NCBI GenBank assembly: GCA_026387315.1
Contig: JAPLLY010000007.1
Coordinates: 1-64,000 of the forward strand
Origin: Candidatus Omnitrophota bacterium
GTDB taxonomy: Bacteria > Omnitrophota > Gorgyraeia > Gygaellales > Profunditerraquicolaceae
Length of the DNA stretch: 64,000 bases
Direction: 5' to 3'
The notes beneath the pieces were generated by a model. The model worked only from the letters and a program-made list of their open reading frames with translations. It was not told where the DNA came from and ran no database searches. Positions 1-64,000 of this stretch are shown piece by piece. Position 1 is the stretch's first letter; each line of letters starts with the position of its first letter. Both the position numbers and the translations under genes were made by a program.

Positions 1-1
1 A

Positions 2-826
2 ACCTGGTCCTCTTCAAACACCTATATCTGGCAGACATCATCAGCGGATAAGGGAGCAGTAAGCATTACCTGTGAAGTAAAAGACCCAAGCTCCAACCTA
101 ACCTCAAAAACCATCTCCCTACGCATCCTCGACCCCACTATCCAGGAAGTCTTAGCAAAAGTAGCGGATAATTATGCCAAAATCTTTGACTTTAGCGCGG
201 ATATGACTTTATCCTCAACCTTAAACACTAAGCCCTTTGGAACAACTGACTACTGCCACTACTACTTCCAAGCCCCGAATAAGGAGAAGACAGAGTCGTT
301 TAATGATGCTACGAGAGGAGTAAAGACAGAAATAGTAATTGTGGATAACTCGACAATGTATTTTATTGATCCAGTAAATAAAAATAAAGAACAAGTTGAT
401 TTGCTAAGTGACACAGGTGTATCTAGTGATCAATTTAGCCAAATGGATATTTATTACAACCTAGATAATTTTTTAATAAATCATGATGTCATAATAGATG
501 GCCTTAAAACAGATTTTAATAATCTGATAATTGTTATTAATGCAGCGCCCAAGATAAAAAATGATTTGTATTCCAGGATAGAAATATATGTTGATTATGA
601 AAAAGGCCTAATCGTAAAAATGCTCCATTATAAAAATGATGAATTGCCTCAAATTCTGGAAGCGCTGGGAAGCCAGAAGATGGCTAATGGAGCATGGGTA
701 GTAAATAAACTTAGGAAAAATCCCAATTTTACCGCGGGAAATTTGATGGTTACCTTAACTTATGAAAATATAAAAATAAATTCTGGATTAAGCGACGTGG
801 TTTTTGATCCAGCTCAACAATATTAA
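2..826 (+). CDS. Secreted protein, Ig/PKD-like module followed by LolA-like lipoprotein-carrier-type domain (5' partial; the frame is open from the window edge, before the listed ORF start at 203)
   Basis: Frame 2 is open from base 2 (TWSSSNTYIWQTSSADKGAVSITCEVKDPSSNLTSKTISLRILDP...) into the listed ORF; beta-rich LolA-like C-terminal part. Confidence 0.6.
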   Translation, partial: TWSSSNTYIWQTSSADKGAVSITCEVKDPSSNLTSKTISLRILDPTIQEVLAKVADNYAKIFDFSADMTLSSTLNTKPFGTTDYCHYYFQAPNKEKTESFNDATRGVKTEIVIVDNSTMYFIDPVNKNKEQVDLLSDTGVSSDQFSQMDIYYNLDNFLINHDVIIDGLKTDFNNLIIVINAAPKIKNDLYSRIEIYVDYEKGLIVKMLHYKNDELPQILEALGSQKMANGAWVVNKLRKNPNFTAGNLMVTLTYENIKINSGLSDVVFDPAQQY

Positions 827-835
827 AGGAGAAAT

Positions 836-1360
836 ATGGAAGATAATATTTTAATCAAGAAAAAAGCAAGGAAAGCGGCGTTTATTGTAGGATGGGCTAC
901 TTTAATTGGTTTTTCTTTTTTATTATTTATGCCAAGTATTTATATGAATCCTTTTACTTGGTATTTTATATCTGGCTATATATTAGTTTTCCCTTTAGGT
1001 TTGTTAGGTGCGTATATTTTGGGCCTAATTACCTATAGTATTTTCAAGCGTTTCATAAAGAATAGGCTTCAATATAGAAGCATTCTTTGTATTTTAATAA
1101 TAATTTCACTCATAGCTGGATTTATGTTGCAAGTATTTATAGTATCCCGTTTAACAAGAACCCCTCCTTATAAGAATGAAATTGATACAAACCAAGATGG
1201 CAAGATCGATAAGTGGATATATGATAAAGATTCTTCGACAATTTCTGAAACAGACACTGATTATGATGGTACTCCTGATGTGAGAAAGTACTATGATAAT
1301 GGGGAATTAGTTAAAACAGAAAAAATCACGGATTTAAATAAAAATGTTCAAAAGAAATAA
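836..1360 (+). CDS. Multi-pass membrane protein with C-terminal EF-hand-like Asp-rich repeats
   Basis: Several hydrophobic segments; DTNQDGKIDKW and DTDYDGTPDVRKYY motifs; SD AAGGAG upstream. Confidence 0.65.
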   Translation: MEDNILIKKKARKAAFIVGWATLIGFSFLLFMPSIYMNPFTWYFISGYILVFPLGLLGAYILGLITYSIFKRFIKNRLQYRSILCILIIISLIAGFMLQVFIVSRLTRTPPYKNEIDTNQDGKIDKWIYDKDSSTISETDTDYDGTPDVRKYYDNGELVKTEKITDLNKNVQKK

Positions 1361-3428
1361 ATTTATTTGGTTTTCTTGTTTATTCATTTTATTTTTACTG
1401 CAAAATTGCTTTGCAGCTACTCTTGCCGATTGGAAAGATCCTAAAGCTTATAAGCCTAAACCTATACTTTTTCTGCATGGGTTTAATGCTAATTCTGGAA
1501 GTTGGCAGACAGCAATAAATAGCTTACATAAATTATATTCCAACTATCAGCCTGTTGGAACATTTTTAGAATTGATTGATTTTCAGGACAATATTGGCTC
1601 TGTGGATACTTATTTTGATGGCAGTAAGGGGTGGGCTGATGTTTTATCAGAAAAAATAAAGCAGTTATTAGATAAAACAAAATATGGCTCCTATACTACG
1701 AACTTAAATCTTGTCTCTTATTCAATGGGTGGTCTGGCGGCAAGGGAATTTCTTACTAATTCTAAATATGGCTCTGGTTATGTCGATAAGCTAATTTTGA
1801 TTGGTGTTCCTAATTTGGGTTCGCCTTTGATTTATGGCCCAAGAGGCTTATGTGAAGTTTCTAAGTTTGGTACAATGATGAGTCCTAGGTTATTTCTTAA
1901 TTTTTGTTCATTCCGCAATAACTTGAATGATTTTGCAAAGTTAATTCTGATCCCCAATCTTGAAATTTTAGATGCTGTTAAAGATATGACGCCGGGGAGT
2001 GATTTTCTTAATAAATTAAATAATCGAGCACAGCCATTCAATGTGCAATATTATGGGATATATGGGATTATAAGACATATACTAAATAGAATGTTCTTTG
2101 GAAGTTTTGAAGGAGGGGATGGTATTGTTAGTGAGAAAAGTCAACTTGGTACTGATCGTATAACCTTTAAAGAATTACCTATAAAAATTAAAGCTTTTCA
2201 TACAGCTGAGCCAGTTGTTGCAGTAACTGAAGGTAATCCGCTTCTTAAGCTTCTCGACTCCGCTTCTCCCGAATTTACTTTTGATGACCCAGTTGAAAAC
2301 TCAACCACTGAAATTAACACTAACTCAATTTCTATTAAAGGCAGGGTTTTTAAAGAATATCTGCCGGCAGATAGTGAAATTATTATCAGTGGCTTTCGGC
2401 AGGAAGACGGAGCCGTGCTTAACCGAATAAATTCTCTTCTAAAGCCTTCAAGCTTCTGGATCTCCAATAACCCCGATTCACCCGTAGCTGAATTCGACGA
2501 AACCATCGCCTTCCCCGGGCAAGGCACCTACAAAATCTCCTGCCAAATCCAAAACCCCGCCGGCCTGCTTTCAGATACAAAAGTATTTTGGGTCAAAGTA
2601 ATGACTCAGTCAACCGCTAACATAATCGTCCACGGCCATAATCCGGAAGGAAAAGAAATTAACAGCATAACGGGGTTTGCAAATACCGTTGCAGTATATG
2701 ACGGAAGTACTCGGATCGGATATGCAGGGAACACCCCGATAACTATACCTTCCGGACATCACACTATTAACGTTAAATTTAATGGTATGACTTTAACTCA
2801 GGTAATTGATATATCAAATGGAGAAACACAAGAATTAACATTTACATTTACAAGAACTGAAATAATATGGGGTAGAAGTAGTCTTAGCACTCATTATTTT
2901 GCTCCATCAGGAGCATCGGGAAGTGGTTCAGATAGTAGTAATGAACATGGTGATTATTTTGCTCGGCGTTTTTTCGAGAATTATATTTCACCAGATATTT
3001 ACTGTTATGGTGAATGGGGCGGGCCTACTTCGGGGTCTGGAACTTTTGTTACGTCTGGTTTTGCAAATACTACTGTTTCTTCTGAAGGGGTAACTGTTAA
3101 TGCACAAATTAGTTTGACTAAGGGGGCAGATTGTGCGTGGATGTATGCAGATACTAGAGTACAATGGTACGGAGTACAGGTTACGGTTATACCTCCTGTA
3201 CCTCCTACTCAGGGATTCGATGTATGGTATGACAGGAGAGTGATTATTTTTCCTGGGGGCGAACCTGAAACACTAAAATCAGGTGAACAAGTTTCTGTCA
3301 ATGCAAGTGTATATAGTGCAATAATATATGGAGAAGATAGTGTAACCGATAATCAGACAGCCTCTATTACATATACCCCAGTGAATATCAGTGATATTAT
3401 TTTATCCAGCGTACCTTACGTTGATTAA
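1344..3428 (+). CDS. Secreted lipase/esterase-like alpha/beta hydrolase with Ig-like modules
   Basis: Signal peptide; PILFLHGFNANSGSW oxyanion-hole motif; GxSxG-like LVSYSMGGLAA; downstream beta-sandwich-like segments. Confidence 0.75.
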   Translation: MFKRNKFIWFSCLFILFLLQNCFAATLADWKDPKAYKPKPILFLHGFNANSGSWQTAINSLHKLYSNYQPVGTFLELIDFQDNIGSVDTYFDGSKGWADVLSEKIKQLLDKTKYGSYTTNLNLVSYSMGGLAAREFLTNSKYGSGYVDKLILIGVPNLGSPLIYGPRGLCEVSKFGTMMSPRLFLNFCSFRNNLNDFAKLILIPNLEILDAVKDMTPGSDFLNKLNNRAQPFNVQYYGIYGIIRHILNRMFFGSFEGGDGIVSEKSQLGTDRITFKELPIKIKAFHTAEPVVAVTEGNPLLKLLDSASPEFTFDDPVENSTTEINTNSISIKGRVFKEYLPADSEIIISGFRQEDGAVLNRINSLLKPSSFWISNNPDSPVAEFDETIAFPGQGTYKISCQIQNPAGLLSDTKVFWVKVMTQSTANIIVHGHNPEGKEINSITGFANTVAVYDGSTRIGYAGNTPITIPSGHHTINVKFNGMTLTQVIDISNGETQELTFTFTRTEIIWGRSSLSTHYFAPSGASGSGSDSSNEHGDYFARRFFENYISPDIYCYGEWGGPTSGSGTFVTSGFANTTVSSEGVTVNAQISLTKGADCAWMYADTRVQWYGVQVTVIPPVPPTQGFDVWYDRRVIIFPGGEPETLKSGEQVSVNASVYSAIIYGEDSVTDNQTASITYTPVNISDIILSSVPYVD

Positions 3429-3485
3429 AGCGATAGCGGACACTTTCCGAAACAATCGGGACAGTGTACCTTTTATATAAATCCA

Positions 3486-3586
3486 GGGGACGGTTCTATT
3501 TTTCCTTAATGTCATTCCCACGAAAGTGGGAATATAAAACAGATCCCCGCTTGCGCGAGGATGACAAGAAAAATAGAACCGTCCCC
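3486..3586. repeat. Inverted REP-like element GGGGACGGTTCTATTTTT...AAAAATAGAACCGTCCCC enclosing a second GTCATTCCCACGAAAGTGGGAAT...GATGAC palindromic repeat
   Basis: Direct reading of both arms; same arm sequence recurs elsewhere in the window. Confidence 0.85.
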
Positions 3587-3617
3587 TTTATTTTTTGTTT
3601 TCTTCTTCTATGTCAGA

Positions 3618-3649
3618 ACCGTAGCGGAGGTTTAAACCTCCGCTACGGT
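3618..3649. repeat. 32-bp perfect palindrome ACCGTAGCGGAGGTTTAAACCTCCGCTACGGT
   Basis: Exact self reverse-complementarity. Confidence 0.9.
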
Positions 3650-3723
3650 CTGGGGAGAGTGGCTCTTTAATTTCACTTGATATTTATATATCACAGTGAT
3701 ATACTTTATTCGGAGGTGAAAAG

Positions 3724-3957
3724 ATGTCTGTAACTATGAATAAAGAACTTTTGATAAGGATGCCATCCTCGCTTTATAATGAGACAATTAAGATCTGCAA
3801 AAAGAGATACATATCAATGTCCTCATTTGTCCGGGAATTGATTGTTGAGCAGATAGAAAGTGCCCTTACTCTGACGGAGGAGAAAATTGCCGCAGAAGGC
3901 GAGAGGCTTTACCTGAAAAGAAAAGGCACCAATTGGAGAAAGGTAAAACGTGGGTAA
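3724..3957 (+). CDS. Ribbon-helix-helix (CopG-like) antitoxin
   Basis: Short RHH-like protein (LLIRMPSSLYNETIKICKKRYISMSSFVRELI) directly upstream of and overlapping a RelE-like ORF. Confidence 0.75.
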   Translation: MSVTMNKELLIRMPSSLYNETIKICKKRYISMSSFVRELIVEQIESALTLTEEKIAAEGERLYLKRKGTNWRKVKRG

Positions 3958-4222
3958 CTTTGAAGTCCTTTTGATGCCGGCTGCGCTAAAATTCTACAAG
4001 ACATGCCCGGAAGAACTGGCCAGGAGATTAAATAAATGTTTTGAGGATTTAGAGAGCAATCCTTTTTGGGGCCCAAACATTAAGGTGTTAAAAGGTGAAA
4101 AGAGGCGATATAGATACCGGGTAGGCGATTACCGCGTGATTTATGGAATTGACAAAGAGAATAATAAAGTCTTTGTTACTTTAATTGCCTCTCGACCCTC
4201 AGCATATAGAAACATAAATTAG
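3950..4222 (+). CDS. RelE/ParE-family toxin
   Basis: KVLKGEKRRYRYRVGDYRVIYGIDKENNKVFVTLIASR motif typical of RelE; overlaps antitoxin by 8 bp. Confidence 0.85.
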   Translation: MGNFEVLLMPAALKFYKTCPEELARRLNKCFEDLESNPFWGPNIKVLKGEKRRYRYRVGDYRVIYGIDKENNKVFVTLIASRPSAYRNIN

Positions 4223-4310
4223 ACAATTACTCCCCGCTTGATTCCCGCAAGTCATTCCCAAAATACATAATTAACATTAACAAATCATATTTGTATTATA
4301 TACTTTTAGC

Positions 4311-4665
4311 ATGAAGTATTACACGCGAAATATAGAAGATGTTCTTAAGAAAGCCGCGGCCAATTCCGCGTTTTAGTTTTGACCGGGATGCGTCAGACAG
4401 GAAAGTCTGCGCTTCTTGCATATCTTTTTCAAAAGACGCACCGCTATGTTTCTTTAGATAACCCCCGCGATTTAAAGCTTGCCCAGGAGGACCCGGAGTT
4501 ATTTTTTGATGAGTATAAAGAACCATTGATCATAGATAAAATTCAATATGCCCCGCAGCTTCTGCCGTATATTAAGATAAGAACGGATAAGTCCGCGAGT
4601 TGATAATTCCTTTCCTCTTACTAAAACTGCCCGGGCGTATAATTTAAAAGAGTTCTTGTCGGTTA
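4311..4665 (+). pseudogene. Decayed AAA ATPase of the DUF4143 type
   Basis: MKYYTRNIEDVLKKAA then stop/frameshift, then TGMRQTGKSALLAYLFQ (Walker A), YVSLDNPRDLKLAQEDPELFF, IIDKIQYAPQLLPYIKI, then truncation. Confidence 0.75.
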
Positions 4666-4698
4666 TTTAATAATTTCGTAGAAAACTTCCGATTTTTC

Positions 4699-4741
4699 TT
4701 GACAAATCCCAAATGACTGATACACTCTCTACTTAGAGAGT
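4699..4741 (+). promoter_or_regulatory. Sigma-70-like promoter TTGACA-N16-TACACT with overlapping palindrome ACTCTCTA-CT-TAGAGAGT (4724-4741)
   Basis: -35/-10 spacing and perfect dyad just upstream of a MerR-type gene. Confidence 0.65.
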
Positions 4742-4753
4742 GAGAGCAAAATC

Positions 4754-4975
4754 ATGCCTAACATATTGCTGATTAAAGATTTAGCAAGAACAACTGGTTT
4801 CTCTGTCTATACGCTTAAATTCTACTTAAAAACCGGCCTGATTAAGGAAATTAACCACAGCCCTGAAACCAGGTACCGTTATTTTGATGAATCTACTGTG
4901 GAAAGATTAAAAAAAATCCGCATTTTACAAAAAGAAGGCAAGTCGTTAAAGGAAATTAAAGATGAGTTATTATAG
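4754..4975 (+). CDS. MerR-family HTH regulator
   Basis: LLIKDLARTTGFSVYTLKFYLKTGLIKE...RYRYFDESTVERLKKIRILQKEGKSLKEIKDEL. Confidence 0.8.
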   Translation: MPNILLIKDLARTTGFSVYTLKFYLKTGLIKEINHSPETRYRYFDESTVERLKKIRILQKEGKSLKEIKDELL

Positions 4976-5777
4976 CGTCCTGGGTTTACAAAAAGAGCCG
5001 TTTTCCACAAGCCCTGACCCGGATTTTTTCTACCGATCCTCAAGCCATGAAACCGCTCTTAAGCGCCTTGAAATAACGATCAGGCTGCGCAGGGGCTTAA
5101 GTTTAATCTTAGGCGATGTAGGAGTTGGCAAAACCACCTTAATGCGCACTTTATTACAAACTTTTAAGGACGAGGATGATTTCATTTTTCATATGATTTT
5201 GGATCCTGGATATAAATCTGAATTCCAGTTTCTGCAGAGTTTGGCTAGATTATTTAACATAACAACTCCGTCTAAATCTGGGCTTGATTTTAAAGAAGCG
5301 TTGGAAAAATATCTTTTTCATCAGGGGGTAGACAGGAATAAAACTATTGTTCTCTTAATTGATGAAGGCCAGAAGATTACTTTAGAAAACCTGGAGGCCT
5401 TAAGGACGCTGCTTAATTATGAAACTAATGAGTATAAACTATTACAGCTTGTAATTATGGCTCAGGTAGAGTTACTGCCACGGGTAAAGCGAATGCGTAA
5501 TTTTATGGATAGAATTGCCTTAAAATATACGATTAATCTTTTGGACGAGCTTGAAACTAAGAAAATGGTTGAGTTTAGATTGAGCCAAGCAGGTTACCAT
5601 AACCCAACGCCATTATTTACGCTAGAGGCAATCAAATTGATTTATCAACTCACTCAAGGCCATCCCCGTAAGATTGCTATGATTTGCCATGGCGCCCTGG
5701 AGATGATCGTGATGAAGGACCAGGCGCAAGTTGACGTGCAGATACTCAATAGTTTTCTTGAAACGTATGAAAGATAA
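4962..5777 (+). CDS. ExeA/GspA-like AAA ATPase
   Basis: MSYYSVLGLQKEPFSTSPDPDFFYRSSSHETALKRLE; Walker A GDVGVGKTT. Confidence 0.88.
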   Translation: MSYYSVLGLQKEPFSTSPDPDFFYRSSSHETALKRLEITIRLRRGLSLILGDVGVGKTTLMRTLLQTFKDEDDFIFHMILDPGYKSEFQFLQSLARLFNITTPSKSGLDFKEALEKYLFHQGVDRNKTIVLLIDEGQKITLENLEALRTLLNYETNEYKLLQLVIMAQVELLPRVKRMRNFMDRIALKYTINLLDELETKKMVEFRLSQAGYHNPTPLFTLEAIKLIYQLTQGHPRKIAMICHGALEMIVMKDQAQVDVQILNSFLETYER

Positions 5778-6396
5778 TATTCCTCCTGAGGAAAAATTGC
5801 TCCGGCTTATCAGGGGCCAGAAGAAAAGCCTTATTCCCGTGTTAGCAGGAGGCAATCTAAATGCTCCTGTGCCGGTGAAAATACAGGGAGGTATTATACA
5901 AAAACGGGCTTTTAAATTTGAGAAATACCTCCCGCGGCTTAATACAAATATTTTAATCTTAATTGGCCTGGTTACCTCTTCTCTTTATCTTTTAAGCGCT
6001 TTTGCCTATCCTCTATTTGTTACCAAGAAAACTATTTTTTTGCCGGAGAAACCTCTGGATAATCTAACTGAAACAAAAGAGGCAATAAAACAGGAAGAAA
6101 TAAAGCCTTATGATTTTTATACCCAAGGCATAAAAACCAAACAAATATTCGGGGCGGCATCCGCTCAGTTAACTCAAGAATCCGCGGTTACAGTCGGAGC
6201 AAATTTAATTAAGGATATTAATCTGTTGGGTGTAATATCAGGCGATAGCCCGCAGGCGGTTATTGAAGATAAGAAGTCGCAGAAAACTTACTATGTAACT
6301 AAGGGCCAATTGATCGGTGAATTTCAGGTTGAGGATATAGGTGGCGGTAAAATCATATTAAATTATAGCGGCCAGAGGTTCGAACTAAGTATTTGA
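5767..6396 (+). CDS. GspB/GspC/PilP-like single-TM secretion accessory protein
   Basis: One TM; C-terminal LLGVISGDSPQAVIEDKKSQKTYYVTKGQLIGEFQVEDIGGGKIILNYSGQRFEL; between ExeA-like and secretin genes. Confidence 0.65.
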   Translation: MKDNIPPEEKLLRLIRGQKKSLIPVLAGGNLNAPVPVKIQGGIIQKRAFKFEKYLPRLNTNILILIGLVTSSLYLLSAFAYPLFVTKKTIFLPEKPLDNLTETKEAIKQEEIKPYDFYTQGIKTKQIFGAASAQLTQESAVTVGANLIKDINLLGVISGDSPQAVIEDKKSQKTYYVTKGQLIGEFQVEDIGGGKIILNYSGQRFELSI

Positions 6397-6412
6397 TAAA
6401 TGGGGGCTAGAT

Positions 6413-8287
6413 ATGAAAAATAAATTATTATTAATGTTGGTTTTATTGTTTTTTATATCTTCCGTTTACGCGCAGGATGAGCGCAAGGACGTGGAAAATG
6501 TTGAGCGCGCCGTTGCCGGTTCAAACAAAATTACCTTAGATGTTAAAGGTATGGATGTAGTTGATGTGTTAAAGATTATCTCTACGCGTTCAGGGATGAA
6601 TATTGTGGTAGGCAAGAACGTTATCGGAAGGGTCACTTTATTTTTAAAAGACGTAGAAATCAATGATGTTTTTGAAATAGTCATTTCCGCCAATGACCTG
6701 GCTTATGAGAAGAAGGGCAAAATCGTTAATGTTATGACGCAAAGGGACTATGAGCTGCTTTACGGAGAAAGTTTTCAGGATAAGAAACAGGCCAGGATTA
6801 TCCACTTAAAATATTCAAAAGCCGCGGATTTGGCAACAGCTCTAACCCAGTTAAAAAGCAATCTCGGAAAGGTAGTTGTGGATCAAGGATCAAACACCAT
6901 TATTTTAATAGACGGGCCGGAGAAGGCCAAAGCTATGGAAGATTTTATTAAATTAACTGACCAGCCGCTTCAGACAAAGATATTTAGCCTTAATTACGCG
7001 TTGGCCGATAAATTAAACCCCAAATTGCAGGAAGCTATTACCAAGGGCGTGGGATCAATTAGATTTGATGAACGTACGAACAAAATCGTGGTAACTGATT
7101 ATCCGGCGAAGCTCGCGGAGATTGAAGAAATGATTAAGGCTTTTGACGAAAAGACCGCGCAGGTTTTAATCGATGCTCAGATTATTGAAATCACTCCATC
7201 CGATCAATTCCAGATGGGTGTGGATTGGAACTTTTGGATTCAAAAATATTTTGATATTAAGATGGGGCTTCCTATAAACTCAGCCAAAGCCTTGATTTTG
7301 GGCACAGCAAATGCCACTCCCGCGGGGAAGGGTGAGTCCAAAGAAATCATAGATATTTTACGCACAATAGGGGACACGAAAATACTCTCCAGCCCTCGGG
7401 TGATGGCATTAAACAATCAAGAAGCCAAGATACTTGTAGGTACCAAAGAAGCCTATGTTACACAATCTACTTCACAATCCGGAACTGGAACGGAAGTAAC
7501 GGCTGATCAGGTAAATTTTGTGGATGTGGGTATCAAACTCTACGTTACTCCCACAATTAACAAAGATAATTTTGTAACGATGAAGATTAAACCTGAGATA
7601 AGCTCCAGCGAATATAAGGACTTTGGCACCACAGATACAACACATAATTTAGTCCCAATCGTTACGACCTCCGAATCAGAGACCACGGTTACGGTAAAGG
7701 ACGGAATAACCATAATCATTGCCGGCTTAAGCAAAGATAAAAGAACAAAGACCATGAAAGGAATTCCCATACTTGGAGATATTCCGTTATTAGGCTACCT
7801 TTTTAGGAGTACTGACGATAAACTGGAGAAGCGTGATTTAGTGATCCTTTTGACTCCGCACATAATGTCGGGAGAGGCTCCTTATTCGGACTTTTCAGAG
7901 ATAAGGCCTAAAGACGGAGCTGTGGCAAAAATGGTTAAGGGAGAAGTTATAATTAATAAAGTTTCTACTGATAGCGAAGAAACAGCCATGGCAGCTTTAG
8001 GTGCTGATAGCCTATGGTTAAAAAATTATTGCTTTCTTATTGTTGAGAAGATTAAGCGTTTTTCAAAGTTAAATTTACCGAAAGAGGGAAAAGGGGAGGT
8101 AATCCTTGATTTTACGGTTTCCAGTCAAGGAGACTTAGTAGATGAACCAAGAGCCCTGAATACGGCTGATGCGTCATTGGTTTCTTGGGCAGTAAAAGCG
8201 GTTAAAGATGCTTCGCCATTTCCGCCATTACCAAAAGATTTTAATAAACCTAGAGGAACATTTAGAATCACTCTATCTTATGAATAA
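6413..8287 (+). CDS. Type II/IV pilus secretin (GspD/PilQ-like) with C-terminal TonB_C-like extension
   Basis: Signal peptide, STN/N domains, secretin core (VTVKDGITIIIAGLSKDKRTKTMKGIPILGDIPLLGYLF...LVILLTPHIM); tail VILDFTVSSQGDLVDEPRALNTADASLVSWAVKAVKDASPFPPLP. Confidence 0.88.
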   Translation: MKNKLLLMLVLLFFISSVYAQDERKDVENVERAVAGSNKITLDVKGMDVVDVLKIISTRSGMNIVVGKNVIGRVTLFLKDVEINDVFEIVISANDLAYEKKGKIVNVMTQRDYELLYGESFQDKKQARIIHLKYSKAADLATALTQLKSNLGKVVVDQGSNTIILIDGPEKAKAMEDFIKLTDQPLQTKIFSLNYALADKLNPKLQEAITKGVGSIRFDERTNKIVVTDYPAKLAEIEEMIKAFDEKTAQVLIDAQIIEITPSDQFQMGVDWNFWIQKYFDIKMGLPINSAKALILGTANATPAGKGESKEIIDILRTIGDTKILSSPRVMALNNQEAKILVGTKEAYVTQSTSQSGTGTEVTADQVNFVDVGIKLYVTPTINKDNFVTMKIKPEISSSEYKDFGTTDTTHNLVPIVTTSESETTVTVKDGITIIIAGLSKDKRTKTMKGIPILGDIPLLGYLFRSTDDKLEKRDLVILLTPHIMSGEAPYSDFSEIRPKDGAVAKMVKGEVIINKVSTDSEETAMAALGADSLWLKNYCFLIVEKIKRFSKLNLPKEGKGEVILDFTVSSQGDLVDEPRALNTADASLVSWAVKAVKDASPFPPLPKDFNKPRGTFRITLSYE

Positions 8288-8301
8288 AAAATATTATTTT
8301 C

Positions 8302-8330
8302 TTGACACTGTAACTTTTTGCTGTTATTAT
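8302..8330 (+). promoter_or_regulatory. Sigma-70-like promoter TTGACA-N17-TATTAT upstream of the HU gene
   Basis: -35 at 8302-8307, -10 at 8325-8330. Confidence 0.7.
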
Positions 8331-8340
8331 ACTTAGCAAT

Positions 8341-8436
8341 ACACCCCGCGCTAAAAAGCCACCTTGCGCTTATTGGAATTGCGCCGGTGTCCCCTAGTGG
8401 GGAAGTTGCGCGGGTGTGCCTTTGTAGGCAAGGAGG
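8341..8436 (+). repeat. Nested double copy of the two-hairpin palindromic element (inner copy inserted in the loop of an outer copy), ending in AAGGAGG
   Basis: Outer CACCCCGCGCTAA[...]TTGCGCGGGTGTGCCTTTGTAGGCAAGGAGG; inner CACCTTGCGCTTATTGGAATTGCGCCGGTGTCCCCTAGTGGGGAAG; compare copies at 49321 and 51054. Confidence 0.8.
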
Positions 8437-8443
8437 ATGGAAG

Positions 8444-8716
8444 ATGACCAAAAAAGATATTGTCTTAAAAGTATCTGATGAAACTAATCTTAAGCAGATA
8501 GACGTCAAAAAAATAGTACAAAAGATATTTGATTGTATTATTGATGCCTTGATCAGGGGCGAAAAAATTGAATTACGTAATTTTGGTGTTTTCAAAGTCA
8601 AGCAAAGAAAAAGCCGCACAGGCAGAAATCCGCGTACTAATCAGGTTATCCCTGTCCCGCCCAGAAAAGTTGTAGTCTTCAAAGCTGGCTTGGAAATGAA
8701 GCAAAAGATAAAATAA
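8444..8716 (+). CDS. HU/IHF-family DNA-binding protein (start at ATG 8444, not the upstream ORF start)
   Basis: MTKKDIVLKVSDETNLKQIDVKKIVQKIFDCIIDALIRGEKIELRNFGVFKVKQRKSRTGRNPRTNQVIPVPPRKVVVFKAG; SD AAGGAGG. Confidence 0.93.
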   Translation: MTKKDIVLKVSDETNLKQIDVKKIVQKIFDCIIDALIRGEKIELRNFGVFKVKQRKSRTGRNPRTNQVIPVPPRKVVVFKAGLEMKQKIK

Positions 8717-8748
8717 AAAACGAGAGTAGATTATGATCTCCAAGGTGT

Positions 8749-8781
8749 GTCATTGCGAGGGCGAAGCCCGAAGCAATCTGG
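8749..8781. repeat. Half copy of GTCATTGCGAGG...GAAGCAATCT palindromic repeat
   Basis: Matches copies at 12129, 26201, 29771, 58766. Confidence 0.75.
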
Positions 8782-8809
8782 TTTTAATTGGAGAGCAATA
8801 AATTTATAC

Positions 8810-10045
8810 ATGTTCAAAAGAATTCCTGGGACCAAAGATATCTTGCCCGAAGAAACATCTTCCTGGCAAACCGTCGAAGCAGCAGCGCGCAGAATATTCG
8901 CATTCTATAATTATCAGGAAATTCGTACTCCTATAATTGAAGAGGCATCGCTTTTTAACCGCACCTTAGGTTCGACTACTGAGATCGTGCAGAAACAGAT
9001 GTTCCTCATTCATAACCAACAGGATACTTACGCGCTGCGTCCGGAGGCAACGGCCTCAATCGTCCGCAGTTATCTGGAAAATAATTTAGAAAAAACCAGC
9101 GGTTTCACAAAATTATATTATATTGGCCCGATGTTCCGCCTGGAACGGCCGCAAAAGGGAAGGTTGCGCCAATTTCATCATATTGGGGCTGAAGCCATCG
9201 GCTCCGGTCAGGCCAGCCTGGATATAGAAATAATCAGTTTAGCCGAACAATTACTAAAAAATTTCGGAATTACCGGTTATAAGATTAAAATTAACAGCCT
9301 GGGCTGCCTAAAAGATAAACAGGCGCTAAGCGCGGCTTTGAAAAAAAGTTTACCGGAAAAATTAACCCGGCTGTGCGCGGATTGCCAACTCAGAGCTAAA
9401 CATAACGTATTAAGAATATTGGACTGCAAAAACCAAGATTGTCAAAAAATAGTTAAAACACTTAACCTGGAAAGCGCCCATCTTTGCCCGGATTGCCTGG
9501 GGCATTTCCAAGAGGTAAAATGCGGATTAAGCGACCTGGGTATTTTATTCCAGGTAGATCCACAACTGGTGCGCGGCCTGGATTATTATAACCGTACAGT
9601 CTTTGAAATTACACATAGCGATTTAGGCAGCCAGAATGCGCTTGGGGCAGGCGGCCGTTATAATAATTTGGTTAGAGATCTGGGCGGTCCGGAGTTAGGG
9701 GCAATTGGTTTTGCTTTCGGGGTCGAAAGGCTGCTTTTAGTGCCCAATACTCTCAACCAGAATTCGGCCAAAAAGCTAGTTTATTTAATTACGCTGGGAG
9801 AGGCCGCGAAATCCGCGGGCATAAAAATATTAAACCAGCTAAGATCCGCCGAAATTTCCGCGGATATGGATTATTTAAATAAATCATTAAAAGGCGCGAT
9901 GCGCGCTGCTAATGATGCCGGCGCAACTTTTGTTTTAATCTTAGGAGATGATGAATTAAAGATGAATACTGTTTCGGTCAAGGATATGGCTTCCGGCGCG
10001 CAGAGGCAAGTGGCCATACAAAATTTAACCGAGGAACTAAAATGA
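8810..10045 (+). CDS. hisS: Histidyl-tRNA synthetase
   Basis: MFKRIPGTKDILPEE; YALRPEATASIVRSYLEN; GPMFRLERPQKGRLRQFHHIGAEAIG; GGRYNNLV. Confidence 0.95.
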   Translation: MFKRIPGTKDILPEETSSWQTVEAAARRIFAFYNYQEIRTPIIEEASLFNRTLGSTTEIVQKQMFLIHNQQDTYALRPEATASIVRSYLENNLEKTSGFTKLYYIGPMFRLERPQKGRLRQFHHIGAEAIGSGQASLDIEIISLAEQLLKNFGITGYKIKINSLGCLKDKQALSAALKKSLPEKLTRLCADCQLRAKHNVLRILDCKNQDCQKIVKTLNLESAHLCPDCLGHFQEVKCGLSDLGILFQVDPQLVRGLDYYNRTVFEITHSDLGSQNALGAGGRYNNLVRDLGGPELGAIGFAFGVERLLLVPNTLNQNSAKKLVYLITLGEAAKSAGIKILNQLRSAEISADMDYLNKSLKGAMRAANDAGATFVLILGDDELKMNTVSVKDMASGAQRQVAIQNLTEELK

Positions 10046-11457
10046 TACGAACCCATACCTGCGGTGAGCTTAAGGCTGCTGACACGGGTAAACAAGTTAC
10101 CCTCTGCGGTTGGGTTGCTAATCGGCGCGACCATGGTAAATTAATCTTTATCGATATTCGCGACCGCTACGGCCTTACTCAGGCCGTTTTTATCCCCCAA
10201 GAATGCCCTGCTGATAGTTATGAAAAGGCAGGGCAGCTAAGAAACGAATTCGTAATTAAATTAAAGGGTTTGGTCAATAAACGACCGGCAGGCACAATTA
10301 ATTCAAAGTTAGCCACCGGAGAAGTGGAAATTTTAGCGCACGAGCTGGAAATATTAAATCCCAGCCTTACTCCGCCATTTGCAATCCAGGAAGATATTGA
10401 AATAACTGAAGAGATTCGCCTTAAATACCGCTACCTGGATTTAAGAAGAAAGAAAGTTTTTAATAACCTGCTTTTAAGAAGTAACCTGTATAAAGTTATT
10501 CGCGGCTATCTGGGGGAAAAGGATTTCATTGAATGCGAAACACCCATCCTTACTAAATCTACTCCTGAAGGCGCCCGGGACTATCTGGTTCCTTCGCGGG
10601 TAAATCCCGGCCAATTTTTTGCTTTGCCCCAGTCTCCGCAATTATTTAAACAGATACTGATGGTGGCGGGAATCGATAAATATTATCAGATCGCTAAATG
10701 TTTTCGGGATGAGGATTTGCGCGCTGACCGCCAGCCGGAATTTACTCAGCTGGATATTGAAATGTCTTTTATAAACGAAGAGGATGTCTTCAGCTTAACT
10801 GAAGGTTTAATGAAATTGATCTTCAAGAAATTAAAAAATATCGATATTCCAACGCCTTTTACGCGGATCAGCCATAAGGAAGCGATGGAAAAATATAACT
10901 GCGACAAGCCTGATTTGCGCCAGCAGCTAAATTTGGATTTTGCCTTTTGCTGGGTGGTAGATTTTCCGCTTTTTAAATTTAATACCGAAGAGAAACGCTG
11001 GGAGAGTGAACATCATCCTTTTACCTCCCCGGCCGCTGCCGATTTGGAAAATTTGGAGGCTGCCCCGGATAAAGTTAAATCCCGTTCTTATGATTTAGTT
11101 TTAAACGGAGCGGAGTTGGGCTCCGGCTCCATCAGAATTCATCGCCGCCAACTCCAGAAAAAGATTTTTAATATTATCGGCCTGGAAAAAGAAGAAATTC
11201 AGAAGCGTTTTGGTTTTCTCTTGGAAGCTTTTCAGTTCGGCGCGCCGCCACATGGAGGAGTGGCTTTTGGGTTAGACAGGCTCTTGGCTATACTCTGCTG
11301 TGAGTCAAGTATCCGTGAAGTAATTACCTTTCCCAAAAACTCAAGCACATTTTGTCCGTTAACCAGCGCGCCTTCGGATGTTGAAGATAAACAATTAAAG
11401 GAATTAGGTTTAATTATAAAAAAAGAAGCTCCCGCCTCAAATTATTCGGCGGGATAA
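10042..11457 (+). CDS. aspS: Aspartyl-tRNA synthetase (bacterial-type but short, apparently lacking the GAD insertion)
   Basis: MIRTHTCGELKAADTGKQVTLCGWVANRRDHG; FRDEDLRADRQPEFTQLDIEMSF; GVAFGLDRLLAILC; direct junction DKPDLRQQLNLDFAFCWVVDFPLF. Confidence 0.95.
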   Translation: MIRTHTCGELKAADTGKQVTLCGWVANRRDHGKLIFIDIRDRYGLTQAVFIPQECPADSYEKAGQLRNEFVIKLKGLVNKRPAGTINSKLATGEVEILAHELEILNPSLTPPFAIQEDIEITEEIRLKYRYLDLRRKKVFNNLLLRSNLYKVIRGYLGEKDFIECETPILTKSTPEGARDYLVPSRVNPGQFFALPQSPQLFKQILMVAGIDKYYQIAKCFRDEDLRADRQPEFTQLDIEMSFINEEDVFSLTEGLMKLIFKKLKNIDIPTPFTRISHKEAMEKYNCDKPDLRQQLNLDFAFCWVVDFPLFKFNTEEKRWESEHHPFTSPAAADLENLEAAPDKVKSRSYDLVLNGAELGSGSIRIHRRQLQKKIFNIIGLEKEEIQKRFGFLLEAFQFGAPPHGGVAFGLDRLLAILCCESSIREVITFPKNSSTFCPLTSAPSDVEDKQLKELGLIIKKEAPASNYSAG

Positions 11458-11462
11458 ATTCA

Positions 11463-11504
11463 CGCATTAACTTACTCTCCGCCTGCGGCGGATCGTAAGT
11501 TAAG
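11463..11504. repeat. Imperfect hairpin CGCATTAACTTACTCTCCGCC-TGC-GGCGGATCGTAAGTTAAGCG upstream of the LysM gene
   Basis: Self-complementary arms; followed by TTTAAGGAGGG SD. Confidence 0.7.
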
Positions 11505-11528
11505 CGTTCATTTAAGGAGGGAAGTAAA

Positions 11529-12095
11529 ATGAACAGATCCAAACTAGCGGGAATTTGCGTATTAACCTCAACCTTGGCATTATCAGGATGCGTGGCCAGA
11601 ACCTACAATTTAACGCGCGATCGGGTTGATCAAGAACTCTCTTTGACTTCAGGCAACCGCGGCTACATTATGGGGCAAGCTCCGGAACCCCAAGAAAGAA
11701 AAACTACCCGAACCACCAGGGTCTTTGAATTAGAGCTAGGGCCAACGAATAAAACTAAAACCAGTTGTCCGGCTGCTACTCCGCTAGCCGCCGGCAGCAT
11801 CAATGAACCCGGAATGGTTCAGGAAACTCAACCAGAAATACAGCCAGAGACACAAACTGAAGAGACAAATTTAAGTTCCGAAAAATATACTGTAGCTAAA
11901 AATGATACTTTACAGAAAATCTCTAAGAAATTCTACGGAACAACTAAAAGATGGATGAAGGTCTATGAAGCAAATAAGGATGTTTTACGCGGGCCAGACA
12001 AGCTTTATCCCGGACAAATTTTAAATATTCCTTCCGGCCCTAAGGTAAGTTCTGAGGAACAAAAGATGCGGGAACCAAAAGAAAATCTTAAGTAA
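11529..12095 (+). CDS. LysM-domain lipoprotein
   Basis: Lipobox ALSGC; EKYTVAKNDTLQKISKKFYGTTKRWMKVYEANKDVLRGPDKLYPGQILNIP. Confidence 0.9.
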   Translation: MNRSKLAGICVLTSTLALSGCVARTYNLTRDRVDQELSLTSGNRGYIMGQAPEPQERKTTRTTRVFELELGPTNKTKTSCPAATPLAAGSINEPGMVQETQPEIQPETQTEETNLSSEKYTVAKNDTLQKISKKFYGTTKRWMKVYEANKDVLRGPDKLYPGQILNIPSGPKVSSEEQKMREPKENLK

Positions 12096-12128
12096 CCATT
12101 AAAGACTTGATTTCACTCATGTTTAGTG

Positions 12129-12211
12129 TGTCAAAAGCGAGGGCGAAGCCCGAAGCAATCTGGTTCTAAAAGGATTGCTTCGTCGGGCTAAAGCCCCTCC
12201 TGGCAATGACA
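12129..12211. repeat. Full inverted copy of the GTCATTGCGAGG/GAAGCAATCT repeat (diverged left arm)
   Basis: tgtcaaaagcgagggcgaagcccgaagcaatc...gattgcttcgtcgggctaaagcccctcctggcaatgaca. Confidence 0.8.
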
Positions 12212-12251
12212 CTTTCCGTTTTGCATCATATCCGCTTTGATTTGGGCAGCA

Positions 12252-13571
12252 ATGTTCAAACATATGAAAAAAATATTTAATAAAACCAAACTTCTTCCCA
12301 TTGGGATATGCGTTTTTATGTTTTTCTTTAGCTATATTATCCGCCTAAACTTAGGTATTCCGTTCTTCTTAATCCTGCTTTATTTATGCTTTTACAAAAA
12401 ATTTACTAAAATCAAGAATGTCCGGCTAGCCAACTTAAGCTTTCTTTTTCTGATTTCTTTCTGCCTGGGTTATTATTTAATTAGTCAGGGGAAATCATTC
12501 TATTTTATCCCGGTTACGATTATTCCCATGCTGGGCGTGCTGCTATTTGATAATCTGGAAGTTGCTTATTTTTTGTCATTAGGAACCTGCGTCTGTCTGG
12601 CATTTTTATGCCCGGAGCCATTTAAGGCCTGGTTTATTTTTATGACCTCCTGCGCCTGCGCGATACTATTGGTAAACAAAGCCCGAAAACGCGCTCAAGT
12701 TATTCAGGCAGGGGCTATTGCCGGCATCCTGCAATTAGTCAGCCTGATACTACTGGAACATCTTGGGATTAATCAGGCGCAAAGATATCTGATAATTTTA
12801 ATCAATGGCTTGCTTTCCGGGATTATCACTTTAGGAGTTTTACCGCTATTTGAATATATTCTGCAAACAGTAACCAACATCAGCCTATTGGAACTCGCGG
12901 ATTCCAACCATCCGGTCTTACAACGCATGGTGCTTGAGGCACCGGGCACTTATCATCATAGCCTTATCGTCGGTAATCTTTCGGATACGGCTTGCTCCGC
13001 GGTAGGAGCTAACGGGCTTTTAGCCAGAATTGGGGCATATTACCACGATATCGGTAAACTGCAAAAACCAGAATATTTTATCGAAAATCAGGATATTAAA
13101 AAGAATATTCATGATGATCTTGCTCCGACCATGAGTAAATTAATTATCATGAACCATATTAAGGAAGGCTTAGAGTTGGCTAAAAAGTACTCTTTAACTC
13201 CGGTGCTCTGGGATTTTATCCGGCAGCATCACGGCAACAGCCTGGTTTATTATTTCTACCGGCGGGCACTAGAGGGCAAGGAAGAAAACCAGGAGGTGGC
13301 CGAGGAAGGCTTCCGTTATCCGGGGCCAAAACCCAACACCAAAGAAACCGCCATCGTATTATTAGCGGATTCCGTGGAGGCGGCCACGCGCAGCTTAAAA
13401 GATCCTACTCCGGACAAGATCGAAGAAACAGTGCGTAAAGTAATTAACAATAAATTTATCGATGGGCAGCTTGATGAATGCGAACTTACTCTAAAAGATA
13501 TTGAAAAGATATCCAGCGTTTTTACCAAAATATTAAGCGGCATCTACCATAGCCGGATTAATTACTCTTGA
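12252..13571 (+). CDS. Membrane HD-domain phosphohydrolase (PgpH/YqfF-like, 7TM-HD)
   Basis: N-terminal TM block; LVLEAPGTYHHSLIVGNLSDTAC...IGAYYHDIGKLQKPEYFIENQ. Confidence 0.9.
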   Translation: MFKHMKKIFNKTKLLPIGICVFMFFFSYIIRLNLGIPFFLILLYLCFYKKFTKIKNVRLANLSFLFLISFCLGYYLISQGKSFYFIPVTIIPMLGVLLFDNLEVAYFLSLGTCVCLAFLCPEPFKAWFIFMTSCACAILLVNKARKRAQVIQAGAIAGILQLVSLILLEHLGINQAQRYLIILINGLLSGIITLGVLPLFEYILQTVTNISLLELADSNHPVLQRMVLEAPGTYHHSLIVGNLSDTACSAVGANGLLARIGAYYHDIGKLQKPEYFIENQDIKKNIHDDLAPTMSKLIIMNHIKEGLELAKKYSLTPVLWDFIRQHHGNSLVYYFYRRALEGKEENQEVAEEGFRYPGPKPNTKETAIVLLADSVEAATRSLKDPTPDKIEETVRKVINNKFIDGQLDECELTLKDIEKISSVFTKILSGIYHSRINYS

Positions 13572-14014
13572 ATACGAGATGGAGAAGGAAAAGTTTGGTG
13601 AAAATAACCCTAAAGAACCTGCAAAATAAGCTGCCTATTCATTCTAAAAAAATAAAAAAATTAATCCTTAAAGTCCTTAAAGGTGAGCAGGTTAAACAAT
13701 CCGGATGGATTAACATTTGTTTTGTAGATAATTCGCAGATTAAGAAATTTAACGCCAAATTCCTTAAAACCGAAAGTTCAACTGATGTTTTGGCTTTTAA
13801 TTTAAGCGATAAAAAAGAAAAACACATTATTTTAGCGGATATTATGATTTCTACGCAGGCGGCTTTAAAACAAGCGCTTAACTTCAAAACTACCCCGGAT
13901 TATGAATTATCCCTTTATGTTGTACACGGTATACTGCACATTTTAGGGTTTGGCGACCACACACGCGCTCAGATAAAGCTGATGCGTAAAAAAGAAAGCC
14001 AATATGTCGATTGA
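13568..14014 (+). CDS. ybeY: rRNA maturation endoribonuclease YbeY
   Basis: Zinc motif HGILHILGFGDH; STDVLAFNLSD; start codon uncertain. Confidence 0.9.
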   Translation: MNTRWRRKSLVKITLKNLQNKLPIHSKKIKKLILKVLKGEQVKQSGWINICFVDNSQIKKFNAKFLKTESSTDVLAFNLSDKKEKHIILADIMISTQAALKQALNFKTTPDYELSLYVVHGILHILGFGDHTRAQIKLMRKKESQYVD

Positions 14015-14762
14015 TCGAGCCCAGGGATTAGTTTTAAACAAGAGAGACTTACGCGAGACTTCTTTAATTGTAGATTTTTACACCAAAGAATTTGGAAAAA
14101 TATGCGGGATACTTAAAGGTATCCGCACTGATCCGAAAAAGTTCGCTTCAAATTTAGAGCTTTTTTCACTAAATGAAATTATCTTTTACAGAAAAACGCG
14201 CTCTAGCTACCATTTAGTAAGCCAGGCGGATAAGCTAGACAACTTTACTCCCGTCAGGCAAAATATCGAGCGAACTACTACTGCGGGTTTTATGATGGAA
14301 ATGGTCTCTTCCATCATGCAGCTTGAAGATAAAAACGAGGAGGTCTTTAATTTAACCTTAGCCAGCCTCAAAGAATTAGAGGCCAATTATAGCCCGCAAA
14401 AAATTGCCACAATATTTAAAATTAAAATGCTCAGCCTTTCAGGATTTAAGCCGCATTTTGATTCCTGTGTATGTTGCCTGGATAAAATTATGGGGCAATC
14501 CAAGTTCAGCCTTTCTTTAGGCGGATTGCTTTGCCCGCGCTGTATGCCCAAAGACCCCGGCAGCCGTTCGATATTCAGGGGCACCATTGCCACGGTCTTA
14601 CATATCGAAAAAAATAGCTTTAACAGTTCCTTAAGCCTGGGAATGAATCCTCAGATAAAAAAGGAATTGGAGTTGATCCTGAATGCTTTTTTGAATTTTC
14701 ACCTTGGCCGCGAACTAAAATCTCAGAAGTTGATGAATAAATTAGAGGTTGCTGTTGGATAA
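14004..14762 (+). CDS. recO: DNA repair protein RecO
   Basis: AQGLVLNKRDLRETSLIVDFYTKEFGKICGILKG; Cys motif CVCCLDKI...LCPRC. Confidence 0.88.
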   Translation: MSIDRAQGLVLNKRDLRETSLIVDFYTKEFGKICGILKGIRTDPKKFASNLELFSLNEIIFYRKTRSSYHLVSQADKLDNFTPVRQNIERTTTAGFMMEMVSSIMQLEDKNEEVFNLTLASLKELEANYSPQKIATIFKIKMLSLSGFKPHFDSCVCCLDKIMGQSKFSLSLGGLLCPRCMPKDPGSRSIFRGTIATVLHIEKNSFNSSLSLGMNPQIKKELELILNAFLNFHLGRELKSQKLMNKLEVAVG

Positions 14763-14782
14763 AAGCGGGGTAAGTAAAACAA

Positions 14783-14868
14783 GGGGACGGTTCTATTTTT
14801 CCTTGATTTACCTGTGTAGACCTACGCGGTCTACATATATGTAGACCGCGTAGGTCTACGTGGTTCGC
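14783..14868. repeat. Composite repeat: half REP GGGGACGGTTCTATTTTTCCTTGATTTA plus 44-bp perfect palindrome GTAGACCTACGCGGTCTACATATATGTAGACCGCGTAGGTCTAC (14816-14859)
   Basis: Same arrangement at 20947-21033. Confidence 0.9.
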
Positions 14869-14914
14869 GGGAATGCTGGATTTTAATGAATAAATTACGA
14901 AAGGAAGAAACTAA

Positions 14915-15850
14915 ATGAAAATTGTCGTGGTTGGGCCGGGAGCGATGGGGTGCCTTTTTGCTGCTTTTTTGACTAAATCCAAAGAGGATGTCTGGCTCTT
15001 GGATAAGGATAAACAACGCTCCGCCAAGGTTAATGAGTGCGGAATTTCATTAGAAGGCTCAAGCGGCTGCTGGCAATCAAAACCAAAGGCTACCGCCAGG
15101 GTTGAGGATATTGGCAAGGCGGATTTAATACTTATCTGTGTTAAATCTTTTCATACTAAAGCCGCCATTGAACAGATTAAGCCGCTTCTGGGCCAGGACA
15201 CTAAAATTCTAACCCTGCAAAACGGAATCGGCAATATTGAAATCATCTCTGAGCTAGCCGGTGAAGAAAGAGTTATTGCCGGGGTAACCAATGAAGGCGC
15301 GACTCTAATGGATATCGGTAAAATTCGCCACGCCGGGCGCGGTGAGACGATTATCGGAGCGATTGACGGCAAAACCCCGGTTCAAATGCGCGCTATCCGC
15401 GAGGCCTTTAATAAAGCCGGATTTGAATGCAAAATGTCACGCGACATAAAAAGCCTGCTCTGGAGCAAATTAATCATTAACGTCGGAATCAACGCGTTGT
15501 CGGCAATTACGCGCCTGCCTAACGGCAAGCTTATAGAGTACGAAGGCACCAGAAGAATCTTAAGGGACGCGGTCACGGAGGCCGCGCGTATTACTAAGAG
15601 GAAACGTATAAAACTAATTTTTGATGACCCGTTGGCCAAAGTCGAAGCGGTTTGTGAAGGCACGCGGGACAATCTTTCTTCAATGCTTCAAGATGTATTA
15701 AGAAAAAGGCGCACCGAGGTTGACTTCATTAATGGAGTAATTGTGCGGTTAGGGCAAGAGCTGGGTATTGATGTGCCAACCAATAAGTTCCTTCTGGACC
15801 TGGTTAAAACCATTGAATCCAGCTACGCGCAATCAGCGCAAGAAACTTAA
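14915..15850 (+). CDS. panE: Ketopantoate reductase (PanE/ApbA family)
   Basis: MKIVVVGPGAMGCLFAAFLTKS; LWSKLIINVGINALSAITRLPNG. Confidence 0.87.
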   Translation: MKIVVVGPGAMGCLFAAFLTKSKEDVWLLDKDKQRSAKVNECGISLEGSSGCWQSKPKATARVEDIGKADLILICVKSFHTKAAIEQIKPLLGQDTKILTLQNGIGNIEIISELAGEERVIAGVTNEGATLMDIGKIRHAGRGETIIGAIDGKTPVQMRAIREAFNKAGFECKMSRDIKSLLWSKLIINVGINALSAITRLPNGKLIEYEGTRRILRDAVTEAARITKRKRIKLIFDDPLAKVEAVCEGTRDNLSSMLQDVLRKRRTEVDFINGVIVRLGQELGIDVPTNKFLLDLVKTIESSYAQSAQET

Positions 15851-15864
15851 AAACTTAAAAACTG

Positions 15865-16830
15865 ATGGCTTTTAGCCCAAAAATACGCAGATACTTAGTT
15901 GTTTTTTTAATTATCGGATGGAGCCTGGCTTTATTTAATTCTGCCCTGCGTTTTAATTCACTAAGATACCCGCTAAAAGCAAAACAACTTTACCGTGACA
16001 ATCGCCTTTTAATGGGTACATTTTGGGAGGTTACCTCGCCAAATAAACAAGCCGGCGCGATTGTTTTTTCAGAAGCCAGCCGGATTGAACAACTACTTAG
16101 TAAATATATCGCAACTAGTGAAATCTCCCGGCTTAATCGTTTAGGAAAATTAAAAGTAAGCGCGGATACGTTTTATATTATAAAAAAATCCCAGGAATTC
16201 TGCCGCCTTACTCAAGGAGCCTTTGATATCAGCGTTGCGCCGTTAGTGGATCTTTGGGGATTCACCAACCAAAAATTCCGGGTGCCCAGCGATGATAAAA
16301 TCCGCGCTGTTTTAAAGCTAATGGGAAGCGATAAAATTATTTTACATGAAAAAGATAGTGTGGTAGAATTCAGAATTCCGGGAACCCGGATTGACCTGGG
16401 GGCAATTGCCAAGGGGTTTGCCCTGGATTGCGCGGTCAAAAAGTTAAAAGAAAGCAAGATTGACAACTGCCTGATTAATGCCGGAGGCCAAGTTTACGCA
16501 TTAGGAGATAAATTCGGCCAAACCTGGAAAATCGCCATCCGGGGAGCGCGTAAATCTGAAATCGCCGGAACCCTGGAGCTAAAAAATAAATCCGCCTCTA
16601 CCAGCGGAGATTATCAGCAATATTTTTTAATTGGAAACAAACGCTATTGCCATATACTTAACCCTAAAACCGGCTATCCCGCAGAATCGGGAATTTCTTC
16701 AGTAACCGTGATTGCGGATAGCGGCCTGGAGGCGGACGCGCTTTCTACGTCAGTATTTGTTTTAGGTAAAGAAAAGGCAAAAGAGTTGGCAGCGAAATTT
16801 AACAACCTGGAAATTAAAATTACTGAATGA
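15865..16830 (+). CDS. apbE: FAD:protein FMN transferase (ApbE)
   Basis: LMGTFWEVTSPN; DLGAIAKGFALDCAVKKLKES; INAGGQVYALG; HILNPKTGYPAESGISSVTVIADSGLEADALSTSVFVLG. Confidence 0.93.
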   Translation: MAFSPKIRRYLVVFLIIGWSLALFNSALRFNSLRYPLKAKQLYRDNRLLMGTFWEVTSPNKQAGAIVFSEASRIEQLLSKYIATSEISRLNRLGKLKVSADTFYIIKKSQEFCRLTQGAFDISVAPLVDLWGFTNQKFRVPSDDKIRAVLKLMGSDKIILHEKDSVVEFRIPGTRIDLGAIAKGFALDCAVKKLKESKIDNCLINAGGQVYALGDKFGQTWKIAIRGARKSEIAGTLELKNKSASTSGDYQQYFLIGNKRYCHILNPKTGYPAESGISSVTVIADSGLEADALSTSVFVLGKEKAKELAAKFNNLEIKITE

Positions 16831-18119
16831 ACTGTCCACCTAAGAAGTTTATCTTCCTTTATTACATTATCAACCTAGCGGTAATTGATTCACTTACCGG
16901 GCATACGATCGGACGGGTTATTGATCTAGCCGCTTCGCTAAAAGAAATGTATCCTAAAGTAACCGGATTGATTATGCGTGATCGAAAAAATAATCGCAAG
17001 ATTTATCTGCCCTGGGGCAGTGTAAAAATGCTGGTAGAAGAGAAGGGAATTTTTATCGAAAATTTCCCGGCTGTCGCGCAAGAAGGGTTTAATCCGGCGG
17101 AAAATGAAATTCTGCTTAAAGAAACTTTTTGGGATAAACAGATCGTAGATATCCACGGCTCAAAGGTAGTCCGGGTCAATGACCTGCATCTTTTAAAAGA
17201 AGGTTTGAGCCTTTGGGTAGTACATATGGATATTGGAATCACCGGTTTACTGCGCAGATTAGGCGTGAGCAAAGTATTTGAGTTTATGATCAAACTCGTT
17301 TCATCGTATGAAATAAAAGACCGGATTATTTCCTGGAAATATGTTCAACCGATCAACGGCCCCATCGGCGCGGATGCCTTATCTTTAAAAGTGCATCACT
17401 CCAGGCTGGCGGAACTGCATCCGGCTGATATTGCTGATATCCTTATCGACCTAGGCACGGAAGAAAGATTAAATATTCTTAAGTCTATGGACAAGGTTAC
17501 CGCGGCTAACACAATTCAGGAACTCCCTTTAAAAATCCGCCTGCAGGTTGCCGAATTGCTTGATCAGAAACTTCTGGTTGAAATCATCAATGAAATGGCT
17601 ATCGATGAAGCGGTGGATTTATTTTCCCAGATGCCGATCAAGAAAATGAACCTATTATTTACCCGGCTGCCACCGGAAAAAGTCACGCAAATCTTAAATC
17701 TGCTCGGCCATGCCAACGATATTGCCGGTAGTATTATGAATACCGATTTTATTTGCATCCGGCAGACAATGTCCGCGGCGGAGGCTTTAGAAAAAACCAA
17801 GAAAGAATCAAGCCGTAAGAAAGAATCATATTATATTTATGTGCTCGATGATTTAGATTCGCTGGTGGGAGTAGTAACTTTACAGCAACTGTTGATTATG
17901 CCGCCAGAAAAAATTATCTCTGAATTCATGCGCAAACGTATCGCTAAGGTAAAAATCAAAACTAAAATTAATGATGTGGCGGAAGTTTTTTATAAATATG
18001 ACTTTACGGTTGTGCCGGTAATTGATAAATTAGGAAAAATTCAGGGGATAATTACGATGAAGGATGCCTTCGAATCAGTATTTCATCAGATCCGTAAAAA
18101 AACGGAACAAACACAATGA
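16827..18119 (+). CDS. PRC-barrel-like / MgtE intracellular N-domain / CBS-domain protein
   Basis: LHPADIADILIDLGTEERLNILKSMD...; two CBS-like segments near the C-terminus. Confidence 0.8.
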   Translation: MNCPPKKFIFLYYIINLAVIDSLTGHTIGRVIDLAASLKEMYPKVTGLIMRDRKNNRKIYLPWGSVKMLVEEKGIFIENFPAVAQEGFNPAENEILLKETFWDKQIVDIHGSKVVRVNDLHLLKEGLSLWVVHMDIGITGLLRRLGVSKVFEFMIKLVSSYEIKDRIISWKYVQPINGPIGADALSLKVHHSRLAELHPADIADILIDLGTEERLNILKSMDKVTAANTIQELPLKIRLQVAELLDQKLLVEIINEMAIDEAVDLFSQMPIKKMNLLFTRLPPEKVTQILNLLGHANDIAGSIMNTDFICIRQTMSAAEALEKTKKESSRKKESYYIYVLDDLDSLVGVVTLQQLLIMPPEKIISEFMRKRIAKVKIKTKINDVAEVFYKYDFTVVPVIDKLGKIQGIITMKDAFESVFHQIRKKTEQTQ

Positions 18120-19396
18120 AGGTTTGGGATAAAATTAAAGAAAAACCGATAGCCAGAAACCTGATCATCTTTCTGGCTGTCCTGGGTCCGGGAATTGTCA
18201 CCGGCAGCGTAGATAATGACGCCGGAGGAATTACCACCTATTCGGTTGCCGGGGCAATTTTTGGCTATAAACTTTTATGGACACTGATCCCGTCTTTTAT
18301 AATTTTAGCCGTAGTCCAGGAGATGAATGCCAGAATGGGGATTGTTACCGGCAAAGGCCTGGCTGACCTGATTCGGGAAAACTTCGGGGTAAAAATTACT
18401 TTTTTTATATTCTTAGGCTTGCTGGCCGCGGATATTGGAAATACAGCCACGGAATTCGCCGGTGTCGCCGGAAGTATGGATATCTTTGGGATAAGTAAAT
18501 ATATTTGCGTGCCTTTAACCGCGCTTGCCGTTTGGATACTGGTAGTCAAAGGGAATTATAAAACCACGGAAAGAATATTTTTACTTTTTAGTTTTTGTTT
18601 ATTATCCTATATCGTTTCGGCGATACTGGCTAAGCCGGACTGGGGGCAAATCGCGTCAGCTTTTATAAAACCAACCATGCAAATAAATAAAGAATACTTG
18701 GGTATGGTTTTAGGTATCGTCGGTACTACTATTGCTCCCTGGATGCAATTCTATATGCAATCGGCGGTTATCGAAAAACGCATCAAAATCCAAGATTATA
18801 AATTTGTGGTAGTAGACGTAATTATCGGCTGTGTGGCCACGGTGGTCGTGGCATTTTTCATTATTGTCGCCTGCGCGGCAACTTTACATCAGAACGGGAT
18901 AGTGATTAACGAAGCCCGCGACGCGGCAGTAGCATTAAAACCCTTTGCCGGCATATTCGCCTCACAGCTTTTTGCCTTTGGATTATTTGTGGCTTCCGTA
19001 TTTTCCGCGACCATTCTTCCCTTGGCCACGGCGTTTTATGTCTGCGAGGCATTTGGTTTTGAAGCCGGAATCAATAAAAAAATAAATGAGGCCCCGCAAT
19101 TCTACGCGCTATTTACTTTTATCATCCTGACCTCAACAATTATAATTCTTATACCTAATGCTCCGCTGATCGCCATAACCATCTGGTCGCAGATTATCAA
19201 TGCCATGCTGCTTCCGGTGGTGCTTATCTCAATGATCACCATGGTGAATAATAAAAAAATTATGGGAAAATACACGAATAATAATTTTCAGAATACTGTG
19301 GGATGGTCAACTACCGTGGTTCTCATCGGGCTGACGATTATGCTGATATTTTCACCACTAGCAAGTTATCTGCATAAGTTTTTCTTTTTTAAATAA
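18116..19396 (+). CDS. NRAMP-superfamily transporter, candidate Mg2+-type (NRMT-like)
   Basis: VLGPGIVTGSVDNDAGGITTYS in place of the DPGN helix; GTTIAPWMQFYMQSAV in place of A-x-x-MPHN; ~11 TMs. Confidence 0.8.
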   Translation: MKVWDKIKEKPIARNLIIFLAVLGPGIVTGSVDNDAGGITTYSVAGAIFGYKLLWTLIPSFIILAVVQEMNARMGIVTGKGLADLIRENFGVKITFFIFLGLLAADIGNTATEFAGVAGSMDIFGISKYICVPLTALAVWILVVKGNYKTTERIFLLFSFCLLSYIVSAILAKPDWGQIASAFIKPTMQINKEYLGMVLGIVGTTIAPWMQFYMQSAVIEKRIKIQDYKFVVVDVIIGCVATVVVAFFIIVACAATLHQNGIVINEARDAAVALKPFAGIFASQLFAFGLFVASVFSATILPLATAFYVCEAFGFEAGINKKINEAPQFYALFTFIILTSTIIILIPNAPLIAITIWSQIINAMLLPVVLISMITMVNNKKIMGKYTNNNFQNTVGWSTTVVLIGLTIMLIFSPLASYLHKFFFFK

Positions 19397-19398
19397 AA

Positions 19399-20235
19399 AT
19401 GAGCGATAAAACTACAGTTGAGTTGATTGTTTCCTTAAAAAACAAACGTAAGATTACCATGCTGACGGCCTATGATTATTCTATGGCGTGCCTGGTGGAT
19501 AAAGCCGGAATTGATATAATCCTAGTCGGTGATTCTTTGGCGAATGTTGTGTTGGGCCTGGAATCCACCACTGGAGTGGGAATGCCGGAAATGCTGCACC
19601 ATACCAAAGCGGTAAACCGAGCGGTAAAAAACGCCTTGTTGATCGCTGATATGCCGTATAGCTCTTACCAGCTTAACCCTAATGAGTGCGTGATTAATGC
19701 TCAGAGATTTATCACCGAGGCAGGCTGCCAGGCAGTTAAGCTAGAATGGTTTGATAATTGCCCGAAGGTAACTGAACAAATTGTTCAGGCGCAAATCCCA
19801 GTGATGGGCCATATCGGGTTAACTCCGCAGACCGCGGATAAGATCGGTGGTTTTAAGTGCCAAGGAAAAGATGCCCAAACCGCTAAACGCTTGATTGATC
19901 AGGCGCAGGAGCTGGAAAAAAAAGGATGTTTTGCCATTGTCTTAGAGTGCCTGCCGGATAAGGTTGCTGAACTGATTACTAAAAAAATAAAAATTCCTAC
20001 CATCGGTATTGGCGCGGGAATTCATTGTGACGGACAGGTCCTGGTAATTAATGACATGCTTGGCCTGTTTGAGCGTTATACCCCAAAATTTGTCAAAAAA
20101 TATGCTAATCTTTCTCCCTTAATATTAGAAGCCGTCCAGAATTTTAAAAATGAGGTTATTCAGGAAAAATTTCCCGCCCCCGGGCATTCTTTTATAATCA
20201 AAGAAGAGGAGCTGAAGAAGGTTAATGGCTGCTAA
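19399..20235 (+). CDS. panB: 3-methyl-2-oxobutanoate hydroxymethyltransferase
   Basis: KITMLTAYDYSMACLVDKAGIDIILVGDSLANVVLG; VMGHIGLTPQ; IGIGAGIHCDGQVLVINDMLGL. Confidence 0.95.
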   Translation: MSDKTTVELIVSLKNKRKITMLTAYDYSMACLVDKAGIDIILVGDSLANVVLGLESTTGVGMPEMLHHTKAVNRAVKNALLIADMPYSSYQLNPNECVINAQRFITEAGCQAVKLEWFDNCPKVTEQIVQAQIPVMGHIGLTPQTADKIGGFKCQGKDAQTAKRLIDQAQELEKKGCFAIVLECLPDKVAELITKKIKIPTIGIGAGIHCDGQVLVINDMLGLFERYTPKFVKKYANLSPLILEAVQNFKNEVIQEKFPAPGHSFIIKEEELKKVNGC

Positions 20236-20941
20236 ACGTTTCGCCAAAATCTCCAGCCGCGCAATATTATTAATTTTCGCCCTGGCATTCATTATTAAAT
20301 TTGCCGGGCCGAATATTTTAAGGCAATATATCAGCTCTGGTATCGGTGACTGTAAAACTACCCCGATATTGTGCAGGCAGCCGCAAGAAAAACTTTTTTT
20401 ACCTGAAATTAACCCGGAATATTTAGGTACTTTAGTCCCGCAAAAATTCCCTAAAATGTCCATCTCTGTTCCTAAGGGCTTTACCCTGGTGCAGGAATTA
20501 ATTAAAAAAGTTTACTACAAAAAAAGGCATGCGAATAATCACGCAGTAATTTATCTTCTGCGCCAAGAACCCAATGCTTTTATCAAGCTTTACCCTGATG
20601 TACAAAAACAGGGAATCAGGGATAATTACGAATTCATGCGCAGGCTTATGTACGCTAACCTTGAAAAGCTAGAAAACATTACTGACGCTTTCTTCGTGAT
20701 TATGAAAAGTGTGTTTACTCCAGATATAGGAAACCAAAGTACTGCCGAAATGATTAAATTCCAACTCCACGATTTAAAAGGTTTCATTAACTACTCCCTG
20801 GCTAAACCTGCCAATTATTTTGATTGCAATGTTTCTGATGAGGCTGGAAATTTCTTTAAGGTATATATAAAAGATACTGGCGCGCGCCTAGACCTAAATA
20901 ATGTATTCGCGATAATTTCTACGCTTAAGCCGGTTAATTAA
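20225..20941 (+). CDS. Hypothetical protein with N-terminal TM anchor
   Basis: Complete ORF overlapping the panB end; single N-terminal hydrophobic helix. Confidence 0.6.
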   Translation: MAAKRFAKISSRAILLIFALAFIIKFAGPNILRQYISSGIGDCKTTPILCRQPQEKLFLPEINPEYLGTLVPQKFPKMSISVPKGFTLVQELIKKVYYKKRHANNHAVIYLLRQEPNAFIKLYPDVQKQGIRDNYEFMRRLMYANLEKLENITDAFFVIMKSVFTPDIGNQSTAEMIKFQLHDLKGFINYSLAKPANYFDCNVSDEAGNFFKVYIKDTGARLDLNNVFAIISTLKPVN

Positions 20942-20946
20942 AACAC

Positions 20947-21033
20947 GGGGACGGTTCTGTTTTTCCTTGATTTATATACGTAGACCTACGCGGTCTACAT
21001 AGATGTAGACCGCGTAGGTCTACGTGGTTCGTG
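20947..21033. repeat. Second copy of the half-REP plus GTAGACCTACGCGGTCTAC palindrome composite
   Basis: Near identical to 14783-14868; palindrome ACGTAGACC...GGTCTACGT spans 20978-21025. Confidence 0.9.
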
Positions 21034-21104
21034 CGTGATTTAAATTTCGTAGAGCGAGGATTTAGCTTGCTTTTTAGGCTAGATTATGCTAAAAATATAA
21101 AATT

Positions 21105-22409
21105 ATGGTAGAAACTTTAATGGATAAAATTGTTTCTTTGTGCAAACGCCGGGGATTTATTTTTCAAGGCAGCGAAATTTACGGCGGGCTGGCCAATACT
21201 TGGGATTACGGGCCTTACGGAGTAGAATTAAAAAATAACCTTAAACGCGCCTGGTGGAAAGCTAATGTTCAGGAGCGCGATGATATCTTAGGTATGGACT
21301 GCGCTATCCTTATGCATCCTGGGGTCTGGGAAGCTAGCGGGCACGCGCATAATTTTTTTGATTTAAAGAGCGACTGCAGAAACTGCAAAAAACGTTTTAA
21401 GAGTGCTAACCTTAAGGATATCACCAAATGCCCTGAATGCGCGGGCTCGCTTACCGAAGCCCGGCCATTTAATCTTATGTTTAAGACTTACCAGGGGCCG
21501 GTTGAAGAGGCCGGAAACCAAATCTACCTGCGGCCGGAAACAGCGCAGGGCATGTTTGTTAATTTCCTAAATATCCTGGACTCCCGCCATCCCAAACTTC
21601 CTTTTGGCCTGGCTCAAATCGGTAAATCATTCCGCAATGAAATAACTCCGGGAAATTTTACTTTCCGCACCCGCGAATTCGAACAGATGGAAATTGAGTA
21701 TTTTTGCCGTCCTGAAGACGCGGATAGAATTTATGAAGAATGGGTAGGGGAGCGATTTAATTGGTACCTAAACCTCGGAGTAAAAAAAGAAAACTTGCGT
21801 AAACGCGAACACGCAAAAGACGAGCTGGCTCATTATGCTAAAGGTTGCACGGACATAGAATATAATTTTCCGTTTGGTTGGAACGAACTAGAAGGAATTG
21901 CTAACCGCGCGGATTTTGACCTTAGGCAACATTCTAAATCTAGCGGCAAAGAATTAGTTTATTTTGATGATCAAAAAAAAGAAAGGTTCTTTCCTTATAT
22001 AATTGAACCTTCTGGCGGAGTAGATAGAAGCGTTTTAGCGATATTAGTTGATGCCTATCATGAAGAAAAAGTTAAAGAAGGCACCCGTGTAGTTTTAAAG
22101 TTAAATAAAGAACTATCTCCAATAAAGGTCGCGGTGTTGCCGCTTTTAAGAAACAGGCCAGAGATTGTAGAGTTAGCAAAAAAAATTTCGAGCGGCCTAA
22201 AAAAATCTATTGTTACAGTTTACGATGATACCGGTTCCATTGGCAAACTCTACCGCCGGCAAGACGAAGTAGGCACGCTCTACTGCGTAACCGTAGATGT
22301 GCAGACATTGGAAGATAAGCAAGTAACCGTGCGCGACCGCGACACGATGCTGCAGGAAAGAATTAATATTGAAAGATTAAAAGATTATCTGGGTGAGAAA
22401 TTAACGTAG
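21105..22409 (+). CDS. glyQS: Glycyl-tRNA synthetase, single-chain (dimeric) type
   Basis: KRRGFIFQGSEIYGGLANTWDYGPYGVELKNN; RPETAQGMFVNF; RTREFEQMEIEYF. Confidence 0.95.
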   Translation: MVETLMDKIVSLCKRRGFIFQGSEIYGGLANTWDYGPYGVELKNNLKRAWWKANVQERDDILGMDCAILMHPGVWEASGHAHNFFDLKSDCRNCKKRFKSANLKDITKCPECAGSLTEARPFNLMFKTYQGPVEEAGNQIYLRPETAQGMFVNFLNILDSRHPKLPFGLAQIGKSFRNEITPGNFTFRTREFEQMEIEYFCRPEDADRIYEEWVGERFNWYLNLGVKKENLRKREHAKDELAHYAKGCTDIEYNFPFGWNELEGIANRADFDLRQHSKSSGKELVYFDDQKKERFFPYIIEPSGGVDRSVLAILVDAYHEEKVKEGTRVVLKLNKELSPIKVAVLPLLRNRPEIVELAKKISSGLKKSIVTVYDDTGSIGKLYRRQDEVGTLYCVTVDVQTLEDKQVTVRDRDTMLQERINIERLKDYLGEKLT

Positions 22410-22432
22410 CTAATGCTAAAAAACCCTCTTTT

Positions 22433-22508
22433 CGTCATCCTGAGGAGCGAAGCGACGAAGGATCTCAAGAGATTCTTCGTCGAGGCTTCGCCTCTCCTCA
22501 GAATGACG
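22433..22508. repeat. Inverted repeat CGTCATCCTGAGGAGCGAAGCGACGAAGGATCT...AGATTCTTCGTCGAGG...CTCAGAATGACG
   Basis: Complementary arms read directly. Confidence 0.8.
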
Positions 22509-22556
22509 GCGGGCGGGGAAATCGGATTTAATCGGAAATGGAGGGTTTAAAAAGTA

Positions 22557-25292
22557 ATGGCCAAGAAATATGTTTATAGTTTCGGTGGGGGTAAAGGTGA
22601 AGGCAATGAAAGCATGAAGAACCTCTTAGGCGGAAAAGGCGCGAATTTAGCCGAGATGGCCGGTAACCAGAATTTAATGCTGCCTGTCCCTCCTGGATTT
22701 ACCTGCACCACGGAAGTCTGCGCGTATTATTACCAGAATAAAAAGAAATACCCTAAAGAATTAAAAGAACAGGTTTTAAAGGCTCTGGAAAAGGTAGAAA
22801 AATTAATGGATAGGAAATTCGGCGGCGCTAATAATCCATTATTATTTTCTGTGCGCAGCGGCGCCAGGAAATCCATGCCCGGCATGATGGAAACGGTTTT
22901 AAATGTCGGCCTTACCGAAAAAACTATCCCCGGGCTAATTAAGCAAAGCAACGGAAACAGCCGTTTTGTTTATGACGCTTATAGGCGTTTAATTATGATG
23001 TATTCCGATGTGGTTATGGAAAAGGCCGCCGGCATTGAACCCAAAGGCGAAGAGGGAATCCGCAAGCAGTTGGAAAAAATTATGGCGGAAATGAAAAAAT
23101 CCCAGGGTTATGCCATTGATACGGATTTAAAAGCGGATGATTTAAAAAAACTTTGCGCCGCGTTTAAAGCTAAAATTCAAGAAGTTTTAGGCAAGGAGTT
23201 TCCCGATGAGCCCCTGGAGCAGTTATGGGGCGGTATTGGCGCGGTATTTTCTTCCTGGAACGGAAAACGCGCCATCAGCTACCGGCGGATTGAAAATATT
23301 CCGGATGCCTGGGGCACCGCGGTTAACGTGCAAACCATGGTCTTTGGAAATATGGGCGATGATTCGGCAACCGGAGTCGCTTTTACGCGTAACCCGGGAA
23401 ACGGAGAAAATAATTTTTACGGTGAATACTTGATTAACGCCCAAGGCGAAGACGTGGTAGCCGGTATTCGCACGCCTGCTCCGATCAATAAATATTCCAC
23501 CAGCAGCCACAATCAAGCTTTGCTCACTTTAGAAAAAGCCATGCCTAAAATTTACCAAGAGCTTTATTCCATTCAAGATCGCCTGGAAAAACATTACCAC
23601 GATATGCAGGATATCGAGTTTACCATTGAAAAAGGCCGGCTCTTTATGCTGCAGTGCCGCGTAGGCAAACGCAATGGCCCGGCGGCAGTACGCATGGCCG
23701 TGGATATGGTTGGCGAAAAAATGATTAAGAAGGAACAGGCGGTAATGCGCGTAACTCCGGCGCAGCTTGATGAGTTACTGCATCCGATTATTGACCCTAA
23801 AACTGAAAACACGGTTAAACCTTTTACTAAGGGGCTGCCCGCTGGCCCAGGTGGGGCTTGCGGACAGATTGTTTTTTCCTCCCAGGACGCGGTAGATTGG
23901 GCAAAAACCGGCAAAAAAGTAATCCTGGTACGTGAAGAAACTAACCCGGAAGATGTCGAAGGTATGCGCGCGGCTCAGGCGATTCTTACTGCCCGCGGCG
24001 GCATGACTTCACACGCGGCTTTAGTTGCCCGTGGCTGGGGTAAATGCTGTATTGTCGGATGCGGCGCGATGCAAGTTGACTTGGATAAAAAAATAGCGCG
24101 GGTCGAAGGTAAAACCTTAAAAGAAGGGGATTGGATCACCTTAAACGGCACCAAAGGCAATGTCTATGAAGGCCAGCTTCCAATGATAGATGCCTCCGAA
24201 GAAAATATGATCCTCTCGGAGTTTTTAAAAATGTGCGACGCGGTAAAAAAGCTGGGTGTGCGCACTAACGGTGATACGCCGCTTGATGCTCAAAAAGCGC
24301 GGCAATTCGGAGCCGAAGGTATCGGGCTTTTCCGTACCGAACATATGTTCTATGGCCAAGGTTCGGATCAACCCTTGTTCCTGTTGCGTAAAATGATCGT
24401 TTCTAAAACCATCGAAGAAAGGCAGAAGGCCTTAGATGAATTATTCCCGTTTGTCAAGAAAGATATTAAAGGAACTATTCGTGCAATGGACGGTTTTCCG
24501 GTAGTCATCCGTTTGTTGGATCCGCCGTTGCATGAATTCGTGCCCCGCGAGCAGGCAAAGCTTGAACAATTAGCCAAAGATTTAAATATTGATATGAAAG
24601 AGCTTACTAAAAGAGCTGAAGGGCTGCATGAATCAAATCCGATGATGGGGCATCGCGGCGTGCGTTTAGGCGTAACTTATCCACAAGTAAGCGCAATGCA
24701 AATCCGCGCGATTTTCGAGGCTGCCGCGGAATTAGTTAAAGAAGGCAAAGATCCTTACCCTGAAATCATGATCCCTGTGGTTTGTGATGTAAAAGAACTG
24801 GCCGACCAATTCGCGATTGCCGAAAAAATATATAAAGAGGTCTTGATAAAATACGGGTTGAAGAAAATAAAGTATCTCTTAGGAACTATGATTGAGATTC
24901 CCCGGGCGGTGATTGTCGCGGATAAACTGGCAACGGTTGCTAAATTCTTCTCCTTTGGAACCAATGACTTAACCCAAATGGGTTTTGGTTTCTCTAGAGA
25001 CGATATCGGCGGATTTTTGCCGGATTATATTAAGAAGGGCATTCTGCCGGAAGACCCCTTCCAAAGCATTGATCAAGAGGGAATTGGCGAATTGATCAAA
25101 ATGGGTATTAAACGCGGACGCGCCACCAACAAGAACCTGGAAATTGGCATCTGCGGAGAACATGGCGGTGAGCCTAAATCTGTCGAATTCTGCCACAATA
25201 TCGGCATGAATTATGTCAGCTGTTCGCCATTTAGGGTACCAATCGCGAAATTAGCCGCGGCGCAGGCGGTAATTAAAGAGAAGGGAAAATAA
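22557..25292 (+). CDS. ppdK: Pyruvate, phosphate dikinase
   Basis: KYVYSFGGGKGEGNESMKNLLGGKGANLAEM; LTARGGMTSHAALVARGWGKCCIVGCG; GLFRTEHMFY; FSFGTNDLTQMGFGFSRDD. Confidence 0.97.
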   Translation: MAKKYVYSFGGGKGEGNESMKNLLGGKGANLAEMAGNQNLMLPVPPGFTCTTEVCAYYYQNKKKYPKELKEQVLKALEKVEKLMDRKFGGANNPLLFSVRSGARKSMPGMMETVLNVGLTEKTIPGLIKQSNGNSRFVYDAYRRLIMMYSDVVMEKAAGIEPKGEEGIRKQLEKIMAEMKKSQGYAIDTDLKADDLKKLCAAFKAKIQEVLGKEFPDEPLEQLWGGIGAVFSSWNGKRAISYRRIENIPDAWGTAVNVQTMVFGNMGDDSATGVAFTRNPGNGENNFYGEYLINAQGEDVVAGIRTPAPINKYSTSSHNQALLTLEKAMPKIYQELYSIQDRLEKHYHDMQDIEFTIEKGRLFMLQCRVGKRNGPAAVRMAVDMVGEKMIKKEQAVMRVTPAQLDELLHPIIDPKTENTVKPFTKGLPAGPGGACGQIVFSSQDAVDWAKTGKKVILVREETNPEDVEGMRAAQAILTARGGMTSHAALVARGWGKCCIVGCGAMQVDLDKKIARVEGKTLKEGDWITLNGTKGNVYEGQLPMIDASEENMILSEFLKMCDAVKKLGVRTNGDTPLDAQKARQFGAEGIGLFRTEHMFYGQGSDQPLFLLRKMIVSKTIEERQKALDELFPFVKKDIKGTIRAMDGFPVVIRLLDPPLHEFVPREQAKLEQLAKDLNIDMKELTKRAEGLHESNPMMGHRGVRLGVTYPQVSAMQIRAIFEAAAELVKEGKDPYPEIMIPVVCDVKELADQFAIAEKIYKEVLIKYGLKKIKYLLGTMIEIPRAVIVADKLATVAKFFSFGTNDLTQMGFGFSRDDIGGFLPDYIKKGILPEDPFQSIDQEGIGELIKMGIKRGRATNKNLEIGICGEHGGEPKSVEFCHNIGMNYVSCSPFRVPIAKLAAAQAVIKEKGK

Positions 25293-25329
25293 AATTAATT
25301 ACGTCATTCTGAGTAAATAAAGAAATAAA

Positions 25330-25365
25330 GGGGACGGTTCTATTTAATTAAATAGAACCGTCCCC
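25330..25365. repeat. 36-bp perfect palindrome GGGGACGGTTCTATTTAATTAAATAGAACCGTCCCC (REP-like, minimal form)
   Basis: Exact palindrome; arm shared with 3486, 14783, 20947, 28066, 34352. Confidence 0.92.
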
Positions 25366-25377
25366 CAATTTAAATCT

Positions 25378-26193
25378 ATGGAAGCCTTAAAAACGTATCT
25401 TAAAGAAGTCAGGTTAATTCCTCTTTTAACTGCCAAACAGGAAATTGAGCTAAATAAAAAAATCCGTAAAGGGGATGAAATTGCCCGTAAAGATATGATC
25501 CGCGCGAATCTCCGCTTGGTGATTAATATCGCTAAACGTTATATGCGCCTGGGCACCCCATTTTTGGATTTAATCGAAGAGGGAAACCTGGGGTTAATGA
25601 AAGCCGTTGAAAAGTTTGATCATCGTAAAGGTTTTCGTTTTTCAACTTACGCTGCCTGGTGGATCAGGCAGGGGATTACCCGTTCTATTAGTGAACAAGG
25701 CAAGATGATCCGGGTTCCGGTATATATGAATGATTTAATTACCAAATGGAAAAAGACCAAAGAACGTTTAAGCCAAAAATTAAAGCGCCTGCCTTCAGAT
25801 ACAGAAATTGCTAAAAAATTAAAGCTTACTCCCGAAAAAACAGAAAAGATTAATTTCTGGATGTCCAGTACCACGTCTTCTTTGGAAGCGCCGATCGGCG
25901 ATGACAACGAGAATCAGATATCAGAATTAGTCGAAGACACCAATGCCATACCACCGGATGCCGGGATTGTGAAACTCCTGGACAGGGAAAGAATCGATAA
26001 CCTCCTGGAAGTAATGTCTGACCGGGAGAGGGAAATTCTAGATTTACGTTTTGGATTAACCAACACTAATCCTCAAACCCTGGCGGTGGTGGCCAAAAAG
26101 CTGGGAGTCTCCCGCGAGAGGATCCGCCAGATTGAGGAAGTAGCTTTAAGAAAATTAAGAAAATTTGTCGTTGGCCAGGAAAAAGAGCTTTGA
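25378..26193 (+). CDS. RNA polymerase sigma-70 family factor (RpoD/SigA-like)
   Basis: Region 2 MIRANLRLVINIAKRYMRLGTPFLDLIEEGNLGLMKAVEKFDHRKGFRFSTYAAWWIRQGITRSI; region 4 TLAVVAKKLGVSRERIRQIEEVALRKLR. Confidence 0.93.
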   Translation: MEALKTYLKEVRLIPLLTAKQEIELNKKIRKGDEIARKDMIRANLRLVINIAKRYMRLGTPFLDLIEEGNLGLMKAVEKFDHRKGFRFSTYAAWWIRQGITRSISEQGKMIRVPVYMNDLITKWKKTKERLSQKLKRLPSDTEIAKKLKLTPEKTEKINFWMSSTTSSLEAPIGDDNENQISELVEDTNAIPPDAGIVKLLDRERIDNLLEVMSDREREILDLRFGLTNTNPQTLAVVAKKLGVSRERIRQIEEVALRKLRKFVVGQEKEL

Positions 26194-26200
26194 TTTTTTT

Positions 26201-26248
26201 GTCATTGCGAGGAGCGCCTGCCGCAGGTAGGTAGCGACGAAGCAATCT
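26201..26248. repeat. Half copy of GTCATTGCGAGG...GAAGCAATCT repeat with internal CCTGCCGCAGGTAGG insert
   Basis: gtcattgcgaggagcgcctgccgcaggtaggtagcgacgaagcaatct. Confidence 0.75.
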
Positions 26249-26252
26249 AAAC

Positions 26253-26786
26253 ATGATAAATAACTCATTATTAGAAAAATCCATCAGAAGTATTCCGGAT
26301 TTCCCTAAACCAGGAATTCTTTTCCGCGATATAACTACCTTAATTCAAAATAAAGCGGCTTTTAAAAAATCCGTGGATTTACTCGCTAAAAAATATAAAG
26401 GCAAAGGATTTGATAAGGTGGTGGGGGTTGAGGCGCGAGGGTTTATCTTTGCCGCGGCAGTGGCGCATAAAATCGGAGCAGGTTTTGTGCCGGTGCGCAA
26501 AAAAGGCAAGCTTCCCTTTAAAACCATCGCTGCAACTTACGCGTTAGAATATGGCACTGACACTTTAGAAATTCATCAAGACGCGATTGGCGCTGGTGAA
26601 AAAGTTTTAATTATTGATGACCTCTTAGCTACTGGCGGCACAGTGGGAGCCGTAATTGAGCTGGTAAAAAAACTGGAAGGAAAAATCTCCGGGATCGGTT
26701 TTGTCATTGAGTTGGTAGATTTAAATGGCAAAGATAAATTCAAAGAGTATCCGATATATTCTTTGGTTAAATTCCAAGGAGCATAA
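26253..26786 (+). CDS. apt: Adenine phosphoribosyltransferase
   Basis: IRSIPDFPKPGILFRDITTLIQ; VVGVEARGFIFAAAVA; VLIIDDLLATGGTVGAVIELV. Confidence 0.95.
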   Translation: MINNSLLEKSIRSIPDFPKPGILFRDITTLIQNKAAFKKSVDLLAKKYKGKGFDKVVGVEARGFIFAAAVAHKIGAGFVPVRKKGKLPFKTIAATYALEYGTDTLEIHQDAIGAGEKVLIIDDLLATGGTVGAVIELVKKLEGKISGIGFVIELVDLNGKDKFKEYPIYSLVKFQGA

Positions 26787-26790
26787 ATCT

Positions 26791-26864
26791 GCGCCTGTAG
26801 CTCACCTGGATAGAGCAAGAGTTTCCTAAACTCTGGGCAGCAGGTTCGACTCCTGCCAGGCGCA
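26791..26864 (+). tRNA. tRNA-Arg (anticodon CCT)
   Basis: Cloverleaf read by eye: GCGCCTG/CAGGCGC acceptor, GCTC/GAGC D stem, AGAGT-TTCCTAA-ACTCT anticodon arm, GCAGG-TTCGACT-CCTGC T arm, no encoded CCA. Confidence 0.93.
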
Positions 26865-26916
26865 CTGTTTAATTAGTGCGTAGTACTTAGTACGTAGTAC
26901 GTGGTGTTAACCTTAA

Positions 26917-27570
26917 ATGTATAATCTTCACGCGCACACATTCTTAAGCGATGGCCAACTGCTTCCCTCAGAGGTAGCGGTACGTTATCAGGATAAAGGA
27001 TATCGGGCAATCGCCATTACGGATCACGCTGACTATAGCAATATTAAACAAATTGCCAAAGCCATTGTGGAGTTCTGTAAACGCTGGCCAAAAGATTCTG
27101 CCATAAAAGTTTTACCGGGAGTAGAATTAACGCACCTGCCTCCCCAACAGTTTAAGCCTCTGGCCAGCCTAGCCAGAAAAGAAGGAATTAAGATTATTAT
27201 CGCCCACGGAGAAACCCCGGTTGAACCAGTGGTAAAAAATACAAACCGGCTAGCCCTAATGGCAGATATTGATATCCTGGCTCATCCTGGATTAATTTCT
27301 GATGAAGATACGGAATTAGCAAAAGATCGCGGCATATTCCTGGAAATTACTAGCAGAAAAGGCCACCGGCAAACTAATGCCCATGTCATAAAACAAGCCA
27401 GAAAATTCGGCGCAAAATTAATTTTAAATAATGACAGCCATACCCCTGAAGATATAATTAGCCCCGCCGAATTAATAAAAGTAGGGTTAGATTTCGGATT
27501 AACAACAGCTGAAATTGATAAAATTTATGAGGATGTAAAAGTTTTCTTAACTAAAAAGGAGGCAAGATGA
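26917..27570 (+). CDS. PHP-domain phosphoesterase, histidinol-phosphatase family
   Basis: YNLHAHTFLSDGQLLPSEVAVRYQDKGYRAIAITDHADYSN; LNNDSHTPEDI. Confidence 0.88.
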   Translation: MYNLHAHTFLSDGQLLPSEVAVRYQDKGYRAIAITDHADYSNIKQIAKAIVEFCKRWPKDSAIKVLPGVELTHLPPQQFKPLASLARKEGIKIIIAHGETPVEPVVKNTNRLALMADIDILAHPGLISDEDTELAKDRGIFLEITSRKGHRQTNAHVIKQARKFGAKLILNNDSHTPEDIISPAELIKVGLDFGLTTAEIDKIYEDVKVFLTKKEAR

Positions 27571-28043
27571 ATTTTTTTAAGCGATTGCTTTTTCTATCTA
27601 CTATTTGCTTTCTACTAACTACTGCTCTTACAGGTTGCACAACCATATCCGATAGCAAGGAACCAATTAACCCGGTGAGCCTTTCTCCACAAGCAATTCT
27701 AAAATTTACTGACGTACCGGTTCCGGTTGGTTTAAAAAGTTTACCCGAACAATCATGCTCTTTTGAAAGCTCAGGGGTACGCGTGGGAGTCTTAAAATAC
27801 CAGGGTAAAATCAATATCGACCAGATAATTAATTTTTATAAAGAACAGATGCCGATGTACAATTGGAATTTAGTAAATATCGTCGAATACGGCCAAAGAC
27901 TGATGAATTTTGAACGTGAAAATGAAACTTGTATAATTACTATGCAGATAGCTGGTTTTTGGAATGAAGATGCCCTGGTAACCATATCTTTAGGCCCTAA
28001 ATCACAGACCGTATCCAAGAGAGCAAAATCACCGGTTAAGTAA
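27567..28043 (+). CDS. Lipoprotein of unknown function
   Basis: Lipobox LTGCTT; IDQIINFYKEQMPMYNWNLVNIVEYGQRLMNFERENETCIITM. Confidence 0.7.
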   Translation: MNFFKRLLFLSTICFLLTTALTGCTTISDSKEPINPVSLSPQAILKFTDVPVPVGLKSLPEQSCSFESSGVRVGVLKYQGKINIDQIINFYKEQMPMYNWNLVNIVEYGQRLMNFERENETCIITMQIAGFWNEDALVTISLGPKSQTVSKRAKSPVK

Positions 28044-28058
28044 GAAAAAAGCGGACAA

Positions 28059-28113
28059 ATCTAGGGGACGGTTCTATTTTTTCTTTTAGAAAAAATAGAA
28101 CCGTCCCCTAGAT
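28059..28113. repeat. REP-like inverted repeat ATCTAGGGGACGGTTCTATTTTTTC...GAAAAAATAGAACCGTCCCCTAGAT
   Basis: Arms read directly. Confidence 0.9.
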
Positions 28114-28134
28114 TCTAAAATTTTAAAAAATCTC

Positions 28135-28162
28135 TTGACAACTATAAAGTTACGGGTAAAAT
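28135..28162 (+). promoter_or_regulatory. Sigma-70-like promoter TTGACA-N16-TAAAAT upstream of the porin
   Basis: -35 at 28135-28140, -10 at 28157-28162. Confidence 0.55.
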
Positions 28163-28257
28163 AATCATAAGTTACCTGATAGAAATTATCCTAGGCAATA
28201 CATTTATTGGCCTAGTTAACCATATATCCATAACAGTTAAAAAAGGAGGAGTAAAAA

Positions 28258-29595
28258 ATGGGTAAACGCTTGATTGGAGTATTGGCGCTTGCGTTAGTAG
28301 TGGGCTTAACATTTAGCGCCGCCTACGCTGAAGTGCAGAATGTAAAAGTTTCAGGGGACATAACCGCAGCTGGAGTTTTAAGAAACCATTTTAATTTAGC
28401 AAGATCGACAAATGCTAATGTTGCGGTAAAATCAGTAAAACAGAGTTTCTTAATGTCTCAGATTAGGTTACGCGTTGATGCTGACCTTACTGATAATGTT
28501 ATGGCAACTGTAAGGCTAATTAATGAAAGAATCTGGAATGGCCAGAATGATACAAATGCCGGAAACACAAATAATACTAATATTGATATTGATTTAGCAT
28601 ATGTGACTTTAAAAGAATTCTTGTATTCGCCTTTAACTTTAACTATTGGCCGTCAAGAAATCAGCTTTGGCAACAGTTTAGTTATCGGTAAATCTGGCGC
28701 GGCAGCAGGAACTACCAGCATACCTAGCGATCTTTCCGAAAGATCGGCATTTGATGCTATCCGGGCTACCTTAAACTATGACCCATTGGTTGTGGATTTA
28801 GTTTATGCTCAGGTATCTCAAACTAATACTAACAGTTTCCAGGATTCAACAAGCTTAACTGGTATTAATGCTACTTATGCATTAAATAAAAAGGCCAATC
28901 TTTCTGGTTATTACTGGCTAAAGAAAATTAACGCTGTAACAAACGGCAGTAAACCGGATAATGTGAATACAGTGGGCGCTTTAGTTTCTATCACACCAAT
29001 CGATAATTTAGCTACATCTTTAGAAGCTGCTTACCAATTCGGTAAAAACACTCAAACTAACAACCAGAAGAGGCATGATGCCTGGGCTTTACAGGCAATG
29101 GCAAATTATACTTTTGCCAAGGTAAAGACTACTCCAAAAATCGGAGCTTCCTGGACCTATCTTTCTGGTGGAACTACTGGTAATGCTACTAGAAACGAAG
29201 GTTGGGATCCTATGTTCTACAATCGAAAATTAAACAACATCGTATACGCAATCCTGCCTTTCAGCAATATGAACGCTTTTAACCTAAGCGCGAGCGCAAA
29301 ACCTGTTGAAGATGTTACAATTTCCGCGGTATACGGCTATTATAATGTTGCTCATAGACTAAACGCAGGAACCACAAGCCCAAGCACATCTGACGCCAAC
29401 GCTACTAGTGATTATAGCAACACATATTCTGGCAACGAGCATCTTGGTGATGCCTTGGATTTAACGGTTACCTATGATTATACTGAAGATGTACAGTTTG
29501 CCTTAACCGGCGGCATGTTCAAACCTGGAAATGGTTTAAAAACTGACTACGCTACTGCAAATCAGGTAATCGGTTCAATGAAAGTTACATTCTAA
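28258..29595 (+). CDS. Outer-membrane beta-barrel porin-like protein
   Basis: Signal peptide LALALVVGLTFSAAYAE; amphipathic strands; LTIGRQEISFGNSLVIG; ends in aromatic-type SMKVTF. Confidence 0.85.
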   Translation: MGKRLIGVLALALVVGLTFSAAYAEVQNVKVSGDITAAGVLRNHFNLARSTNANVAVKSVKQSFLMSQIRLRVDADLTDNVMATVRLINERIWNGQNDTNAGNTNNTNIDIDLAYVTLKEFLYSPLTLTIGRQEISFGNSLVIGKSGAAAGTTSIPSDLSERSAFDAIRATLNYDPLVVDLVYAQVSQTNTNSFQDSTSLTGINATYALNKKANLSGYYWLKKINAVTNGSKPDNVNTVGALVSITPIDNLATSLEAAYQFGKNTQTNNQKRHDAWALQAMANYTFAKVKTTPKIGASWTYLSGGTTGNATRNEGWDPMFYNRKLNNIVYAILPFSNMNAFNLSASAKPVEDVTISAVYGYYNVAHRLNAGTTSPSTSDANATSDYSNTYSGNEHLGDALDLTVTYDYTEDVQFALTGGMFKPGNGLKTDYATANQVIGSMKVTF

Positions 29596-29620
29596 TACAA
29601 CTGATGTAGAAACACTCTAA

Positions 29621-29655
29621 AACCCTCGGGGGAGAAATCCTCCGAGGGTTTTTTA
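29621..29655 (+). terminator. Rho-independent terminator
   Basis: AACCCTCGGGGGAGAAATCCTCCGAGGGTTTTTT shortly after the porin stop. Confidence 0.85.
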
Positions 29656-29695
29656 ATATTGCGCTACCTAGCACACACCGGCCGGGTAATTTCGT

Positions 29696-29766
29696 AATTC
29701 CGGGGACACAACACTTAATTCTAGCTTAGTGTTAAAATAAGAATTAAGTGTTGTGTCCCCGGAATT
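29696..29766. repeat. Inverted repeat with 27-bp perfect arms AATTCCGGGGACACAACACTTAATTCT
   Basis: Right arm AGAATTAAGTGTTGTGTCCCCGGAATT is the exact reverse complement. Confidence 0.92.
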
Positions 29767-29770
29767 AAGT

Positions 29771-29844
29771 GTCATTGCGAGGAGCCGTAGGCGGCGAAGC
29801 AATCTAATGTTAGATTGCTTCGTCCCGCGGGGGCTCGCAATGAC
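29771..29844. repeat. Full inverted copy of GTCATTGCGAGG...GAAGCAATCT / AGATTGCTTCG...CTCGCAATGAC
   Basis: Arms read directly. Confidence 0.85.
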
Positions 29845-29856
29845 ACGTATTGAGAA

Positions 29857-30588
29857 ATGCCTACAAATAAAAAACTTGCTTTAATTATCGGCGGCAGTAG
29901 GGGAATTGGCAAAGCCATCGCTCTGCGCTTGGCTAAATCCGGGTTTAATATCTGGCTGACTTACCATAACAATCACGCAGCAGCCCAGGAGACAAAAAAA
30001 GAAATAGAACTATTAGGCAGCGCCTGCACGCTATTCTGTTTTGATATTGCTAACTATGAAGCCACTAAAGCTGTTCTGGGTAAAATCACAGATACAATTG
30101 TACCTGATTGCTTAGTATTTAATGCCGGTATCGCCCGAGACAATCTTATGGTCTGGATGGCCAAAGAAGAGTGGGATGCGGTTATCTCCACTAATCTAGA
30201 TGGATTTTATAATATCATGCATGTTTTGCTTTTTCCTATGCTAAGGGAAAAACGCGGCCGGATTGTGGTTATCTCTTCAACCTCCGGGCAAATCGGCCAG
30301 GCTGGCCAGGTAAATTACTCGGCTTCTAAAGCCGGCTTAATTGGCGCCGCTCGTGCCTTAGCCCGGGAAGTAGGCAAAAAAAATATCTATGTAAATGTAG
30401 TCAGCCCGGGAGTAATTGAAACGGAAATGACTGATAAACTGCCTAAAGATAAAATTTTGCCCTTAATTCCCTTAGGGCGTTTTGGCAAGGTAGATGATGT
30501 AGCCAGCGTGGTAAATTTTTTGTGCACCGAAGAAAATATGTATATTCATGGACAGGTAATCGGCGTTAACGGCGGCTTGGCAATTTAG
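29857..30588 (+). CDS. fabG: 3-oxoacyl-ACP reductase (FabG-like SDR)
   Basis: IIGGSRGIGKAIALRLAKSG; VFNAGIARDN; YSASKAGLIGAARALAREV; YIHGQVIGVNGGLAI. Confidence 0.92.
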   Translation: MPTNKKLALIIGGSRGIGKAIALRLAKSGFNIWLTYHNNHAAAQETKKEIELLGSACTLFCFDIANYEATKAVLGKITDTIVPDCLVFNAGIARDNLMVWMAKEEWDAVISTNLDGFYNIMHVLLFPMLREKRGRIVVISSTSGQIGQAGQVNYSASKAGLIGAARALAREVGKKNIYVNVVSPGVIETEMTDKLPKDKILPLIPLGRFGKVDDVASVVNFLCTEENMYIHGQVIGVNGGLAI

Positions 30589-32088
30589 ATGAAAAGATAC
30601 GATCATATAGTGGTCGGAAGCGGGATCAGCGGTTTAACCTTAACTCTGCTTATGGCGATGAATGGCAAAAAAGCGCTGCTATTAGAGAAAGGCCCGCATA
30701 TCGGAGGCAGCCTTATCCGCTTTTATAAAAAAAATATTCCTTTTGACACAGGTTTTCATTTTACCGGAGGGTTCTCCTCCGGCGGAATACTTACTGATAT
30801 GCTGGCCGTCTTAGGCATCGGCGAACAGATTAAACCTATATTTCTTTCTGGCTCGGGCAGCGGGCTTTTTGTTTTTGAAAAAGATAACCTGGTTTATGAT
30901 ATGCCTTCCGGCACAGATAATTTTCGTTTGGGCCTGCATAAATATTTCCCCCAAGAAACCAGCGCGATTGAGGCTTATTTTTTGAAGGTTAAAAAGGTAT
31001 ACCAGTCTACGGTATCCCTGGACCTGCGCAAAATTGGGCTTTCCGCTGAAACCGTGGATGAAGATTACCTGAGCCTGCAACAGGTGCTGGATTCTTTAAC
31101 CACTAATGATCATCTTAAAGCGCTTTTATCAGCATTTTGCGTTTGTTACGGGGTTAAGCCTAAAGAAATTTCATTTGCCAATCATGCCCGGGTTGCCGGC
31201 GGCCTTTATGAGTCGGTAGCGCGTATCGAAAACGGCGGTGAGGCATTTATCCGGGCATTTAAAAATCGTTTTACCCAATCCAACATTGATATTTGCTGTA
31301 ACACTACGATCAGCGAATGCGCGGATATCAAAAATGATTGTGTGGGTAAATTTGTCTTAAACGACGGTGATAGCGTAACGGCAACCGACTGCACCTTTAC
31401 CATTCATCCCCGGGAAATTTTAAAAATACTCCCGCGCCAACACCTTAGAAAAGCGTTTCTGGAAAGGGTTTCCGCGTTTGAGACATCGCACGGATTTTTT
31501 TCTGTGTTCGGGGTAGTGGAAAACGCGGATCCTTTAACCTTCGGGCCAAGCATTGCCTCGCTATTACCCAGTACAGATTTAAATGGCTTACTTGACCCCC
31601 GACAGGAAGGGGATGGAGCATTGGCGATTATCCGCAGCGTGGAAACCCACGCTAATAAAAAAAATTGCGTGGTTAATGCCTTTGAACCGGAATTTTACTC
31701 CAATCTCAAACAGTGGGCAGATTCATCTGTAGGTAAAAGGCCGGCTGATTATGGTGAATACAAGGCTCGTAAAGTTCAAAGGATTACTCAGCGATTCTGC
31801 GCACTCTACCCGCAATACCGTAATAATTTCAAGGTGATAGATGCCGCTTCCGTATTGACCTTCAGGGACTACCTGTTTTCTCCTGAAGGCAACGCCTACG
31901 GAATAAAACAAAAAATGGGGCAATTTAATCTTTTTGGTAAATTGCCGCTGGTGAATATTTATGTTGCCGGCCAAAGCGCGGTTCTGCCGGGTATCGTAGG
32001 AGCAATGTTATCTTCATTTATTATAGCCAGAAGCCTGATTGGTAAAGAAAAGTTTAACCATTTCATTGAAGGAGAACTGTCCAATTGA
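30589..32088 (+). CDS. CrtI/phytoene desaturase-like FAD-dependent oxidoreductase
   Basis: HIVVGSGISGLTLTLLMAMNGKKALLLEKGPHIGGSL; VYVAGQSAVLPGIVGAMLSSF-like C-terminus. Confidence 0.82.
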   Translation: MKRYDHIVVGSGISGLTLTLLMAMNGKKALLLEKGPHIGGSLIRFYKKNIPFDTGFHFTGGFSSGGILTDMLAVLGIGEQIKPIFLSGSGSGLFVFEKDNLVYDMPSGTDNFRLGLHKYFPQETSAIEAYFLKVKKVYQSTVSLDLRKIGLSAETVDEDYLSLQQVLDSLTTNDHLKALLSAFCVCYGVKPKEISFANHARVAGGLYESVARIENGGEAFIRAFKNRFTQSNIDICCNTTISECADIKNDCVGKFVLNDGDSVTATDCTFTIHPREILKILPRQHLRKAFLERVSAFETSHGFFSVFGVVENADPLTFGPSIASLLPSTDLNGLLDPRQEGDGALAIIRSVETHANKKNCVVNAFEPEFYSNLKQWADSSVGKRPADYGEYKARKVQRITQRFCALYPQYRNNFKVIDAASVLTFRDYLFSPEGNAYGIKQKMGQFNLFGKLPLVNIYVAGQSAVLPGIVGAMLSSFIIARSLIGKEKFNHFIEGELSN

Positions 32089-33308
32089 AAAGAGTGGCGA
32101 TTACCGGTTTAGGGGTAATTACTCCTTTGGGCAATAGCGTGGAGGCGTTTATTGCCGGGCTCCAGCGTAAAGAAAACGCCACGGTTTATATACCCGAATG
32201 GGAAAAGTATAAAGGATTACGCTGTTTAGTAGGAGCGCCTGCCCGCCTGGAAAATGAGTTACTAATTCCCCGGCAGAACCGGCGTTCAATGGGCAGGTTA
32301 AGCATCTTTGCTGTCCAGGCAGCCCAACAAGCGCTCAAAGACGCCAATATCCCTAAAGACGCGTTATTTAACAACAGGCTGGGCTGCGTGATCGGTTCAA
32401 CCATGGGTAGCGCGGAGAGTATCGCGGAGGCATTTGAGACGATTCTTCCGGATAACGACTTGTCCAAATTAACTTCGACAAAATTCTTTCAATGTGTTTC
32501 ACATACTGCCGCCTTAAATGTGGGGCAATTCCTGGGCATAACCGGAACAGTGATGGCCACTAATGCCGCCTGCGCTTCCGCCTTGCAGGCAATTGGCGCT
32601 GGATACGAGCAGATTCGCCTGGGGCAACAGGATATTATGCTCTGCGGAGGCGCTGAAGGCCTGCATCCTACGGTAGTAGGCTCATTTGATGTACTTTTTG
32701 CTGCCTCGGTTAACTTTAATCAAACACCTAAAGAAACTCCCCGGCCGTTTGATGCCCAACGCGATGGCCTGGTCTGCGGAGAAGGCGCGGGCATTGTTGT
32801 CTTGGAAGATTATGATTTGGCCAAAAAAAGAAAAGCTAAAATTTATGCTGAGATTATCGGTTACAACAGCTTTGCTAATGGCAGCCATGTCAGCGAATCA
32901 AACCGCGAGGCAATCACCTCCTGCATAAATGAAACCTTAAAAAGAGCAAAAGTTACCCCTGGGGATATTGATTATATTAACGCTCACGCCACGGCGACTA
33001 TCCAGGGAGATAAAGAGGAGGCTAGCGCCATCCGTGGAATCTTTGGCTCAACTGTTCCGGTAAGCAGCCTTAAGGGCAATATCGGCCATACCTTGGGGGC
33101 TTCCGGGGCGATAGAATTGATTGCTTCTTTAATCATGATGGAAAAAGGGCTGATTTACCCCACTTTAAATCTAAAAACTCCGGATAAAGATTGCCAGGGA
33201 ATTAATCATGTTATGCAGCCGTTAGCTAAAAAAATAAACATTCTGCTAAAAAATTGCTTTGCCTTTGGCGGGATCAACGCGAGTTTAGTCTGTAAAAAGC
33301 CTGCCTGA
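32085..33308 (+). CDS. Beta-ketoacyl-ACP synthase (FabF-like)
   Basis: MKRVAITGLGVITPLGNSVEAF; active-site ATNAACASALQAIGAGYEQIR; NAHATATIQGDKEE; GNIGHTLGASGAIELI. Confidence 0.93.
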   Translation: MKRVAITGLGVITPLGNSVEAFIAGLQRKENATVYIPEWEKYKGLRCLVGAPARLENELLIPRQNRRSMGRLSIFAVQAAQQALKDANIPKDALFNNRLGCVIGSTMGSAESIAEAFETILPDNDLSKLTSTKFFQCVSHTAALNVGQFLGITGTVMATNAACASALQAIGAGYEQIRLGQQDIMLCGGAEGLHPTVVGSFDVLFAASVNFNQTPKETPRPFDAQRDGLVCGEGAGIVVLEDYDLAKKRKAKIYAEIIGYNSFANGSHVSESNREAITSCINETLKRAKVTPGDIDYINAHATATIQGDKEEASAIRGIFGSTVPVSSLKGNIGHTLGASGAIELIASLIMMEKGLIYPTLNLKTPDKDCQGINHVMQPLAKKINILLKNCFAFGGINASLVCKKPA

Positions 33309-33332
33309 CAGCGGAAAAGAAAGGAATATGCT

Positions 33333-33593
33333 ATGATGACTGAACAAGAAGTGATTAAATTAACCAATGAAGTTTTTGTCGATTCATTTGAGATCGAAAA
33401 ATCTAAGCTGCTCCCCGCGGCCGATATTTTCAATGATTTAGGATTAGATAGCCTGGATGTCGTGGATTTGGTGGTGGCTTTGCAAAAGAAATTCGCAGTG
33501 ACCATCCGTGACGATGAGAGGGTGCGGACCATCCGCACGCTCGGGGATCTCCAGCAATTCATCTTAACCATCAAAAAGGAAATCGAAAAATAA
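33333..33593 (+). CDS. Acyl carrier protein
   Basis: DLGLDSLDVVDLVVALQKKF phosphopantetheine motif. Confidence 0.93.
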   Translation: MMTEQEVIKLTNEVFVDSFEIEKSKLLPAADIFNDLGLDSLDVVDLVVALQKKFAVTIRDDERVRTIRTLGDLQQFILTIKKEIEK

Positions 33594-34345
33594 TGCGGAT
33601 TTTAAAAATCGCATTTTTAAATTTTTTCTTTTATACGTTCTTTATTATATTCTCTCTGATTGTGTTCGTAAATTTAGGCAGTTTGATTATTCTATTGGCG
33701 CTCTTTTTGCCAAAACGCAGAATTTTCAAATTTTTGCGCCAGGCGATTAGATGGTATGGGGCGGTAATTATCCGCATTTTACCCTTTCCCTTAATCCGCT
33801 TAGATTACAAAAATTATGGCTTAAATGACCCGCCAGGGCCATATTTATTTATTTGCAATCACCGCGCGGCCAGCGACCCTTTTTTAATGGCGGTATTTCC
33901 TTATGAGATCGTGCAAGTGGTAAACATCTGGCCTTTTCGTCTGCCGGCCTTAGGAATAATTGCCAAAATTGCCGGTTACCTAAGTGTCCGAGAGATGCCC
34001 TATACGGAGTTTGCGGCTAAAACGCGTAAGCTGATTGCCGAAGGGGTTTCTATAGCGGTATTTCCGGAAGGCACGCGTTCACGCGATAAATCCGTCGGGC
34101 AATTCCATAGCGCGATTTTTCGTACGGCGTTAGAAACACACGCGGCGATTGTGCCGGTATGCATCACCGGCAATGAGAATGTGCCACCCATTGAATCAGC
34201 TTTTTTGCGGCCGGGGATAATTAAGATTCATCGGCTGCCGGCTTTAACTTGGAATGAATATGGCGCTTTTAACGCTTTTAAACTTAAAAATTATGTGCGG
34301 GATATGGTTGCTAAAGAAGTGTTGATGATGGATAAAACCAACTAA
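33593..34345 (+). CDS. PlsC-like 1-acylglycerol-3-phosphate acyltransferase
   Basis: FICNHRAASDPFLMAVFP (NHxxxxD-like); VAVFPEGTRSRDKSVGQFHSAIFRTAL. Confidence 0.88.
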   Translation: MRILKIAFLNFFFYTFFIIFSLIVFVNLGSLIILLALFLPKRRIFKFLRQAIRWYGAVIIRILPFPLIRLDYKNYGLNDPPGPYLFICNHRAASDPFLMAVFPYEIVQVVNIWPFRLPALGIIAKIAGYLSVREMPYTEFAAKTRKLIAEGVSIAVFPEGTRSRDKSVGQFHSAIFRTALETHAAIVPVCITGNENVPPIESAFLRPGIIKIHRLPALTWNEYGAFNAFKLKNYVRDMVAKEVLMMDKTN

Positions 34346-34351
34346 AATAAA

Positions 34352-34405
34352 GGGGACGGTTCTATTTTTATTAGAACCTATTTAATAAAAAATAGAACCG
34401 TCCCC
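34352..34405. repeat. REP-like inverted repeat GGGGACGGTTCTATTTTTATTAG...AATAAAAAATAGAACCGTCCCC
   Basis: Arms read directly; sits inside the biosynthetic cluster. Confidence 0.9.
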
Positions 34406-34416
34406 ATGTTTTACTA

Positions 34417-35712
34417 ATGAAAAATTTACAGATTTATAAAAATTTGGAATTTTCCTCTGTTAAAAAAATTAAGGCAGTTCAAAATATACTGCTTGGCAAA
34501 CATCTTTTACATTGCCAAAAATACTCTCCTTATTACCGTAGAGTATTTAAAAAAACCGGGTTAGATGCCAGAAGATTAAACCTGGATAATTTATCCACGC
34601 TGGAGTTTACCGATAAAACAGAAATCGCCCAATACAATGATGATTTTCTAGCCGTTGATCCGGCAAAAGTAGCAGACATAGTCTTATCCAGCGGAACCTG
34701 CGGCAGGCCGACAAAAATAGCTTATAGTGAGTGGGATTTAAAACGGCTAGCTTATAATGAAGAGCGGTCTTTTGGCTCTTGCAGTTTTACTAACCAGGAT
34801 ACAGTTCTGTTAACTTGCACGCTGGACCGCTGTTTTATCGCCGGACTAGCTTATTACTCAGGCCTACGCGTATTAGGGGCCGCGGCGATCCGTAATGGCC
34901 TGAATAGCTTAGAAAGCCATTTAGAGTTGATCAAGCGGCTGCGGCCAAGCGCGATTGTCGGCGTACCAAGTTTCTTGAGAAAGTTGGGCCTTTATTTAAA
35001 CCAGAAGGGGTATAGCGCCCAAAAAAGCGGAGTAAAAAAAATAGTTTGCATTGGTGAACCCTTGCGGGACAAAAATTTAAAATTCCTAAAAGTCGGGCAA
35101 GACTTAGAAATTATCTGGAGAGCCAAAGCTTACTCTACTTATTCTACGACTGAAATCGTTTCTACTTTTTGCGAATGCGCTGCTCAGGCAGGAGGGCACC
35201 TGCATCCGGATTTAGCGGTTGTGGAAATTATTAACGAACAGGGGAGAAATTTGCCCAATGGGCAGATTGGCGAAGTAGTGGTAACTCCGCTAAGAATCCA
35301 AGCCATGCCTTTGGTGCGCTTTAGAACCGGAGATATCAGTTTCCTGATTGACGCGCCATGCTCCTGCGGGAGAAAATCGCTAAGGCTGGGGCCGATCTTA
35401 GGCAGGCAAAAACAAATGATGAAAGTGCGCGGGACAACCTTTTACCCGCAGGCAATTTATTCCTGCCTGGAAGAAATCAAAGAAATCAGCGAATACTATA
35501 TCAGCGTAACTAGCGAAGGGCAGCTTTGCGATAGTATTGAAATTTATGCGGCAGTAACGGATCCGGCTTGCACTCAAACGCAGATTCAAGAGAAATTACA
35601 GGCGCGTTTAAGGGTAACTCCTAAGGTATTTATCTGCGATGAAGAATTAGTTAAAGAACAGGTATATACCTCTGGTTCCAGAAAACCCGTGCGTTTTATT
35701 GACAGGAGATAA
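34417..35712 (+). CDS. Adenylate-forming enzyme, phenylacetate-CoA ligase/F390 synthetase-like
   Basis: IVLSSGTCGRPTKIAYSEWDL; NGQIGEVVVTPLRIQAMPLVRFRTGDISFLIDAPCSCGRKSLRLGPILGR. Confidence 0.85.
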   Translation: MKNLQIYKNLEFSSVKKIKAVQNILLGKHLLHCQKYSPYYRRVFKKTGLDARRLNLDNLSTLEFTDKTEIAQYNDDFLAVDPAKVADIVLSSGTCGRPTKIAYSEWDLKRLAYNEERSFGSCSFTNQDTVLLTCTLDRCFIAGLAYYSGLRVLGAAAIRNGLNSLESHLELIKRLRPSAIVGVPSFLRKLGLYLNQKGYSAQKSGVKKIVCIGEPLRDKNLKFLKVGQDLEIIWRAKAYSTYSTTEIVSTFCECAAQAGGHLHPDLAVVEIINEQGRNLPNGQIGEVVVTPLRIQAMPLVRFRTGDISFLIDAPCSCGRKSLRLGPILGRQKQMMKVRGTTFYPQAIYSCLEEIKEISEYYISVTSEGQLCDSIEIYAAVTDPACTQTQIQEKLQARLRVTPKVFICDEELVKEQVYTSGSRKPVRFIDRR

Positions 35713-35715
35713 ACA

Positions 35716-37197
35716 GTGGCGAATTGTCAAGCAATTGTTCCTAATTTTGAATTTACCGAGGCCCAAATAAAAGAGGCGGTAAAAAATAACCGCCTGCTCT
35801 CGATGGAAATAGAGTTTTCTCTGCGCTGTAATTTCCATTGCCAGTATTGTTATATCCCCGATAAATCCAGCTTTGATAACGAATTAAGCTTTGAGGAATT
35901 GAGTGATTGCCTTTTGCAAGCTAAGGCCTTAGGGGTTAAAAAAATAATTGTCTTAGGCGGTGAACCTATGCTTTATCCGCAAGTCCTAAAAATGCTTAAA
36001 TTTATCCGCGCGGAAAACCTAGATGTGGAGATGTTTACTAATGGCTTTGGGATCACCCTAGAGATGGCCAAAGAGCTGTTGGATTTAGGAGTCCTGGTAG
36101 TTTTAAAAATGAACAGCCGCAAAGAAGATGTCCAGGATGCCCTGGCCGGTAAAAAAGGCGCCTATAAGATTATTCAGGACGCGTTTAATAATTTAAGGCG
36201 AGCGGGATTTCCCGCTAAAACCAAGCGCTTGGGAGTAAGTACAATTGTCTGCCAGCAGAATTTTGAAGAAATTATTTCCATGTGGGAATGGCTGCGCCAG
36301 CAGGAAATCCAACCTTATTTTGAAATTATCACTCCTCAAGGAAAAGGCAGGCAGAATGAATGGCTGCATGTGGATTCGCAAAAGTTAAAGGAAACTTTTT
36401 TTAAGATCGCTCAAATTGACCGCAAGAAATATGGAATTCAATGGGATCCTCAACCACCGCTAATCGGAATTAAGTGTTTGCGGCATCAATTTTCCTGCTT
36501 GCTTAACTCCCAAGGCTATATTTTACCTTGCGTGGGAATAAATATTCCGCTGGGCAATATCCGCCAGCGCAGGCTCGCGGATATCATTAAAGAAAGCGAA
36601 GTGATCCAGGATCTAAGAAATTATCAGGCCAATATCAAGGGCCCGTGCAGGCAATGCGATAAGACTGATAGCTGTTATGGCTGCCGCGGAGCAGCATATC
36701 AAATGACCGGAGACTATCTTGCCTCTGACCCTTTATGCTGGAATAATATTGAGCATCAAAGCGAGATTGTGCATCTACCGGCTGCCGTAAACAGGTTCAT
36801 ACCACAACAACCTCCCATGCAAGTTATTGATACTCTCGTGAGCATCGGTGAGCGCACGGCAAATATCAACGTGACCATCTCTAATGATATGTTGTTTGTG
36901 CGCGATGATGGCACCCTGGATGAAACTGCTTACTTAGAGCTGATTGCCCAAAGCATTGCCGCCCAGGCCGGATTTAAACAGGTAGGAGTAACCAGCCAGG
37001 CAGTGGAGGGATTCCTGTTGGGGGCAAGAAATCTGGAAATATACGCTTCGGCGCGTATCGGCGACATACTGGCCATATCCATTGAAAAATACGCGCGATT
37101 TGGAGATTTTGGAATTTTCAAAGGCAGGATTTTCAGGGGAGAAGATTTGCTTGCTCAAGGAGAAGTAAAAGTTTGGGAGGATAAAAAGAAATTATGA
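35716..37197 (+). CDS. Radical SAM/SPASM protein fused to an ApeP-like hotdog 3-hydroxyacyl-ACP dehydratase domain
   Basis: CNFHCQYC radical SAM motif; SPASM cysteines (CRQCDKTDSCYGCRG...C); C-terminal FIPQQPPMQVIDTLVSIGERTANINV...SIAAQAGFKQ...EGFLLGARNLEIYASARIGDILAISIEKYARFGDFGIFKGRIFRGEDLLAQGEVKVWE. Confidence 0.82.
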   Translation: MANCQAIVPNFEFTEAQIKEAVKNNRLLSMEIEFSLRCNFHCQYCYIPDKSSFDNELSFEELSDCLLQAKALGVKKIIVLGGEPMLYPQVLKMLKFIRAENLDVEMFTNGFGITLEMAKELLDLGVLVVLKMNSRKEDVQDALAGKKGAYKIIQDAFNNLRRAGFPAKTKRLGVSTIVCQQNFEEIISMWEWLRQQEIQPYFEIITPQGKGRQNEWLHVDSQKLKETFFKIAQIDRKKYGIQWDPQPPLIGIKCLRHQFSCLLNSQGYILPCVGINIPLGNIRQRRLADIIKESEVIQDLRNYQANIKGPCRQCDKTDSCYGCRGAAYQMTGDYLASDPLCWNNIEHQSEIVHLPAAVNRFIPQQPPMQVIDTLVSIGERTANINVTISNDMLFVRDDGTLDETAYLELIAQSIAAQAGFKQVGVTSQAVEGFLLGARNLEIYASARIGDILAISIEKYARFGDFGIFKGRIFRGEDLLAQGEVKVWEDKKKL

Positions 37198-37844
37198 AAA
37201 AGATAGAAACAGTTTTACTGCTGTTCTTTTTTCTAGGGACAACCTGTCTTTACGCTAGCCAGAGCGCTAAAGATTTAGATACTATTTTAAATGCTTTGCA
37301 GGAAAAAATGTCCACGGTGAAAACTATTCAAACCGATTTTATCCAGGAGAAAAATCTGGCGCTCTTTAAACAAAAACTTACCTTAAAAGGCAAAATTTTT
37401 ATTCAAAAACCGGGGATGCTTTCCTGGCGGGTTTTTACTCCTCTGCGTTATTCTTTAGTGATCAACGGCAGCCAGATCAGCCAATGGGACCAGGATACCA
37501 ATCAGGTGCAGTCTGTGTCGTTGGCCAAAAACCCCAGCTTCCAAACAGTAATCCAGCAGATGCAGAACTGGTTTTCCGGCACCTACAAAACTATGCAAGG
37601 AGATTATCAGATCAGCTTAATCAGCCAACAACCCTTAAAGTTAGAGTTTATACCTAAAGAAAAATCCGTGGCGGCCAACTTTATCCAGCGCGTAACCGTT
37701 CTTTTTCAAGACGACCAGCAATACATTAAAGAAATAAACATCCTGGAAAAAAGCCAAGATAGCACTTTACTGGAATTTATTAATGCCCGGCTTAACCAAG
37801 AGATTTCCCCTAAGGCCTGGGAGGTAAAAACTGATGTCCGCTAA
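37194..37844 (+). CDS. LolA-like outer-membrane lipoprotein carrier
   Basis: LQEKMSTVKTIQTDFIQEKNLALFKQKLTLKGKIFIQKPGMLSWRVFTPLRYSLVINGSQISQWD. Confidence 0.85.
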   Translation: MKKIETVLLLFFFLGTTCLYASQSAKDLDTILNALQEKMSTVKTIQTDFIQEKNLALFKQKLTLKGKIFIQKPGMLSWRVFTPLRYSLVINGSQISQWDQDTNQVQSVSLAKNPSFQTVIQQMQNWFSGTYKTMQGDYQISLISQQPLKLEFIPKEKSVAANFIQRVTVLFQDDQQYIKEINILEKSQDSTLLEFINARLNQEISPKAWEVKTDVR

Positions 37845-40242
37845 TTATTTATCCAAAATAAACGACTTGGTAAAAACACATAAAAAATTAATTATCGGGT
37901 TATTAGGCCTGGTGATTCTGGCCTGCCTGATTGGCCTAAAATTTATTAAATACAATAACAATATCGAATTGATGCTGCCGGCAGATAGCCAGGTGCAGCA
38001 GTCCATGCGTTTTTTACGCGAATCTAATTTCTCGGATAAACTGGTTATTTCCCTAAAACTTAATGGCCAAAAGCATTCTACTGATGATTTAATTTTAGCT
38101 ACGGATAAGCTAATTAACTCCATTGACTCTCCTTTGGTTAAACAGGTAATCGGTAGTGTTTCCAGCGCTAACTTTATGCAGGAAATGATTTTTTTTTTAC
38201 AGTATTCCCCGCAACTTTTAGGCACTGAATCTCTAATTAAACTTAAAAATCTACTCCAACCCCCGGGCATTAAAGAACGCTTGAGCTTTATCTACCGGCA
38301 GAGCTTAACCCCGGGAAGTTCCTTGCTCATGCCTTTTTTACGCGCTGATCCGCTTAATTTAAGCTCAGAAATCTTAGGTAATATTGGAAAACTTTCCCAA
38401 TCTTCGGGTTACGATATCACCATTAATAACGGCCACTTTGTGAGTGAGGATGGCCGAACCACCATGATTATTATTAAAACCTCGGTGCTTTTAACCGATG
38501 GGTTTGGCAGCCGTAAAATAGTTAGTTACTTGCAGGAAAAATTGCGCGGTATCCCTGATTTTATTTCCGCTGATATTATCGCCGGGCACATGCATACGGT
38601 AAAAAACGAAGATCTAATCAAAAAGGACATCTGGTTTACCTCAGTTATCGCTGCCTTGGGATTCCTGCTATTATTTTTATTTATCTTCCGTGATTGGCGC
38701 TCGATAATAATTTTTGCCATGCCTTTAGGGGCAGTATTAATCTCAACAGGCGTTGCTTTTCTTATTTTTAAAAACCTTTCGTATTTTGTGATCGGCCTGA
38801 GCACGGTTATCGCCGGTATTACTATTGACTATGGAATTTATGTTTACCTGGCAGTGCGTAAAGCCGGCAACAGCTTAGAAACACTAAGAAAAATTATAAG
38901 GCCCGTGGTCTTTGGAGCATTAACCACGATCAGTGTTTTTGCCGTATTTTTCTTTTCCAGCGTTAAAGGGTATCATCAGTTGGCGTTCTTTTCCAATTTT
39001 ACAATTCTTTTATGTTTAGGCTTCGCGCTATTTATCCTACCGCATTTTATAAAAGAAGAGGCAGTTAGCCCTAAAATTCATCAGCGTCGAGCCGATGAAA
39101 CTGGCAAAAAATTCGTTATAGGCAGTATCCCCGACTATCTCTGGCTGATCTCCTGGTGCATACTTATAATTATCATGCTGGGATTAGCTGCCCGTTTAAA
39201 ATTTAATAATGATATCACGCAATTTGATGGAGCAGGTAAAGAGATCGCCAAAAGCGAAGAAGAATTTCACCACACCTGGGGGGCCAAAAAGCTGCCGGCA
39301 GTGTTTGTGGTTTCTGCCGAAACACTCCCAGGCGCCTATGAGCTTAATGACGCAGTATATGAGGCGGCAGTAAAAGCCATTGGCCAAGAGAATTTTAATA
39401 GCCTTGCTTCGATTTGGCCGGGGATGGCTAAACGTAAGGAAAATTTAGAAGCCTGGAATACATTCTGGACTCAAGAAAAAATAAAAGAATTCCAAAATAT
39501 GCTGTTTGAGTATGGGCAGCCTTTTAATTTCTCTGACGAGGCTTTTGCGCCATTTATCCAACAGCTGCATACCCAAACAAGCCTGGAGATGGAACCTAAA
39601 GGCTTAGTTTTCTTTGAACAGTTAAAAGAGCAGTTTGTGCTTAAAAAAGATGGCGCATATCAAATACTATCTTTTTTTCCGGATCAGGATGAGTATATTG
39701 CCAAGTTATCCGGAATCAAGAACGCTTACCCGGGAACTTTTTTAGTTTCCCGGAAAAACTTTTCGCGGCAAATTTCCCAGGCACTGAGCGGAGAATTTTT
39801 CTTTTTAGCGTTTTTGGCGATTTTTTCTACCCTCGGCCTAACTTTTCTATTATTAAAAAACTTGCGCTTAACCATTCTGGCCATGATCCCGGTTGCCACT
39901 GCCCTAGCCTTGATTGCCGGAGTAACGCATTTAGCCGGGCTAGCTCTAAATATTCCCAGCGTGATTGCCGCCATGGTAGTGGTGGGGATAGTCAGTGACT
40001 ATGGAATGTTTATGGTGTATTATTGTAAATATAGATATCAGACCGGAACCATTATTGCCGTAACCCTGGCCGCGGTAACTACGCTGATTGGGGCAGGGGT
40101 GCTTTTATTTGCCCAACATCCGGTATTATTTTCTATAGGCATAACCTTGGTAACCGGAGTCTTGTCTGGATATCTTTCCAGCTTGCTGATTATCCCCGCG
40201 CTATATAGATTATGGAAGGTAAAAGTTGATGTATCGGTTTAA
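37834..40242 (+). CDS. MMPL/RND-family exporter
   Basis: 12-TM two-lobe layout; GLSTVIAGITIDYGIYVYLAVR and VVVGIVSDYGMFMVYYCKYR. Confidence 0.9.
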   Translation: MSANYLSKINDLVKTHKKLIIGLLGLVILACLIGLKFIKYNNNIELMLPADSQVQQSMRFLRESNFSDKLVISLKLNGQKHSTDDLILATDKLINSIDSPLVKQVIGSVSSANFMQEMIFFLQYSPQLLGTESLIKLKNLLQPPGIKERLSFIYRQSLTPGSSLLMPFLRADPLNLSSEILGNIGKLSQSSGYDITINNGHFVSEDGRTTMIIIKTSVLLTDGFGSRKIVSYLQEKLRGIPDFISADIIAGHMHTVKNEDLIKKDIWFTSVIAALGFLLLFLFIFRDWRSIIIFAMPLGAVLISTGVAFLIFKNLSYFVIGLSTVIAGITIDYGIYVYLAVRKAGNSLETLRKIIRPVVFGALTTISVFAVFFFSSVKGYHQLAFFSNFTILLCLGFALFILPHFIKEEAVSPKIHQRRADETGKKFVIGSIPDYLWLISWCILIIIMLGLAARLKFNNDITQFDGAGKEIAKSEEEFHHTWGAKKLPAVFVVSAETLPGAYELNDAVYEAAVKAIGQENFNSLASIWPGMAKRKENLEAWNTFWTQEKIKEFQNMLFEYGQPFNFSDEAFAPFIQQLHTQTSLEMEPKGLVFFEQLKEQFVLKKDGAYQILSFFPDQDEYIAKLSGIKNAYPGTFLVSRKNFSRQISQALSGEFFFLAFLAIFSTLGLTFLLLKNLRLTILAMIPVATALALIAGVTHLAGLALNIPSVIAAMVVVGIVSDYGMFMVYYCKYRYQTGTIIAVTLAAVTTLIGAGVLLFAQHPVLFSIGITLVTGVLSGYLSSLLIIPALYRLWKVKVDVSV

Positions 40243-40897
40243 ATTAATATTTTTATTACTTATACTCTTGGCCAGTGCCGGCTGCAGCTGTCTACCTTTT
40301 AAAAATATTGATTATGTCGCTTTAAATGATGTTAATCCGGACAATCTACTCCAGGAGTTCAAAGGATTCCTAGCGCAAAAACTCCAGGTAATTAATAGTA
40401 TTGTTTTTGAATATAAATGGCAGAGTTTTTCGGCTTTAGGCTACACTCAGTTAGATTTAGAAAATAATACTTTCCAGGTCTCTTGCATGAATCCAGTCGG
40501 GATTAAGTTATTTGAATTAACCGGAAACGAAAATACCATCAACTCTAATTTTATTTTAAAAGAATTGCTGCAAAAGGGGGACCTTCCCCGGGCAGTAGGA
40601 GAGGATATCCGCAGAATCTACTTTAATATGCTGCCATCTAGCCAAGCAAAAATTGAAAAAGAAAAATACAGAATTATTTTTAGCCAGCCCATCGGCTCAG
40701 GGCAAATGAAATATATTTTTGGCGGCAGCCACCACTGGCTGATTGAAAAACATTATTCTGAAAAAAATCGTAAACTTTGGAGTGTTTTTTATTACGATTA
40801 CCTGATGGATAAAGGCAGGCTTTATCCGGCGGGCTTAATCTTAAAGCATTATCGTTTTGGCTACAATTTAATCATTCGCTTAAAAGAAGTGCGTTAA
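40229..40897 (+). CDS. Outer-membrane lipoprotein, DUF3261/LolB-like
   Basis: Lipobox LLASAGCS; TQLDLENNTFQVSCMNPVGIKLFELTGN; after LolA and MMPL as in APE clusters. Confidence 0.7.
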   Translation: MYRFKLIFLLLILLASAGCSCLPFKNIDYVALNDVNPDNLLQEFKGFLAQKLQVINSIVFEYKWQSFSALGYTQLDLENNTFQVSCMNPVGIKLFELTGNENTINSNFILKELLQKGDLPRAVGEDIRRIYFNMLPSSQAKIEKEKYRIIFSQPIGSGQMKYIFGGSHHWLIEKHYSEKNRKLWSVFYYDYLMDKGRLYPAGLILKHYRFGYNLIIRLKEVR

Positions 40898-41275
40898 ATG
40901 AGTAAACTGAGACAGGAAATTAAATCCAGCCTACAAGCAATAGAGCAGGTTAGTGACCTTAAGACTTCCGCGCGTTTTGTTTTTGCGAAAAAATTTATTG
41001 GCTTTAAAGGCCATTTCCCGAATAATCCGATTTTACCCGGGGTTTGCAAAATCCAGGCGGCATTGCTGGTGCTAGAGGAACGCAAGCATAAAAATGTAAG
41101 ATTGCTTGAAATTATCCTGGCCAAATTCTTTGCCCCGGTAACCTTTAACCAGGAGATAATCTTTAACTTAGAAGAACATCCGAAAAATAGTTCGGAATTA
41201 ACGGTTACGGTTAAAGTAAATTGCGAGGATAAAAAAATAGCGCAGTTGCAGTTAAGAATAAATATATTAGAATAG
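40898..41275 (+). CDS. FabA/FabZ-like hotdog dehydratase
   Basis: FIGFKGHFPNNPILPGVCKIQAALLVLEE. Confidence 0.87.
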   Translation: MSKLRQEIKSSLQAIEQVSDLKTSARFVFAKKFIGFKGHFPNNPILPGVCKIQAALLVLEERKHKNVRLLEIILAKFFAPVTFNQEIIFNLEEHPKNSSELTVTVKVNCEDKKIAQLQLRINILE

Positions 41276-41313
41276 TAGAAAAAGAAAATGACACTTTTCG
41301 TTTTGCAGGGTTT

Positions 41314-42456
41314 ATGGTAATGCCTAAAATAAAAGCGGTAATCACAAACTACGACTTAATCACTGCCTACGGAAGAGGCATCCAGCCTCTCTGGGAGGGA
41401 ATTTTATCCGGAAAAAGCCGCATAGATAAATTGGAACGTTTTTTAACCCACTCTTTCCTTTGCCACAATGCTGCTATTATCTTGGAATTAAGCCTGCTAA
41501 AACAGGATTCCCTATTGATGCAAATGTTAAAAATGATTTTGACTAAAGATTTAAACATCATACCCAGAGACGCTTTCCTGATTTTGGCGACTACGGTGGG
41601 TGAAATTGATTTGTTAGAAAAAGCTGTGCTCAAAAAAACTAATAATCCTGAAGAAAGTAAATTAACCAATCTTTTAAAAAAAGTAAAAACTCTGGCAAAA
41701 ATTAAAGAAGAAGGCATGCTTATTTCCTGCGCTTGCGCCTCTTCCAGCACAGCGATTGCTGAGGCTGCCGGGATTATTGAAAGCGGTAAAGGAGACTGCG
41801 TTTTAGTGGTTGCGGCGGACGCGGTAAGTGAATTTGTTTTTAGCGGATTTTCCTCATTAATGGCCTTAGATAAAGATAGGGCCAAACCCTTTGACAAAAA
41901 TCGCGGCGGTTTATCTTTGGGCGAAGCTGCAGGGTTTATCCTCTTAATGAGCCAAGCCCGGGCAAAAAAAGAAAAAAGGCAGGCTTTAGCTCAGGTTGCC
42001 GGATGGGGATTAAGCTGCGATGCCCTTCACATGACCGGGCCAGCGCGTAATGGAGAAGGCTTAACCCGGGCAATAGCTTGCGCATTAAAAAAGGCGGATA
42101 CAGCTTTGGGCCAAATCGGCTGTATATCCAGCCACGGCACAGGCACGCTTTACAACGACGCTATGGAGCTAACAGCTTTTAAAAATATATTTAAAAATCA
42201 TACTACTGCGGTTTATTCCATAAAAGGAGGCCTGGGGCACACCTTAGGCTCAGCTGGGCTAATTGAGACGATCCTGGCCTTAAAAGTGCAGCAAGAAAAA
42301 ATTATTCCCGGGACAGTAGGTTTAAAAGATATTGACGCGCCAGCCGCAGGATGGGTGAACTCATTGCCGAAAAAATTAAAACAACCAACGATTATGCTAA
42401 ATAACTGCGGATTCGGCGGAATAAATGCCGCCTTAATACTAAAAAGCCTTAACTAA
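41314..42456 (+). CDS. Beta-ketoacyl-ACP synthase
   Basis: MLISCACASSSTAIAEAAGIIESGKGD active-site Cys; ISSHGTGTLYNDAMELTAF; GGLGHTLGSAGLIETI. Confidence 0.88.
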   Translation: MVMPKIKAVITNYDLITAYGRGIQPLWEGILSGKSRIDKLERFLTHSFLCHNAAIILELSLLKQDSLLMQMLKMILTKDLNIIPRDAFLILATTVGEIDLLEKAVLKKTNNPEESKLTNLLKKVKTLAKIKEEGMLISCACASSSTAIAEAAGIIESGKGDCVLVVAADAVSEFVFSGFSSLMALDKDRAKPFDKNRGGLSLGEAAGFILLMSQARAKKEKRQALAQVAGWGLSCDALHMTGPARNGEGLTRAIACALKKADTALGQIGCISSHGTGTLYNDAMELTAFKNIFKNHTTAVYSIKGGLGHTLGSAGLIETILALKVQQEKIIPGTVGLKDIDAPAAGWVNSLPKKLKQPTIMLNNCGFGGINAALILKSLN

Positions 42457-42487
42457 AATGTTTACCAAACAACTGCTAAATATATAA

Positions 42488-43033
42488 ATGATTAAGGGAA
42501 CGGGTTGGATTACACAAAAAAAATACGGATGCCAAAAACAACGCTGGCAGCAGGAATACTCGGATCTAAAATCTTTGTATAGCCGGCTGCGGCCGGAGAT
42601 ATTCAGCTATCCGGTAGCAAACTTTTTCCGCTTTGATACGGTTTCTAAGTTAACTACCGTAAGTATCGCCTTGGCATTATTTGACGCAAAAATAGGCTAT
42701 TGTCCAGGCAAAAAACAGGATATCAGCATCCTGGGTACAAATTCTAGCGGCGCCCTGGAGGCAAATTTAACCTATTTTAATGATTATATTGCTAATGGGA
42801 GAACTCTGGCGAGGGGAAATCTTTTTATTTACACCTTACCCTCAAGCCCTCTGGCTGAAGCAGCTATACATTTCGGCTTAACCGGTAAACTCCTGTACCT
42901 GGGATTCGCGAAAAATACTGAAAAAGAATCTCTAAAATACGCTTTAAATATGTTTAAAACTGAAACCCACAAAACTATAATTTTAGTGAATGCCGATTCT
43001 AAAACAGCAACTGCTTATATATTGCAAAGATGA
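42488..43033 (+). CDS. Short ketosynthase-like (half-size, N-terminal-domain-like) protein without a catalytic Cys motif
   Basis: ISILGTNSSGALEANLTYFNDYI...FIYTLPSSPLAEAAIHFGLTGKLLYLGF; 181 aa only. Confidence 0.65.
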   Translation: MIKGTGWITQKKYGCQKQRWQQEYSDLKSLYSRLRPEIFSYPVANFFRFDTVSKLTTVSIALALFDAKIGYCPGKKQDISILGTNSSGALEANLTYFNDYIANGRTLARGNLFIYTLPSSPLAEAAIHFGLTGKLLYLGFAKNTEKESLKYALNMFKTETHKTIILVNADSKTATAYILQR

Positions 43034-44289
43034 AAATAAAGCTCATCTATCCAAAATGGCCAAAATTAAAAAATCAACCGGAGTTTAATCTGCCTCCGCA
43101 TGGCCCGGTTTGCTTTGCCGCGACTATTCCGGCAAGTGTTCAGGTTTCTTTTTGCGATGAGAATGTTGAACCGTTGGATTTTAATGAAGAGGCGGATTTT
43201 ATCTGTCTATCGGTAATGTTAACCTGCCAGATGCCCCGCGCCTGGGAGATTGCCGATAAGTACCGAGAAAACGGCAAAAAGGTTCTTTTTGGCGGAATTG
43301 CTGCCATGCTGCATCATGAAGAGACCTGTGCGCATGCCGACAGTATATTTTTAGGAGAGGCTGAAGGCAGGATGGAAGAGGTAATCGCGGATTTTAAAAA
43401 TAATAAATTAAAAAAAGTTTATAATTATTTAAATAACTTCCCAGATACAAATTTAATCGGTACGGCGCGGCGGGATATTTTAAAACGGCCGCTCTATAAT
43501 TTCCGCGGAGTACAAATGGTGGACTTAGTGCATGCTTCGCGCGGCTGCCGCTTTAACTGTTTTCCCTGCTGCACCCCGTATTTAGGAGGATGTAAATTCC
43601 GGCCGCGGCCGATTAATTTAGTAGTTAAAGAATTAGAGAGTATCCAGAATAACCGTTTATTTATCGTGGATAACTCTCTGGCTCAGGATGATCGCTGGGA
43701 AAAGGAATTATTCAAGGCGATTACGCCTTTAAAGAAAAAATGGGTCTCTCATCCGATTAAAGACACTGACGAAATCCTGGACCTGGCGGCTAAGGCCGGA
43801 TGCTGGTATGTATATCAGGCAGTAGTGGATACCTCCGAGCATATCCGCAAAAAAGTCAAACGCCTGCAGGACAGGGGAATCGGCATAGAAGGAACGATAA
43901 TTTTAGGTATGGATGATCACGATGAAGACTATATTAAACGCCTGGTTGACTTTTTGCTGGATATAAAATTAGACCTGGCGGAATTCACCATTCTTACTCC
44001 TTTTGCGCATACCCCCATCAGGGCGCAATTAGAAAAAGAAGGGCGTATTCTGCATAATAACTGGATCAGTTATACCGGAGGCGAAGTTGTGTTTAAACCG
44101 GCAAAAATGAGCCCGGACACATTGCAAAAAATGTATGAATACGCCTGGAATACTTTTTATTCGGGTTTTGGAAAAGAAGTGAAAATGGCCAAGCTTTACC
44201 TTAAGGTCATCGAAAAAGAAAAACTTGACGGCACATATTCCGGCCTCCCGCTAAGAAACAGGTCAAAATGGGGGAAAAAACAGCCATGA
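43030..44289 (+). CDS. B12-binding-domain radical SAM protein
   Basis: N-terminal cobalamin-binding-like domain; CRFNCFPC cluster motif. Confidence 0.88.
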   Translation: MKIKLIYPKWPKLKNQPEFNLPPHGPVCFAATIPASVQVSFCDENVEPLDFNEEADFICLSVMLTCQMPRAWEIADKYRENGKKVLFGGIAAMLHHEETCAHADSIFLGEAEGRMEEVIADFKNNKLKKVYNYLNNFPDTNLIGTARRDILKRPLYNFRGVQMVDLVHASRGCRFNCFPCCTPYLGGCKFRPRPINLVVKELESIQNNRLFIVDNSLAQDDRWEKELFKAITPLKKKWVSHPIKDTDEILDLAAKAGCWYVYQAVVDTSEHIRKKVKRLQDRGIGIEGTIILGMDDHDEDYIKRLVDFLLDIKLDLAEFTILTPFAHTPIRAQLEKEGRILHNNWISYTGGEVVFKPAKMSPDTLQKMYEYAWNTFYSGFGKEVKMAKLYLKVIEKEKLDGTYSGLPLRNRSKWGKKQP

Positions 44290-45659
44290 GGGTTTTTTTG
44301 ATTTCATCAAATGTCGCCAGCACCCCTTATTCAGTTTATCCGCTGGGTTTAAGCATGATCGCCGCCAGCCTTAAAAATGCCGGCCACCTTGTGCAACAGT
44401 TTGATTTTCTGGCCTCCAACCGCTCTCTAGAAGCATTAACCGGCGCAATTGGCGAATTCAAACCTGAGATTATCGGGATATCTATCCGCAATATTGATAA
44501 CGTTAATTTACTTAACGAGCAACGCTATATCGATACTGTAAAAAATATCGTCCTTGAGATCCGCCAAGTGAGCTCGGTAAAAATAATTTTAGGCGGCTCA
44601 GGTTTTTCCATCATGCCGGAAACAATCTTAGAGAAAGTTAGCGCGGATTATGGAATTGTGGGGGAAGGTGAAGCTTTAATCGTCGATTTTATTAACCAGG
44701 CGCGCCAAGGAGCCTACCCAAGACAGAAGGTTATCCGTTCTGCGCCAAAATTATTCTTAAAACAAATTCCTTCGGCCTGCTATGATGCCAACATCATGCA
44801 ATTTTATCTTAAAAGCGGCAATGTCGCCAGCGTTCAGACTAAACGCGGCTGCGTGCATAAATGCGTATACTGTTCTTATCCGATTCTCGAAGGACAGAAT
44901 ATCCGTATTCGCGATACCCGGGCAGTAGTCGATGACATTGGAAATTTGATTACCAACTTCGGCGCAAAATATATTTTCTTTGCCGATTCGGTATTTAACG
45001 ATGAGGAGGGTAATTATCTTAAAGTTCTCGCGGAAATGAAAAAACGCAAAATCAATATTCCCTGGACCGCCTTTTTTAAACCTCAAGGCTTAGATGATTC
45101 TGCGCTGGCGCTGATGCAGGGAACCGGCTTAAAAGCCGCGGAGATCGGCGCAGATGCTTGTTCAGATACGACTTTAAAAAAACTAGGCAAATCATTTTTA
45201 TTCAAAGATATTACTGAATGCAACGCGCTTTTTGCTAAATATAACATTGCCACCGCGCACTATTTTATGTTCGGCTGCCCCGGAGAGACGGAAGAAACGG
45301 TGATGGAGGGCATAAATAATATCAAGAATTTACCGAAAACCGCTTCTTTTATTTTTATGGGGATACGTATTTTGCCGCAAACGCCTTTGGCGCAGTTAGC
45401 GATTAAGGAAGGCCTGATTAAACCCGGGCAGGATTTGTTTGAACCGGTTTATTATATTGCTCCGGGAATAGACAGAAAATGGCTGCAGGAGACCTTGACG
45501 TCAGCTTTTAAAGGAATCCGTAATTGCGTTTTTCCTCCGGATGCCTTAGACAGCAGCCTGGCATTCTTGCACAAATTAGGTTACTCCGGCTCGCTTTGGG
45601 AGATGCTCATCCCGGGCAATGCCAAACGCAACCGCAAAAAACAAAATGTCCAAAAGTAA
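44268..45659 (+). CDS. B12-binding-domain radical SAM protein
   Basis: MRVFLISSNVASTPYSVYPLGLSMIAASLKNAGH; CVHKCVYCSYP. Confidence 0.9.
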   Translation: MGEKTAMRVFLISSNVASTPYSVYPLGLSMIAASLKNAGHLVQQFDFLASNRSLEALTGAIGEFKPEIIGISIRNIDNVNLLNEQRYIDTVKNIVLEIRQVSSVKIILGGSGFSIMPETILEKVSADYGIVGEGEALIVDFINQARQGAYPRQKVIRSAPKLFLKQIPSACYDANIMQFYLKSGNVASVQTKRGCVHKCVYCSYPILEGQNIRIRDTRAVVDDIGNLITNFGAKYIFFADSVFNDEEGNYLKVLAEMKKRKINIPWTAFFKPQGLDDSALALMQGTGLKAAEIGADACSDTTLKKLGKSFLFKDITECNALFAKYNIATAHYFMFGCPGETEETVMEGINNIKNLPKTASFIFMGIRILPQTPLAQLAIKEGLIKPGQDLFEPVYYIAPGIDRKWLQETLTSAFKGIRNCVFPPDALDSSLAFLHKLGYSGSLWEMLIPGNAKRNRKKQNVQK

Positions 45660-46842
45660 TTCCCCGGTTAATTCAGATATTTGGTGCGTAATTCCTGTTT
45701 TTAACAATAAAAGCACAGTTAAAGAGGTAGCTTTAGGCTGCCGCAAATATCTTGAGCATATACTGGTGGTTGATGATGGCTCGGCCGACGCGGATATTAA
45801 GGCATTGTTTAAAAACAGCGATATCCAGGTTTTAAAACATCCAAAAAACCTGGGCAAAGGCCGGGCGATTCGCACCGCTTTAGATTTTATCCAAAAGCAG
45901 GCAGGTAAATTTATGCTGACCATTGATGCCGATGGCCAGCATTATCCGCAGGATATCGATAAATTCATTTCGCTATTAAAAGAGGACCAAACTTCAATAA
46001 TTATCGGCTGCCGGGATTTTAAACAAAACAATATCCCCGGAAAAAGCCAATTCGGCCGCGCATTTTCAAACTTCTGGCTACGCTTAGAAACTGGCGCGGT
46101 GATTGGCGACACGCAAAGCGGACTGCGCTGTTATCCGGTAAAATATCTTTCGCAAATTAAAACCAGCGGAAATTACTATGACTTTGAAACCGAGATTTTA
46201 ACCCGCGCTTCTTGGTCAGGATTAAAAATAAGAGAAGTGCCGATTAATGTTTTTTATCCGGAGCCGAGTTTACGCGTTAGCAGTTTTCATCCTTTTATCG
46301 ATAACCTGCGCATCAGCCTGATGCACATCCGCCTCTTGGGGCGCAGGCTTCTGCCCATACCCTATTCTAAAGTAGTGCGTTTAGAAAAAACATCCTCACC
46401 GGTAAATATCTTCATTCATCCCATAAAATTAATCAAAACCTTACTTAAAGAAAATGACTCACCGCTGGGGTTAGCCAGCTCTGCCGGAATAGGTATTTTT
46501 CTGGGCGTTTTACCTTTAGTTTCAATACATATACTGGCAGTTCTTTATCTAACCAACAGGCTGCATTTAAATAAAATAATGGCCTTAAGTATTCAGAATT
46601 TATGCGTGCCGCCTTTGGTGCCGGTTGCCTGCATCGAACTGGGGCACTTTATGCTTTACCGGAAATGGCTTACAGATGTTTCCTGGCAAGTAGTTTTTGG
46701 CTCAATCCCCGAAAGGCTCTGGGAGTGGTTTCTGGGTTCTTTAATCCTTGCTCCCATCCTGGCATTAATCACAGCTATAATTATATATTTTATCACCCGG
46801 GCAATACAAAGAAAAATGATCAGCCATGCAGAAATCTCCTAA
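45646..46842 (+). CDS. Family 2 glycosyltransferase fused to DUF2062
   Basis: WCVIPVFNNKSTVKEVALGCRKYLEHILVVDDGSAD; TIDADGQHYPQDI; C-terminal DUF2062-like GIGIFLGVLPLVSIHILAVLYL. Confidence 0.88.
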   Translation: MSKSNSPVNSDIWCVIPVFNNKSTVKEVALGCRKYLEHILVVDDGSADADIKALFKNSDIQVLKHPKNLGKGRAIRTALDFIQKQAGKFMLTIDADGQHYPQDIDKFISLLKEDQTSIIIGCRDFKQNNIPGKSQFGRAFSNFWLRLETGAVIGDTQSGLRCYPVKYLSQIKTSGNYYDFETEILTRASWSGLKIREVPINVFYPEPSLRVSSFHPFIDNLRISLMHIRLLGRRLLPIPYSKVVRLEKTSSPVNIFIHPIKLIKTLLKENDSPLGLASSAGIGIFLGVLPLVSIHILAVLYLTNRLHLNKIMALSIQNLCVPPLVPVACIELGHFMLYRKWLTDVSWQVVFGSIPERLWEWFLGSLILAPILALITAIIIYFITRAIQRKMISHAEIS

Positions 46843-47737
46843 TTACGCCAGGATCAATGCCAAAAGAAGAGGCAATCGGTTAGGATTCTGGTTCTTTAGA
46901 ATGCTTTTAAAATTTTTAGGGTTGCCCGGCGCCTACGCGTTATTATATTTTGTTTGTTTACATTACCTGCTTTTTGATAAAAACGCTGTTTTAAATGCTT
47001 TAAGTTATATCCGCAGAAGATTCCCCACCGCTAATTTTTTAAAACGGCGGTTGAAGGTTTATTGTTTATTTATCAGCCAAGGTAAACAGTTAATTGACCG
47101 GGCAGCAATACTATCAGGAAAAAACTTATTTGATATCCAGCTTAAGGGGTACGAACAATTTAGCAGTTTATTGGCCGATAAAAATAAAGGTTTTGTTCTT
47201 TTAACCGCGCACGCCGGCAATTGGCAAATCTCCCTGGCCACTTTAAAAAAAATGGCTAAGCCGGTGTATCTAATGATGCGGCCAGAGGATAATGCGGCAG
47301 TAAAAGAATCTTTGAATATCGACGCCCAGGATAGTTTTATTAAAATTATCTCTCCTGAAGGATACCTGGGAGGGGTAGTTGAGGCAATGCAGGTTTTAAA
47401 AGGGGGAAATATTGTTTCAATCATGGGTGATCGTAAATACGGCTTCGAGGCCCTGGAGGTCTCCTTTTTAAAAGATAAGGCCTATTTTCCTTTTGGCGCT
47501 TTTAGCCTGGCCGCCAGCAGCAACTGTCCGATCGTGGTATTATTATCCGCCAAACTTGGCCCAAATAAATATATCGTAGATGTTTCACATATTTTATATC
47601 CGCGCTATAATAGTAATAAAGATAAGGGAGGGCAGCTGAAAATTTACGTTCAGGAGTTTGCTAATATTCTGGATGAATATGCCGCTGCATACCCATATCA
47701 GTGTTTTTTGTTTCATGATGTATGGAGTAAAAATTAA
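46826..47737 (+). CDS. LpxL/HtrB-like lysophospholipid acyltransferase
   Basis: FVLLTAHAGNWQISLATLKK; GGNIVSIMGDRKYG. Confidence 0.83.
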   Translation: MQKSPNYARINAKRRGNRLGFWFFRMLLKFLGLPGAYALLYFVCLHYLLFDKNAVLNALSYIRRRFPTANFLKRRLKVYCLFISQGKQLIDRAAILSGKNLFDIQLKGYEQFSSLLADKNKGFVLLTAHAGNWQISLATLKKMAKPVYLMMRPEDNAAVKESLNIDAQDSFIKIISPEGYLGGVVEAMQVLKGGNIVSIMGDRKYGFEALEVSFLKDKAYFPFGAFSLAASSNCPIVVLLSAKLGPNKYIVDVSHILYPRYNSNKDKGGQLKIYVQEFANILDEYAAAYPYQCFLFHDVWSKN

Positions 47738-47741
47738 TATT

Positions 47742-47817
47742 TTTTTGCGGGTCCTGCCGAGGCTTGTCCCACGCGGCCAATTGTCCGCGTGTGATCAAGC
47801 CTCGTCACCCGCAAAAA
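47742..47817. repeat. Long interrupted hairpin TTTTTGCGGGT..GAGGCTTG..CACGCGG-loop-CCGCGTG..CAAGCCTC..ACCCGCAAAAA
   Basis: Three consecutive complementary stem blocks. Confidence 0.88.
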
Positions 47818-47851
47818 TGAACACTTTAATATTCGATAACAGGAGGAGAAC

Positions 47852-48145
47852 ATGGCAGAGAATAAAGAACAGGAACTAAAAACAATCCGCAAGAAATTAA
47901 AAGAACTGTTAGTCAGCCACCTTGCGTTAGAGGATGTCGTGCCTGAAAAAATTAAAGACGATGAAATCCTCTTTGGTGAAGGCTTAGGCCTGGACTCATT
48001 AGACGCGGTTGAAATTGTAGTTTTGCTCCAGCGTAATTTTGGAATAGAAGTAAAAGACATGAGCCAGGGAAGAAAAATATTTTATTCCGTGGATACTCTA
48101 GCTAACTATATCTACGACAACCAAAAACAAGAAAATCGCCAATAA
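47852..48145 (+). CDS. Acyl carrier protein
   Basis: GEGLGLDSLDAVEIVVLLQRNFGIEV. Confidence 0.93.
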   Translation: MAENKEQELKTIRKKLKELLVSHLALEDVVPEKIKDDEILFGEGLGLDSLDAVEIVVLLQRNFGIEVKDMSQGRKIFYSVDTLANYIYDNQKQENRQ

Positions 48146-48153
48146 ATTCCTCT

Positions 48154-49362
48154 ATGCCTGAAACAAATATCGCTATCACTGGCTTGGGCGCGATTTCAGC
48201 CTGCGGTAATAATATTAAAGATACCCTGCGGAATTTCTCTTGCGGAGCAAGAAATGCCGGAAAAGTTTCCCTATTTGAATCCGGACTTGATTATCCGGTC
48301 TTCCAAATAAATAATTTTACTCCGCTTGAACCTATTGCCATGCGCACTTTAAATCTGGCTTTTCAAGCAACTCAAGAAGCAATCGTTGAGGCAGGATTTG
48401 AGAACGGCTTTGGTAATTTACGCGTTGGCATATGTTTGGGTACTACAGTCGCCAGCCAATTAAATGATATAGATTTTTATCGTGTTTACCGTGAAAAGGG
48501 AAGCGCGCCATTGGATTCGATTGATCGATTCCTAAAAGGTAATCTTGCTGCTGGCGTGGCGAAATCATTAAAAATACAAACTAGGTTATGTTGCACAATA
48601 GTTAATGCTTGCTCATCCGGAACCGATGCGATTGGCGTAGGAGTATCCTGGCTGCGCAACGATTATTGCGATATGGTTATTGCCGGTGGCGCCGATGAAT
48701 TAAACCGTGTTCCCCTGGATGGCTTTGGCTCCCTCAGCGTAGTAAGTAAATCTTTATGCGCCCCGTTTGACCGCGATCGCGCAGGTTTAAATCTCGGAGA
48801 GGGAGCCGGAATCCTGATACTGGAACAGGAAGCAATTGCCCGCGAGTGGGGAAAAACGCCAACACTATTTCTTAAAGGTTACGGCTTAGCCGCAGATGCC
48901 TATCATTTAACTGCCCCGCGCCCGGATGGCAGCGGTTTAGAGCAGGCTTTAGAGCGGGCTTTAGGCGAAGCAAATATCCAGCCCAAAGATGTTGCGTTTG
49001 TGAATGCCCATGGCACCGCCACCAAAGATAATGATTTAGTAGAAGGCAAAGTTTTAGCCAGAGTATTTGGCCAAAAAATTAAATTCCTTTCAACCAAAGG
49101 TTTTACCGGACATACCTTAGGCGCGGCCGGAGGACTAGAGGCAGTTTTTACCTGTTTAGGATTACGCGATGGTTGGATTCCGGCTAGCCCTGGTTTTTTA
49201 AATTTGGACCCGGAGATTGGCATCGCTCCGGTTAACCAAAGAACACAGATCAATGGTAATTATGCCGTATCAACATCACTGGCTTTTGGCGGAAACAACT
49301 CAGCATTAGTAATTTCAAGACACCCGGCGCTAAGCGGTATTGCGCCGGTGTTGTCTAGGTAG
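48154..49362 (+). CDS. Beta-ketoacyl-ACP synthase; the last ~13 codons are encoded by the palindromic repeat at 49321
   Basis: CTIVNACSSGTDAIGVGVSWLR; NAHGTATKDNDLVE; GFTGHTLGAAGGLE; tail RHPALSGIAPVLSR. Confidence 0.92.
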   Translation: MPETNIAITGLGAISACGNNIKDTLRNFSCGARNAGKVSLFESGLDYPVFQINNFTPLEPIAMRTLNLAFQATQEAIVEAGFENGFGNLRVGICLGTTVASQLNDIDFYRVYREKGSAPLDSIDRFLKGNLAAGVAKSLKIQTRLCCTIVNACSSGTDAIGVGVSWLRNDYCDMVIAGGADELNRVPLDGFGSLSVVSKSLCAPFDRDRAGLNLGEGAGILILEQEAIAREWGKTPTLFLKGYGLAADAYHLTAPRPDGSGLEQALERALGEANIQPKDVAFVNAHGTATKDNDLVEGKVLARVFGQKIKFLSTKGFTGHTLGAAGGLEAVFTCLGLRDGWIPASPGFLNLDPEIGIAPVNQRTQINGNYAVSTSLAFGGNNSALVISRHPALSGIAPVLSR

Positions 49363-49369
49363 ACAAGGA
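49321..49369 (+). repeat. Two-hairpin palindromic element copy: CACCCGGCGCTAAGCGGTATTGCGCCGGTGTTGTCTAGGTAGACAAGGA
   Basis: Near-identical to 51054-51104; carries the upstream stop codon and a downstream SD-like AAGGAA. Confidence 0.88.
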
Positions 49370-49375
49370 ATTAAA

Positions 49376-50455
49376 ATGTATATTGCCGGCATGGGGATAG
49401 TCTTTAATCGTGGACGCGGGTTAGCTAATTTAGAAAAAGCCTTAATTGCAGGCTGGGTTATGCCGTCCGCCACCTGGCGGACACCGACGCAATACCAATC
49501 TGCGCCGGGTGAGCTATTTTACCAAGTACCTGCCGAGGCAATCACAGATAAACAGGTGTTTAAAGAGGCGCGGCGCGCGGATAACTTCAGCAAAATGGCT
49601 ACCCTGGCGGCTTTTGATGCCTTAGTTGATAGTAGTATTCCGAAACAAAGCAAGCAGAAGCTGGGAGTTATCCTGGCTACGGCCTTTGGAGCGCATGTCA
49701 CTACCTTTAGTTTCCTGGATGATATCTTAACCTACGGCGATGCCGGAGTTTCCCCGACTTTGTTTTCGCACTCCGTGCATAATGCCGCGGCTTCCTATAT
49801 TGCTTTAAACCTGCAAACTCGCGGCCCTACGCTAACGATGACTCAGTTTGCCAATTCATTTCATCAGGCAATTATCCTGGCAGAAGCCTGGCTCAAAGAA
49901 AAAAGGTGCGAATATGTTTTAGTCGGAAGCGTAGATCAAGCCGGCAAAGTAATGGAGTATATCTGCAGCAGGAAATTAAAACTTGCGCTGGACGGCAAGA
50001 TCAAACCCTTTAATTTCTCAAAAATTCCCGAATCCGTGCCCGGAGAAGGAAGTGCTTTTTTTCTGGTCACGGATAATGTAAAATATAATAAATATTGTTC
50101 AATATCCGCTCTGCCGCAAGGCGCCCAAGAAGAAGATGATGATTTGTATATCTTAGATAGCGATGGCATGTGTGGTAATGAAAAGCTTTACAGCGGGCTG
50201 GCCAAAAACAAAACCCCGCTTACTTCTTACGCGCCGATCTTCGGCAGTATGCTTACTTTGAGCAGTTTTAGCTGTATGGCAGGGGCATTAATGCTTAAAA
50301 ACCAGAAACTTTATGCTTCGCCAATTAAAGAGAACCCGCGCAACTTGAATATTTCAACTAAAAACGAAACTTTAGCAGTTCACAAGATCAAATGTTTAAG
50401 GTATAATTGTTACCAAGAAGAATTAATTATCCAACTAAGGAAGGGGGATGCATGA
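49376..50455 (+). CDS. Ketosynthase-like / chain-length-factor-like protein lacking the active-site Cys
   Basis: MYIAGMGIVFNRGRGLANLEKAL; TRGPTLTMTQFANSFHQAIILAEAWL where TACxS is expected. Confidence 0.78.
   Translation: MYIAGMGIVFNRGRGLANLEKALIAGWVMPSATWRTPTQYQSAPGELFYQVPAEAITDKQVFKEARRADNFSKMATLAAFDALVDSSIPKQSKQKLGVILATAFGAHVTTFSFLDDILTYGDAGVSPTLFSHSVHNAAASYIALNLQTRGPTLTMTQFANSFHQAIILAEAWLKEKRCEYVLVGSVDQAGKVMEYICSRKLKLALDGKIKPFNFSKIPESVPGEGSAFFLVTDNVKYNKYCSISALPQGAQEEDDDLYILDSDGMCGNEKLYSGLAKNKTPLTSYAPIFGSMLTLSSFSCMAGALMLKNQKLYASPIKENPRNLNISTKNETLAVHKIKCLRYNCYQEELIIQLRKGDA
49465..49511 (-). repeat. Reverse-oriented copy of the two-hairpin element inside the CDS
   Basis: Reverse complement CACCCGGCGCAGATTGGTATTGCGTCGGTGTCCGCCAGGTGGCGGAC. 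Confidence 0.85.
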
Positions 50456-51051
50456 AACTAGCCGCGAAGCTTTTTATCGCTATTTATTTAACGCTTTTTG
50501 TTTTTTCTATAGCCTGCGCTGCCACAACTACAACTAAACCTTATTATACAAAGGTTAATATCTGGTATGAAGACTCAGGAAAGATTCTCTCCACTAATTA
50601 CCATCGCGGAGCAATTATTCCCTTCTGTACAAAAGTAAATGTTATTAGCCAAACCAAAGAAAAAATTAATTTCACCACGGAAGATCAGCCGGGAATAACT
50701 TTTGCCTTAATTAATGTTCCTCGGCACAGCCTGGTCAACACTACAGAATTATTTAAACAATATTTTACCCAAGATAATCCTAAAGCTGGAAATACAGAAT
50801 TCAATAAATTCAGCGCTAAAGAAAAAGATAGTATTGAAAACGGAACTTTAATTGAGGGGATGAGCAAGGAAGCCGTAATTGCTGCCTATGGGTATCCACC
50901 TAAACACAAGACCCCGCTATTAACCAGCAACCTGTGGACCTATTGGGATGCCCGTTACTTAAGAAAATTAGTAATTTTTAAGAATAATGTTGTAACCAAA
51001 CTCGAAGAAATTAAAGAAGAATACGCGGGACGGCCGCGGTGGTATTGGTGA
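50452..51051 (+). CDS. Secreted hypothetical protein with a SmpA-like hairpin motif
   Basis: Signal peptide; LIEGMSKEAVIAAYGYPPKHKTPLLTSNLWTYWDAR; SD AAGGGGG. Confidence 0.65.
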   Translation: MKLAAKLFIAIYLTLFVFSIACAATTTTKPYYTKVNIWYEDSGKILSTNYHRGAIIPFCTKVNVISQTKEKINFTTEDQPGITFALINVPRHSLVNTTELFKQYFTQDNPKAGNTEFNKFSAKEKDSIENGTLIEGMSKEAVIAAYGYPPKHKTPLLTSNLWTYWDARYLRKLVIFKNNVVTKLEEIKEEYAGRPRWYW

Positions 51052-51053
51052 GG

Positions 51054-51104
51054 CACCCCGCGCTAATTGGTATTGCGCGGGTGTTGTCTAGGTAGACAAG
51101 GAGG
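51054..51104 (+). repeat. Two-hairpin palindromic element copy ending in AAGGAGG SD
   Basis: CACCCCGCGCTAATTGGTATTGCGCGGGTGTTGTCTAGGTAGACAAGGAGG. Confidence 0.88.
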
Positions 51105-51111
51105 CGGGATC

Positions 51112-51600
51112 ATGAACAAAAGCGAAAGCCTGATCAATGATCTGGGAATGCGCGTAGTCAAACTCTGCATAATCCTGGGTATAGTGTTTCTTTTTAGGTT
51201 CCTTATTTCTAAGATTACTGTTTTTGATGAGACTGAGTTTTTTAATACCAGGCTAACGGTATTAGACGTGCTGATCGGAGCGGCAAACGCGGTAATCCTG
51301 GTATTTCTCATGAAATTTGGTTTTTATCTGAGTAAGCATTATGAAATAATTAATTTTCCTAAGGCTATGGTTATCGTCAAATGGATAGTTATGCTCATTG
51401 CTTCCATAATTGCCTACCAAACATTTTATCATATGGCTAAACATATATTCAGGCGCCATAATATCGAAACCTATAACATTACTTTCCTTTGCATCAACCT
51501 GCTGGTATTGGCAAGATTAGGTGTTTTAGTCTTCTCAAATATGGAGAAGATTATAGATTTATTCGTGGGTAAAATAAAAGTAGTTTTAAAGGTTAACTAA
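51112..51600 (+). CDS. Integral membrane protein, mechanosensitive-channel-like or unknown
   Basis: Three to four TM segments; SD AAGGAGG at 51098. Confidence 0.65.
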   Translation: MNKSESLINDLGMRVVKLCIILGIVFLFRFLISKITVFDETEFFNTRLTVLDVLIGAANAVILVFLMKFGFYLSKHYEIINFPKAMVIVKWIVMLIASIIAYQTFYHMAKHIFRRHNIETYNITFLCINLLVLARLGVLVFSNMEKIIDLFVGKIKVVLKVN

Positions 51601-51602
51601 AA

Positions 51603-51848
51603 ATGGCTCTGGATACCAAACAAGTCGAGGAAAAACTGATCTGCCAGATAGCAGGCATTTTATCTGCGGATAGCAGAAAGATAAAACCAGAAGTCCCGCT
51701 GCATACCTTAGGAGTAGATTCCCTAAGTTTTGTGGAGCTTCTGGTTTTTATTGAAAAGGAATTTAAAATAAAACTTATGACTTCCGGATCGCAGGCCGAG
51801 GATTTTAGAACTATTCATTCGCTGGCCAGGCGCATCAGCAGGCAATAG
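51603..51848 (+). CDS. Acyl carrier protein
   Basis: LHTLGVDSLSFVELLVFIEKEFKIKL. Confidence 0.9.
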   Translation: MALDTKQVEEKLICQIAGILSADSRKIKPEVPLHTLGVDSLSFVELLVFIEKEFKIKLMTSGSQAEDFRTIHSLARRISRQ

Positions 51849-51849
51849 C

Positions 51850-53130
51850 ATGAAACGATATCTAACCGGTATCGACTGGATAGTTAACGCGATAGATTAT
51901 ACAGCTAAGGCTCAATCCGGAATAGGTAATCACTCCGAAGTCATCCTAGAGTTAAAAAATACCCCTGACCATAAATCATTAGAAGAACTATTAAACAATT
52001 TTATCCAAAAATTCCCGCTGCTAAACGGCTTTCCTAGCCGCGCTCTAAATCTCTGCCCTTACTGGAAGGTGCTTTCAGCTAAAAAGGCGCTGCCTTTACG
52101 GGTGTATACCGTAAAACTTAACGCTGATTCCCAATACTTATCGCCAATGGCCGCGCGGGTCAACGCGGCGTTTCAAGATAAAAGAGAACACCTGGTTTTT
52201 ACTCTGGTAGAAACCTCCGGGCGAACTTTTTTAGGCATGGCCTTTGACCACCGCATCCTGGATGCTAAAGGCGCGGAGGCTTTCCTGCATCTTTTCCAGC
52301 AATACTATCAGAATAAAAAACCTCCGCGGATTTCTTATGCCTGCCCGCCGCATCTGAACAATTGGATAGAGAAATTTTTTGCCGGCAGGCAAATCAACCG
52401 GTTTTTATTAAACCTGACCAAAGAACATCCCCGGACATTACCTTTTGATCCGTTGAATGAACCCTGTAAATTCAAGGTTATCCATTTAAATCCCGAACAA
52501 TCAGAGCGCCTTACCGGTATCGCCTATTCCCGCGCCGGTTATCTTATGTTCATGCCTTATGCCTTAGCCAGAAGCATACAGATTATGCACCGGATTTTTC
52601 AAGAAAAAAATATTGGCGGCTCAACTTATCTTATACCTGTACCCCTGGACATGCGTACCCAAGAAGAAGCGTTGAAGGAAACACTTTTTAACCACTTTTC
52701 GTTTTTTATTTTTAAAATTAGCGCCGATAAAATAAACGATCTTGCCGGGCTTTTAGCCGAGATAAAAAACCAGATGTATGAACAGGTAAAAAACAAGGTA
52801 CCTGAAGCCATAGTCAATGCCAGTTTCCTTTTGCGGATTGCCTCCTTGCCGCTGGTAAATTTTTTCCTAAAATTAATGTCCAAAAAACATTTCGCGTCAT
52901 TTTCTTTTTCATACTTAAGTAATACTTATCAACAGAAAAGATTCATGCGGGGAGAAGTGCAGAATATTTTCCATCTGCCCAGGATGCCCAAGCCTCCCGG
53001 AGTCGGCATATTTTTTAACCAGTTTGACAATAAATTAAACATCACTCTTTCATACTTTAATGATCTACTAAATGATAAACAGGTAACCCAAATAACCAAA
53101 AACCTTGAGGCGCTCGGTAATGAAGGCTAA
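51850..53130 (+). CDS. Condensation-domain-superfamily acyltransferase
   Basis: Near-HHxxxDG motif AFDHRILDAKGAEAFLHLF; LIPVPLDMRTQEE. Confidence 0.7.
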   Translation: MKRYLTGIDWIVNAIDYTAKAQSGIGNHSEVILELKNTPDHKSLEELLNNFIQKFPLLNGFPSRALNLCPYWKVLSAKKALPLRVYTVKLNADSQYLSPMAARVNAAFQDKREHLVFTLVETSGRTFLGMAFDHRILDAKGAEAFLHLFQQYYQNKKPPRISYACPPHLNNWIEKFFAGRQINRFLLNLTKEHPRTLPFDPLNEPCKFKVIHLNPEQSERLTGIAYSRAGYLMFMPYALARSIQIMHRIFQEKNIGGSTYLIPVPLDMRTQEEALKETLFNHFSFFIFKISADKINDLAGLLAEIKNQMYEQVKNKVPEAIVNASFLLRIASLPLVNFFLKLMSKKHFASFSFSYLSNTYQQKRFMRGEVQNIFHLPRMPKPPGVGIFFNQFDNKLNITLSYFNDLLNDKQVTQITKNLEALGNEG

Positions 53131-54280
53131 GGAGATAACTTGCGATGTACTGGTAGCCGGAGCGGGTATCTCTGGAGTAGCTGCGGCAATTTCTGCCAGC
53201 CGCCAGCAAGCCAAGACTATTCTAATTGAAAAAAATGGTTTTCCCGGAGGGATAGCCGTGGATTGCCAACACCGTTATATCTGCGGATTATACCCGAAAA
53301 ACACCGGAATCGCGCAAGATATAATCCTGGGTTTACAGAAACTTAACCCAAAAAACAGGTTTATCCGCATGGGTAAACTTTCAGTATTTTCATTTGCGCC
53401 TAAAAATTTAGAATTAATTCTGCGTAAGCTGATACAGAGAGAAAAAAATCTCAAGGTTCTCTATAACTGTACGGTTACCCAGGTTAAGAAAGAGAAGGGT
53501 TCCATTGTTTCCGTAAAAGCTGCTCAAAAACCACTCAACCGCATCCTCAACTTTATGCCCAGAACGGTAATCGACGCCAGCGGTCAAGGAATAGTAATCA
53601 AACTAGGCAAAGCACAATACAAGCTCGCACCCTTAAAATGCAGGCAATTAGCAGGATTTACTTTTGAGGTTCGTGGCCTAATTGATGCGTCAGATTTATT
53701 AGCCATAAAAGTACCTTATTATTTATCGATCTGGGTAAAACAAAAAAAATTACCCGCATATTTTAAATTTACTAATTTTGCTGATGGCCAAACCAAAAAT
53801 TCGGGAATGATCAAATTAAATCTTCCGGCTAAAAATACTTCCCAGCCAGCGCAAGAGGCCAAAAAATACGCTTCTTTGATACACGCTTATCTGCGTAAAG
53901 TTATACCTGAATTCAGAAATTCCCGTATTCATCGGGTCTCATCAGATATTCATGAGCGCGAAGGCCTGCGCCTGTATGGCGAACATATTCTCACCAAAGA
54001 AGAAGTCTTAAGCGCCAGGAAATTTCCTGATTCAATAGCCAAAGGTTGCTGGCCAATTGAATTCTGGCATCCTGAAAAAGGCCAACAGATTAAATACCTG
54101 GGGCCCAATAGATTCTACCAGATTCCGCTTGGTTGCCTTAAGTCCAAAAATATTACTAATCTTTTTGCCACAGGTAAATGCATTTCTGCTACCCCGCAGG
54201 CTTTAGCTTCCAGCAGAGTGATGGGAACTTGTATTTATTTAGGAGAAGCAGCGGGCAGGGCTGCGGGACCAACCACATAA
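53120..54280 (+). CDS. FAD-dependent oxidoreductase
   Basis: CDVLVAGAGISGVAAAISASRQQAKTILIEKNGFPGGIAV; C-terminal LFATGKCISATPQALASSRVMGTCIYLGEAAGRAA. Confidence 0.87.
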   Translation: MKAKEITCDVLVAGAGISGVAAAISASRQQAKTILIEKNGFPGGIAVDCQHRYICGLYPKNTGIAQDIILGLQKLNPKNRFIRMGKLSVFSFAPKNLELILRKLIQREKNLKVLYNCTVTQVKKEKGSIVSVKAAQKPLNRILNFMPRTVIDASGQGIVIKLGKAQYKLAPLKCRQLAGFTFEVRGLIDASDLLAIKVPYYLSIWVKQKKLPAYFKFTNFADGQTKNSGMIKLNLPAKNTSQPAQEAKKYASLIHAYLRKVIPEFRNSRIHRVSSDIHEREGLRLYGEHILTKEEVLSARKFPDSIAKGCWPIEFWHPEKGQQIKYLGPNRFYQIPLGCLKSKNITNLFATGKCISATPQALASSRVMGTCIYLGEAAGRAAGPTT

Positions 54281-54286
54281 CTAACT

Positions 54287-55762
54287 ATGCGCGTACTATT
54301 AGTTAAACCACATGCCCAACTTCTAGTGCCTATCAGGCTGCAAGAAGGGTTTCTGCATCTTGAACCTTTAGAGCTGGAAATTGTGGCTGGAGGCCTGGGC
54401 CCGGAAGAAGAGATTAAAATTCTGGATTTAGGCCTCCGGAAAAATCGCAACCAGTTTGCTGTTTTTGAAAAAACCGTAAAACTTTGGCATCCGGACCTAG
54501 TGGGCTTTACCGGCTACAGTAGTAATCTTTCGGCAATCAAGAAATTAGCCCAGCTTACCAAATCCCTAAACCCCCGGATTATTACTGTAGTTGGAGGCAT
54601 ACACGCTACGCTTTTACCAAAAGATTTTGCTGTTGGCCAAGTTGATATTATTGTGCGCGGCGAAGGAGGAGTGGTTTTAAGAGAAATCGTGCGGCGTTTT
54701 AAAAAGAAAGAACCTTTATTTTTTGATAATCTGGCGCTTTCTACCCGGGACCCGGAATTTAAAACTAAAGCGGATTTAGGGCCACCGGATTATCCAGAGA
54801 TAGATAAAATTCCTCTGCCGCGCAGAGACCTGGTCGAACGCTCGCGTTATTTCTGTATCTGGACCTCTAGCGGCACCGGCAGGTTAAAAACGCTTTTTCC
54901 ACAAGTCGCCAGCCTGCGCACATCTATCGGCTGCGCGTTTTCCTGCACTTTCTGCGTTATTCATCACCTGATGCACCGAAGATATTTACAACGCCAGGCG
55001 CTAGATGTAGTCAATGAAATAGCGGGACTAAAAGAAGAACATATTTATTTTCTAGATGATGAGATGTTTTTAAATAGCCAGCGCTGCCAACAGATTGCTG
55101 AATTATTACTTAAGCACAACATAAAAAAAGAATACATTAGTTGGGCCAGGAGTGACACGATTGTAAAACACCCGGAGATTTTTAAACTTTGGAAACAGGC
55201 GGGTTTAAGCACGGTTTATGTCGGTTTAGAGAGCATGGATGAGAAGAAACTGGTAGAATATAAGAAACGGCTATCAGTAGAAACTAACCGTAAAGCCATC
55301 GCCATTTTAAAAGAAATAGGAATTACTTTGCACGCGGCTTTTATCGTGCATCCGGATTTTAATGAAGAGGGCTTTAAACGCTTAGAAAAAGAAATTCTGG
55401 CGCTTTGCCCGGCAGAAGTAACTTTTACCGTATTATCCCCATCACCGGGAACACCCTTTTGGCAGGAAAATAAAGAGCGGTTCACCTGTGATCCGTATTA
55501 TTACTATGATTGCATGCATACGATTTTACCCACTCGCCTGCCGTTGAGAAAATTCTATAGGCATTTTAGCCGCTTAACTGAACTGGCATTACGCGCCAAT
55601 CCTTTACGCGTGAACAAAATCAAAGTTCCTTTTGGTGATTTTATCCGCGCCATTGTTCGGGGCACAAAATATATCATTGCCCTGCAGTTAATTTATCGGG
55701 ATTATCCGCCTTCGCGCAGAAGACCACGGTGGTGTTCCATTTACCCAAAAAAGAATGATTAA
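54287..55762 (+). CDS. B12-binding-domain radical SAM protein (BchE-like)
   Basis: Cobalamin-binding-like N-domain (VGFTGYSSNLSAIKKLAQ...VVGGIHATLLP); CAFSCTFC motif. Confidence 0.9.
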   Translation: MRVLLVKPHAQLLVPIRLQEGFLHLEPLELEIVAGGLGPEEEIKILDLGLRKNRNQFAVFEKTVKLWHPDLVGFTGYSSNLSAIKKLAQLTKSLNPRIITVVGGIHATLLPKDFAVGQVDIIVRGEGGVVLREIVRRFKKKEPLFFDNLALSTRDPEFKTKADLGPPDYPEIDKIPLPRRDLVERSRYFCIWTSSGTGRLKTLFPQVASLRTSIGCAFSCTFCVIHHLMHRRYLQRQALDVVNEIAGLKEEHIYFLDDEMFLNSQRCQQIAELLLKHNIKKEYISWARSDTIVKHPEIFKLWKQAGLSTVYVGLESMDEKKLVEYKKRLSVETNRKAIAILKEIGITLHAAFIVHPDFNEEGFKRLEKEILALCPAEVTFTVLSPSPGTPFWQENKERFTCDPYYYYDCMHTILPTRLPLRKFYRHFSRLTELALRANPLRVNKIKVPFGDFIRAIVRGTKYIIALQLIYRDYPPSRRRPRWCSIYPKKND

Positions 55763-57170
55763 TATCGCCCGAGTAATCGCTAAAGAAACTAAAAATTACC
55801 TAAATCGCAACGCAGTGATTGATGGCGATAAAATTATCACTTACGCCCAATTATTGGAAGCAGTAGATAAAACGAGCACAGAATTAAAAAAACTAGGGGT
55901 AACCAGGTTTAACCGCGTGGCCTTACTCTGCAACGATAGCATTGATTACATTGTTATGAGCTTAGCGGTGCTTTCGCTCTATGCGGTGATTGTTCCGGTG
56001 CCTTTTGCTTCCGCGCAAGATGAAATTGACACCCTTCTTGAGAATATAAAAATAAATTTCCTTATCTTCCAGCAGGGAAGCTATCCGCAAAAAGGCGCTC
56101 AAGCAGTCGGAAAAAAAACTTTTATCATTAAGCTAAAAGTTAAAGGCAGGGTTAATCCTGATTTCTATAAAATCAACCCGGCATTCATCCGTTTTTCCTC
56201 CGGGACTACCGGAACAAATAAAGGAGTGGTGCTTTCGCATAAATCCATAGTTGAAAGGACAGAAGCGGCCAACAAGGGTTTAAAAATCAAACCCGGCGAA
56301 CAAATTATCTGGGTGCTCTCCATGAGCTTTCATTTCGTGGTGACCATACTTTTATTTTTACGCCGCGGCGCAACCATCATCCTAAGCAGCCGGAATTTTC
56401 CCCAAGGCCTATTGCATAATTTAAATCGCTATCCAGCCACTTTTATCTATGCCTCACCGCTGCATTATCATCTGCTGGCCTGTTTAAATATCCCCAAGAA
56501 ATCTTTAGCTAAAGTGCGGCTGGCAATCTCTACCGCCATCAAGCTGCCCGCGGAGATTGCTGAAAAATTTAGCCGGAAGTTTGGTTTCCAGTTGGCGGAA
56601 AGCTACGGCATCATTGAAATGGGCTTACCTTTTACCAACATCTCCGGCAATATCGCCAAACGCGGATCAGTAGGCAAGATACTTCCGGATTATAAAATAA
56701 AAATATTAAACAAGGACGCGCAAGGGACAGGCCAGATCCATATAAAAGGCAAAGGCATGTTTGATGCTTATTTTTATCCCTGGCGATCCAGCCGAAAAGC
56801 CTTGGTTGGCGGTTGGTTTAATACCGGAGATTTAGGCTGCCTGGATCAAGACGGTTTCTTATTTATCTTAGGCCGCCACAAGCAGGTAATTAACTTCAGC
56901 GGAATGAAGATATTTCCTTTTGAAGTAGAAAGCCTTTTAAATACGCACATTTTAGTTAAAGAATCTTTAGTCTATGGCAAGCGGCATCCGGAATACGGCC
57001 AGCTGCCGGCTGCCAAAATTATATTAAAAAACAATCCCACCGGCCTTGATGCCGGCACCTTAAGTAAATTTTGCTATCAGCATTTAGCAGCTTACAAGGT
57101 TCCCAAGGAGTTTGAATTTGTAAACTGTCTTCCTAAAACCGTTAGCGGTAAACTAAAGATTGTAGTATAA
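55755..57170 (+). CDS. Acyl-CoA synthetase / AMP-dependent ligase
   Basis: IRFSSGTTGTNKGVVLSHKS; GWFNTGDLGCLDQDGFLFILGRHKQVINFSGMKIFPFEVE; KTVSGKLK. Confidence 0.92.
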   Translation: MINIARVIAKETKNYLNRNAVIDGDKIITYAQLLEAVDKTSTELKKLGVTRFNRVALLCNDSIDYIVMSLAVLSLYAVIVPVPFASAQDEIDTLLENIKINFLIFQQGSYPQKGAQAVGKKTFIIKLKVKGRVNPDFYKINPAFIRFSSGTTGTNKGVVLSHKSIVERTEAANKGLKIKPGEQIIWVLSMSFHFVVTILLFLRRGATIILSSRNFPQGLLHNLNRYPATFIYASPLHYHLLACLNIPKKSLAKVRLAISTAIKLPAEIAEKFSRKFGFQLAESYGIIEMGLPFTNISGNIAKRGSVGKILPDYKIKILNKDAQGTGQIHIKGKGMFDAYFYPWRSSRKALVGGWFNTGDLGCLDQDGFLFILGRHKQVINFSGMKIFPFEVESLLNTHILVKESLVYGKRHPEYGQLPAAKIILKNNPTGLDAGTLSKFCYQHLAAYKVPKEFEFVNCLPKTVSGKLKIVV

Positions 57171-57178
57171 TAAATTCC

Positions 57179-58753
57179 ATGTTGAACCTGGCAATCATCT
57201 ACCATATGCATCAGCCATATTACAAAAACCTTCTGACAGAACAGAGCGATCTTCCTTGGGTCAGGTTGCACGGTGTCAAAGATTATCTAGATATGGTGCA
57301 AATCTTAGAGCAGTTTCCCAAAATGAAGCTGACCTTTAATGTTGTGCCGTCCTTATTCGAACAAATCGAAGATTATAATAATACCGGGCTAAAGGATGAA
57401 TACCTGCGGCTATCCAGAAAACCCGCCGAGCAATTAACCAAAACCGATAAAGAATTTATCCTGCAGAATTTCTTCTCCATAAATAAGGACAAGGTCATTG
57501 CTTTTTCCCCGCGCTACTACCAGCTGTATTTTAAAAAACAATCCGGGCAGGAATTCAATCTCGGCGATTACCTTGACCTGCAGGTCTGCTTCAACCTTTT
57601 TTGGATTGATCCATCATTTAGAAAAAATATCCCGGAATTAAAGAAGGTAATGGATAAAGAAAGGTTTTTCTCGGAAAATGATAAGCAGATTGTTTTAAAC
57701 CAGCAGTTAGAAATCTTAAAAAGAATAATTCCGGCTTATAAAAACGCGCAGAACAACGGACAGGTTGAAATCAGCGTAACGCCTTATTATCATCCTATCT
57801 TGCCCTTACTTTATGATACTAATATCGCCAAAGAGGCAAATAAGAAAACTGTCCTGCCTCAGGAAGTGTTTAATTACCCCCTGGATGCCAAATATCAAAT
57901 TGATAGCGCGATAGAATTCTATAAACAAAGATTTGATACCGCGCCGCTGGGCATGTGGCCCTCTGAAGAGGGAGTAAGCGAGCATATCTTGCCTTATATT
58001 ATTGAATCCGGAATAAAATGGATGGTTACTGATGAAGTAATTTTATTTAAATCTTTGAAATTAAAAAAACGCGATACCAAACTGCTTTACCAGCCTCACT
58101 TACTTAAAAGGAAGGAAGGAGAGCTGAATATTGTTTTTCGCGACCGTAATCTTTCAGACTTAATCGGCTTTGTCTATCATCAGATGAAAGAGGTTGATGC
58201 GGTAAATAATTTTATGAAGCATTTAGAAAATATCAATAAAGCCTTTTCCGCCAAAGGCGGATCCGCCTCCGGCGAAAAGGGCAAAGACATTTTAGTCACT
58301 ATTGCCTTAGACGGAGAAAATGCCTGGGAGTTTTACCGTAATGACGGAGTAGATTTCCTGGAATTGTTTTATCAGCGCATAAGCCAGGCAGATTTTATAA
58401 AGACTACTACAGTCAGTGAATATTTAAAACTTAATCCGGCCAAAAGAATAATCAAACGCCTAAGCGCAGGCTCCTGGATTTACGGAGAATTCGGAAAATG
58501 GATTGGTAATCCCCATAAAGTAAAAGCCTGGGAATGGCTGGCGCAGGCGCGCAAAGCAATCCAAGAAACTAAAAACCCCAGTGACCTGGCCTGGAAACAA
58601 ATGTACATTTTAGAGGGAAGTGATTGGTTCTGGTGGGCAGGAGAAGATCCGGATGGATCATTTGACCGGCTGTTCAGGCTGCATTTAACTAACTTTTATC
58701 AGCTAATTAAACAAGAACCTCCGGCATATCTTGCCAGCCCCTTAACCTCTTAG
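57179..58753 (+). CDS. Glycoside hydrolase family 57 (amylase/glucanotransferase-like)
   Basis: AIIYHMHQPYYKN; LGMWPSEEGVSEHILPYIIESGIKWMVTDE; VTIALDGENAWEFY; WFWWAGED. Confidence 0.9.
   Translation: MLNLAIIYHMHQPYYKNLLTEQSDLPWVRLHGVKDYLDMVQILEQFPKMKLTFNVVPSLFEQIEDYNNTGLKDEYLRLSRKPAEQLTKTDKEFILQNFFSINKDKVIAFSPRYYQLYFKKQSGQEFNLGDYLDLQVCFNLFWIDPSFRKNIPELKKVMDKERFFSENDKQIVLNQQLEILKRIIPAYKNAQNNGQVEISVTPYYHPILPLLYDTNIAKEANKKTVLPQEVFNYPLDAKYQIDSAIEFYKQRFDTAPLGMWPSEEGVSEHILPYIIESGIKWMVTDEVILFKSLKLKKRDTKLLYQPHLLKRKEGELNIVFRDRNLSDLIGFVYHQMKEVDAVNNFMKHLENINKAFSAKGGSASGEKGKDILVTIALDGENAWEFYRNDGVDFLELFYQRISQADFIKTTTVSEYLKLNPAKRIIKRLSAGSWIYGEFGKWIGNPHKVKAWEWLAQARKAIQETKNPSDLAWKQMYILEGSDWFWWAGEDPDGSFDRLFRLHLTNFYQLIKQEPPAYLASPLTS
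58242..58280. repeat. In-CDS near-perfect palindrome CCTTTTCCGCCAAAGGCGGATCCGCCTCCGGCGAAAAGG
   Basis: Self-complementary about GGATCC; encodes FSAKGGSASGEKG. Confidence 0.85.
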
Positions 58754-58765
58754 CATTAACTTCAC

Positions 58766-58841
58766 GTCATTGCGAGGAGGCGAAGCCGACGAAGCAATCT
58801 TTAAATCGCGATTGCTTCGCCACTGCGTGGCTCGCAATGAC
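58766..58841. repeat. Full inverted copy of GTCATTGCGAGG...GAAGCAATCT / GATTGCTTCG...CTCGCAATGAC
   Basis: Arms read directly. Confidence 0.85.
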
Positions 58842-58858
58842 TGCTAGACCATAACTCC

Positions 58859-58887
58859 TTGACATAGTTAGGGTTTTATGTTATAAA
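58859..58887 (+). promoter_or_regulatory. Sigma-70-like promoter TTGACA-N17-TATAAA immediately upstream of the 58897 ATG
   Basis: -35 at 58859-58864; -10 at 58882-58887. Confidence 0.7.
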
Positions 58888-58896
58888 ATACAATCA

Positions 58897-59469
58897 ATGA
58901 ATAAAAAAGAAATTTATGAGCATTTGGCTAATATTTATCTGGATGCCTCTTCGAAGTCTTCAAAGAAAAGACACAAATTTGGTTCTTATTCTAAAACGGT
59001 TCAGGGGGTAATCCTTGTCGGATTGGTGATGGTTTTGGGATTAGGCAGTTTTACTACTTATTCCCATATCCAAAACCGTAACCAACCGGGCCAGATTGCT
59101 TTATTCTTGCATCAAGATACGGCAAAAATTAATTTTAATTTTGACCCGGCTAAAAAAGAATCCTTTTCGCTGAATCTTAAACAGTTAAACTTATCCAAAT
59201 ATAAATTCTTGGCTTTTAGCATAAGAAAAACTAACTCTCAAGACATAATTTCATTAAGAGTAGAGTTTACTAACCGCTTTAACGAAAGATCTGAAATTTA
59301 CATCAAAGATATCTTTGATAAATGGACCGACCAAAAAATAGATTTTAATAGTTTCGCTAAAATGAATGACTGGGCCCAAATGAAAGAATTGGCTTTTATC
59401 ATTGAAGAGTGGAATGTCAGAGAGAAATCAGGAATTGTCTATCTGGATAACATTAGGATTTTAAAATAG
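58897..59469 (+). CDS. Single-TM protein with a CBM11/galactose-binding-like beta-sandwich domain
   Basis: TM VQGVILVGLVMVLGLGSF; SIRKTNSQDIISLRVEFTNRFNERSEIYIKDIFDKWTDQKIDFNSFAKMNDWAQMKELAFIIEEWNVREKSGIVYLDNIRIL. Confidence 0.65.
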   Translation: MNKKEIYEHLANIYLDASSKSSKKRHKFGSYSKTVQGVILVGLVMVLGLGSFTTYSHIQNRNQPGQIALFLHQDTAKINFNFDPAKKESFSLNLKQLNLSKYKFLAFSIRKTNSQDIISLRVEFTNRFNERSEIYIKDIFDKWTDQKIDFNSFAKMNDWAQMKELAFIIEEWNVREKSGIVYLDNIRILK

Positions 59470-59482
59470 GAGGAGAGGCTAA

Positions 59483-60577
59483 ATGCGCATTATAACCATC
59501 TCGAATCAAAAGGGAGGCTGCGGCAAAACAACCACATCCATTAATTTAGCCGCGGCACTGGCAAGCAATTCCCGCAAGGTTCTACTTATTGACCTTGACC
59601 CGCAGGCGCATGCCACCAGCGGCCTGGACATAAAAGCGGATTTAAGCATTTATAATGTCCTTTCTAAAATTACCAATAAAAAAAGCAAACTCGAAGAAAT
59701 TATCCAGAATTTAGGAGAGAATTTTGATATCGCGCCTTCCAGCATAGTTTTAAGCACGCTGGAACAGGAGTTAAGCGGTGAAATCGGAAGAGAATCCCGC
59801 CTCTGCGATATCCTGAAAAATTTTAAAAACAACTACGACTATATTTTAATTGACTGCCCGCCAAACTTAGGAATCCTTACCATTAACGCCATCCGGGCGG
59901 CTAATGAAATAATTATCCCCGTGGAAGCCAGCAGATTTTCTTTAGAAGGCGTAAGCCAGCTCACCAGTATTATTAATTTGATAGCGGAAAGATTAAATCA
60001 CCGCGTGGATTTCCGGGTTTTGGTTGCCAACTTTGATTCCCGCCTCGCGCATTCATTTACTATGCTTGAAAAGATCAAAAACGATTATAGAAATAAAATG
60101 TTTTCTAATATCATCCATGTAAATGTTAAATTAAAAGAGGCGCAGAACGCGGGATTAAACATCCTGGCTTATGATAAATACTGCCGTGGAGCAAAAGATT
60201 ATTTCTCACTTTCCCGGGAAATTATCACTCAGGAGAATAACCCAGAACCCAGCCAGGCAGTAGAAAAAACTTTCCAGAAACGCATGAATGAAATTCTTAA
60301 AAAAGAGCTGCCCAGGTTAAATGAAGTCGTGCTTAGCATTAATGCCCCGGATGCCAAAGAAGTTTATCTAGCCGGAGAATTCAACAACTGGAAACTCGAT
60401 GAAAACAGCCGCATGGAACAAACTAACGGCTGCTGGACTAAGCGCTTAAACTTAAACAGCGGCAAATACCGTTACCGTTTTGTGATTGATGGAAACTGGT
60501 CTGAAGATCCAGTTAATCCGTTAACGCAATTAAATACTTACGGAACCTTAGATTCTCTACTTGAGGTTAAGATTTAG
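59483..60577 (+). CDS. ParA/Soj-type ATPase with C-terminal CBM48/AMPK-type glycogen-binding domain
   Basis: ISNQKGGCGKTTTSINLAAALA; LIDLDPQAHATSGL; C-terminal VVLSINAPDAKEVYLAGEFNNWKLDENSRMEQTNGCWTKRLNLNSGKYRYRFVIDGNWSEDPVNPLTQLNTYGTLDSLLEV. Confidence 0.9.
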   Translation: MRIITISNQKGGCGKTTTSINLAAALASNSRKVLLIDLDPQAHATSGLDIKADLSIYNVLSKITNKKSKLEEIIQNLGENFDIAPSSIVLSTLEQELSGEIGRESRLCDILKNFKNNYDYILIDCPPNLGILTINAIRAANEIIIPVEASRFSLEGVSQLTSIINLIAERLNHRVDFRVLVANFDSRLAHSFTMLEKIKNDYRNKMFSNIIHVNVKLKEAQNAGLNILAYDKYCRGAKDYFSLSREIITQENNPEPSQAVEKTFQKRMNEILKKELPRLNEVVLSINAPDAKEVYLAGEFNNWKLDENSRMEQTNGCWTKRLNLNSGKYRYRFVIDGNWSEDPVNPLTQLNTYGTLDSLLEVKI

Positions 60578-60601
60578 GCTGAGGTTTAGGAACCTTTACA
60601 C

Positions 60602-60928
60602 ATGACTAATCCGCAGGAAGAACAACAAGTTCGCGAAGGAAAATTTTTTGCCGTAATTTCGTATGTTTCCTTCCTTTGTATAATTACTTTAATTTTAAAA
60701 AAAGATAACAAGTTTGCCCTTTACCATGCCAAACAAGGCTTGGTGCTGTTTGTAATGGAGGTGGCAGCATTCATACTCTCGATTATACCTTTCCTAGGCT
60801 GGCTGATCGGGATATTTGGATACGCCTTATTTCTGCTGGTTTCTTTATGGGGAATCATGCAGTCTATCCTGGGCATCTACAGCCGTATACCGATTGTAAC
60901 TGATATATCAGAGAAGGTCATCCTTTAA
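60602..60928 (+). CDS. DUF4870-like small membrane protein
   Basis: AVISYVSFLCIITLILKKDNKFALYHAKQGLVLFVMEVAAF. Confidence 0.75.
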   Translation: MTNPQEEQQVREGKFFAVISYVSFLCIITLILKKDNKFALYHAKQGLVLFVMEVAAFILSIIPFLGWLIGIFGYALFLLVSLWGIMQSILGIYSRIPIVTDISEKVIL

Positions 60929-60947
60929 AATAAAGAGGGAGGGTTAC

Positions 60948-61349
60948 ATGGCTTTAAAAAAGAAAATCAAAAAAGCAGCAAAGAAATCTACTAATAAGAT
61001 GTTTAAGAAAAAAATAAAGAAGGCAGTAAAGAAAACTGTAACGGTTAGTAAAAAGAAGCTGGTTTTAAAAAAGAAGCCCACTACCAAGAAAGCTGCTAAA
61101 AACGAAGGCAAACTTATCGGCTTAATCACGCATTATTTTCCCCATGTCCAAGCCGCGGTAATTAAATTAAAGGGCCCCTTAGCTAAGGGGGATACAGTAA
61201 AGATAAAGGGGCATACTACTGATATTACCCAAATTGCAGCCTCCATGCAAATTGACCGGGTAGATATCCAAACCGCCAAAAAAGGCGATGAAATCGGCTT
61301 GCAAGTCAGCTCCCGGGTAAGACAACAAGACAAAGTTTATAAGGTTTAA
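60948..61349 (+). CDS. Translation-factor domain II-like (EF-Tu_D2-like) protein with lysine-rich N-terminal tail
   Basis: KKKIKKAAKKSTNKMFKKKIKKAVKKTVTVSKKK then IGLITHYFPHVQAAVIKLKGPLAKGDTVKIKGHTTDITQIAASMQIDRVDIQTAKKGDEIGLQV. Confidence 0.82.
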   Translation: MALKKKIKKAAKKSTNKMFKKKIKKAVKKTVTVSKKKLVLKKKPTTKKAAKNEGKLIGLITHYFPHVQAAVIKLKGPLAKGDTVKIKGHTTDITQIAASMQIDRVDIQTAKKGDEIGLQVSSRVRQQDKVYKV

Positions 61350-61514
61350 CCTACTCAACCTATTCCCCAATTTGTTTATAAAATAAAACAAAACTCCGTT
61401 TTGACTATTTAAACCTAATAAATAAACTTAAACTGCTTATATTCTAATAGTCATATCTCATTGATATATAAATAATTACAACTTTAATTAATTATTATCA
61501 TTACTCTCGCCAAC

Positions 61515-61531
61515 TTGGCACGGAAACTGCT
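61515..61531 (+). promoter_or_regulatory. Sigma-54 (RpoN) -24/-12 promoter candidate
   Basis: TTGGCACGGAAACTGCT: GG-N10-GC, one mismatch to TGGCACG-N4-TTGC. Confidence 0.75.
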
Positions 61532-61557
61532 GTAATAGTAAGTATATGACAATCTCG

Positions 61558-61584
61558 GACATACCTGGACATACACAGACATAC
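61558..61584 (+). repeat. Three direct repeats GACATAC at exact 10-bp period
   Basis: GACATACctgGACATACacaGACATAC. Confidence 0.85.
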
Positions 61585-61602
61585 TAAGAAGAGGGGGATA
61601 AA

Positions 61603-61812
61603 TTGGGCAACGAAAAAATGACGATTACAGATGTGGCAGATCGAATTGGCGTCACTCCTAAGACCATTATGCGTTGGGAGAAATCCGGTAAGGTTAACAA
61701 GCCTAAACGCGATTGGAGGCTCTGGAGGGTTTACGATAAGAACGATTTCAAAAAACTTAAGGCTTTTAAAGAAACAGTTGTTTATCTAGAGGAGGATTCC
61801 AATGCAAGGTAA
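61603..61812 (+). CDS. MerR/excisionase-type HTH protein (TTG start, or ATG at 61618)
   Basis: MTITDVADRIGVTPKTIMRWEKSGKVNKPKRDWRLWRVYDKNDFKKLKAFKE. Confidence 0.82.
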   Translation: MGNEKMTITDVADRIGVTPKTIMRWEKSGKVNKPKRDWRLWRVYDKNDFKKLKAFKETVVYLEEDSNAR

Positions 61813-62620
61813 ATTTATACCCATTTTAACCATCAGTTTAGGGCTATTGATTAGCTCATTTTTATCATCTGCCACAGCGGAAGATAAGCCTCCGCAAACA
61901 CCCAAGCCTGCTGCCACCTTAGAAAAAATTCCGGCAGGCGGCTACGCCTTAGCTATACCTTCTAATATACCTGGATATGATGCTAAAACCACTCCTTCAG
62001 AATTTAACTCTGTAAAATACACCTTGGGGCCGGATGATGTCATTGATGTTACGGTTATGCGCCATCCGGAATTCAGCGGGTCATTCCCCGTTAACTCTGA
62101 AGGTAAAATTCAGTATAAATTCGTAGGAGACATTGATGTCAGCGGCCTAACCAAAAAACAGGTTGAAGATAAATTAGTCAAGGTCCTTTCCAGTTACTTG
62201 GTGGGCCCAGAGGTCAGCGTAACGATTACCGAATATAAAAGTAAATTTGTTTTTGTCTTAGGAGAAGTTAGTCAACCCGGAAAATTTTACATCAAATCCG
62301 AAATCATATCCGTAAGAGATGCCGTAGTTAACGCCGGACTGCCCACATACTCTGCGGCCATGCGTAAATGCAGCCTGATCACCCCGGATAAGAGCGGAAG
62401 AGTCAAAAACAGGCCCGTGAACATATATGCCATATTATACGTTGGTGATTTAAGGCGAAACATAGACATGCATCCCGGGGATGTCTTATATGTGCCATCA
62501 ACCATAATGGCCAAAGTTATCCGGATAATCAGCCCGGTGGCCACCACCGTAGGCCTAGCTTCATCGCCAGCGGAAAATACTTCAACCATCAAAACCAGCG
62601 CCAAGATGCTTGCGCTATAG
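61802..62620 (+). CDS. Polysaccharide export protein (Wza-like, Poly_export/SLBB)
   Basis: YTLGPDDVIDVTVMRHPEFSGSFPVNSEGKIQYKFVGDIDVSGLTKKQVEDKL; FVLGEVSQPGKFYI. Confidence 0.92.
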   Translation: MQGKFIPILTISLGLLISSFLSSATAEDKPPQTPKPAATLEKIPAGGYALAIPSNIPGYDAKTTPSEFNSVKYTLGPDDVIDVTVMRHPEFSGSFPVNSEGKIQYKFVGDIDVSGLTKKQVEDKLVKVLSSYLVGPEVSVTITEYKSKFVFVLGEVSQPGKFYIKSEIISVRDAVVNAGLPTYSAAMRKCSLITPDKSGRVKNRPVNIYAILYVGDLRRNIDMHPGDVLYVPSTIMAKVIRIISPVATTVGLASSPAENTSTIKTSAKMLAL

Positions 62621-62655
62621 AGATCGTAAAAGAGAAGGTTATAAGAAAGGAAGTT

Positions 62656-63966
62656 ATGGATAACCCTGAATCTTCAAACAAACAAAACCCGGTAGATTTT
62701 TTAAAATTATTCTTCAGGAGAAGATGGCTTTTTATCGGCCCGGCATTTATCGGGCTGGTTTTAGGTATTATTGCCTGTTTCTTAATGCCACGCTCTTACG
62801 AGGCTAGCTCGCTTATCTTAGTAGAAGAAGAAAAGATCATCAATCCCATGATCCAGGGATTAGCGGTTTCTACCTCAATGGTTGACCGGATGCAGACCAT
62901 TAAAGAGATGCTCTTGGGCTGGAACAGCTTAGTTGAGCTTACCAAAAAACTGGACCTGGCCAAAAATGTCCAAAGCCAAGTCCAGTTTGAACAACTAATC
63001 ATGGGCTTAAGAAAAAATATCAATATTCAGATGCGCGGTATGAATATTATAAAAATTGCTTATACCGGAGAAAATCCCGAAGAAACCCGCCTGATCACTC
63101 AAACCCTGGGAGATATACTGGTAGATGAAAACATACGCAAGCAAACCAAAGAAGCCGATGTAGCCATAAACTTCTTAACCGAACAGCTCCAAATATATAA
63201 GAAGAAAATTAAAGAAACCGAGATTGCCAACCTTGAAGATCAGCTTAAAACACTATTGATCGATTCCACTGAAGAACATCCTTTAGTTAAAGATTTGAGG
63301 CAACAAATCGCCAAAGCCAGAAAAGAAATGGATTCCGGAGAGTTCAAGGTCCCGCCTTTAGGAACAATTAGCAATAACCCTACTTATCAAGCCTTGAAAA
63401 AAGAGCTCAATAAATTAGAGAGTGGAGAGACTATTGCTAGCGCTCAGCCAACTGCAACCGGCTCAGGGGATAATCCCGAAGACACCAACACCACAATTTA
63501 TAAGCTAATGGTCATTGATAAGCTCGATTCAGCCTTGGCCAGAGACAAAAATGTAAATGAGACTATTTATAACCTGCTCCTGCAGAAATTAGAAACCGCT
63601 AAGATCACTCAGCGCCTTGAGGCTTCCAAATCCGGGACCCGTTACACGGTAATTGACCCAGCCAGGATGCCGCTAGTACCATCAAAACCCAATAAGCTGG
63701 TAGTCATTTTATTAGGCCTCTTACTAGGCGCGGCCAGCGGAACAGGCCTGGTTTTTGGTTCCGAATTCATGAATCAGTCTTTCCTGGATATAGAAGATGC
63801 TAAGACCACACTGGGGTTACCGGTATTAGGCGGTATCTCCCGCATCACCACCCAGGAAGAAATCGACAAAGAGAAATATAAAAAGCATAAATTTATCACC
63901 ATTACCTTAATAGCATCAGTAATACTGATTATTACGGCAATACTAATTTCATTCTTCAAGCGTTAG
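62656..63966 (+). CDS. Chain-length determinant / Wzz-type protein
   Basis: N- and C-terminal TMs; FFRRRWLFIGPAFIGLVLGIIACFLMPRSYEASSLILVEE; VIDPARMPLVPSKPNKLVVILLGLLLG. Confidence 0.9.
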   Translation: MDNPESSNKQNPVDFLKLFFRRRWLFIGPAFIGLVLGIIACFLMPRSYEASSLILVEEEKIINPMIQGLAVSTSMVDRMQTIKEMLLGWNSLVELTKKLDLAKNVQSQVQFEQLIMGLRKNINIQMRGMNIIKIAYTGENPEETRLITQTLGDILVDENIRKQTKEADVAINFLTEQLQIYKKKIKETEIANLEDQLKTLLIDSTEEHPLVKDLRQQIAKARKEMDSGEFKVPPLGTISNNPTYQALKKELNKLESGETIASAQPTATGSGDNPEDTNTTIYKLMVIDKLDSALARDKNVNETIYNLLLQKLETAKITQRLEASKSGTRYTVIDPARMPLVPSKPNKLVVILLGLLLGAASGTGLVFGSEFMNQSFLDIEDAKTTLGLPVLGGISRITTQEEIDKEKYKKHKFITITLIASVILIITAILISFFKR

Positions 63967-64000
63967 TTTTCGGGAACTGTCCCCGCAGGGGACTGTCCTC

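Follow-up and report, generated by a model that had tools for sequence, protein, structure and literature searches.

The active sites of FabZ-type dehydratases are assembled from two subunits, with a histidine from one and an acid from the other. Aryl polyene clusters encode the ApeI:ApeP dehydratase heterocomplex, represented by the structure from Xenorhabdus doucetiae (PDB 6QSR), a hotdog assembly in which, according to our alignments, ApeP carries His and Glu and ApeI carries His and Asp. Biochemical work on Chitinophaga pinensis has shown that FlxA is a tyrosine ammonia-lyase and that FlxY, the characterized member of its ligase family, is a 4-coumarate-CoA ligase; the pair has been proposed to initiate flexirubin polyene synthesis (PMC3992019). 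Finally, the candidate ladderane cluster of anammox bacteria, Kuste3335-3352 (PMC2649909, PMC4790861) includes a radical SAM/SPASM enzyme whose reaction has been an open question since at least 2009.

The locus described here shares parts with each of these systems. It lies in a window of 64,000 nucleotides from a Candidatus Omnitrophota bacterium (contig JAPLLY010000007.1) and centers on a gene encoding a hotdog domain with the same fold as 6QSR, the ApeP chain being its best match; as in the 6QSR system, an ApeI-like gene is found in the same cluster. Unlike in 6QSR, however, a radical SAM/SPASM enzyme is joined to the P half, from which the histidine is gone, and the ApeI-like protein has lost its acid. 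As in flexirubin synthesis, a FlxY-family ligase is present in a polyene cluster with LolA/MMPL export, but the radical SAM/SPASM enzyme stands where FlxA would.

A conserved fusion of a radical SAM/SPASM enzyme and an ApeP-type domain

The fusion gene occupies positions 35716–37197 of the forward strand and encodes 493 amino acids. Its 493 codons run without an internal stop from a GTG preceded by AGGAG, and its stop codon shares bases with the start codon (ATG, at 37194) of the LolA gene that follows. The radical SAM domain covers residues 1 to about 200, the SPASM region 254–341, and the ApeP-type hotdog about 357–489. The radical SAM core (residues 32–189; 35809–36282) matches Pfam PF04055 with an E-value of 2.3e-23 (83.6 bits, cut-off 29.5), and its CxxxCxxC motif is at residues 38–45 (35827–35850). 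The SPASM region, C254-x12-G267-x4-C272, C311-x2-C314-x5-C320-x2-C323 and C341 (36475–36738), matches PF13186 over residues 254–315 (E 1.7e-7, 31.8 bits, cut-off 21.5). Cys38, Cys42 and Cys45, together with SPASM-region cysteines 254, 261, 272, 311, 314, 320, 323 and 341, are invariant in 16 fusions.

The C-terminal part with the ApeP-type hotdog comprises residues 351–493 (36766–37194). The window protein scores 15.1–18.3 bits (E 0.018 at 15.1 bits) against the ApeP-like family PF22817, below the gathering cut-off of 27; of 15 members of its family, 11 reach E≤0.01 with this model, the best 1.3e-8. In sequence comparison, the last 134 residues match 6qsr_B (E 1.2e-7), the chain that represents ApeP in the ApeI:P dehydratase. 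When this domain is modeled alone, AlphaFold2 gives a pLDDT of 90, and 6qsr_B is the top Foldseek match (E 2.5e-10, TM 0.85/0.80). With the full-length model, 6qsr_B is matched alongside SkfB, MoaA and PqqE; across the SPASM region this model is of low quality (pLDDT about 25–60), and it was kept out of the active-site arguments. The original prediction, an uninterrupted frame with radical SAM and SPASM-type cysteines ending in an ApeP-like hotdog, is thus borne out. It would have fallen with a C-terminus lacking the hotdog fold or with a stop between the domains; the fold is there, and the fusion is unbroken here and in 20 further genomes.

When each GTDB species was represented by one genome, a scan found a complete fusion at 16 loci, mostly from Candidatus Omnitrophota. 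The other labels are Desulfobacterales, Brocadiaceae, PVC group, Pseudomonadota and Bacteroidales, and some of these may be binning errors. Among 384 Omnitrophota genomes, 12 carry the fusion, four of which are new relative to the species-level scan, so that intact fusions total 21 genomes with the window's own counted in. A search of viral contigs gave a single, remote match. Where dS is measurable, dN/dS is about 0.04–0.09 for both halves, which indicates that purifying selection acts on each of them. An assembly error or a chance fusion is ruled out by the 20 further intact copies and the low dN/dS. No published description was found in a literature collection of limited reach, in line with the earlier remark that no described example is known. 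This is a real and conserved domain fusion, apparently undescribed, in a known kind of pathway.

The radical SAM/SPASM protein also occurs alone at about 50 further loci, where it ends just past a CW.N motif at about residue 344. In the radical SAM tree, the solo forms of anammox bacteria, of three Omnitrophota loci (L142–L144) and of loci L168 and L169 fall outside, while the fusions group inside with solo forms of Desulfobulbales that are nested among them. The solo form is probably ancestral, and the nested Desulfobulbales forms suggest that gene splitting may have occurred as well. Monophyly of the fusions is neither shown nor rejected (p-AU 0.08).

The gene cluster and the two dehydratase halves

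The gene order around the fusion is kept, from the ketoreductase to the GT2 glycosyltransferase, in nearly all fusion loci. In the window, the cluster genes given here with coordinates are on the forward strand. Upstream are an ApeQ-like ketoreductase (KR; 29857–30588), a CrtD/phytoene-desaturase-like oxidoreductase (30589–32088), an ApeR-like ketosynthase (KS; 32085–33308), an acyl carrier protein (ACP; 33333–33593), a lysophospholipid acyltransferase (LPLAT; 33593–34345) and, directly before the fusion, the FlxY-family acyl-CoA ligase (34417–35712). By far the best model for this ligase is FlxY_rubin (NF053551), at 446 bits and below the cut-off of 520. The fusion is followed by an ApeL-like LolA carrier (37194–37844), an ApeM-like MMPL/RND exporter (37834–40242), an ApeN-like DUF3261 LolB-like protein (40226–40897, its match just below cut-off), the ApeI-like hotdog (40898–41275) and an ApeO-like ketosynthase (41314–42456). 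Next come a half-size ketosynthase-like protein (42488–43033), which has no Pfam match and by position and size is probably an ApeC-like chain-length factor (CLF), a B12-binding radical SAM protein (43030–44289), a ladderane-type B12 radical SAM protein (44268–45659; TIGR04072, 626 bits, above the equivalog cut-off of 360) and GT2. A half-size CLF has been described (PMC8358021).

In its middle part, the cluster matches the set of aryl polyene genes listed for E. coli (PMC8253772): KS/CLF, KR, two dehydratase halves, ACP and a LolA/MMPL/DUF3261 exporter are all present. What differs is the source of an aromatic starter. The window's genome, which is 93% complete, has neither an aromatic lyase of family PF00221 nor a chorismate lyase (PF04345), and no chorismate lyase is found in 28 genomes; the ammonia-lyase and chorismate lyase routes to such a starter are therefore both missing from the window's genome.

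The catalytic residues of the two hotdogs are complementary. In profile alignments, the acid of the fused domain is Glu408 (36937–36939) and the position of the catalytic histidine is Thr400 (36913–36915). The glutamate is present in 21 of 21 fusions and the histidine in none of them, so that no fused hotdog holds both catalytic residues of a FabZ-type site in one chain. The ApeI-like partner encoded in the same cluster keeps its histidine (15/15 in fusion clusters; His39 in the window) and has lost its acid in 14 of 15 cases: the site is Gln in eight (Gln53 here), Leu in four, Met in one and Thr in one, and only the protein from locus L037 retains Glu. The window's ApeI-like protein gives weak PF22818 and FabA matches below cut-off, and a profile of nine relatives matches 6qsr_A with an E-value of 6.5e-8.

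This pattern makes it quite probable that the dehydratase is an ApeI:P heterodimer with one shared active site, in which the C-terminal hotdog, as the ApeP half of the chain-elongation dehydratase, would donate Glu408, and the ApeI-like protein His39. The composite site would then dehydrate 3-hydroxyacyl-ACP. Since the catalytic His is missing in every fusion, the fused hotdog is probably inactive by itself and would need ApeI. The earlier claim of a dehydratase domain therefore stands for its fold and its ApeP likeness, and probably fails for a domain working on its own, which is unlikely with His absent from 21 of 21 fusions. The assay of the isolated domain that accompanied it is predicted to fail, because the dehydratase likely works only with the product of 40898–41275. 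The histidine loss is not a consequence of the fusion, since it predates the fusion within the P family: 50 of 50 stand-alone P domains have the glutamate and only three have the histidine, the other 47 lacking it. Indirect support for a complex of P and ApeI comes from a Desulfobacterota genome (G698), in which ApeP and ApeI hotdogs form a single 313-residue polypeptide (L183:2408-3346); its P half has Glu without His, and its I half has His and Asp. In this dehydratase, then, each of two proteins appears to supply one catalytic residue, and one of the two also carries a radical enzyme.

Several other features of the window were noted. Upstream of the cluster and of an Alginate_exp-type porin gene, at 28062–28113, lies an inverted repeat (TAGGGGACGGTTCTATTTTTTCT / AGAAAAAATAGAACCGTCCCCTA) that could be a terminator or an element of the REP type. 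A 426-residue protein (51850–53130) without a confident Pfam match has a DHRILDAKG stretch resembling HxxxD condensation/acyltransferase enzymes. Further on, a GH57 gene (57179–58753) shortly precedes a gene for a MinD/ParA-type ATPase with a C-terminal AMPK1/CBM48 glycogen-binding domain (59483–60577).

The radical half, FlxY and the start of the chain

The radical half has the radical SAM core and SPASM region common to NirJ, AhbC/AhbD, PqqE and the mycofactocin maturase. It belongs to none of the families compared: its best NCBIfam score is 127 bits for NirJ2, and the scores for AhbD, PqqE and the mycofactocin maturase are 120, 100 and 82, far below the respective cut-offs of 500, 500, 381 and 265.

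Its genomic partner is more telling. Where the flank of an intact fusion was covered, FlxY is the gene immediately before it, and a radical SAM/SPASM gene also directly follows FlxY in three split loci (L040, L168 and L169), in anammox loci L126 and L127, and in Omnitrophota loci L142–L144. In the split loci, the radical gene is about 6–10 kb from ApeP yet still adjoins FlxY. Locus L171 has the order LPLAT-FlxY-X-ApeP-LolA-MMPL-DUF3261-ApeI-KS, in which X is an aromatic amino acid lyase homologous to FlxA (PF00221, E 3.7e-167, GASGD motif) and is followed by a stand-alone P; there is no radical SAM/SPASM gene in this cluster. The same order, again with a stand-alone P, is found without FlxY and without a radical SAM/SPASM gene in L170, L172–L176 and many more, and about 30 related clusters lack FlxY, the lyase and the radical gene alike. 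Two decayed copies (L129:6781-8520, reverse strand, and L130:9384-10514) have lost the CxxxCxxC segment by an in-frame deletion while conserving the SPASM cysteines and the hotdog, and their genomes contain no FlxY orthologue, the best matches being generic ligases at 25–29% identity. A Fisher test of FlxY against starter enzyme gives p 1e-13 on a table de-duplicated by hand that ignores relatedness, so we place weight on the counts. The slot swap is seen once and the co-loss twice, in loci related by descent.

The linkage has its exceptions. FlxY is not always the partner of the radical enzyme, since stand-alone orthologues with about 55–61% identity occur in Desulfobulbales clusters that have no FlxY orthologue. 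At the P-I fusion locus L183, near a contig end, FlxY is seen but no starter enzyme of either kind, and three genomes with FlxY and the radical enzyme (G012, G405 and G408) have an aromatic lyase gene or fragment elsewhere.

The FlxY linkage, the ammonia-lyase in the same slot and the co-loss with FlxY favor starter supply: judged from gene context, the odds are about even that the radical half provides the acid activated by FlxY. The N-terminal enzyme would most likely make or modify a carboxylic-acid starter in place of the FlxA of flexirubin synthesis, and the adjacent FlxY would activate it. The reaction could be that of a radical ammonia-lyase or of a decarboxylase, or the product could be a wholly different acid. 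The fusion probably arose since, in an operon of collinear genes, the starter gene directly preceded that for ApeP; its effect would be to hold chain initiation close to the elongation complex. Taken as a whole, the best explanation, which we would accept or doubt with equal readiness, is a bifunctional protein that combines half of a composite dehydratase with starter supply in an aryl-polyene-like type II PKS cluster.

The original prediction coupled the radical enzyme to the dehydration step. As architecture this coupling is supported, while the part that took the isolated hotdog for a dehydratase probably does not hold. It went on to suggest radical editing of a nascent polyene. In such a scheme, the ApeP half would present the growing or finished chain, an enoyl or polyene bound to ACP, to the radical SAM domain for cyclization, isomerization, methylation or desaturation during elongation. 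The physical link to a dehydratase half agrees with this, as do the three further B12 radical SAM enzymes of the cluster, and PMC6050322 describes a HemN-like radical SAM enzyme that cyclopropanates olefinic bonds with a methyltransferase. Editing would not, however, readily account for a radical gene that stays beside FlxY when it is far from ApeP, nor for an ammonia-lyase in its slot, and where P stands alone and the radical SAM/SPASM gene is absent, FlxY is absent too. Set against the FlxY linkage, the slot swap and the co-loss, editing is not favored, and we consider it rather doubtful. (The third B12 radical SAM protein, at 54287–55762, is nearest to the hopanoid C-3 methylase HpnR, with 235 bits for a cut-off of 650.)

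The two domains could also be independent, joined by the loss of a stop between operon neighbors, with nothing but their expression ratio fixed. Unfused clusters do have LPLAT(-FlxY-X)-ApeP in line, fused and solo forms are mixed in the tree (the p-AU of 0.08 and possible splitting included), and the fates of the domains are separate in L129 and L130, where the hotdog remains although the radical motif is gone. Against such an accident, fusions are retained in 21 genomes from several families and phyla, and their linker is short and of conserved length, which makes a fusion without functional coupling unlikely. As for the hotdog itself, a glutamate without histidine is a thioesterase pattern too, and a weak TIGR00051 (YbgC/FadM) match (E 0.023) points the same way, to a 4HBT/YbgC-like enzyme releasing or proof-reading acyl chains. 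But ApeP ranks first by both fold and sequence, and the gene stands where ApeP would be expected. With an ApeI partner that offers the complementary residues, and with P and I naturally joined in one protein at L183, a thioesterase is highly improbable. Starter supply remains our preferred role for the radical half, since both its exchange for an ammonia-lyase and the naturally decayed copies suggest a part in initiating the chain.

Relation to the anammox ladderane cluster

Two genomes (G498 and G578) are taken as anammox because they contain hydrazine synthase alpha (PF18582). The locus in G498 reads KS-KS-KS-CLF half-FlxY-radical SAM/SPASM-TIGR04072-like-KR-ACP-FabZ-MMPL-CrtD-GT2, and that in G578 is nearly identical in order. 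It matches the published order from Kuste3349 to Kuste3335 (PMC4790861, PMC2649909). Judged by position, Kuste3343 is the counterpart of the radical half and the “unknown” Kuste3345 that of the half-size CLF, both assignments being made by synteny. The TIGR04072-like B12 radical SAM protein, the FlxY/PaaK-type ligase, the half-size CLF, the KR, the CrtD-like protein, the MMPL exporter and the glycosyltransferase are common to the Kuste3335-3352 cluster and to the fusion clusters, and they stand in the published order in L126 and L127. The anammox radical SAM/SPASM orthologue is 44% identical; unlike in the fusion clusters, it is a stand-alone protein, and FabZ takes the place of ApeI/ApeP. Ladderane-type clusters have previously been reported in Omnitrophota of the Cariaco Basin (PMC9902471), a report in which no mention of the fusion was found. 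The likeness of the Omnitrophota clusters to the anammox cluster is one of genes alone, and implies no ladderane production.

This synteny allows a concrete role to be proposed for the radical SAM/SPASM enzyme of ladderane clusters. FlxY and the radical enzyme, the latter in place of the ammonia-lyase, could form an initiation module for an unusual starter acid, common to the Omnitrophota polyene clusters, in which it is fused to the dehydratase, and, as Kuste3343 and its neighboring ligase, to the anammox ladderane cluster; we put this forward very tentatively. If true, ladderane assembly would start from a radical-made starter, as opposed to a late cyclization of a polyene. As a separate observation, the fusion-bearing PVC-group genome G404, to which locus L036 belongs, has two HZS_alpha-domain (PF18582) matches in long frames.

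Follow-up and report, generated by a model that had tools for sequence, protein, structure and literature searches.

The window, i.e., the whole 64,000-nt stretch of DNA that was analysed, carries an uninterrupted open reading frame of 364 aa with a good ribosome-binding site (aggagaggc ahead of the ATG). This gene, here called ParA-CBM, lies among the following features.

57179..58753, + strand: GH57 alpha-glucan-type glycoside hydrolase (PF03065, 3.1e-60; PDB GH57 9jlq, 7.9e-81)
58897..59469, + strand: putative partner, a 190-aa bitopic inner-membrane protein (synteny, copy number, AF2 model)
58903..58953, + strand: conserved cytoplasmic N-terminal helix of the partner, residues 3–19 (PSSM, conservation, AF2 helix)
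58993..59073, + strand: single transmembrane helix of the partner, residues 33–59 (hydropathy, AF2 helix 33–59)
59089..59466, + strand: outer (extracytoplasmic) beta-sandwich of the partner, CBM11/CBM30-like fold (Foldseek)
59483..60577, + strand: ParA-CBM fusion
59483..60232, + strand: ParA/Soj-type ATPase domain, residues 1–250, with deviant Walker A QKGGCGKTT, signature Lys K10 and K15, DLDPQ (D39), Walker B D124 and DNA-binding-type R187 and K216 (Pfam AAA_31, 8ray/1wcv matches, column counts)
60233..60322, + strand: linker, residues 251–280 (AF2 pLDDT, orthologue alignment)
60323..60574, + strand: AMPK-beta-type glycogen-binding domain CBM48, residues 281–364, with key residues W303 (60389–60391), R332 and W339 (60497–60499) (AMPK1_CBM, 1z0n matches)
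60602..60928, + strand: 108-aa hydrophobic membrane protein, weakly DUF4870-like (cluster c5; frequent neighbour)
60948..61349, + strand: 133-aa Lys-rich protein (cluster c2, 31 members among the loci compared; frequent neighbour)

The preliminary description had interpreted the frame as a ParA-type ATPase running into a CBM48/AMPK domain, and both domain assignments were borne out by Pfam, PDB sequence matches and the AF2 fold. Residues 1–175 matched Pfam AAA_31 (3.6e-57), and the N-terminal part matched the PDB sequences of ParA 8ray (2.7e-53) and Soj 1wcv (1.2e-37). Residues 290–363 matched AMPK1_CBM (PF16561; 7.6e-14, 52.1 bits vs. a cut-off of 26.8), with a further match to CBM_48 (PF02922; 2.4e-6, 28.2 bits vs. 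a cut-off of 22.4). The best PDB match of the CBM domain alone was the rat AMPK beta-1 CBM (1z0n), obtained at 8e-12 with the isolated domain and at 1.4e-10 with the full-length query. The AF2 model, built from 29 homologues with a mean pLDDT of 83.5, folds as a ParA (TM-score 0.88 against 8ray, by target length), with a distinct beta domain at residues 281–363; the linker joining the two, at about 253–280, is of low confidence. Within the linker, pLDDT fell below 50 at residues 254–262 and 267–279, and alignment of orthologues together with the model showed a segment of variable length and sequence that is partly disordered. The motifs reported beforehand (KGGCGKTT, DLDPQAHATSG, VYLAGEFNNW and YRFVIDGNW..DP.N) were all present exactly as given. 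The ORF was confirmed as an intact ParA/Soj ATPase followed by a flexible linker and an AMPK-type CBM48.

Full-length orthologues were found in most of the 58 relatives searched, and about 150 full-length fusions were listed across 384 genomes of the phylum Omnitrophota, in several classes. Since full-length orthologues with the same domain order were found from the genus up through family and order to the class, and also in other classes of the phylum, where fusions were confirmed in several families, the gene is not a chimera; chimerism and misassembly were ruled out by the many independent assemblies. Some near relatives have no fusion, e.g., G007 and G016 (92–93% complete), and it is therefore not essential everywhere. 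In a scan of named genome contigs, the matches listed (best 80 loci) belonged almost only to Omnitrophota records, comprising MAGs and the complete genome of Ca. Velamenicoccus archaeovorus LiM. A few fusion records bear the titles Planctomycetales, Desulfobacterales or Eisenbacteria; these bins have probably been mislabelled.

The phylogeny was inferred from 69 fused ParA domains and a second set of 18 further ParA/Soj sequences, made up of ones from these genomes and Thermus Soj. One branch with 100/99 support parts all 69 fused domains from ordinary ParA/Soj, including the genome's own Soj, and the fused side of the tree broadly matches taxonomy. The fusion is old in Omnitrophota and vertically inherited. 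The ParA/Soj-type sequence would also suit an ordinary partition ParA, of chromosome or plasmid, whose C-terminal domain is mere decoration; this is nevertheless highly improbable, given that a separate canonical parAB pair sits elsewhere in this genome (G000:C12), that no ParB lies beside the fusion, and that the gene occupies a single locus with conserved chromosomal synteny and a tree broadly following taxonomy. Identity with a plasmid or chromosome ParA was rejected on the separate parAB pair and the ParA tree. Two diverged ParA-CBM paralogues per genome were observed in G181 (L154 and L155) and G222 (L159 and L160). At another locus (L153, G250:C1:1055878-1056852), the start of ParA-CBM continues into a 2,635-aa frame; runs of N lie inside this frame, which suggests a gap in the scaffold and not a genuine giant fusion.

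Column counts were made for 76 fusions in three divergence groups. The earlier reading of the ATPase as an intact deviant-Walker enzyme was upheld, as K10, K15, D39, Q41 and D124 were retained in every homologue in which they could be aligned. R187 corresponds to B. subtilis Soj R189 and was kept in 72 of the 76 fusions. At K216, the counterpart of Soj R218, Lys or Arg was present in 42 of 46 members of the near group, while the distant groups were mixed; this second DNA-binding position is lost in part of the wider family. The Soj counterparts of both residues have been described as important for DNA binding (PMC3778016). Judged by sequence comparison, the ParA domain has the residues needed for ATP-dependent dimerisation and those for non-specific DNA binding, at least R187 and, in this order, also K216.

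In the CBM48, the Trp at position 303 (AMPK W100) was found in 76/76 homologues and that at 339 (AMPK W133) in 74/76, and position 332 (AMPK K126) was Arg or Lys in 71/76. In AMPK, W100, K126 and W133 contact carbohydrate, and mutating them markedly lowers glycogen binding (PMC2642990). Absence of the glucan-binding aromatics, together with a failure to bind glycogen in vitro, had been named beforehand as grounds for refutation; the aromatics are conserved, and so the first of these objections does not arise. By sequence, the tethered domain carries the AMPK-type glucan-stacking tryptophans. Other contacts differ: the position of AMPK L146 is Tyr or Phe, that of T148 is variable and that of N150 is mostly Asp. 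The last two changes, together with the failure of the fusion to track starch synthase (see below), would suit a CBM48 that has lost carbohydrate binding and serves as a protein–protein or dimer-stabilising module in the positioning of some other cargo. We regard this as rather improbable, as very divergent homologues retain both stacking tryptophans and a basic residue at the K126 position while much else in the domain varies.

The GH57 gene (cluster c3) precedes the partner gene in most loci of the own order. The 108-aa membrane protein gene begins 24 bp downstream of the fusion, and its DUF4870 match (0.073) is under the cut-off. The 133-aa Lys-rich protein gave no Pfam match; we take it to contain an elongation-factor-like beta domain. 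An inverted-repeat element (GATTGCTTCGCCACTGCGTGGCTCGCAATG and its mate; window 58770-58845) lies between the GH57 and partner genes, with one copy in the window and none in the relatives' loci fetched.

Starch synthase and phosphorylase genes are present in this genome. Starch synthase was detected in 345 of the 384 phylum genomes, fusion present or not, and tracking of starch synthase by the fusion was ruled out, as the gene does not discriminate genomes with the fusion from those without. It therefore shows only that glucan is probably made, and the link of ParA-CBM to glycogen stays an inference. Several fusion-bearing genomes at least 90% complete had no starch-synthase match (e.g., G032, G163, G174 and G179), so the two are not strictly coupled. 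A stand-alone 104-aa CBM48 protein (L053:6819-7133; G000:C52:26818-27132) is encoded inside a lipid A gene run (bamA, skp, lpxD, lpxC-fabZ, lpxA, lpxI-like), and similar proteins of about 100 aa occur in most relatives. Giant frames of up to 37,731 aa with glycosyltransferase-5-like stretches were seen in relatives (G011:C3, G004:C5, G042:C33 and G013:C5).

The preliminary description had proposed a survey for ParB-like partners. No ParB adjoins the fusion in this genome; the probable partner is a bitopic membrane protein whose cytoplasmic tail is conserved. Its stop codon lies 13 nt ahead of the ParA start codon, and its gene is immediately upstream in every own-order locus with that DNA on the contig. 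Across the order the protein is bitopic, measures 187–211 aa and occurs at about one copy per genome; G003, G005 and G007 are without a full-length copy. In the AF2 model a disordered K/R-rich basic stretch precedes the membrane helix. The Pfam search of the partner itself returned no credible family, and the outer domain was named by fold comparison only, the best Foldseek match being CBM11 1v0a (E 1.1e-7, 15% identity). Related partners matched Pfam CBM30 at 4.8e-5 and 0.018, both under the cut-off.

The tail, with the conserved helix sequence KEIYEHLANIYLD and the motif KEIYEHLAxIYLD, is the best-conserved segment of the partner (within the family, 59% vs. 38% in the outer domain). When a tail PSSM trained on the own order was applied to 671 proteins in 41 other loci, the top 16 were all the gene at position −1, and they included members of a cluster that BLAST had left unjoined to the first. 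Between these two clusters the tail again exceeds the outer domain (30% vs. 17%). The partners of both are probably distant homologues, so the tail motif would be conserved rather than convergent. The N-terminal helix looks like a candidate ParA-triggering peptide.

A membrane partner is about as compatible with a membrane-anchoring or envelope-linked sensor as with granule positioning on the nucleoid. ParA-CBM could be a BcsQ/FlhG/MinD-like regulator of a cell-envelope glycan machine, its ParA domain binding and switching the cytoplasmic tail of the membrane partner while the CBM48 senses glycogen or malto-oligosaccharide as a measure of carbon status, with no granule moved. The bitopic partner with its CBM11-like outer domain is consistent with such a role, as are the AlgE-like outer-membrane barrel (c4, PF13372, 3e-33), which is common further upstream in relatives, the polysaccharide-export cluster that follows the fusion in this genome and a few relatives, and the presence of BcsQ and FlhG structures among the fold matches. 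AMPK, moreover, employs the same domain as a sensor (PMC2642990). Against this, the nearest fold and sequence are those of nucleoid-binding ParA/Soj and not of BcsQ/FlhG, R187 is kept phylum-wide, no amphipathic membrane-targeting C-terminus was seen, that end being filled by the CBM, and the motif-bearing partner of other classes has no recognised membrane anchor. We consider the envelope regulator unlikely, yet it is the strongest of the alternatives discussed here. The barrel gene was not found upstream of the fusion in the window. The export cluster (window 61802-63966 and L051) comprises Poly_export/SLBB, Wzz/GNVR, an ExeA-like ATPase and a ParA-like kinase.

Loci of other classes lack the upstream membrane protein; there, the +1 gene starts with a different, ParB-like motif (RGLKDISHLFLS-like; [R/K]GLxDhSxLF, also written RGLxDISxLF). 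In a leave-one-out test, for which the motif positions had been picked by eye beforehand, the +1 gene ranked first in 14 of 17 loci and second in the other three; in two of these three it was beaten only by a DUF4912 protein bearing the same motif. A similar sequence opens the ParB of this genome (ALGKGLGALIPE; LGKGLGALIPE), and the ParA-binding peptide of ParB sits at its N-terminal start (PMC12462528). The +1 proteins at L138-L152 may be degenerate ParA/P-loop-like partners; a CbiA match was weak and confined to L171/L172. The upstream and downstream motifs can be aligned by eye, but PSSM cross-tests failed both ways and their identity as one motif was rejected.

The most direct genomic link of the fusion to glycogen is the operon of family f36, in which the ParA-CBM gene is followed by that of a degenerate ParA-like protein, then by two more genes, a DUF4912 gene and a GH57 gene whose product has a branching-enzyme C-terminal domain (BE_C, 1.9e-40). 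The DUF4912 protein, directly ahead of the branching enzyme, starts with the same motif as the +1 partner. DUF4912 is plausibly a glycogen-associated domain. In the own order, DUF4912 proteins with Lys-rich N-termini are near-universal and often share a contig with starch synthase (L171, L172, L177-L206); the f36 motif is absent from them.

Taken together, sequence and structural modelling lead us to a tentative reading, to which we give slightly less than an even chance: ParA-CBM would be a ParA/McdA-type (ParA/MinD-type) switch with its own alpha-glucan adaptor, triggered by a partner peptide, that places, anchors or senses glycogen. N-termini of partners drive ParA/MinD ATPases generally (PMC10241942, PMC12204374, PMC12462528), and as a family rule release is triggered by binding of the partner's first 20–30 residues to the ATP dimer (PMC10241942, PMC12204374). 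By analogy with this rule, the most likely mechanism is a ParA cycle with the glucan hook on the ATPase and the partner helix as trigger. ATP-bound ParA-CBM dimers would occupy the nucleoid, or some other surface, and use their two CBMs to hold glycogen. By docking its N-terminal helix at the dimer interface, the partner would then set off hydrolysis and release, in the manner of the N-terminal peptides of ParB and McdB. In the own order the trigger would be located at the inner membrane; glycogen would thus be kept dispersed, anchored or divided between daughter cells, or, alternatively, the glycogen load would be reported to the membrane partner.

A phylum-wide system dedicated to placing glycogen and dividing it up, consisting of a ParA with a built-in hook and an N-terminal trigger peptide on lineage-specific partners, is possible but doubtful. 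The peptide would be carried, depending on lineage, by an inner-membrane protein, a degenerate ParA-like protein or the DUF4912 protein beside the branching enzyme. Counted against the glucan-adaptor switch are the missing starch-synthase coupling, the T148/N150 changes, the partial loss of K216 and the two unlike partner motifs. In addition, the extracytoplasmic CBM-like domain of the partner suggests an envelope role beyond granule positioning alone.

Chromosomes, plasmids, carboxysomes, chemotaxis arrays and flagella are among the established cargos of ParA/MinD ATPases. Glycogen is not mentioned in PMC10241942, and no account of a bacterial system that places a storage polysaccharide was found in the open-access literature. 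The same holds for a ParA-CBM48 fusion or a ParA-glycogen system in open-access papers, subscription papers being mostly outside this scope. In E. coli, glycogen gathers at the old pole, displaces the nucleoid and makes division asymmetric (PMC12706056), and its over-accumulation leads to chromosome-less cells (PMC4836754). As most Omnitrophota are ultra-small (PMC10066038), control over the location of glycogen would plausibly benefit a cell with little room. The module is small and testable, comprising one ATPase and a peptide of about 25 residues, and an orthologue is available in the complete genome of Ca. Velamenicoccus archaeovorus LiM. ParA-CBM is also a candidate marker of an ancestral Omnitrophota trait.

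The fusion belongs to the ParA/MinD kind and is not a new kind of protein. It shares with ParA/Soj of ParABS (8ray, 1wcv, 6iub) the fold, the deviant Walker A with signature Lys, Walker A' and B, and the R189-type and, in this order, R218-type DNA-binding residues. Unlike ParA/Soj, it has a C-terminal CBM48 and KGGCGKTT instead of KGGVGKTT, and forms a separate clade; unlike in ParABS, no ParB is encoded beside it, the canonical parAB being elsewhere. BcsQ of cellulose biosynthesis is likewise a ParA-fold ATPase tied to a polysaccharide process; however, identity by fold match is only about 14–17%, and the NCBIfam BcsQ equivalog cellulose_yhjQ scored 64.5 bits, far under its cut-off of 157.85. 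The C-terminal domain is the same as the CBM48 of the AMPK beta subunit (1z0n, 4y0g), with W100, W133 and K126 equivalents, but it is placed on a bacterial ParA, with the T148 and N150 positions changed and an aromatic residue (Tyr or Phe) at L146. As in the McdAB carboxysome system and other ParA/MinD cargo positioning, an ATPase gene is accompanied by a partner with a conserved charged N-terminal region. In contrast to McdAB, the ATPase itself bears the cargo-type domain, and its putative partner is membrane-bound and has a CBM-like domain on the outer side.
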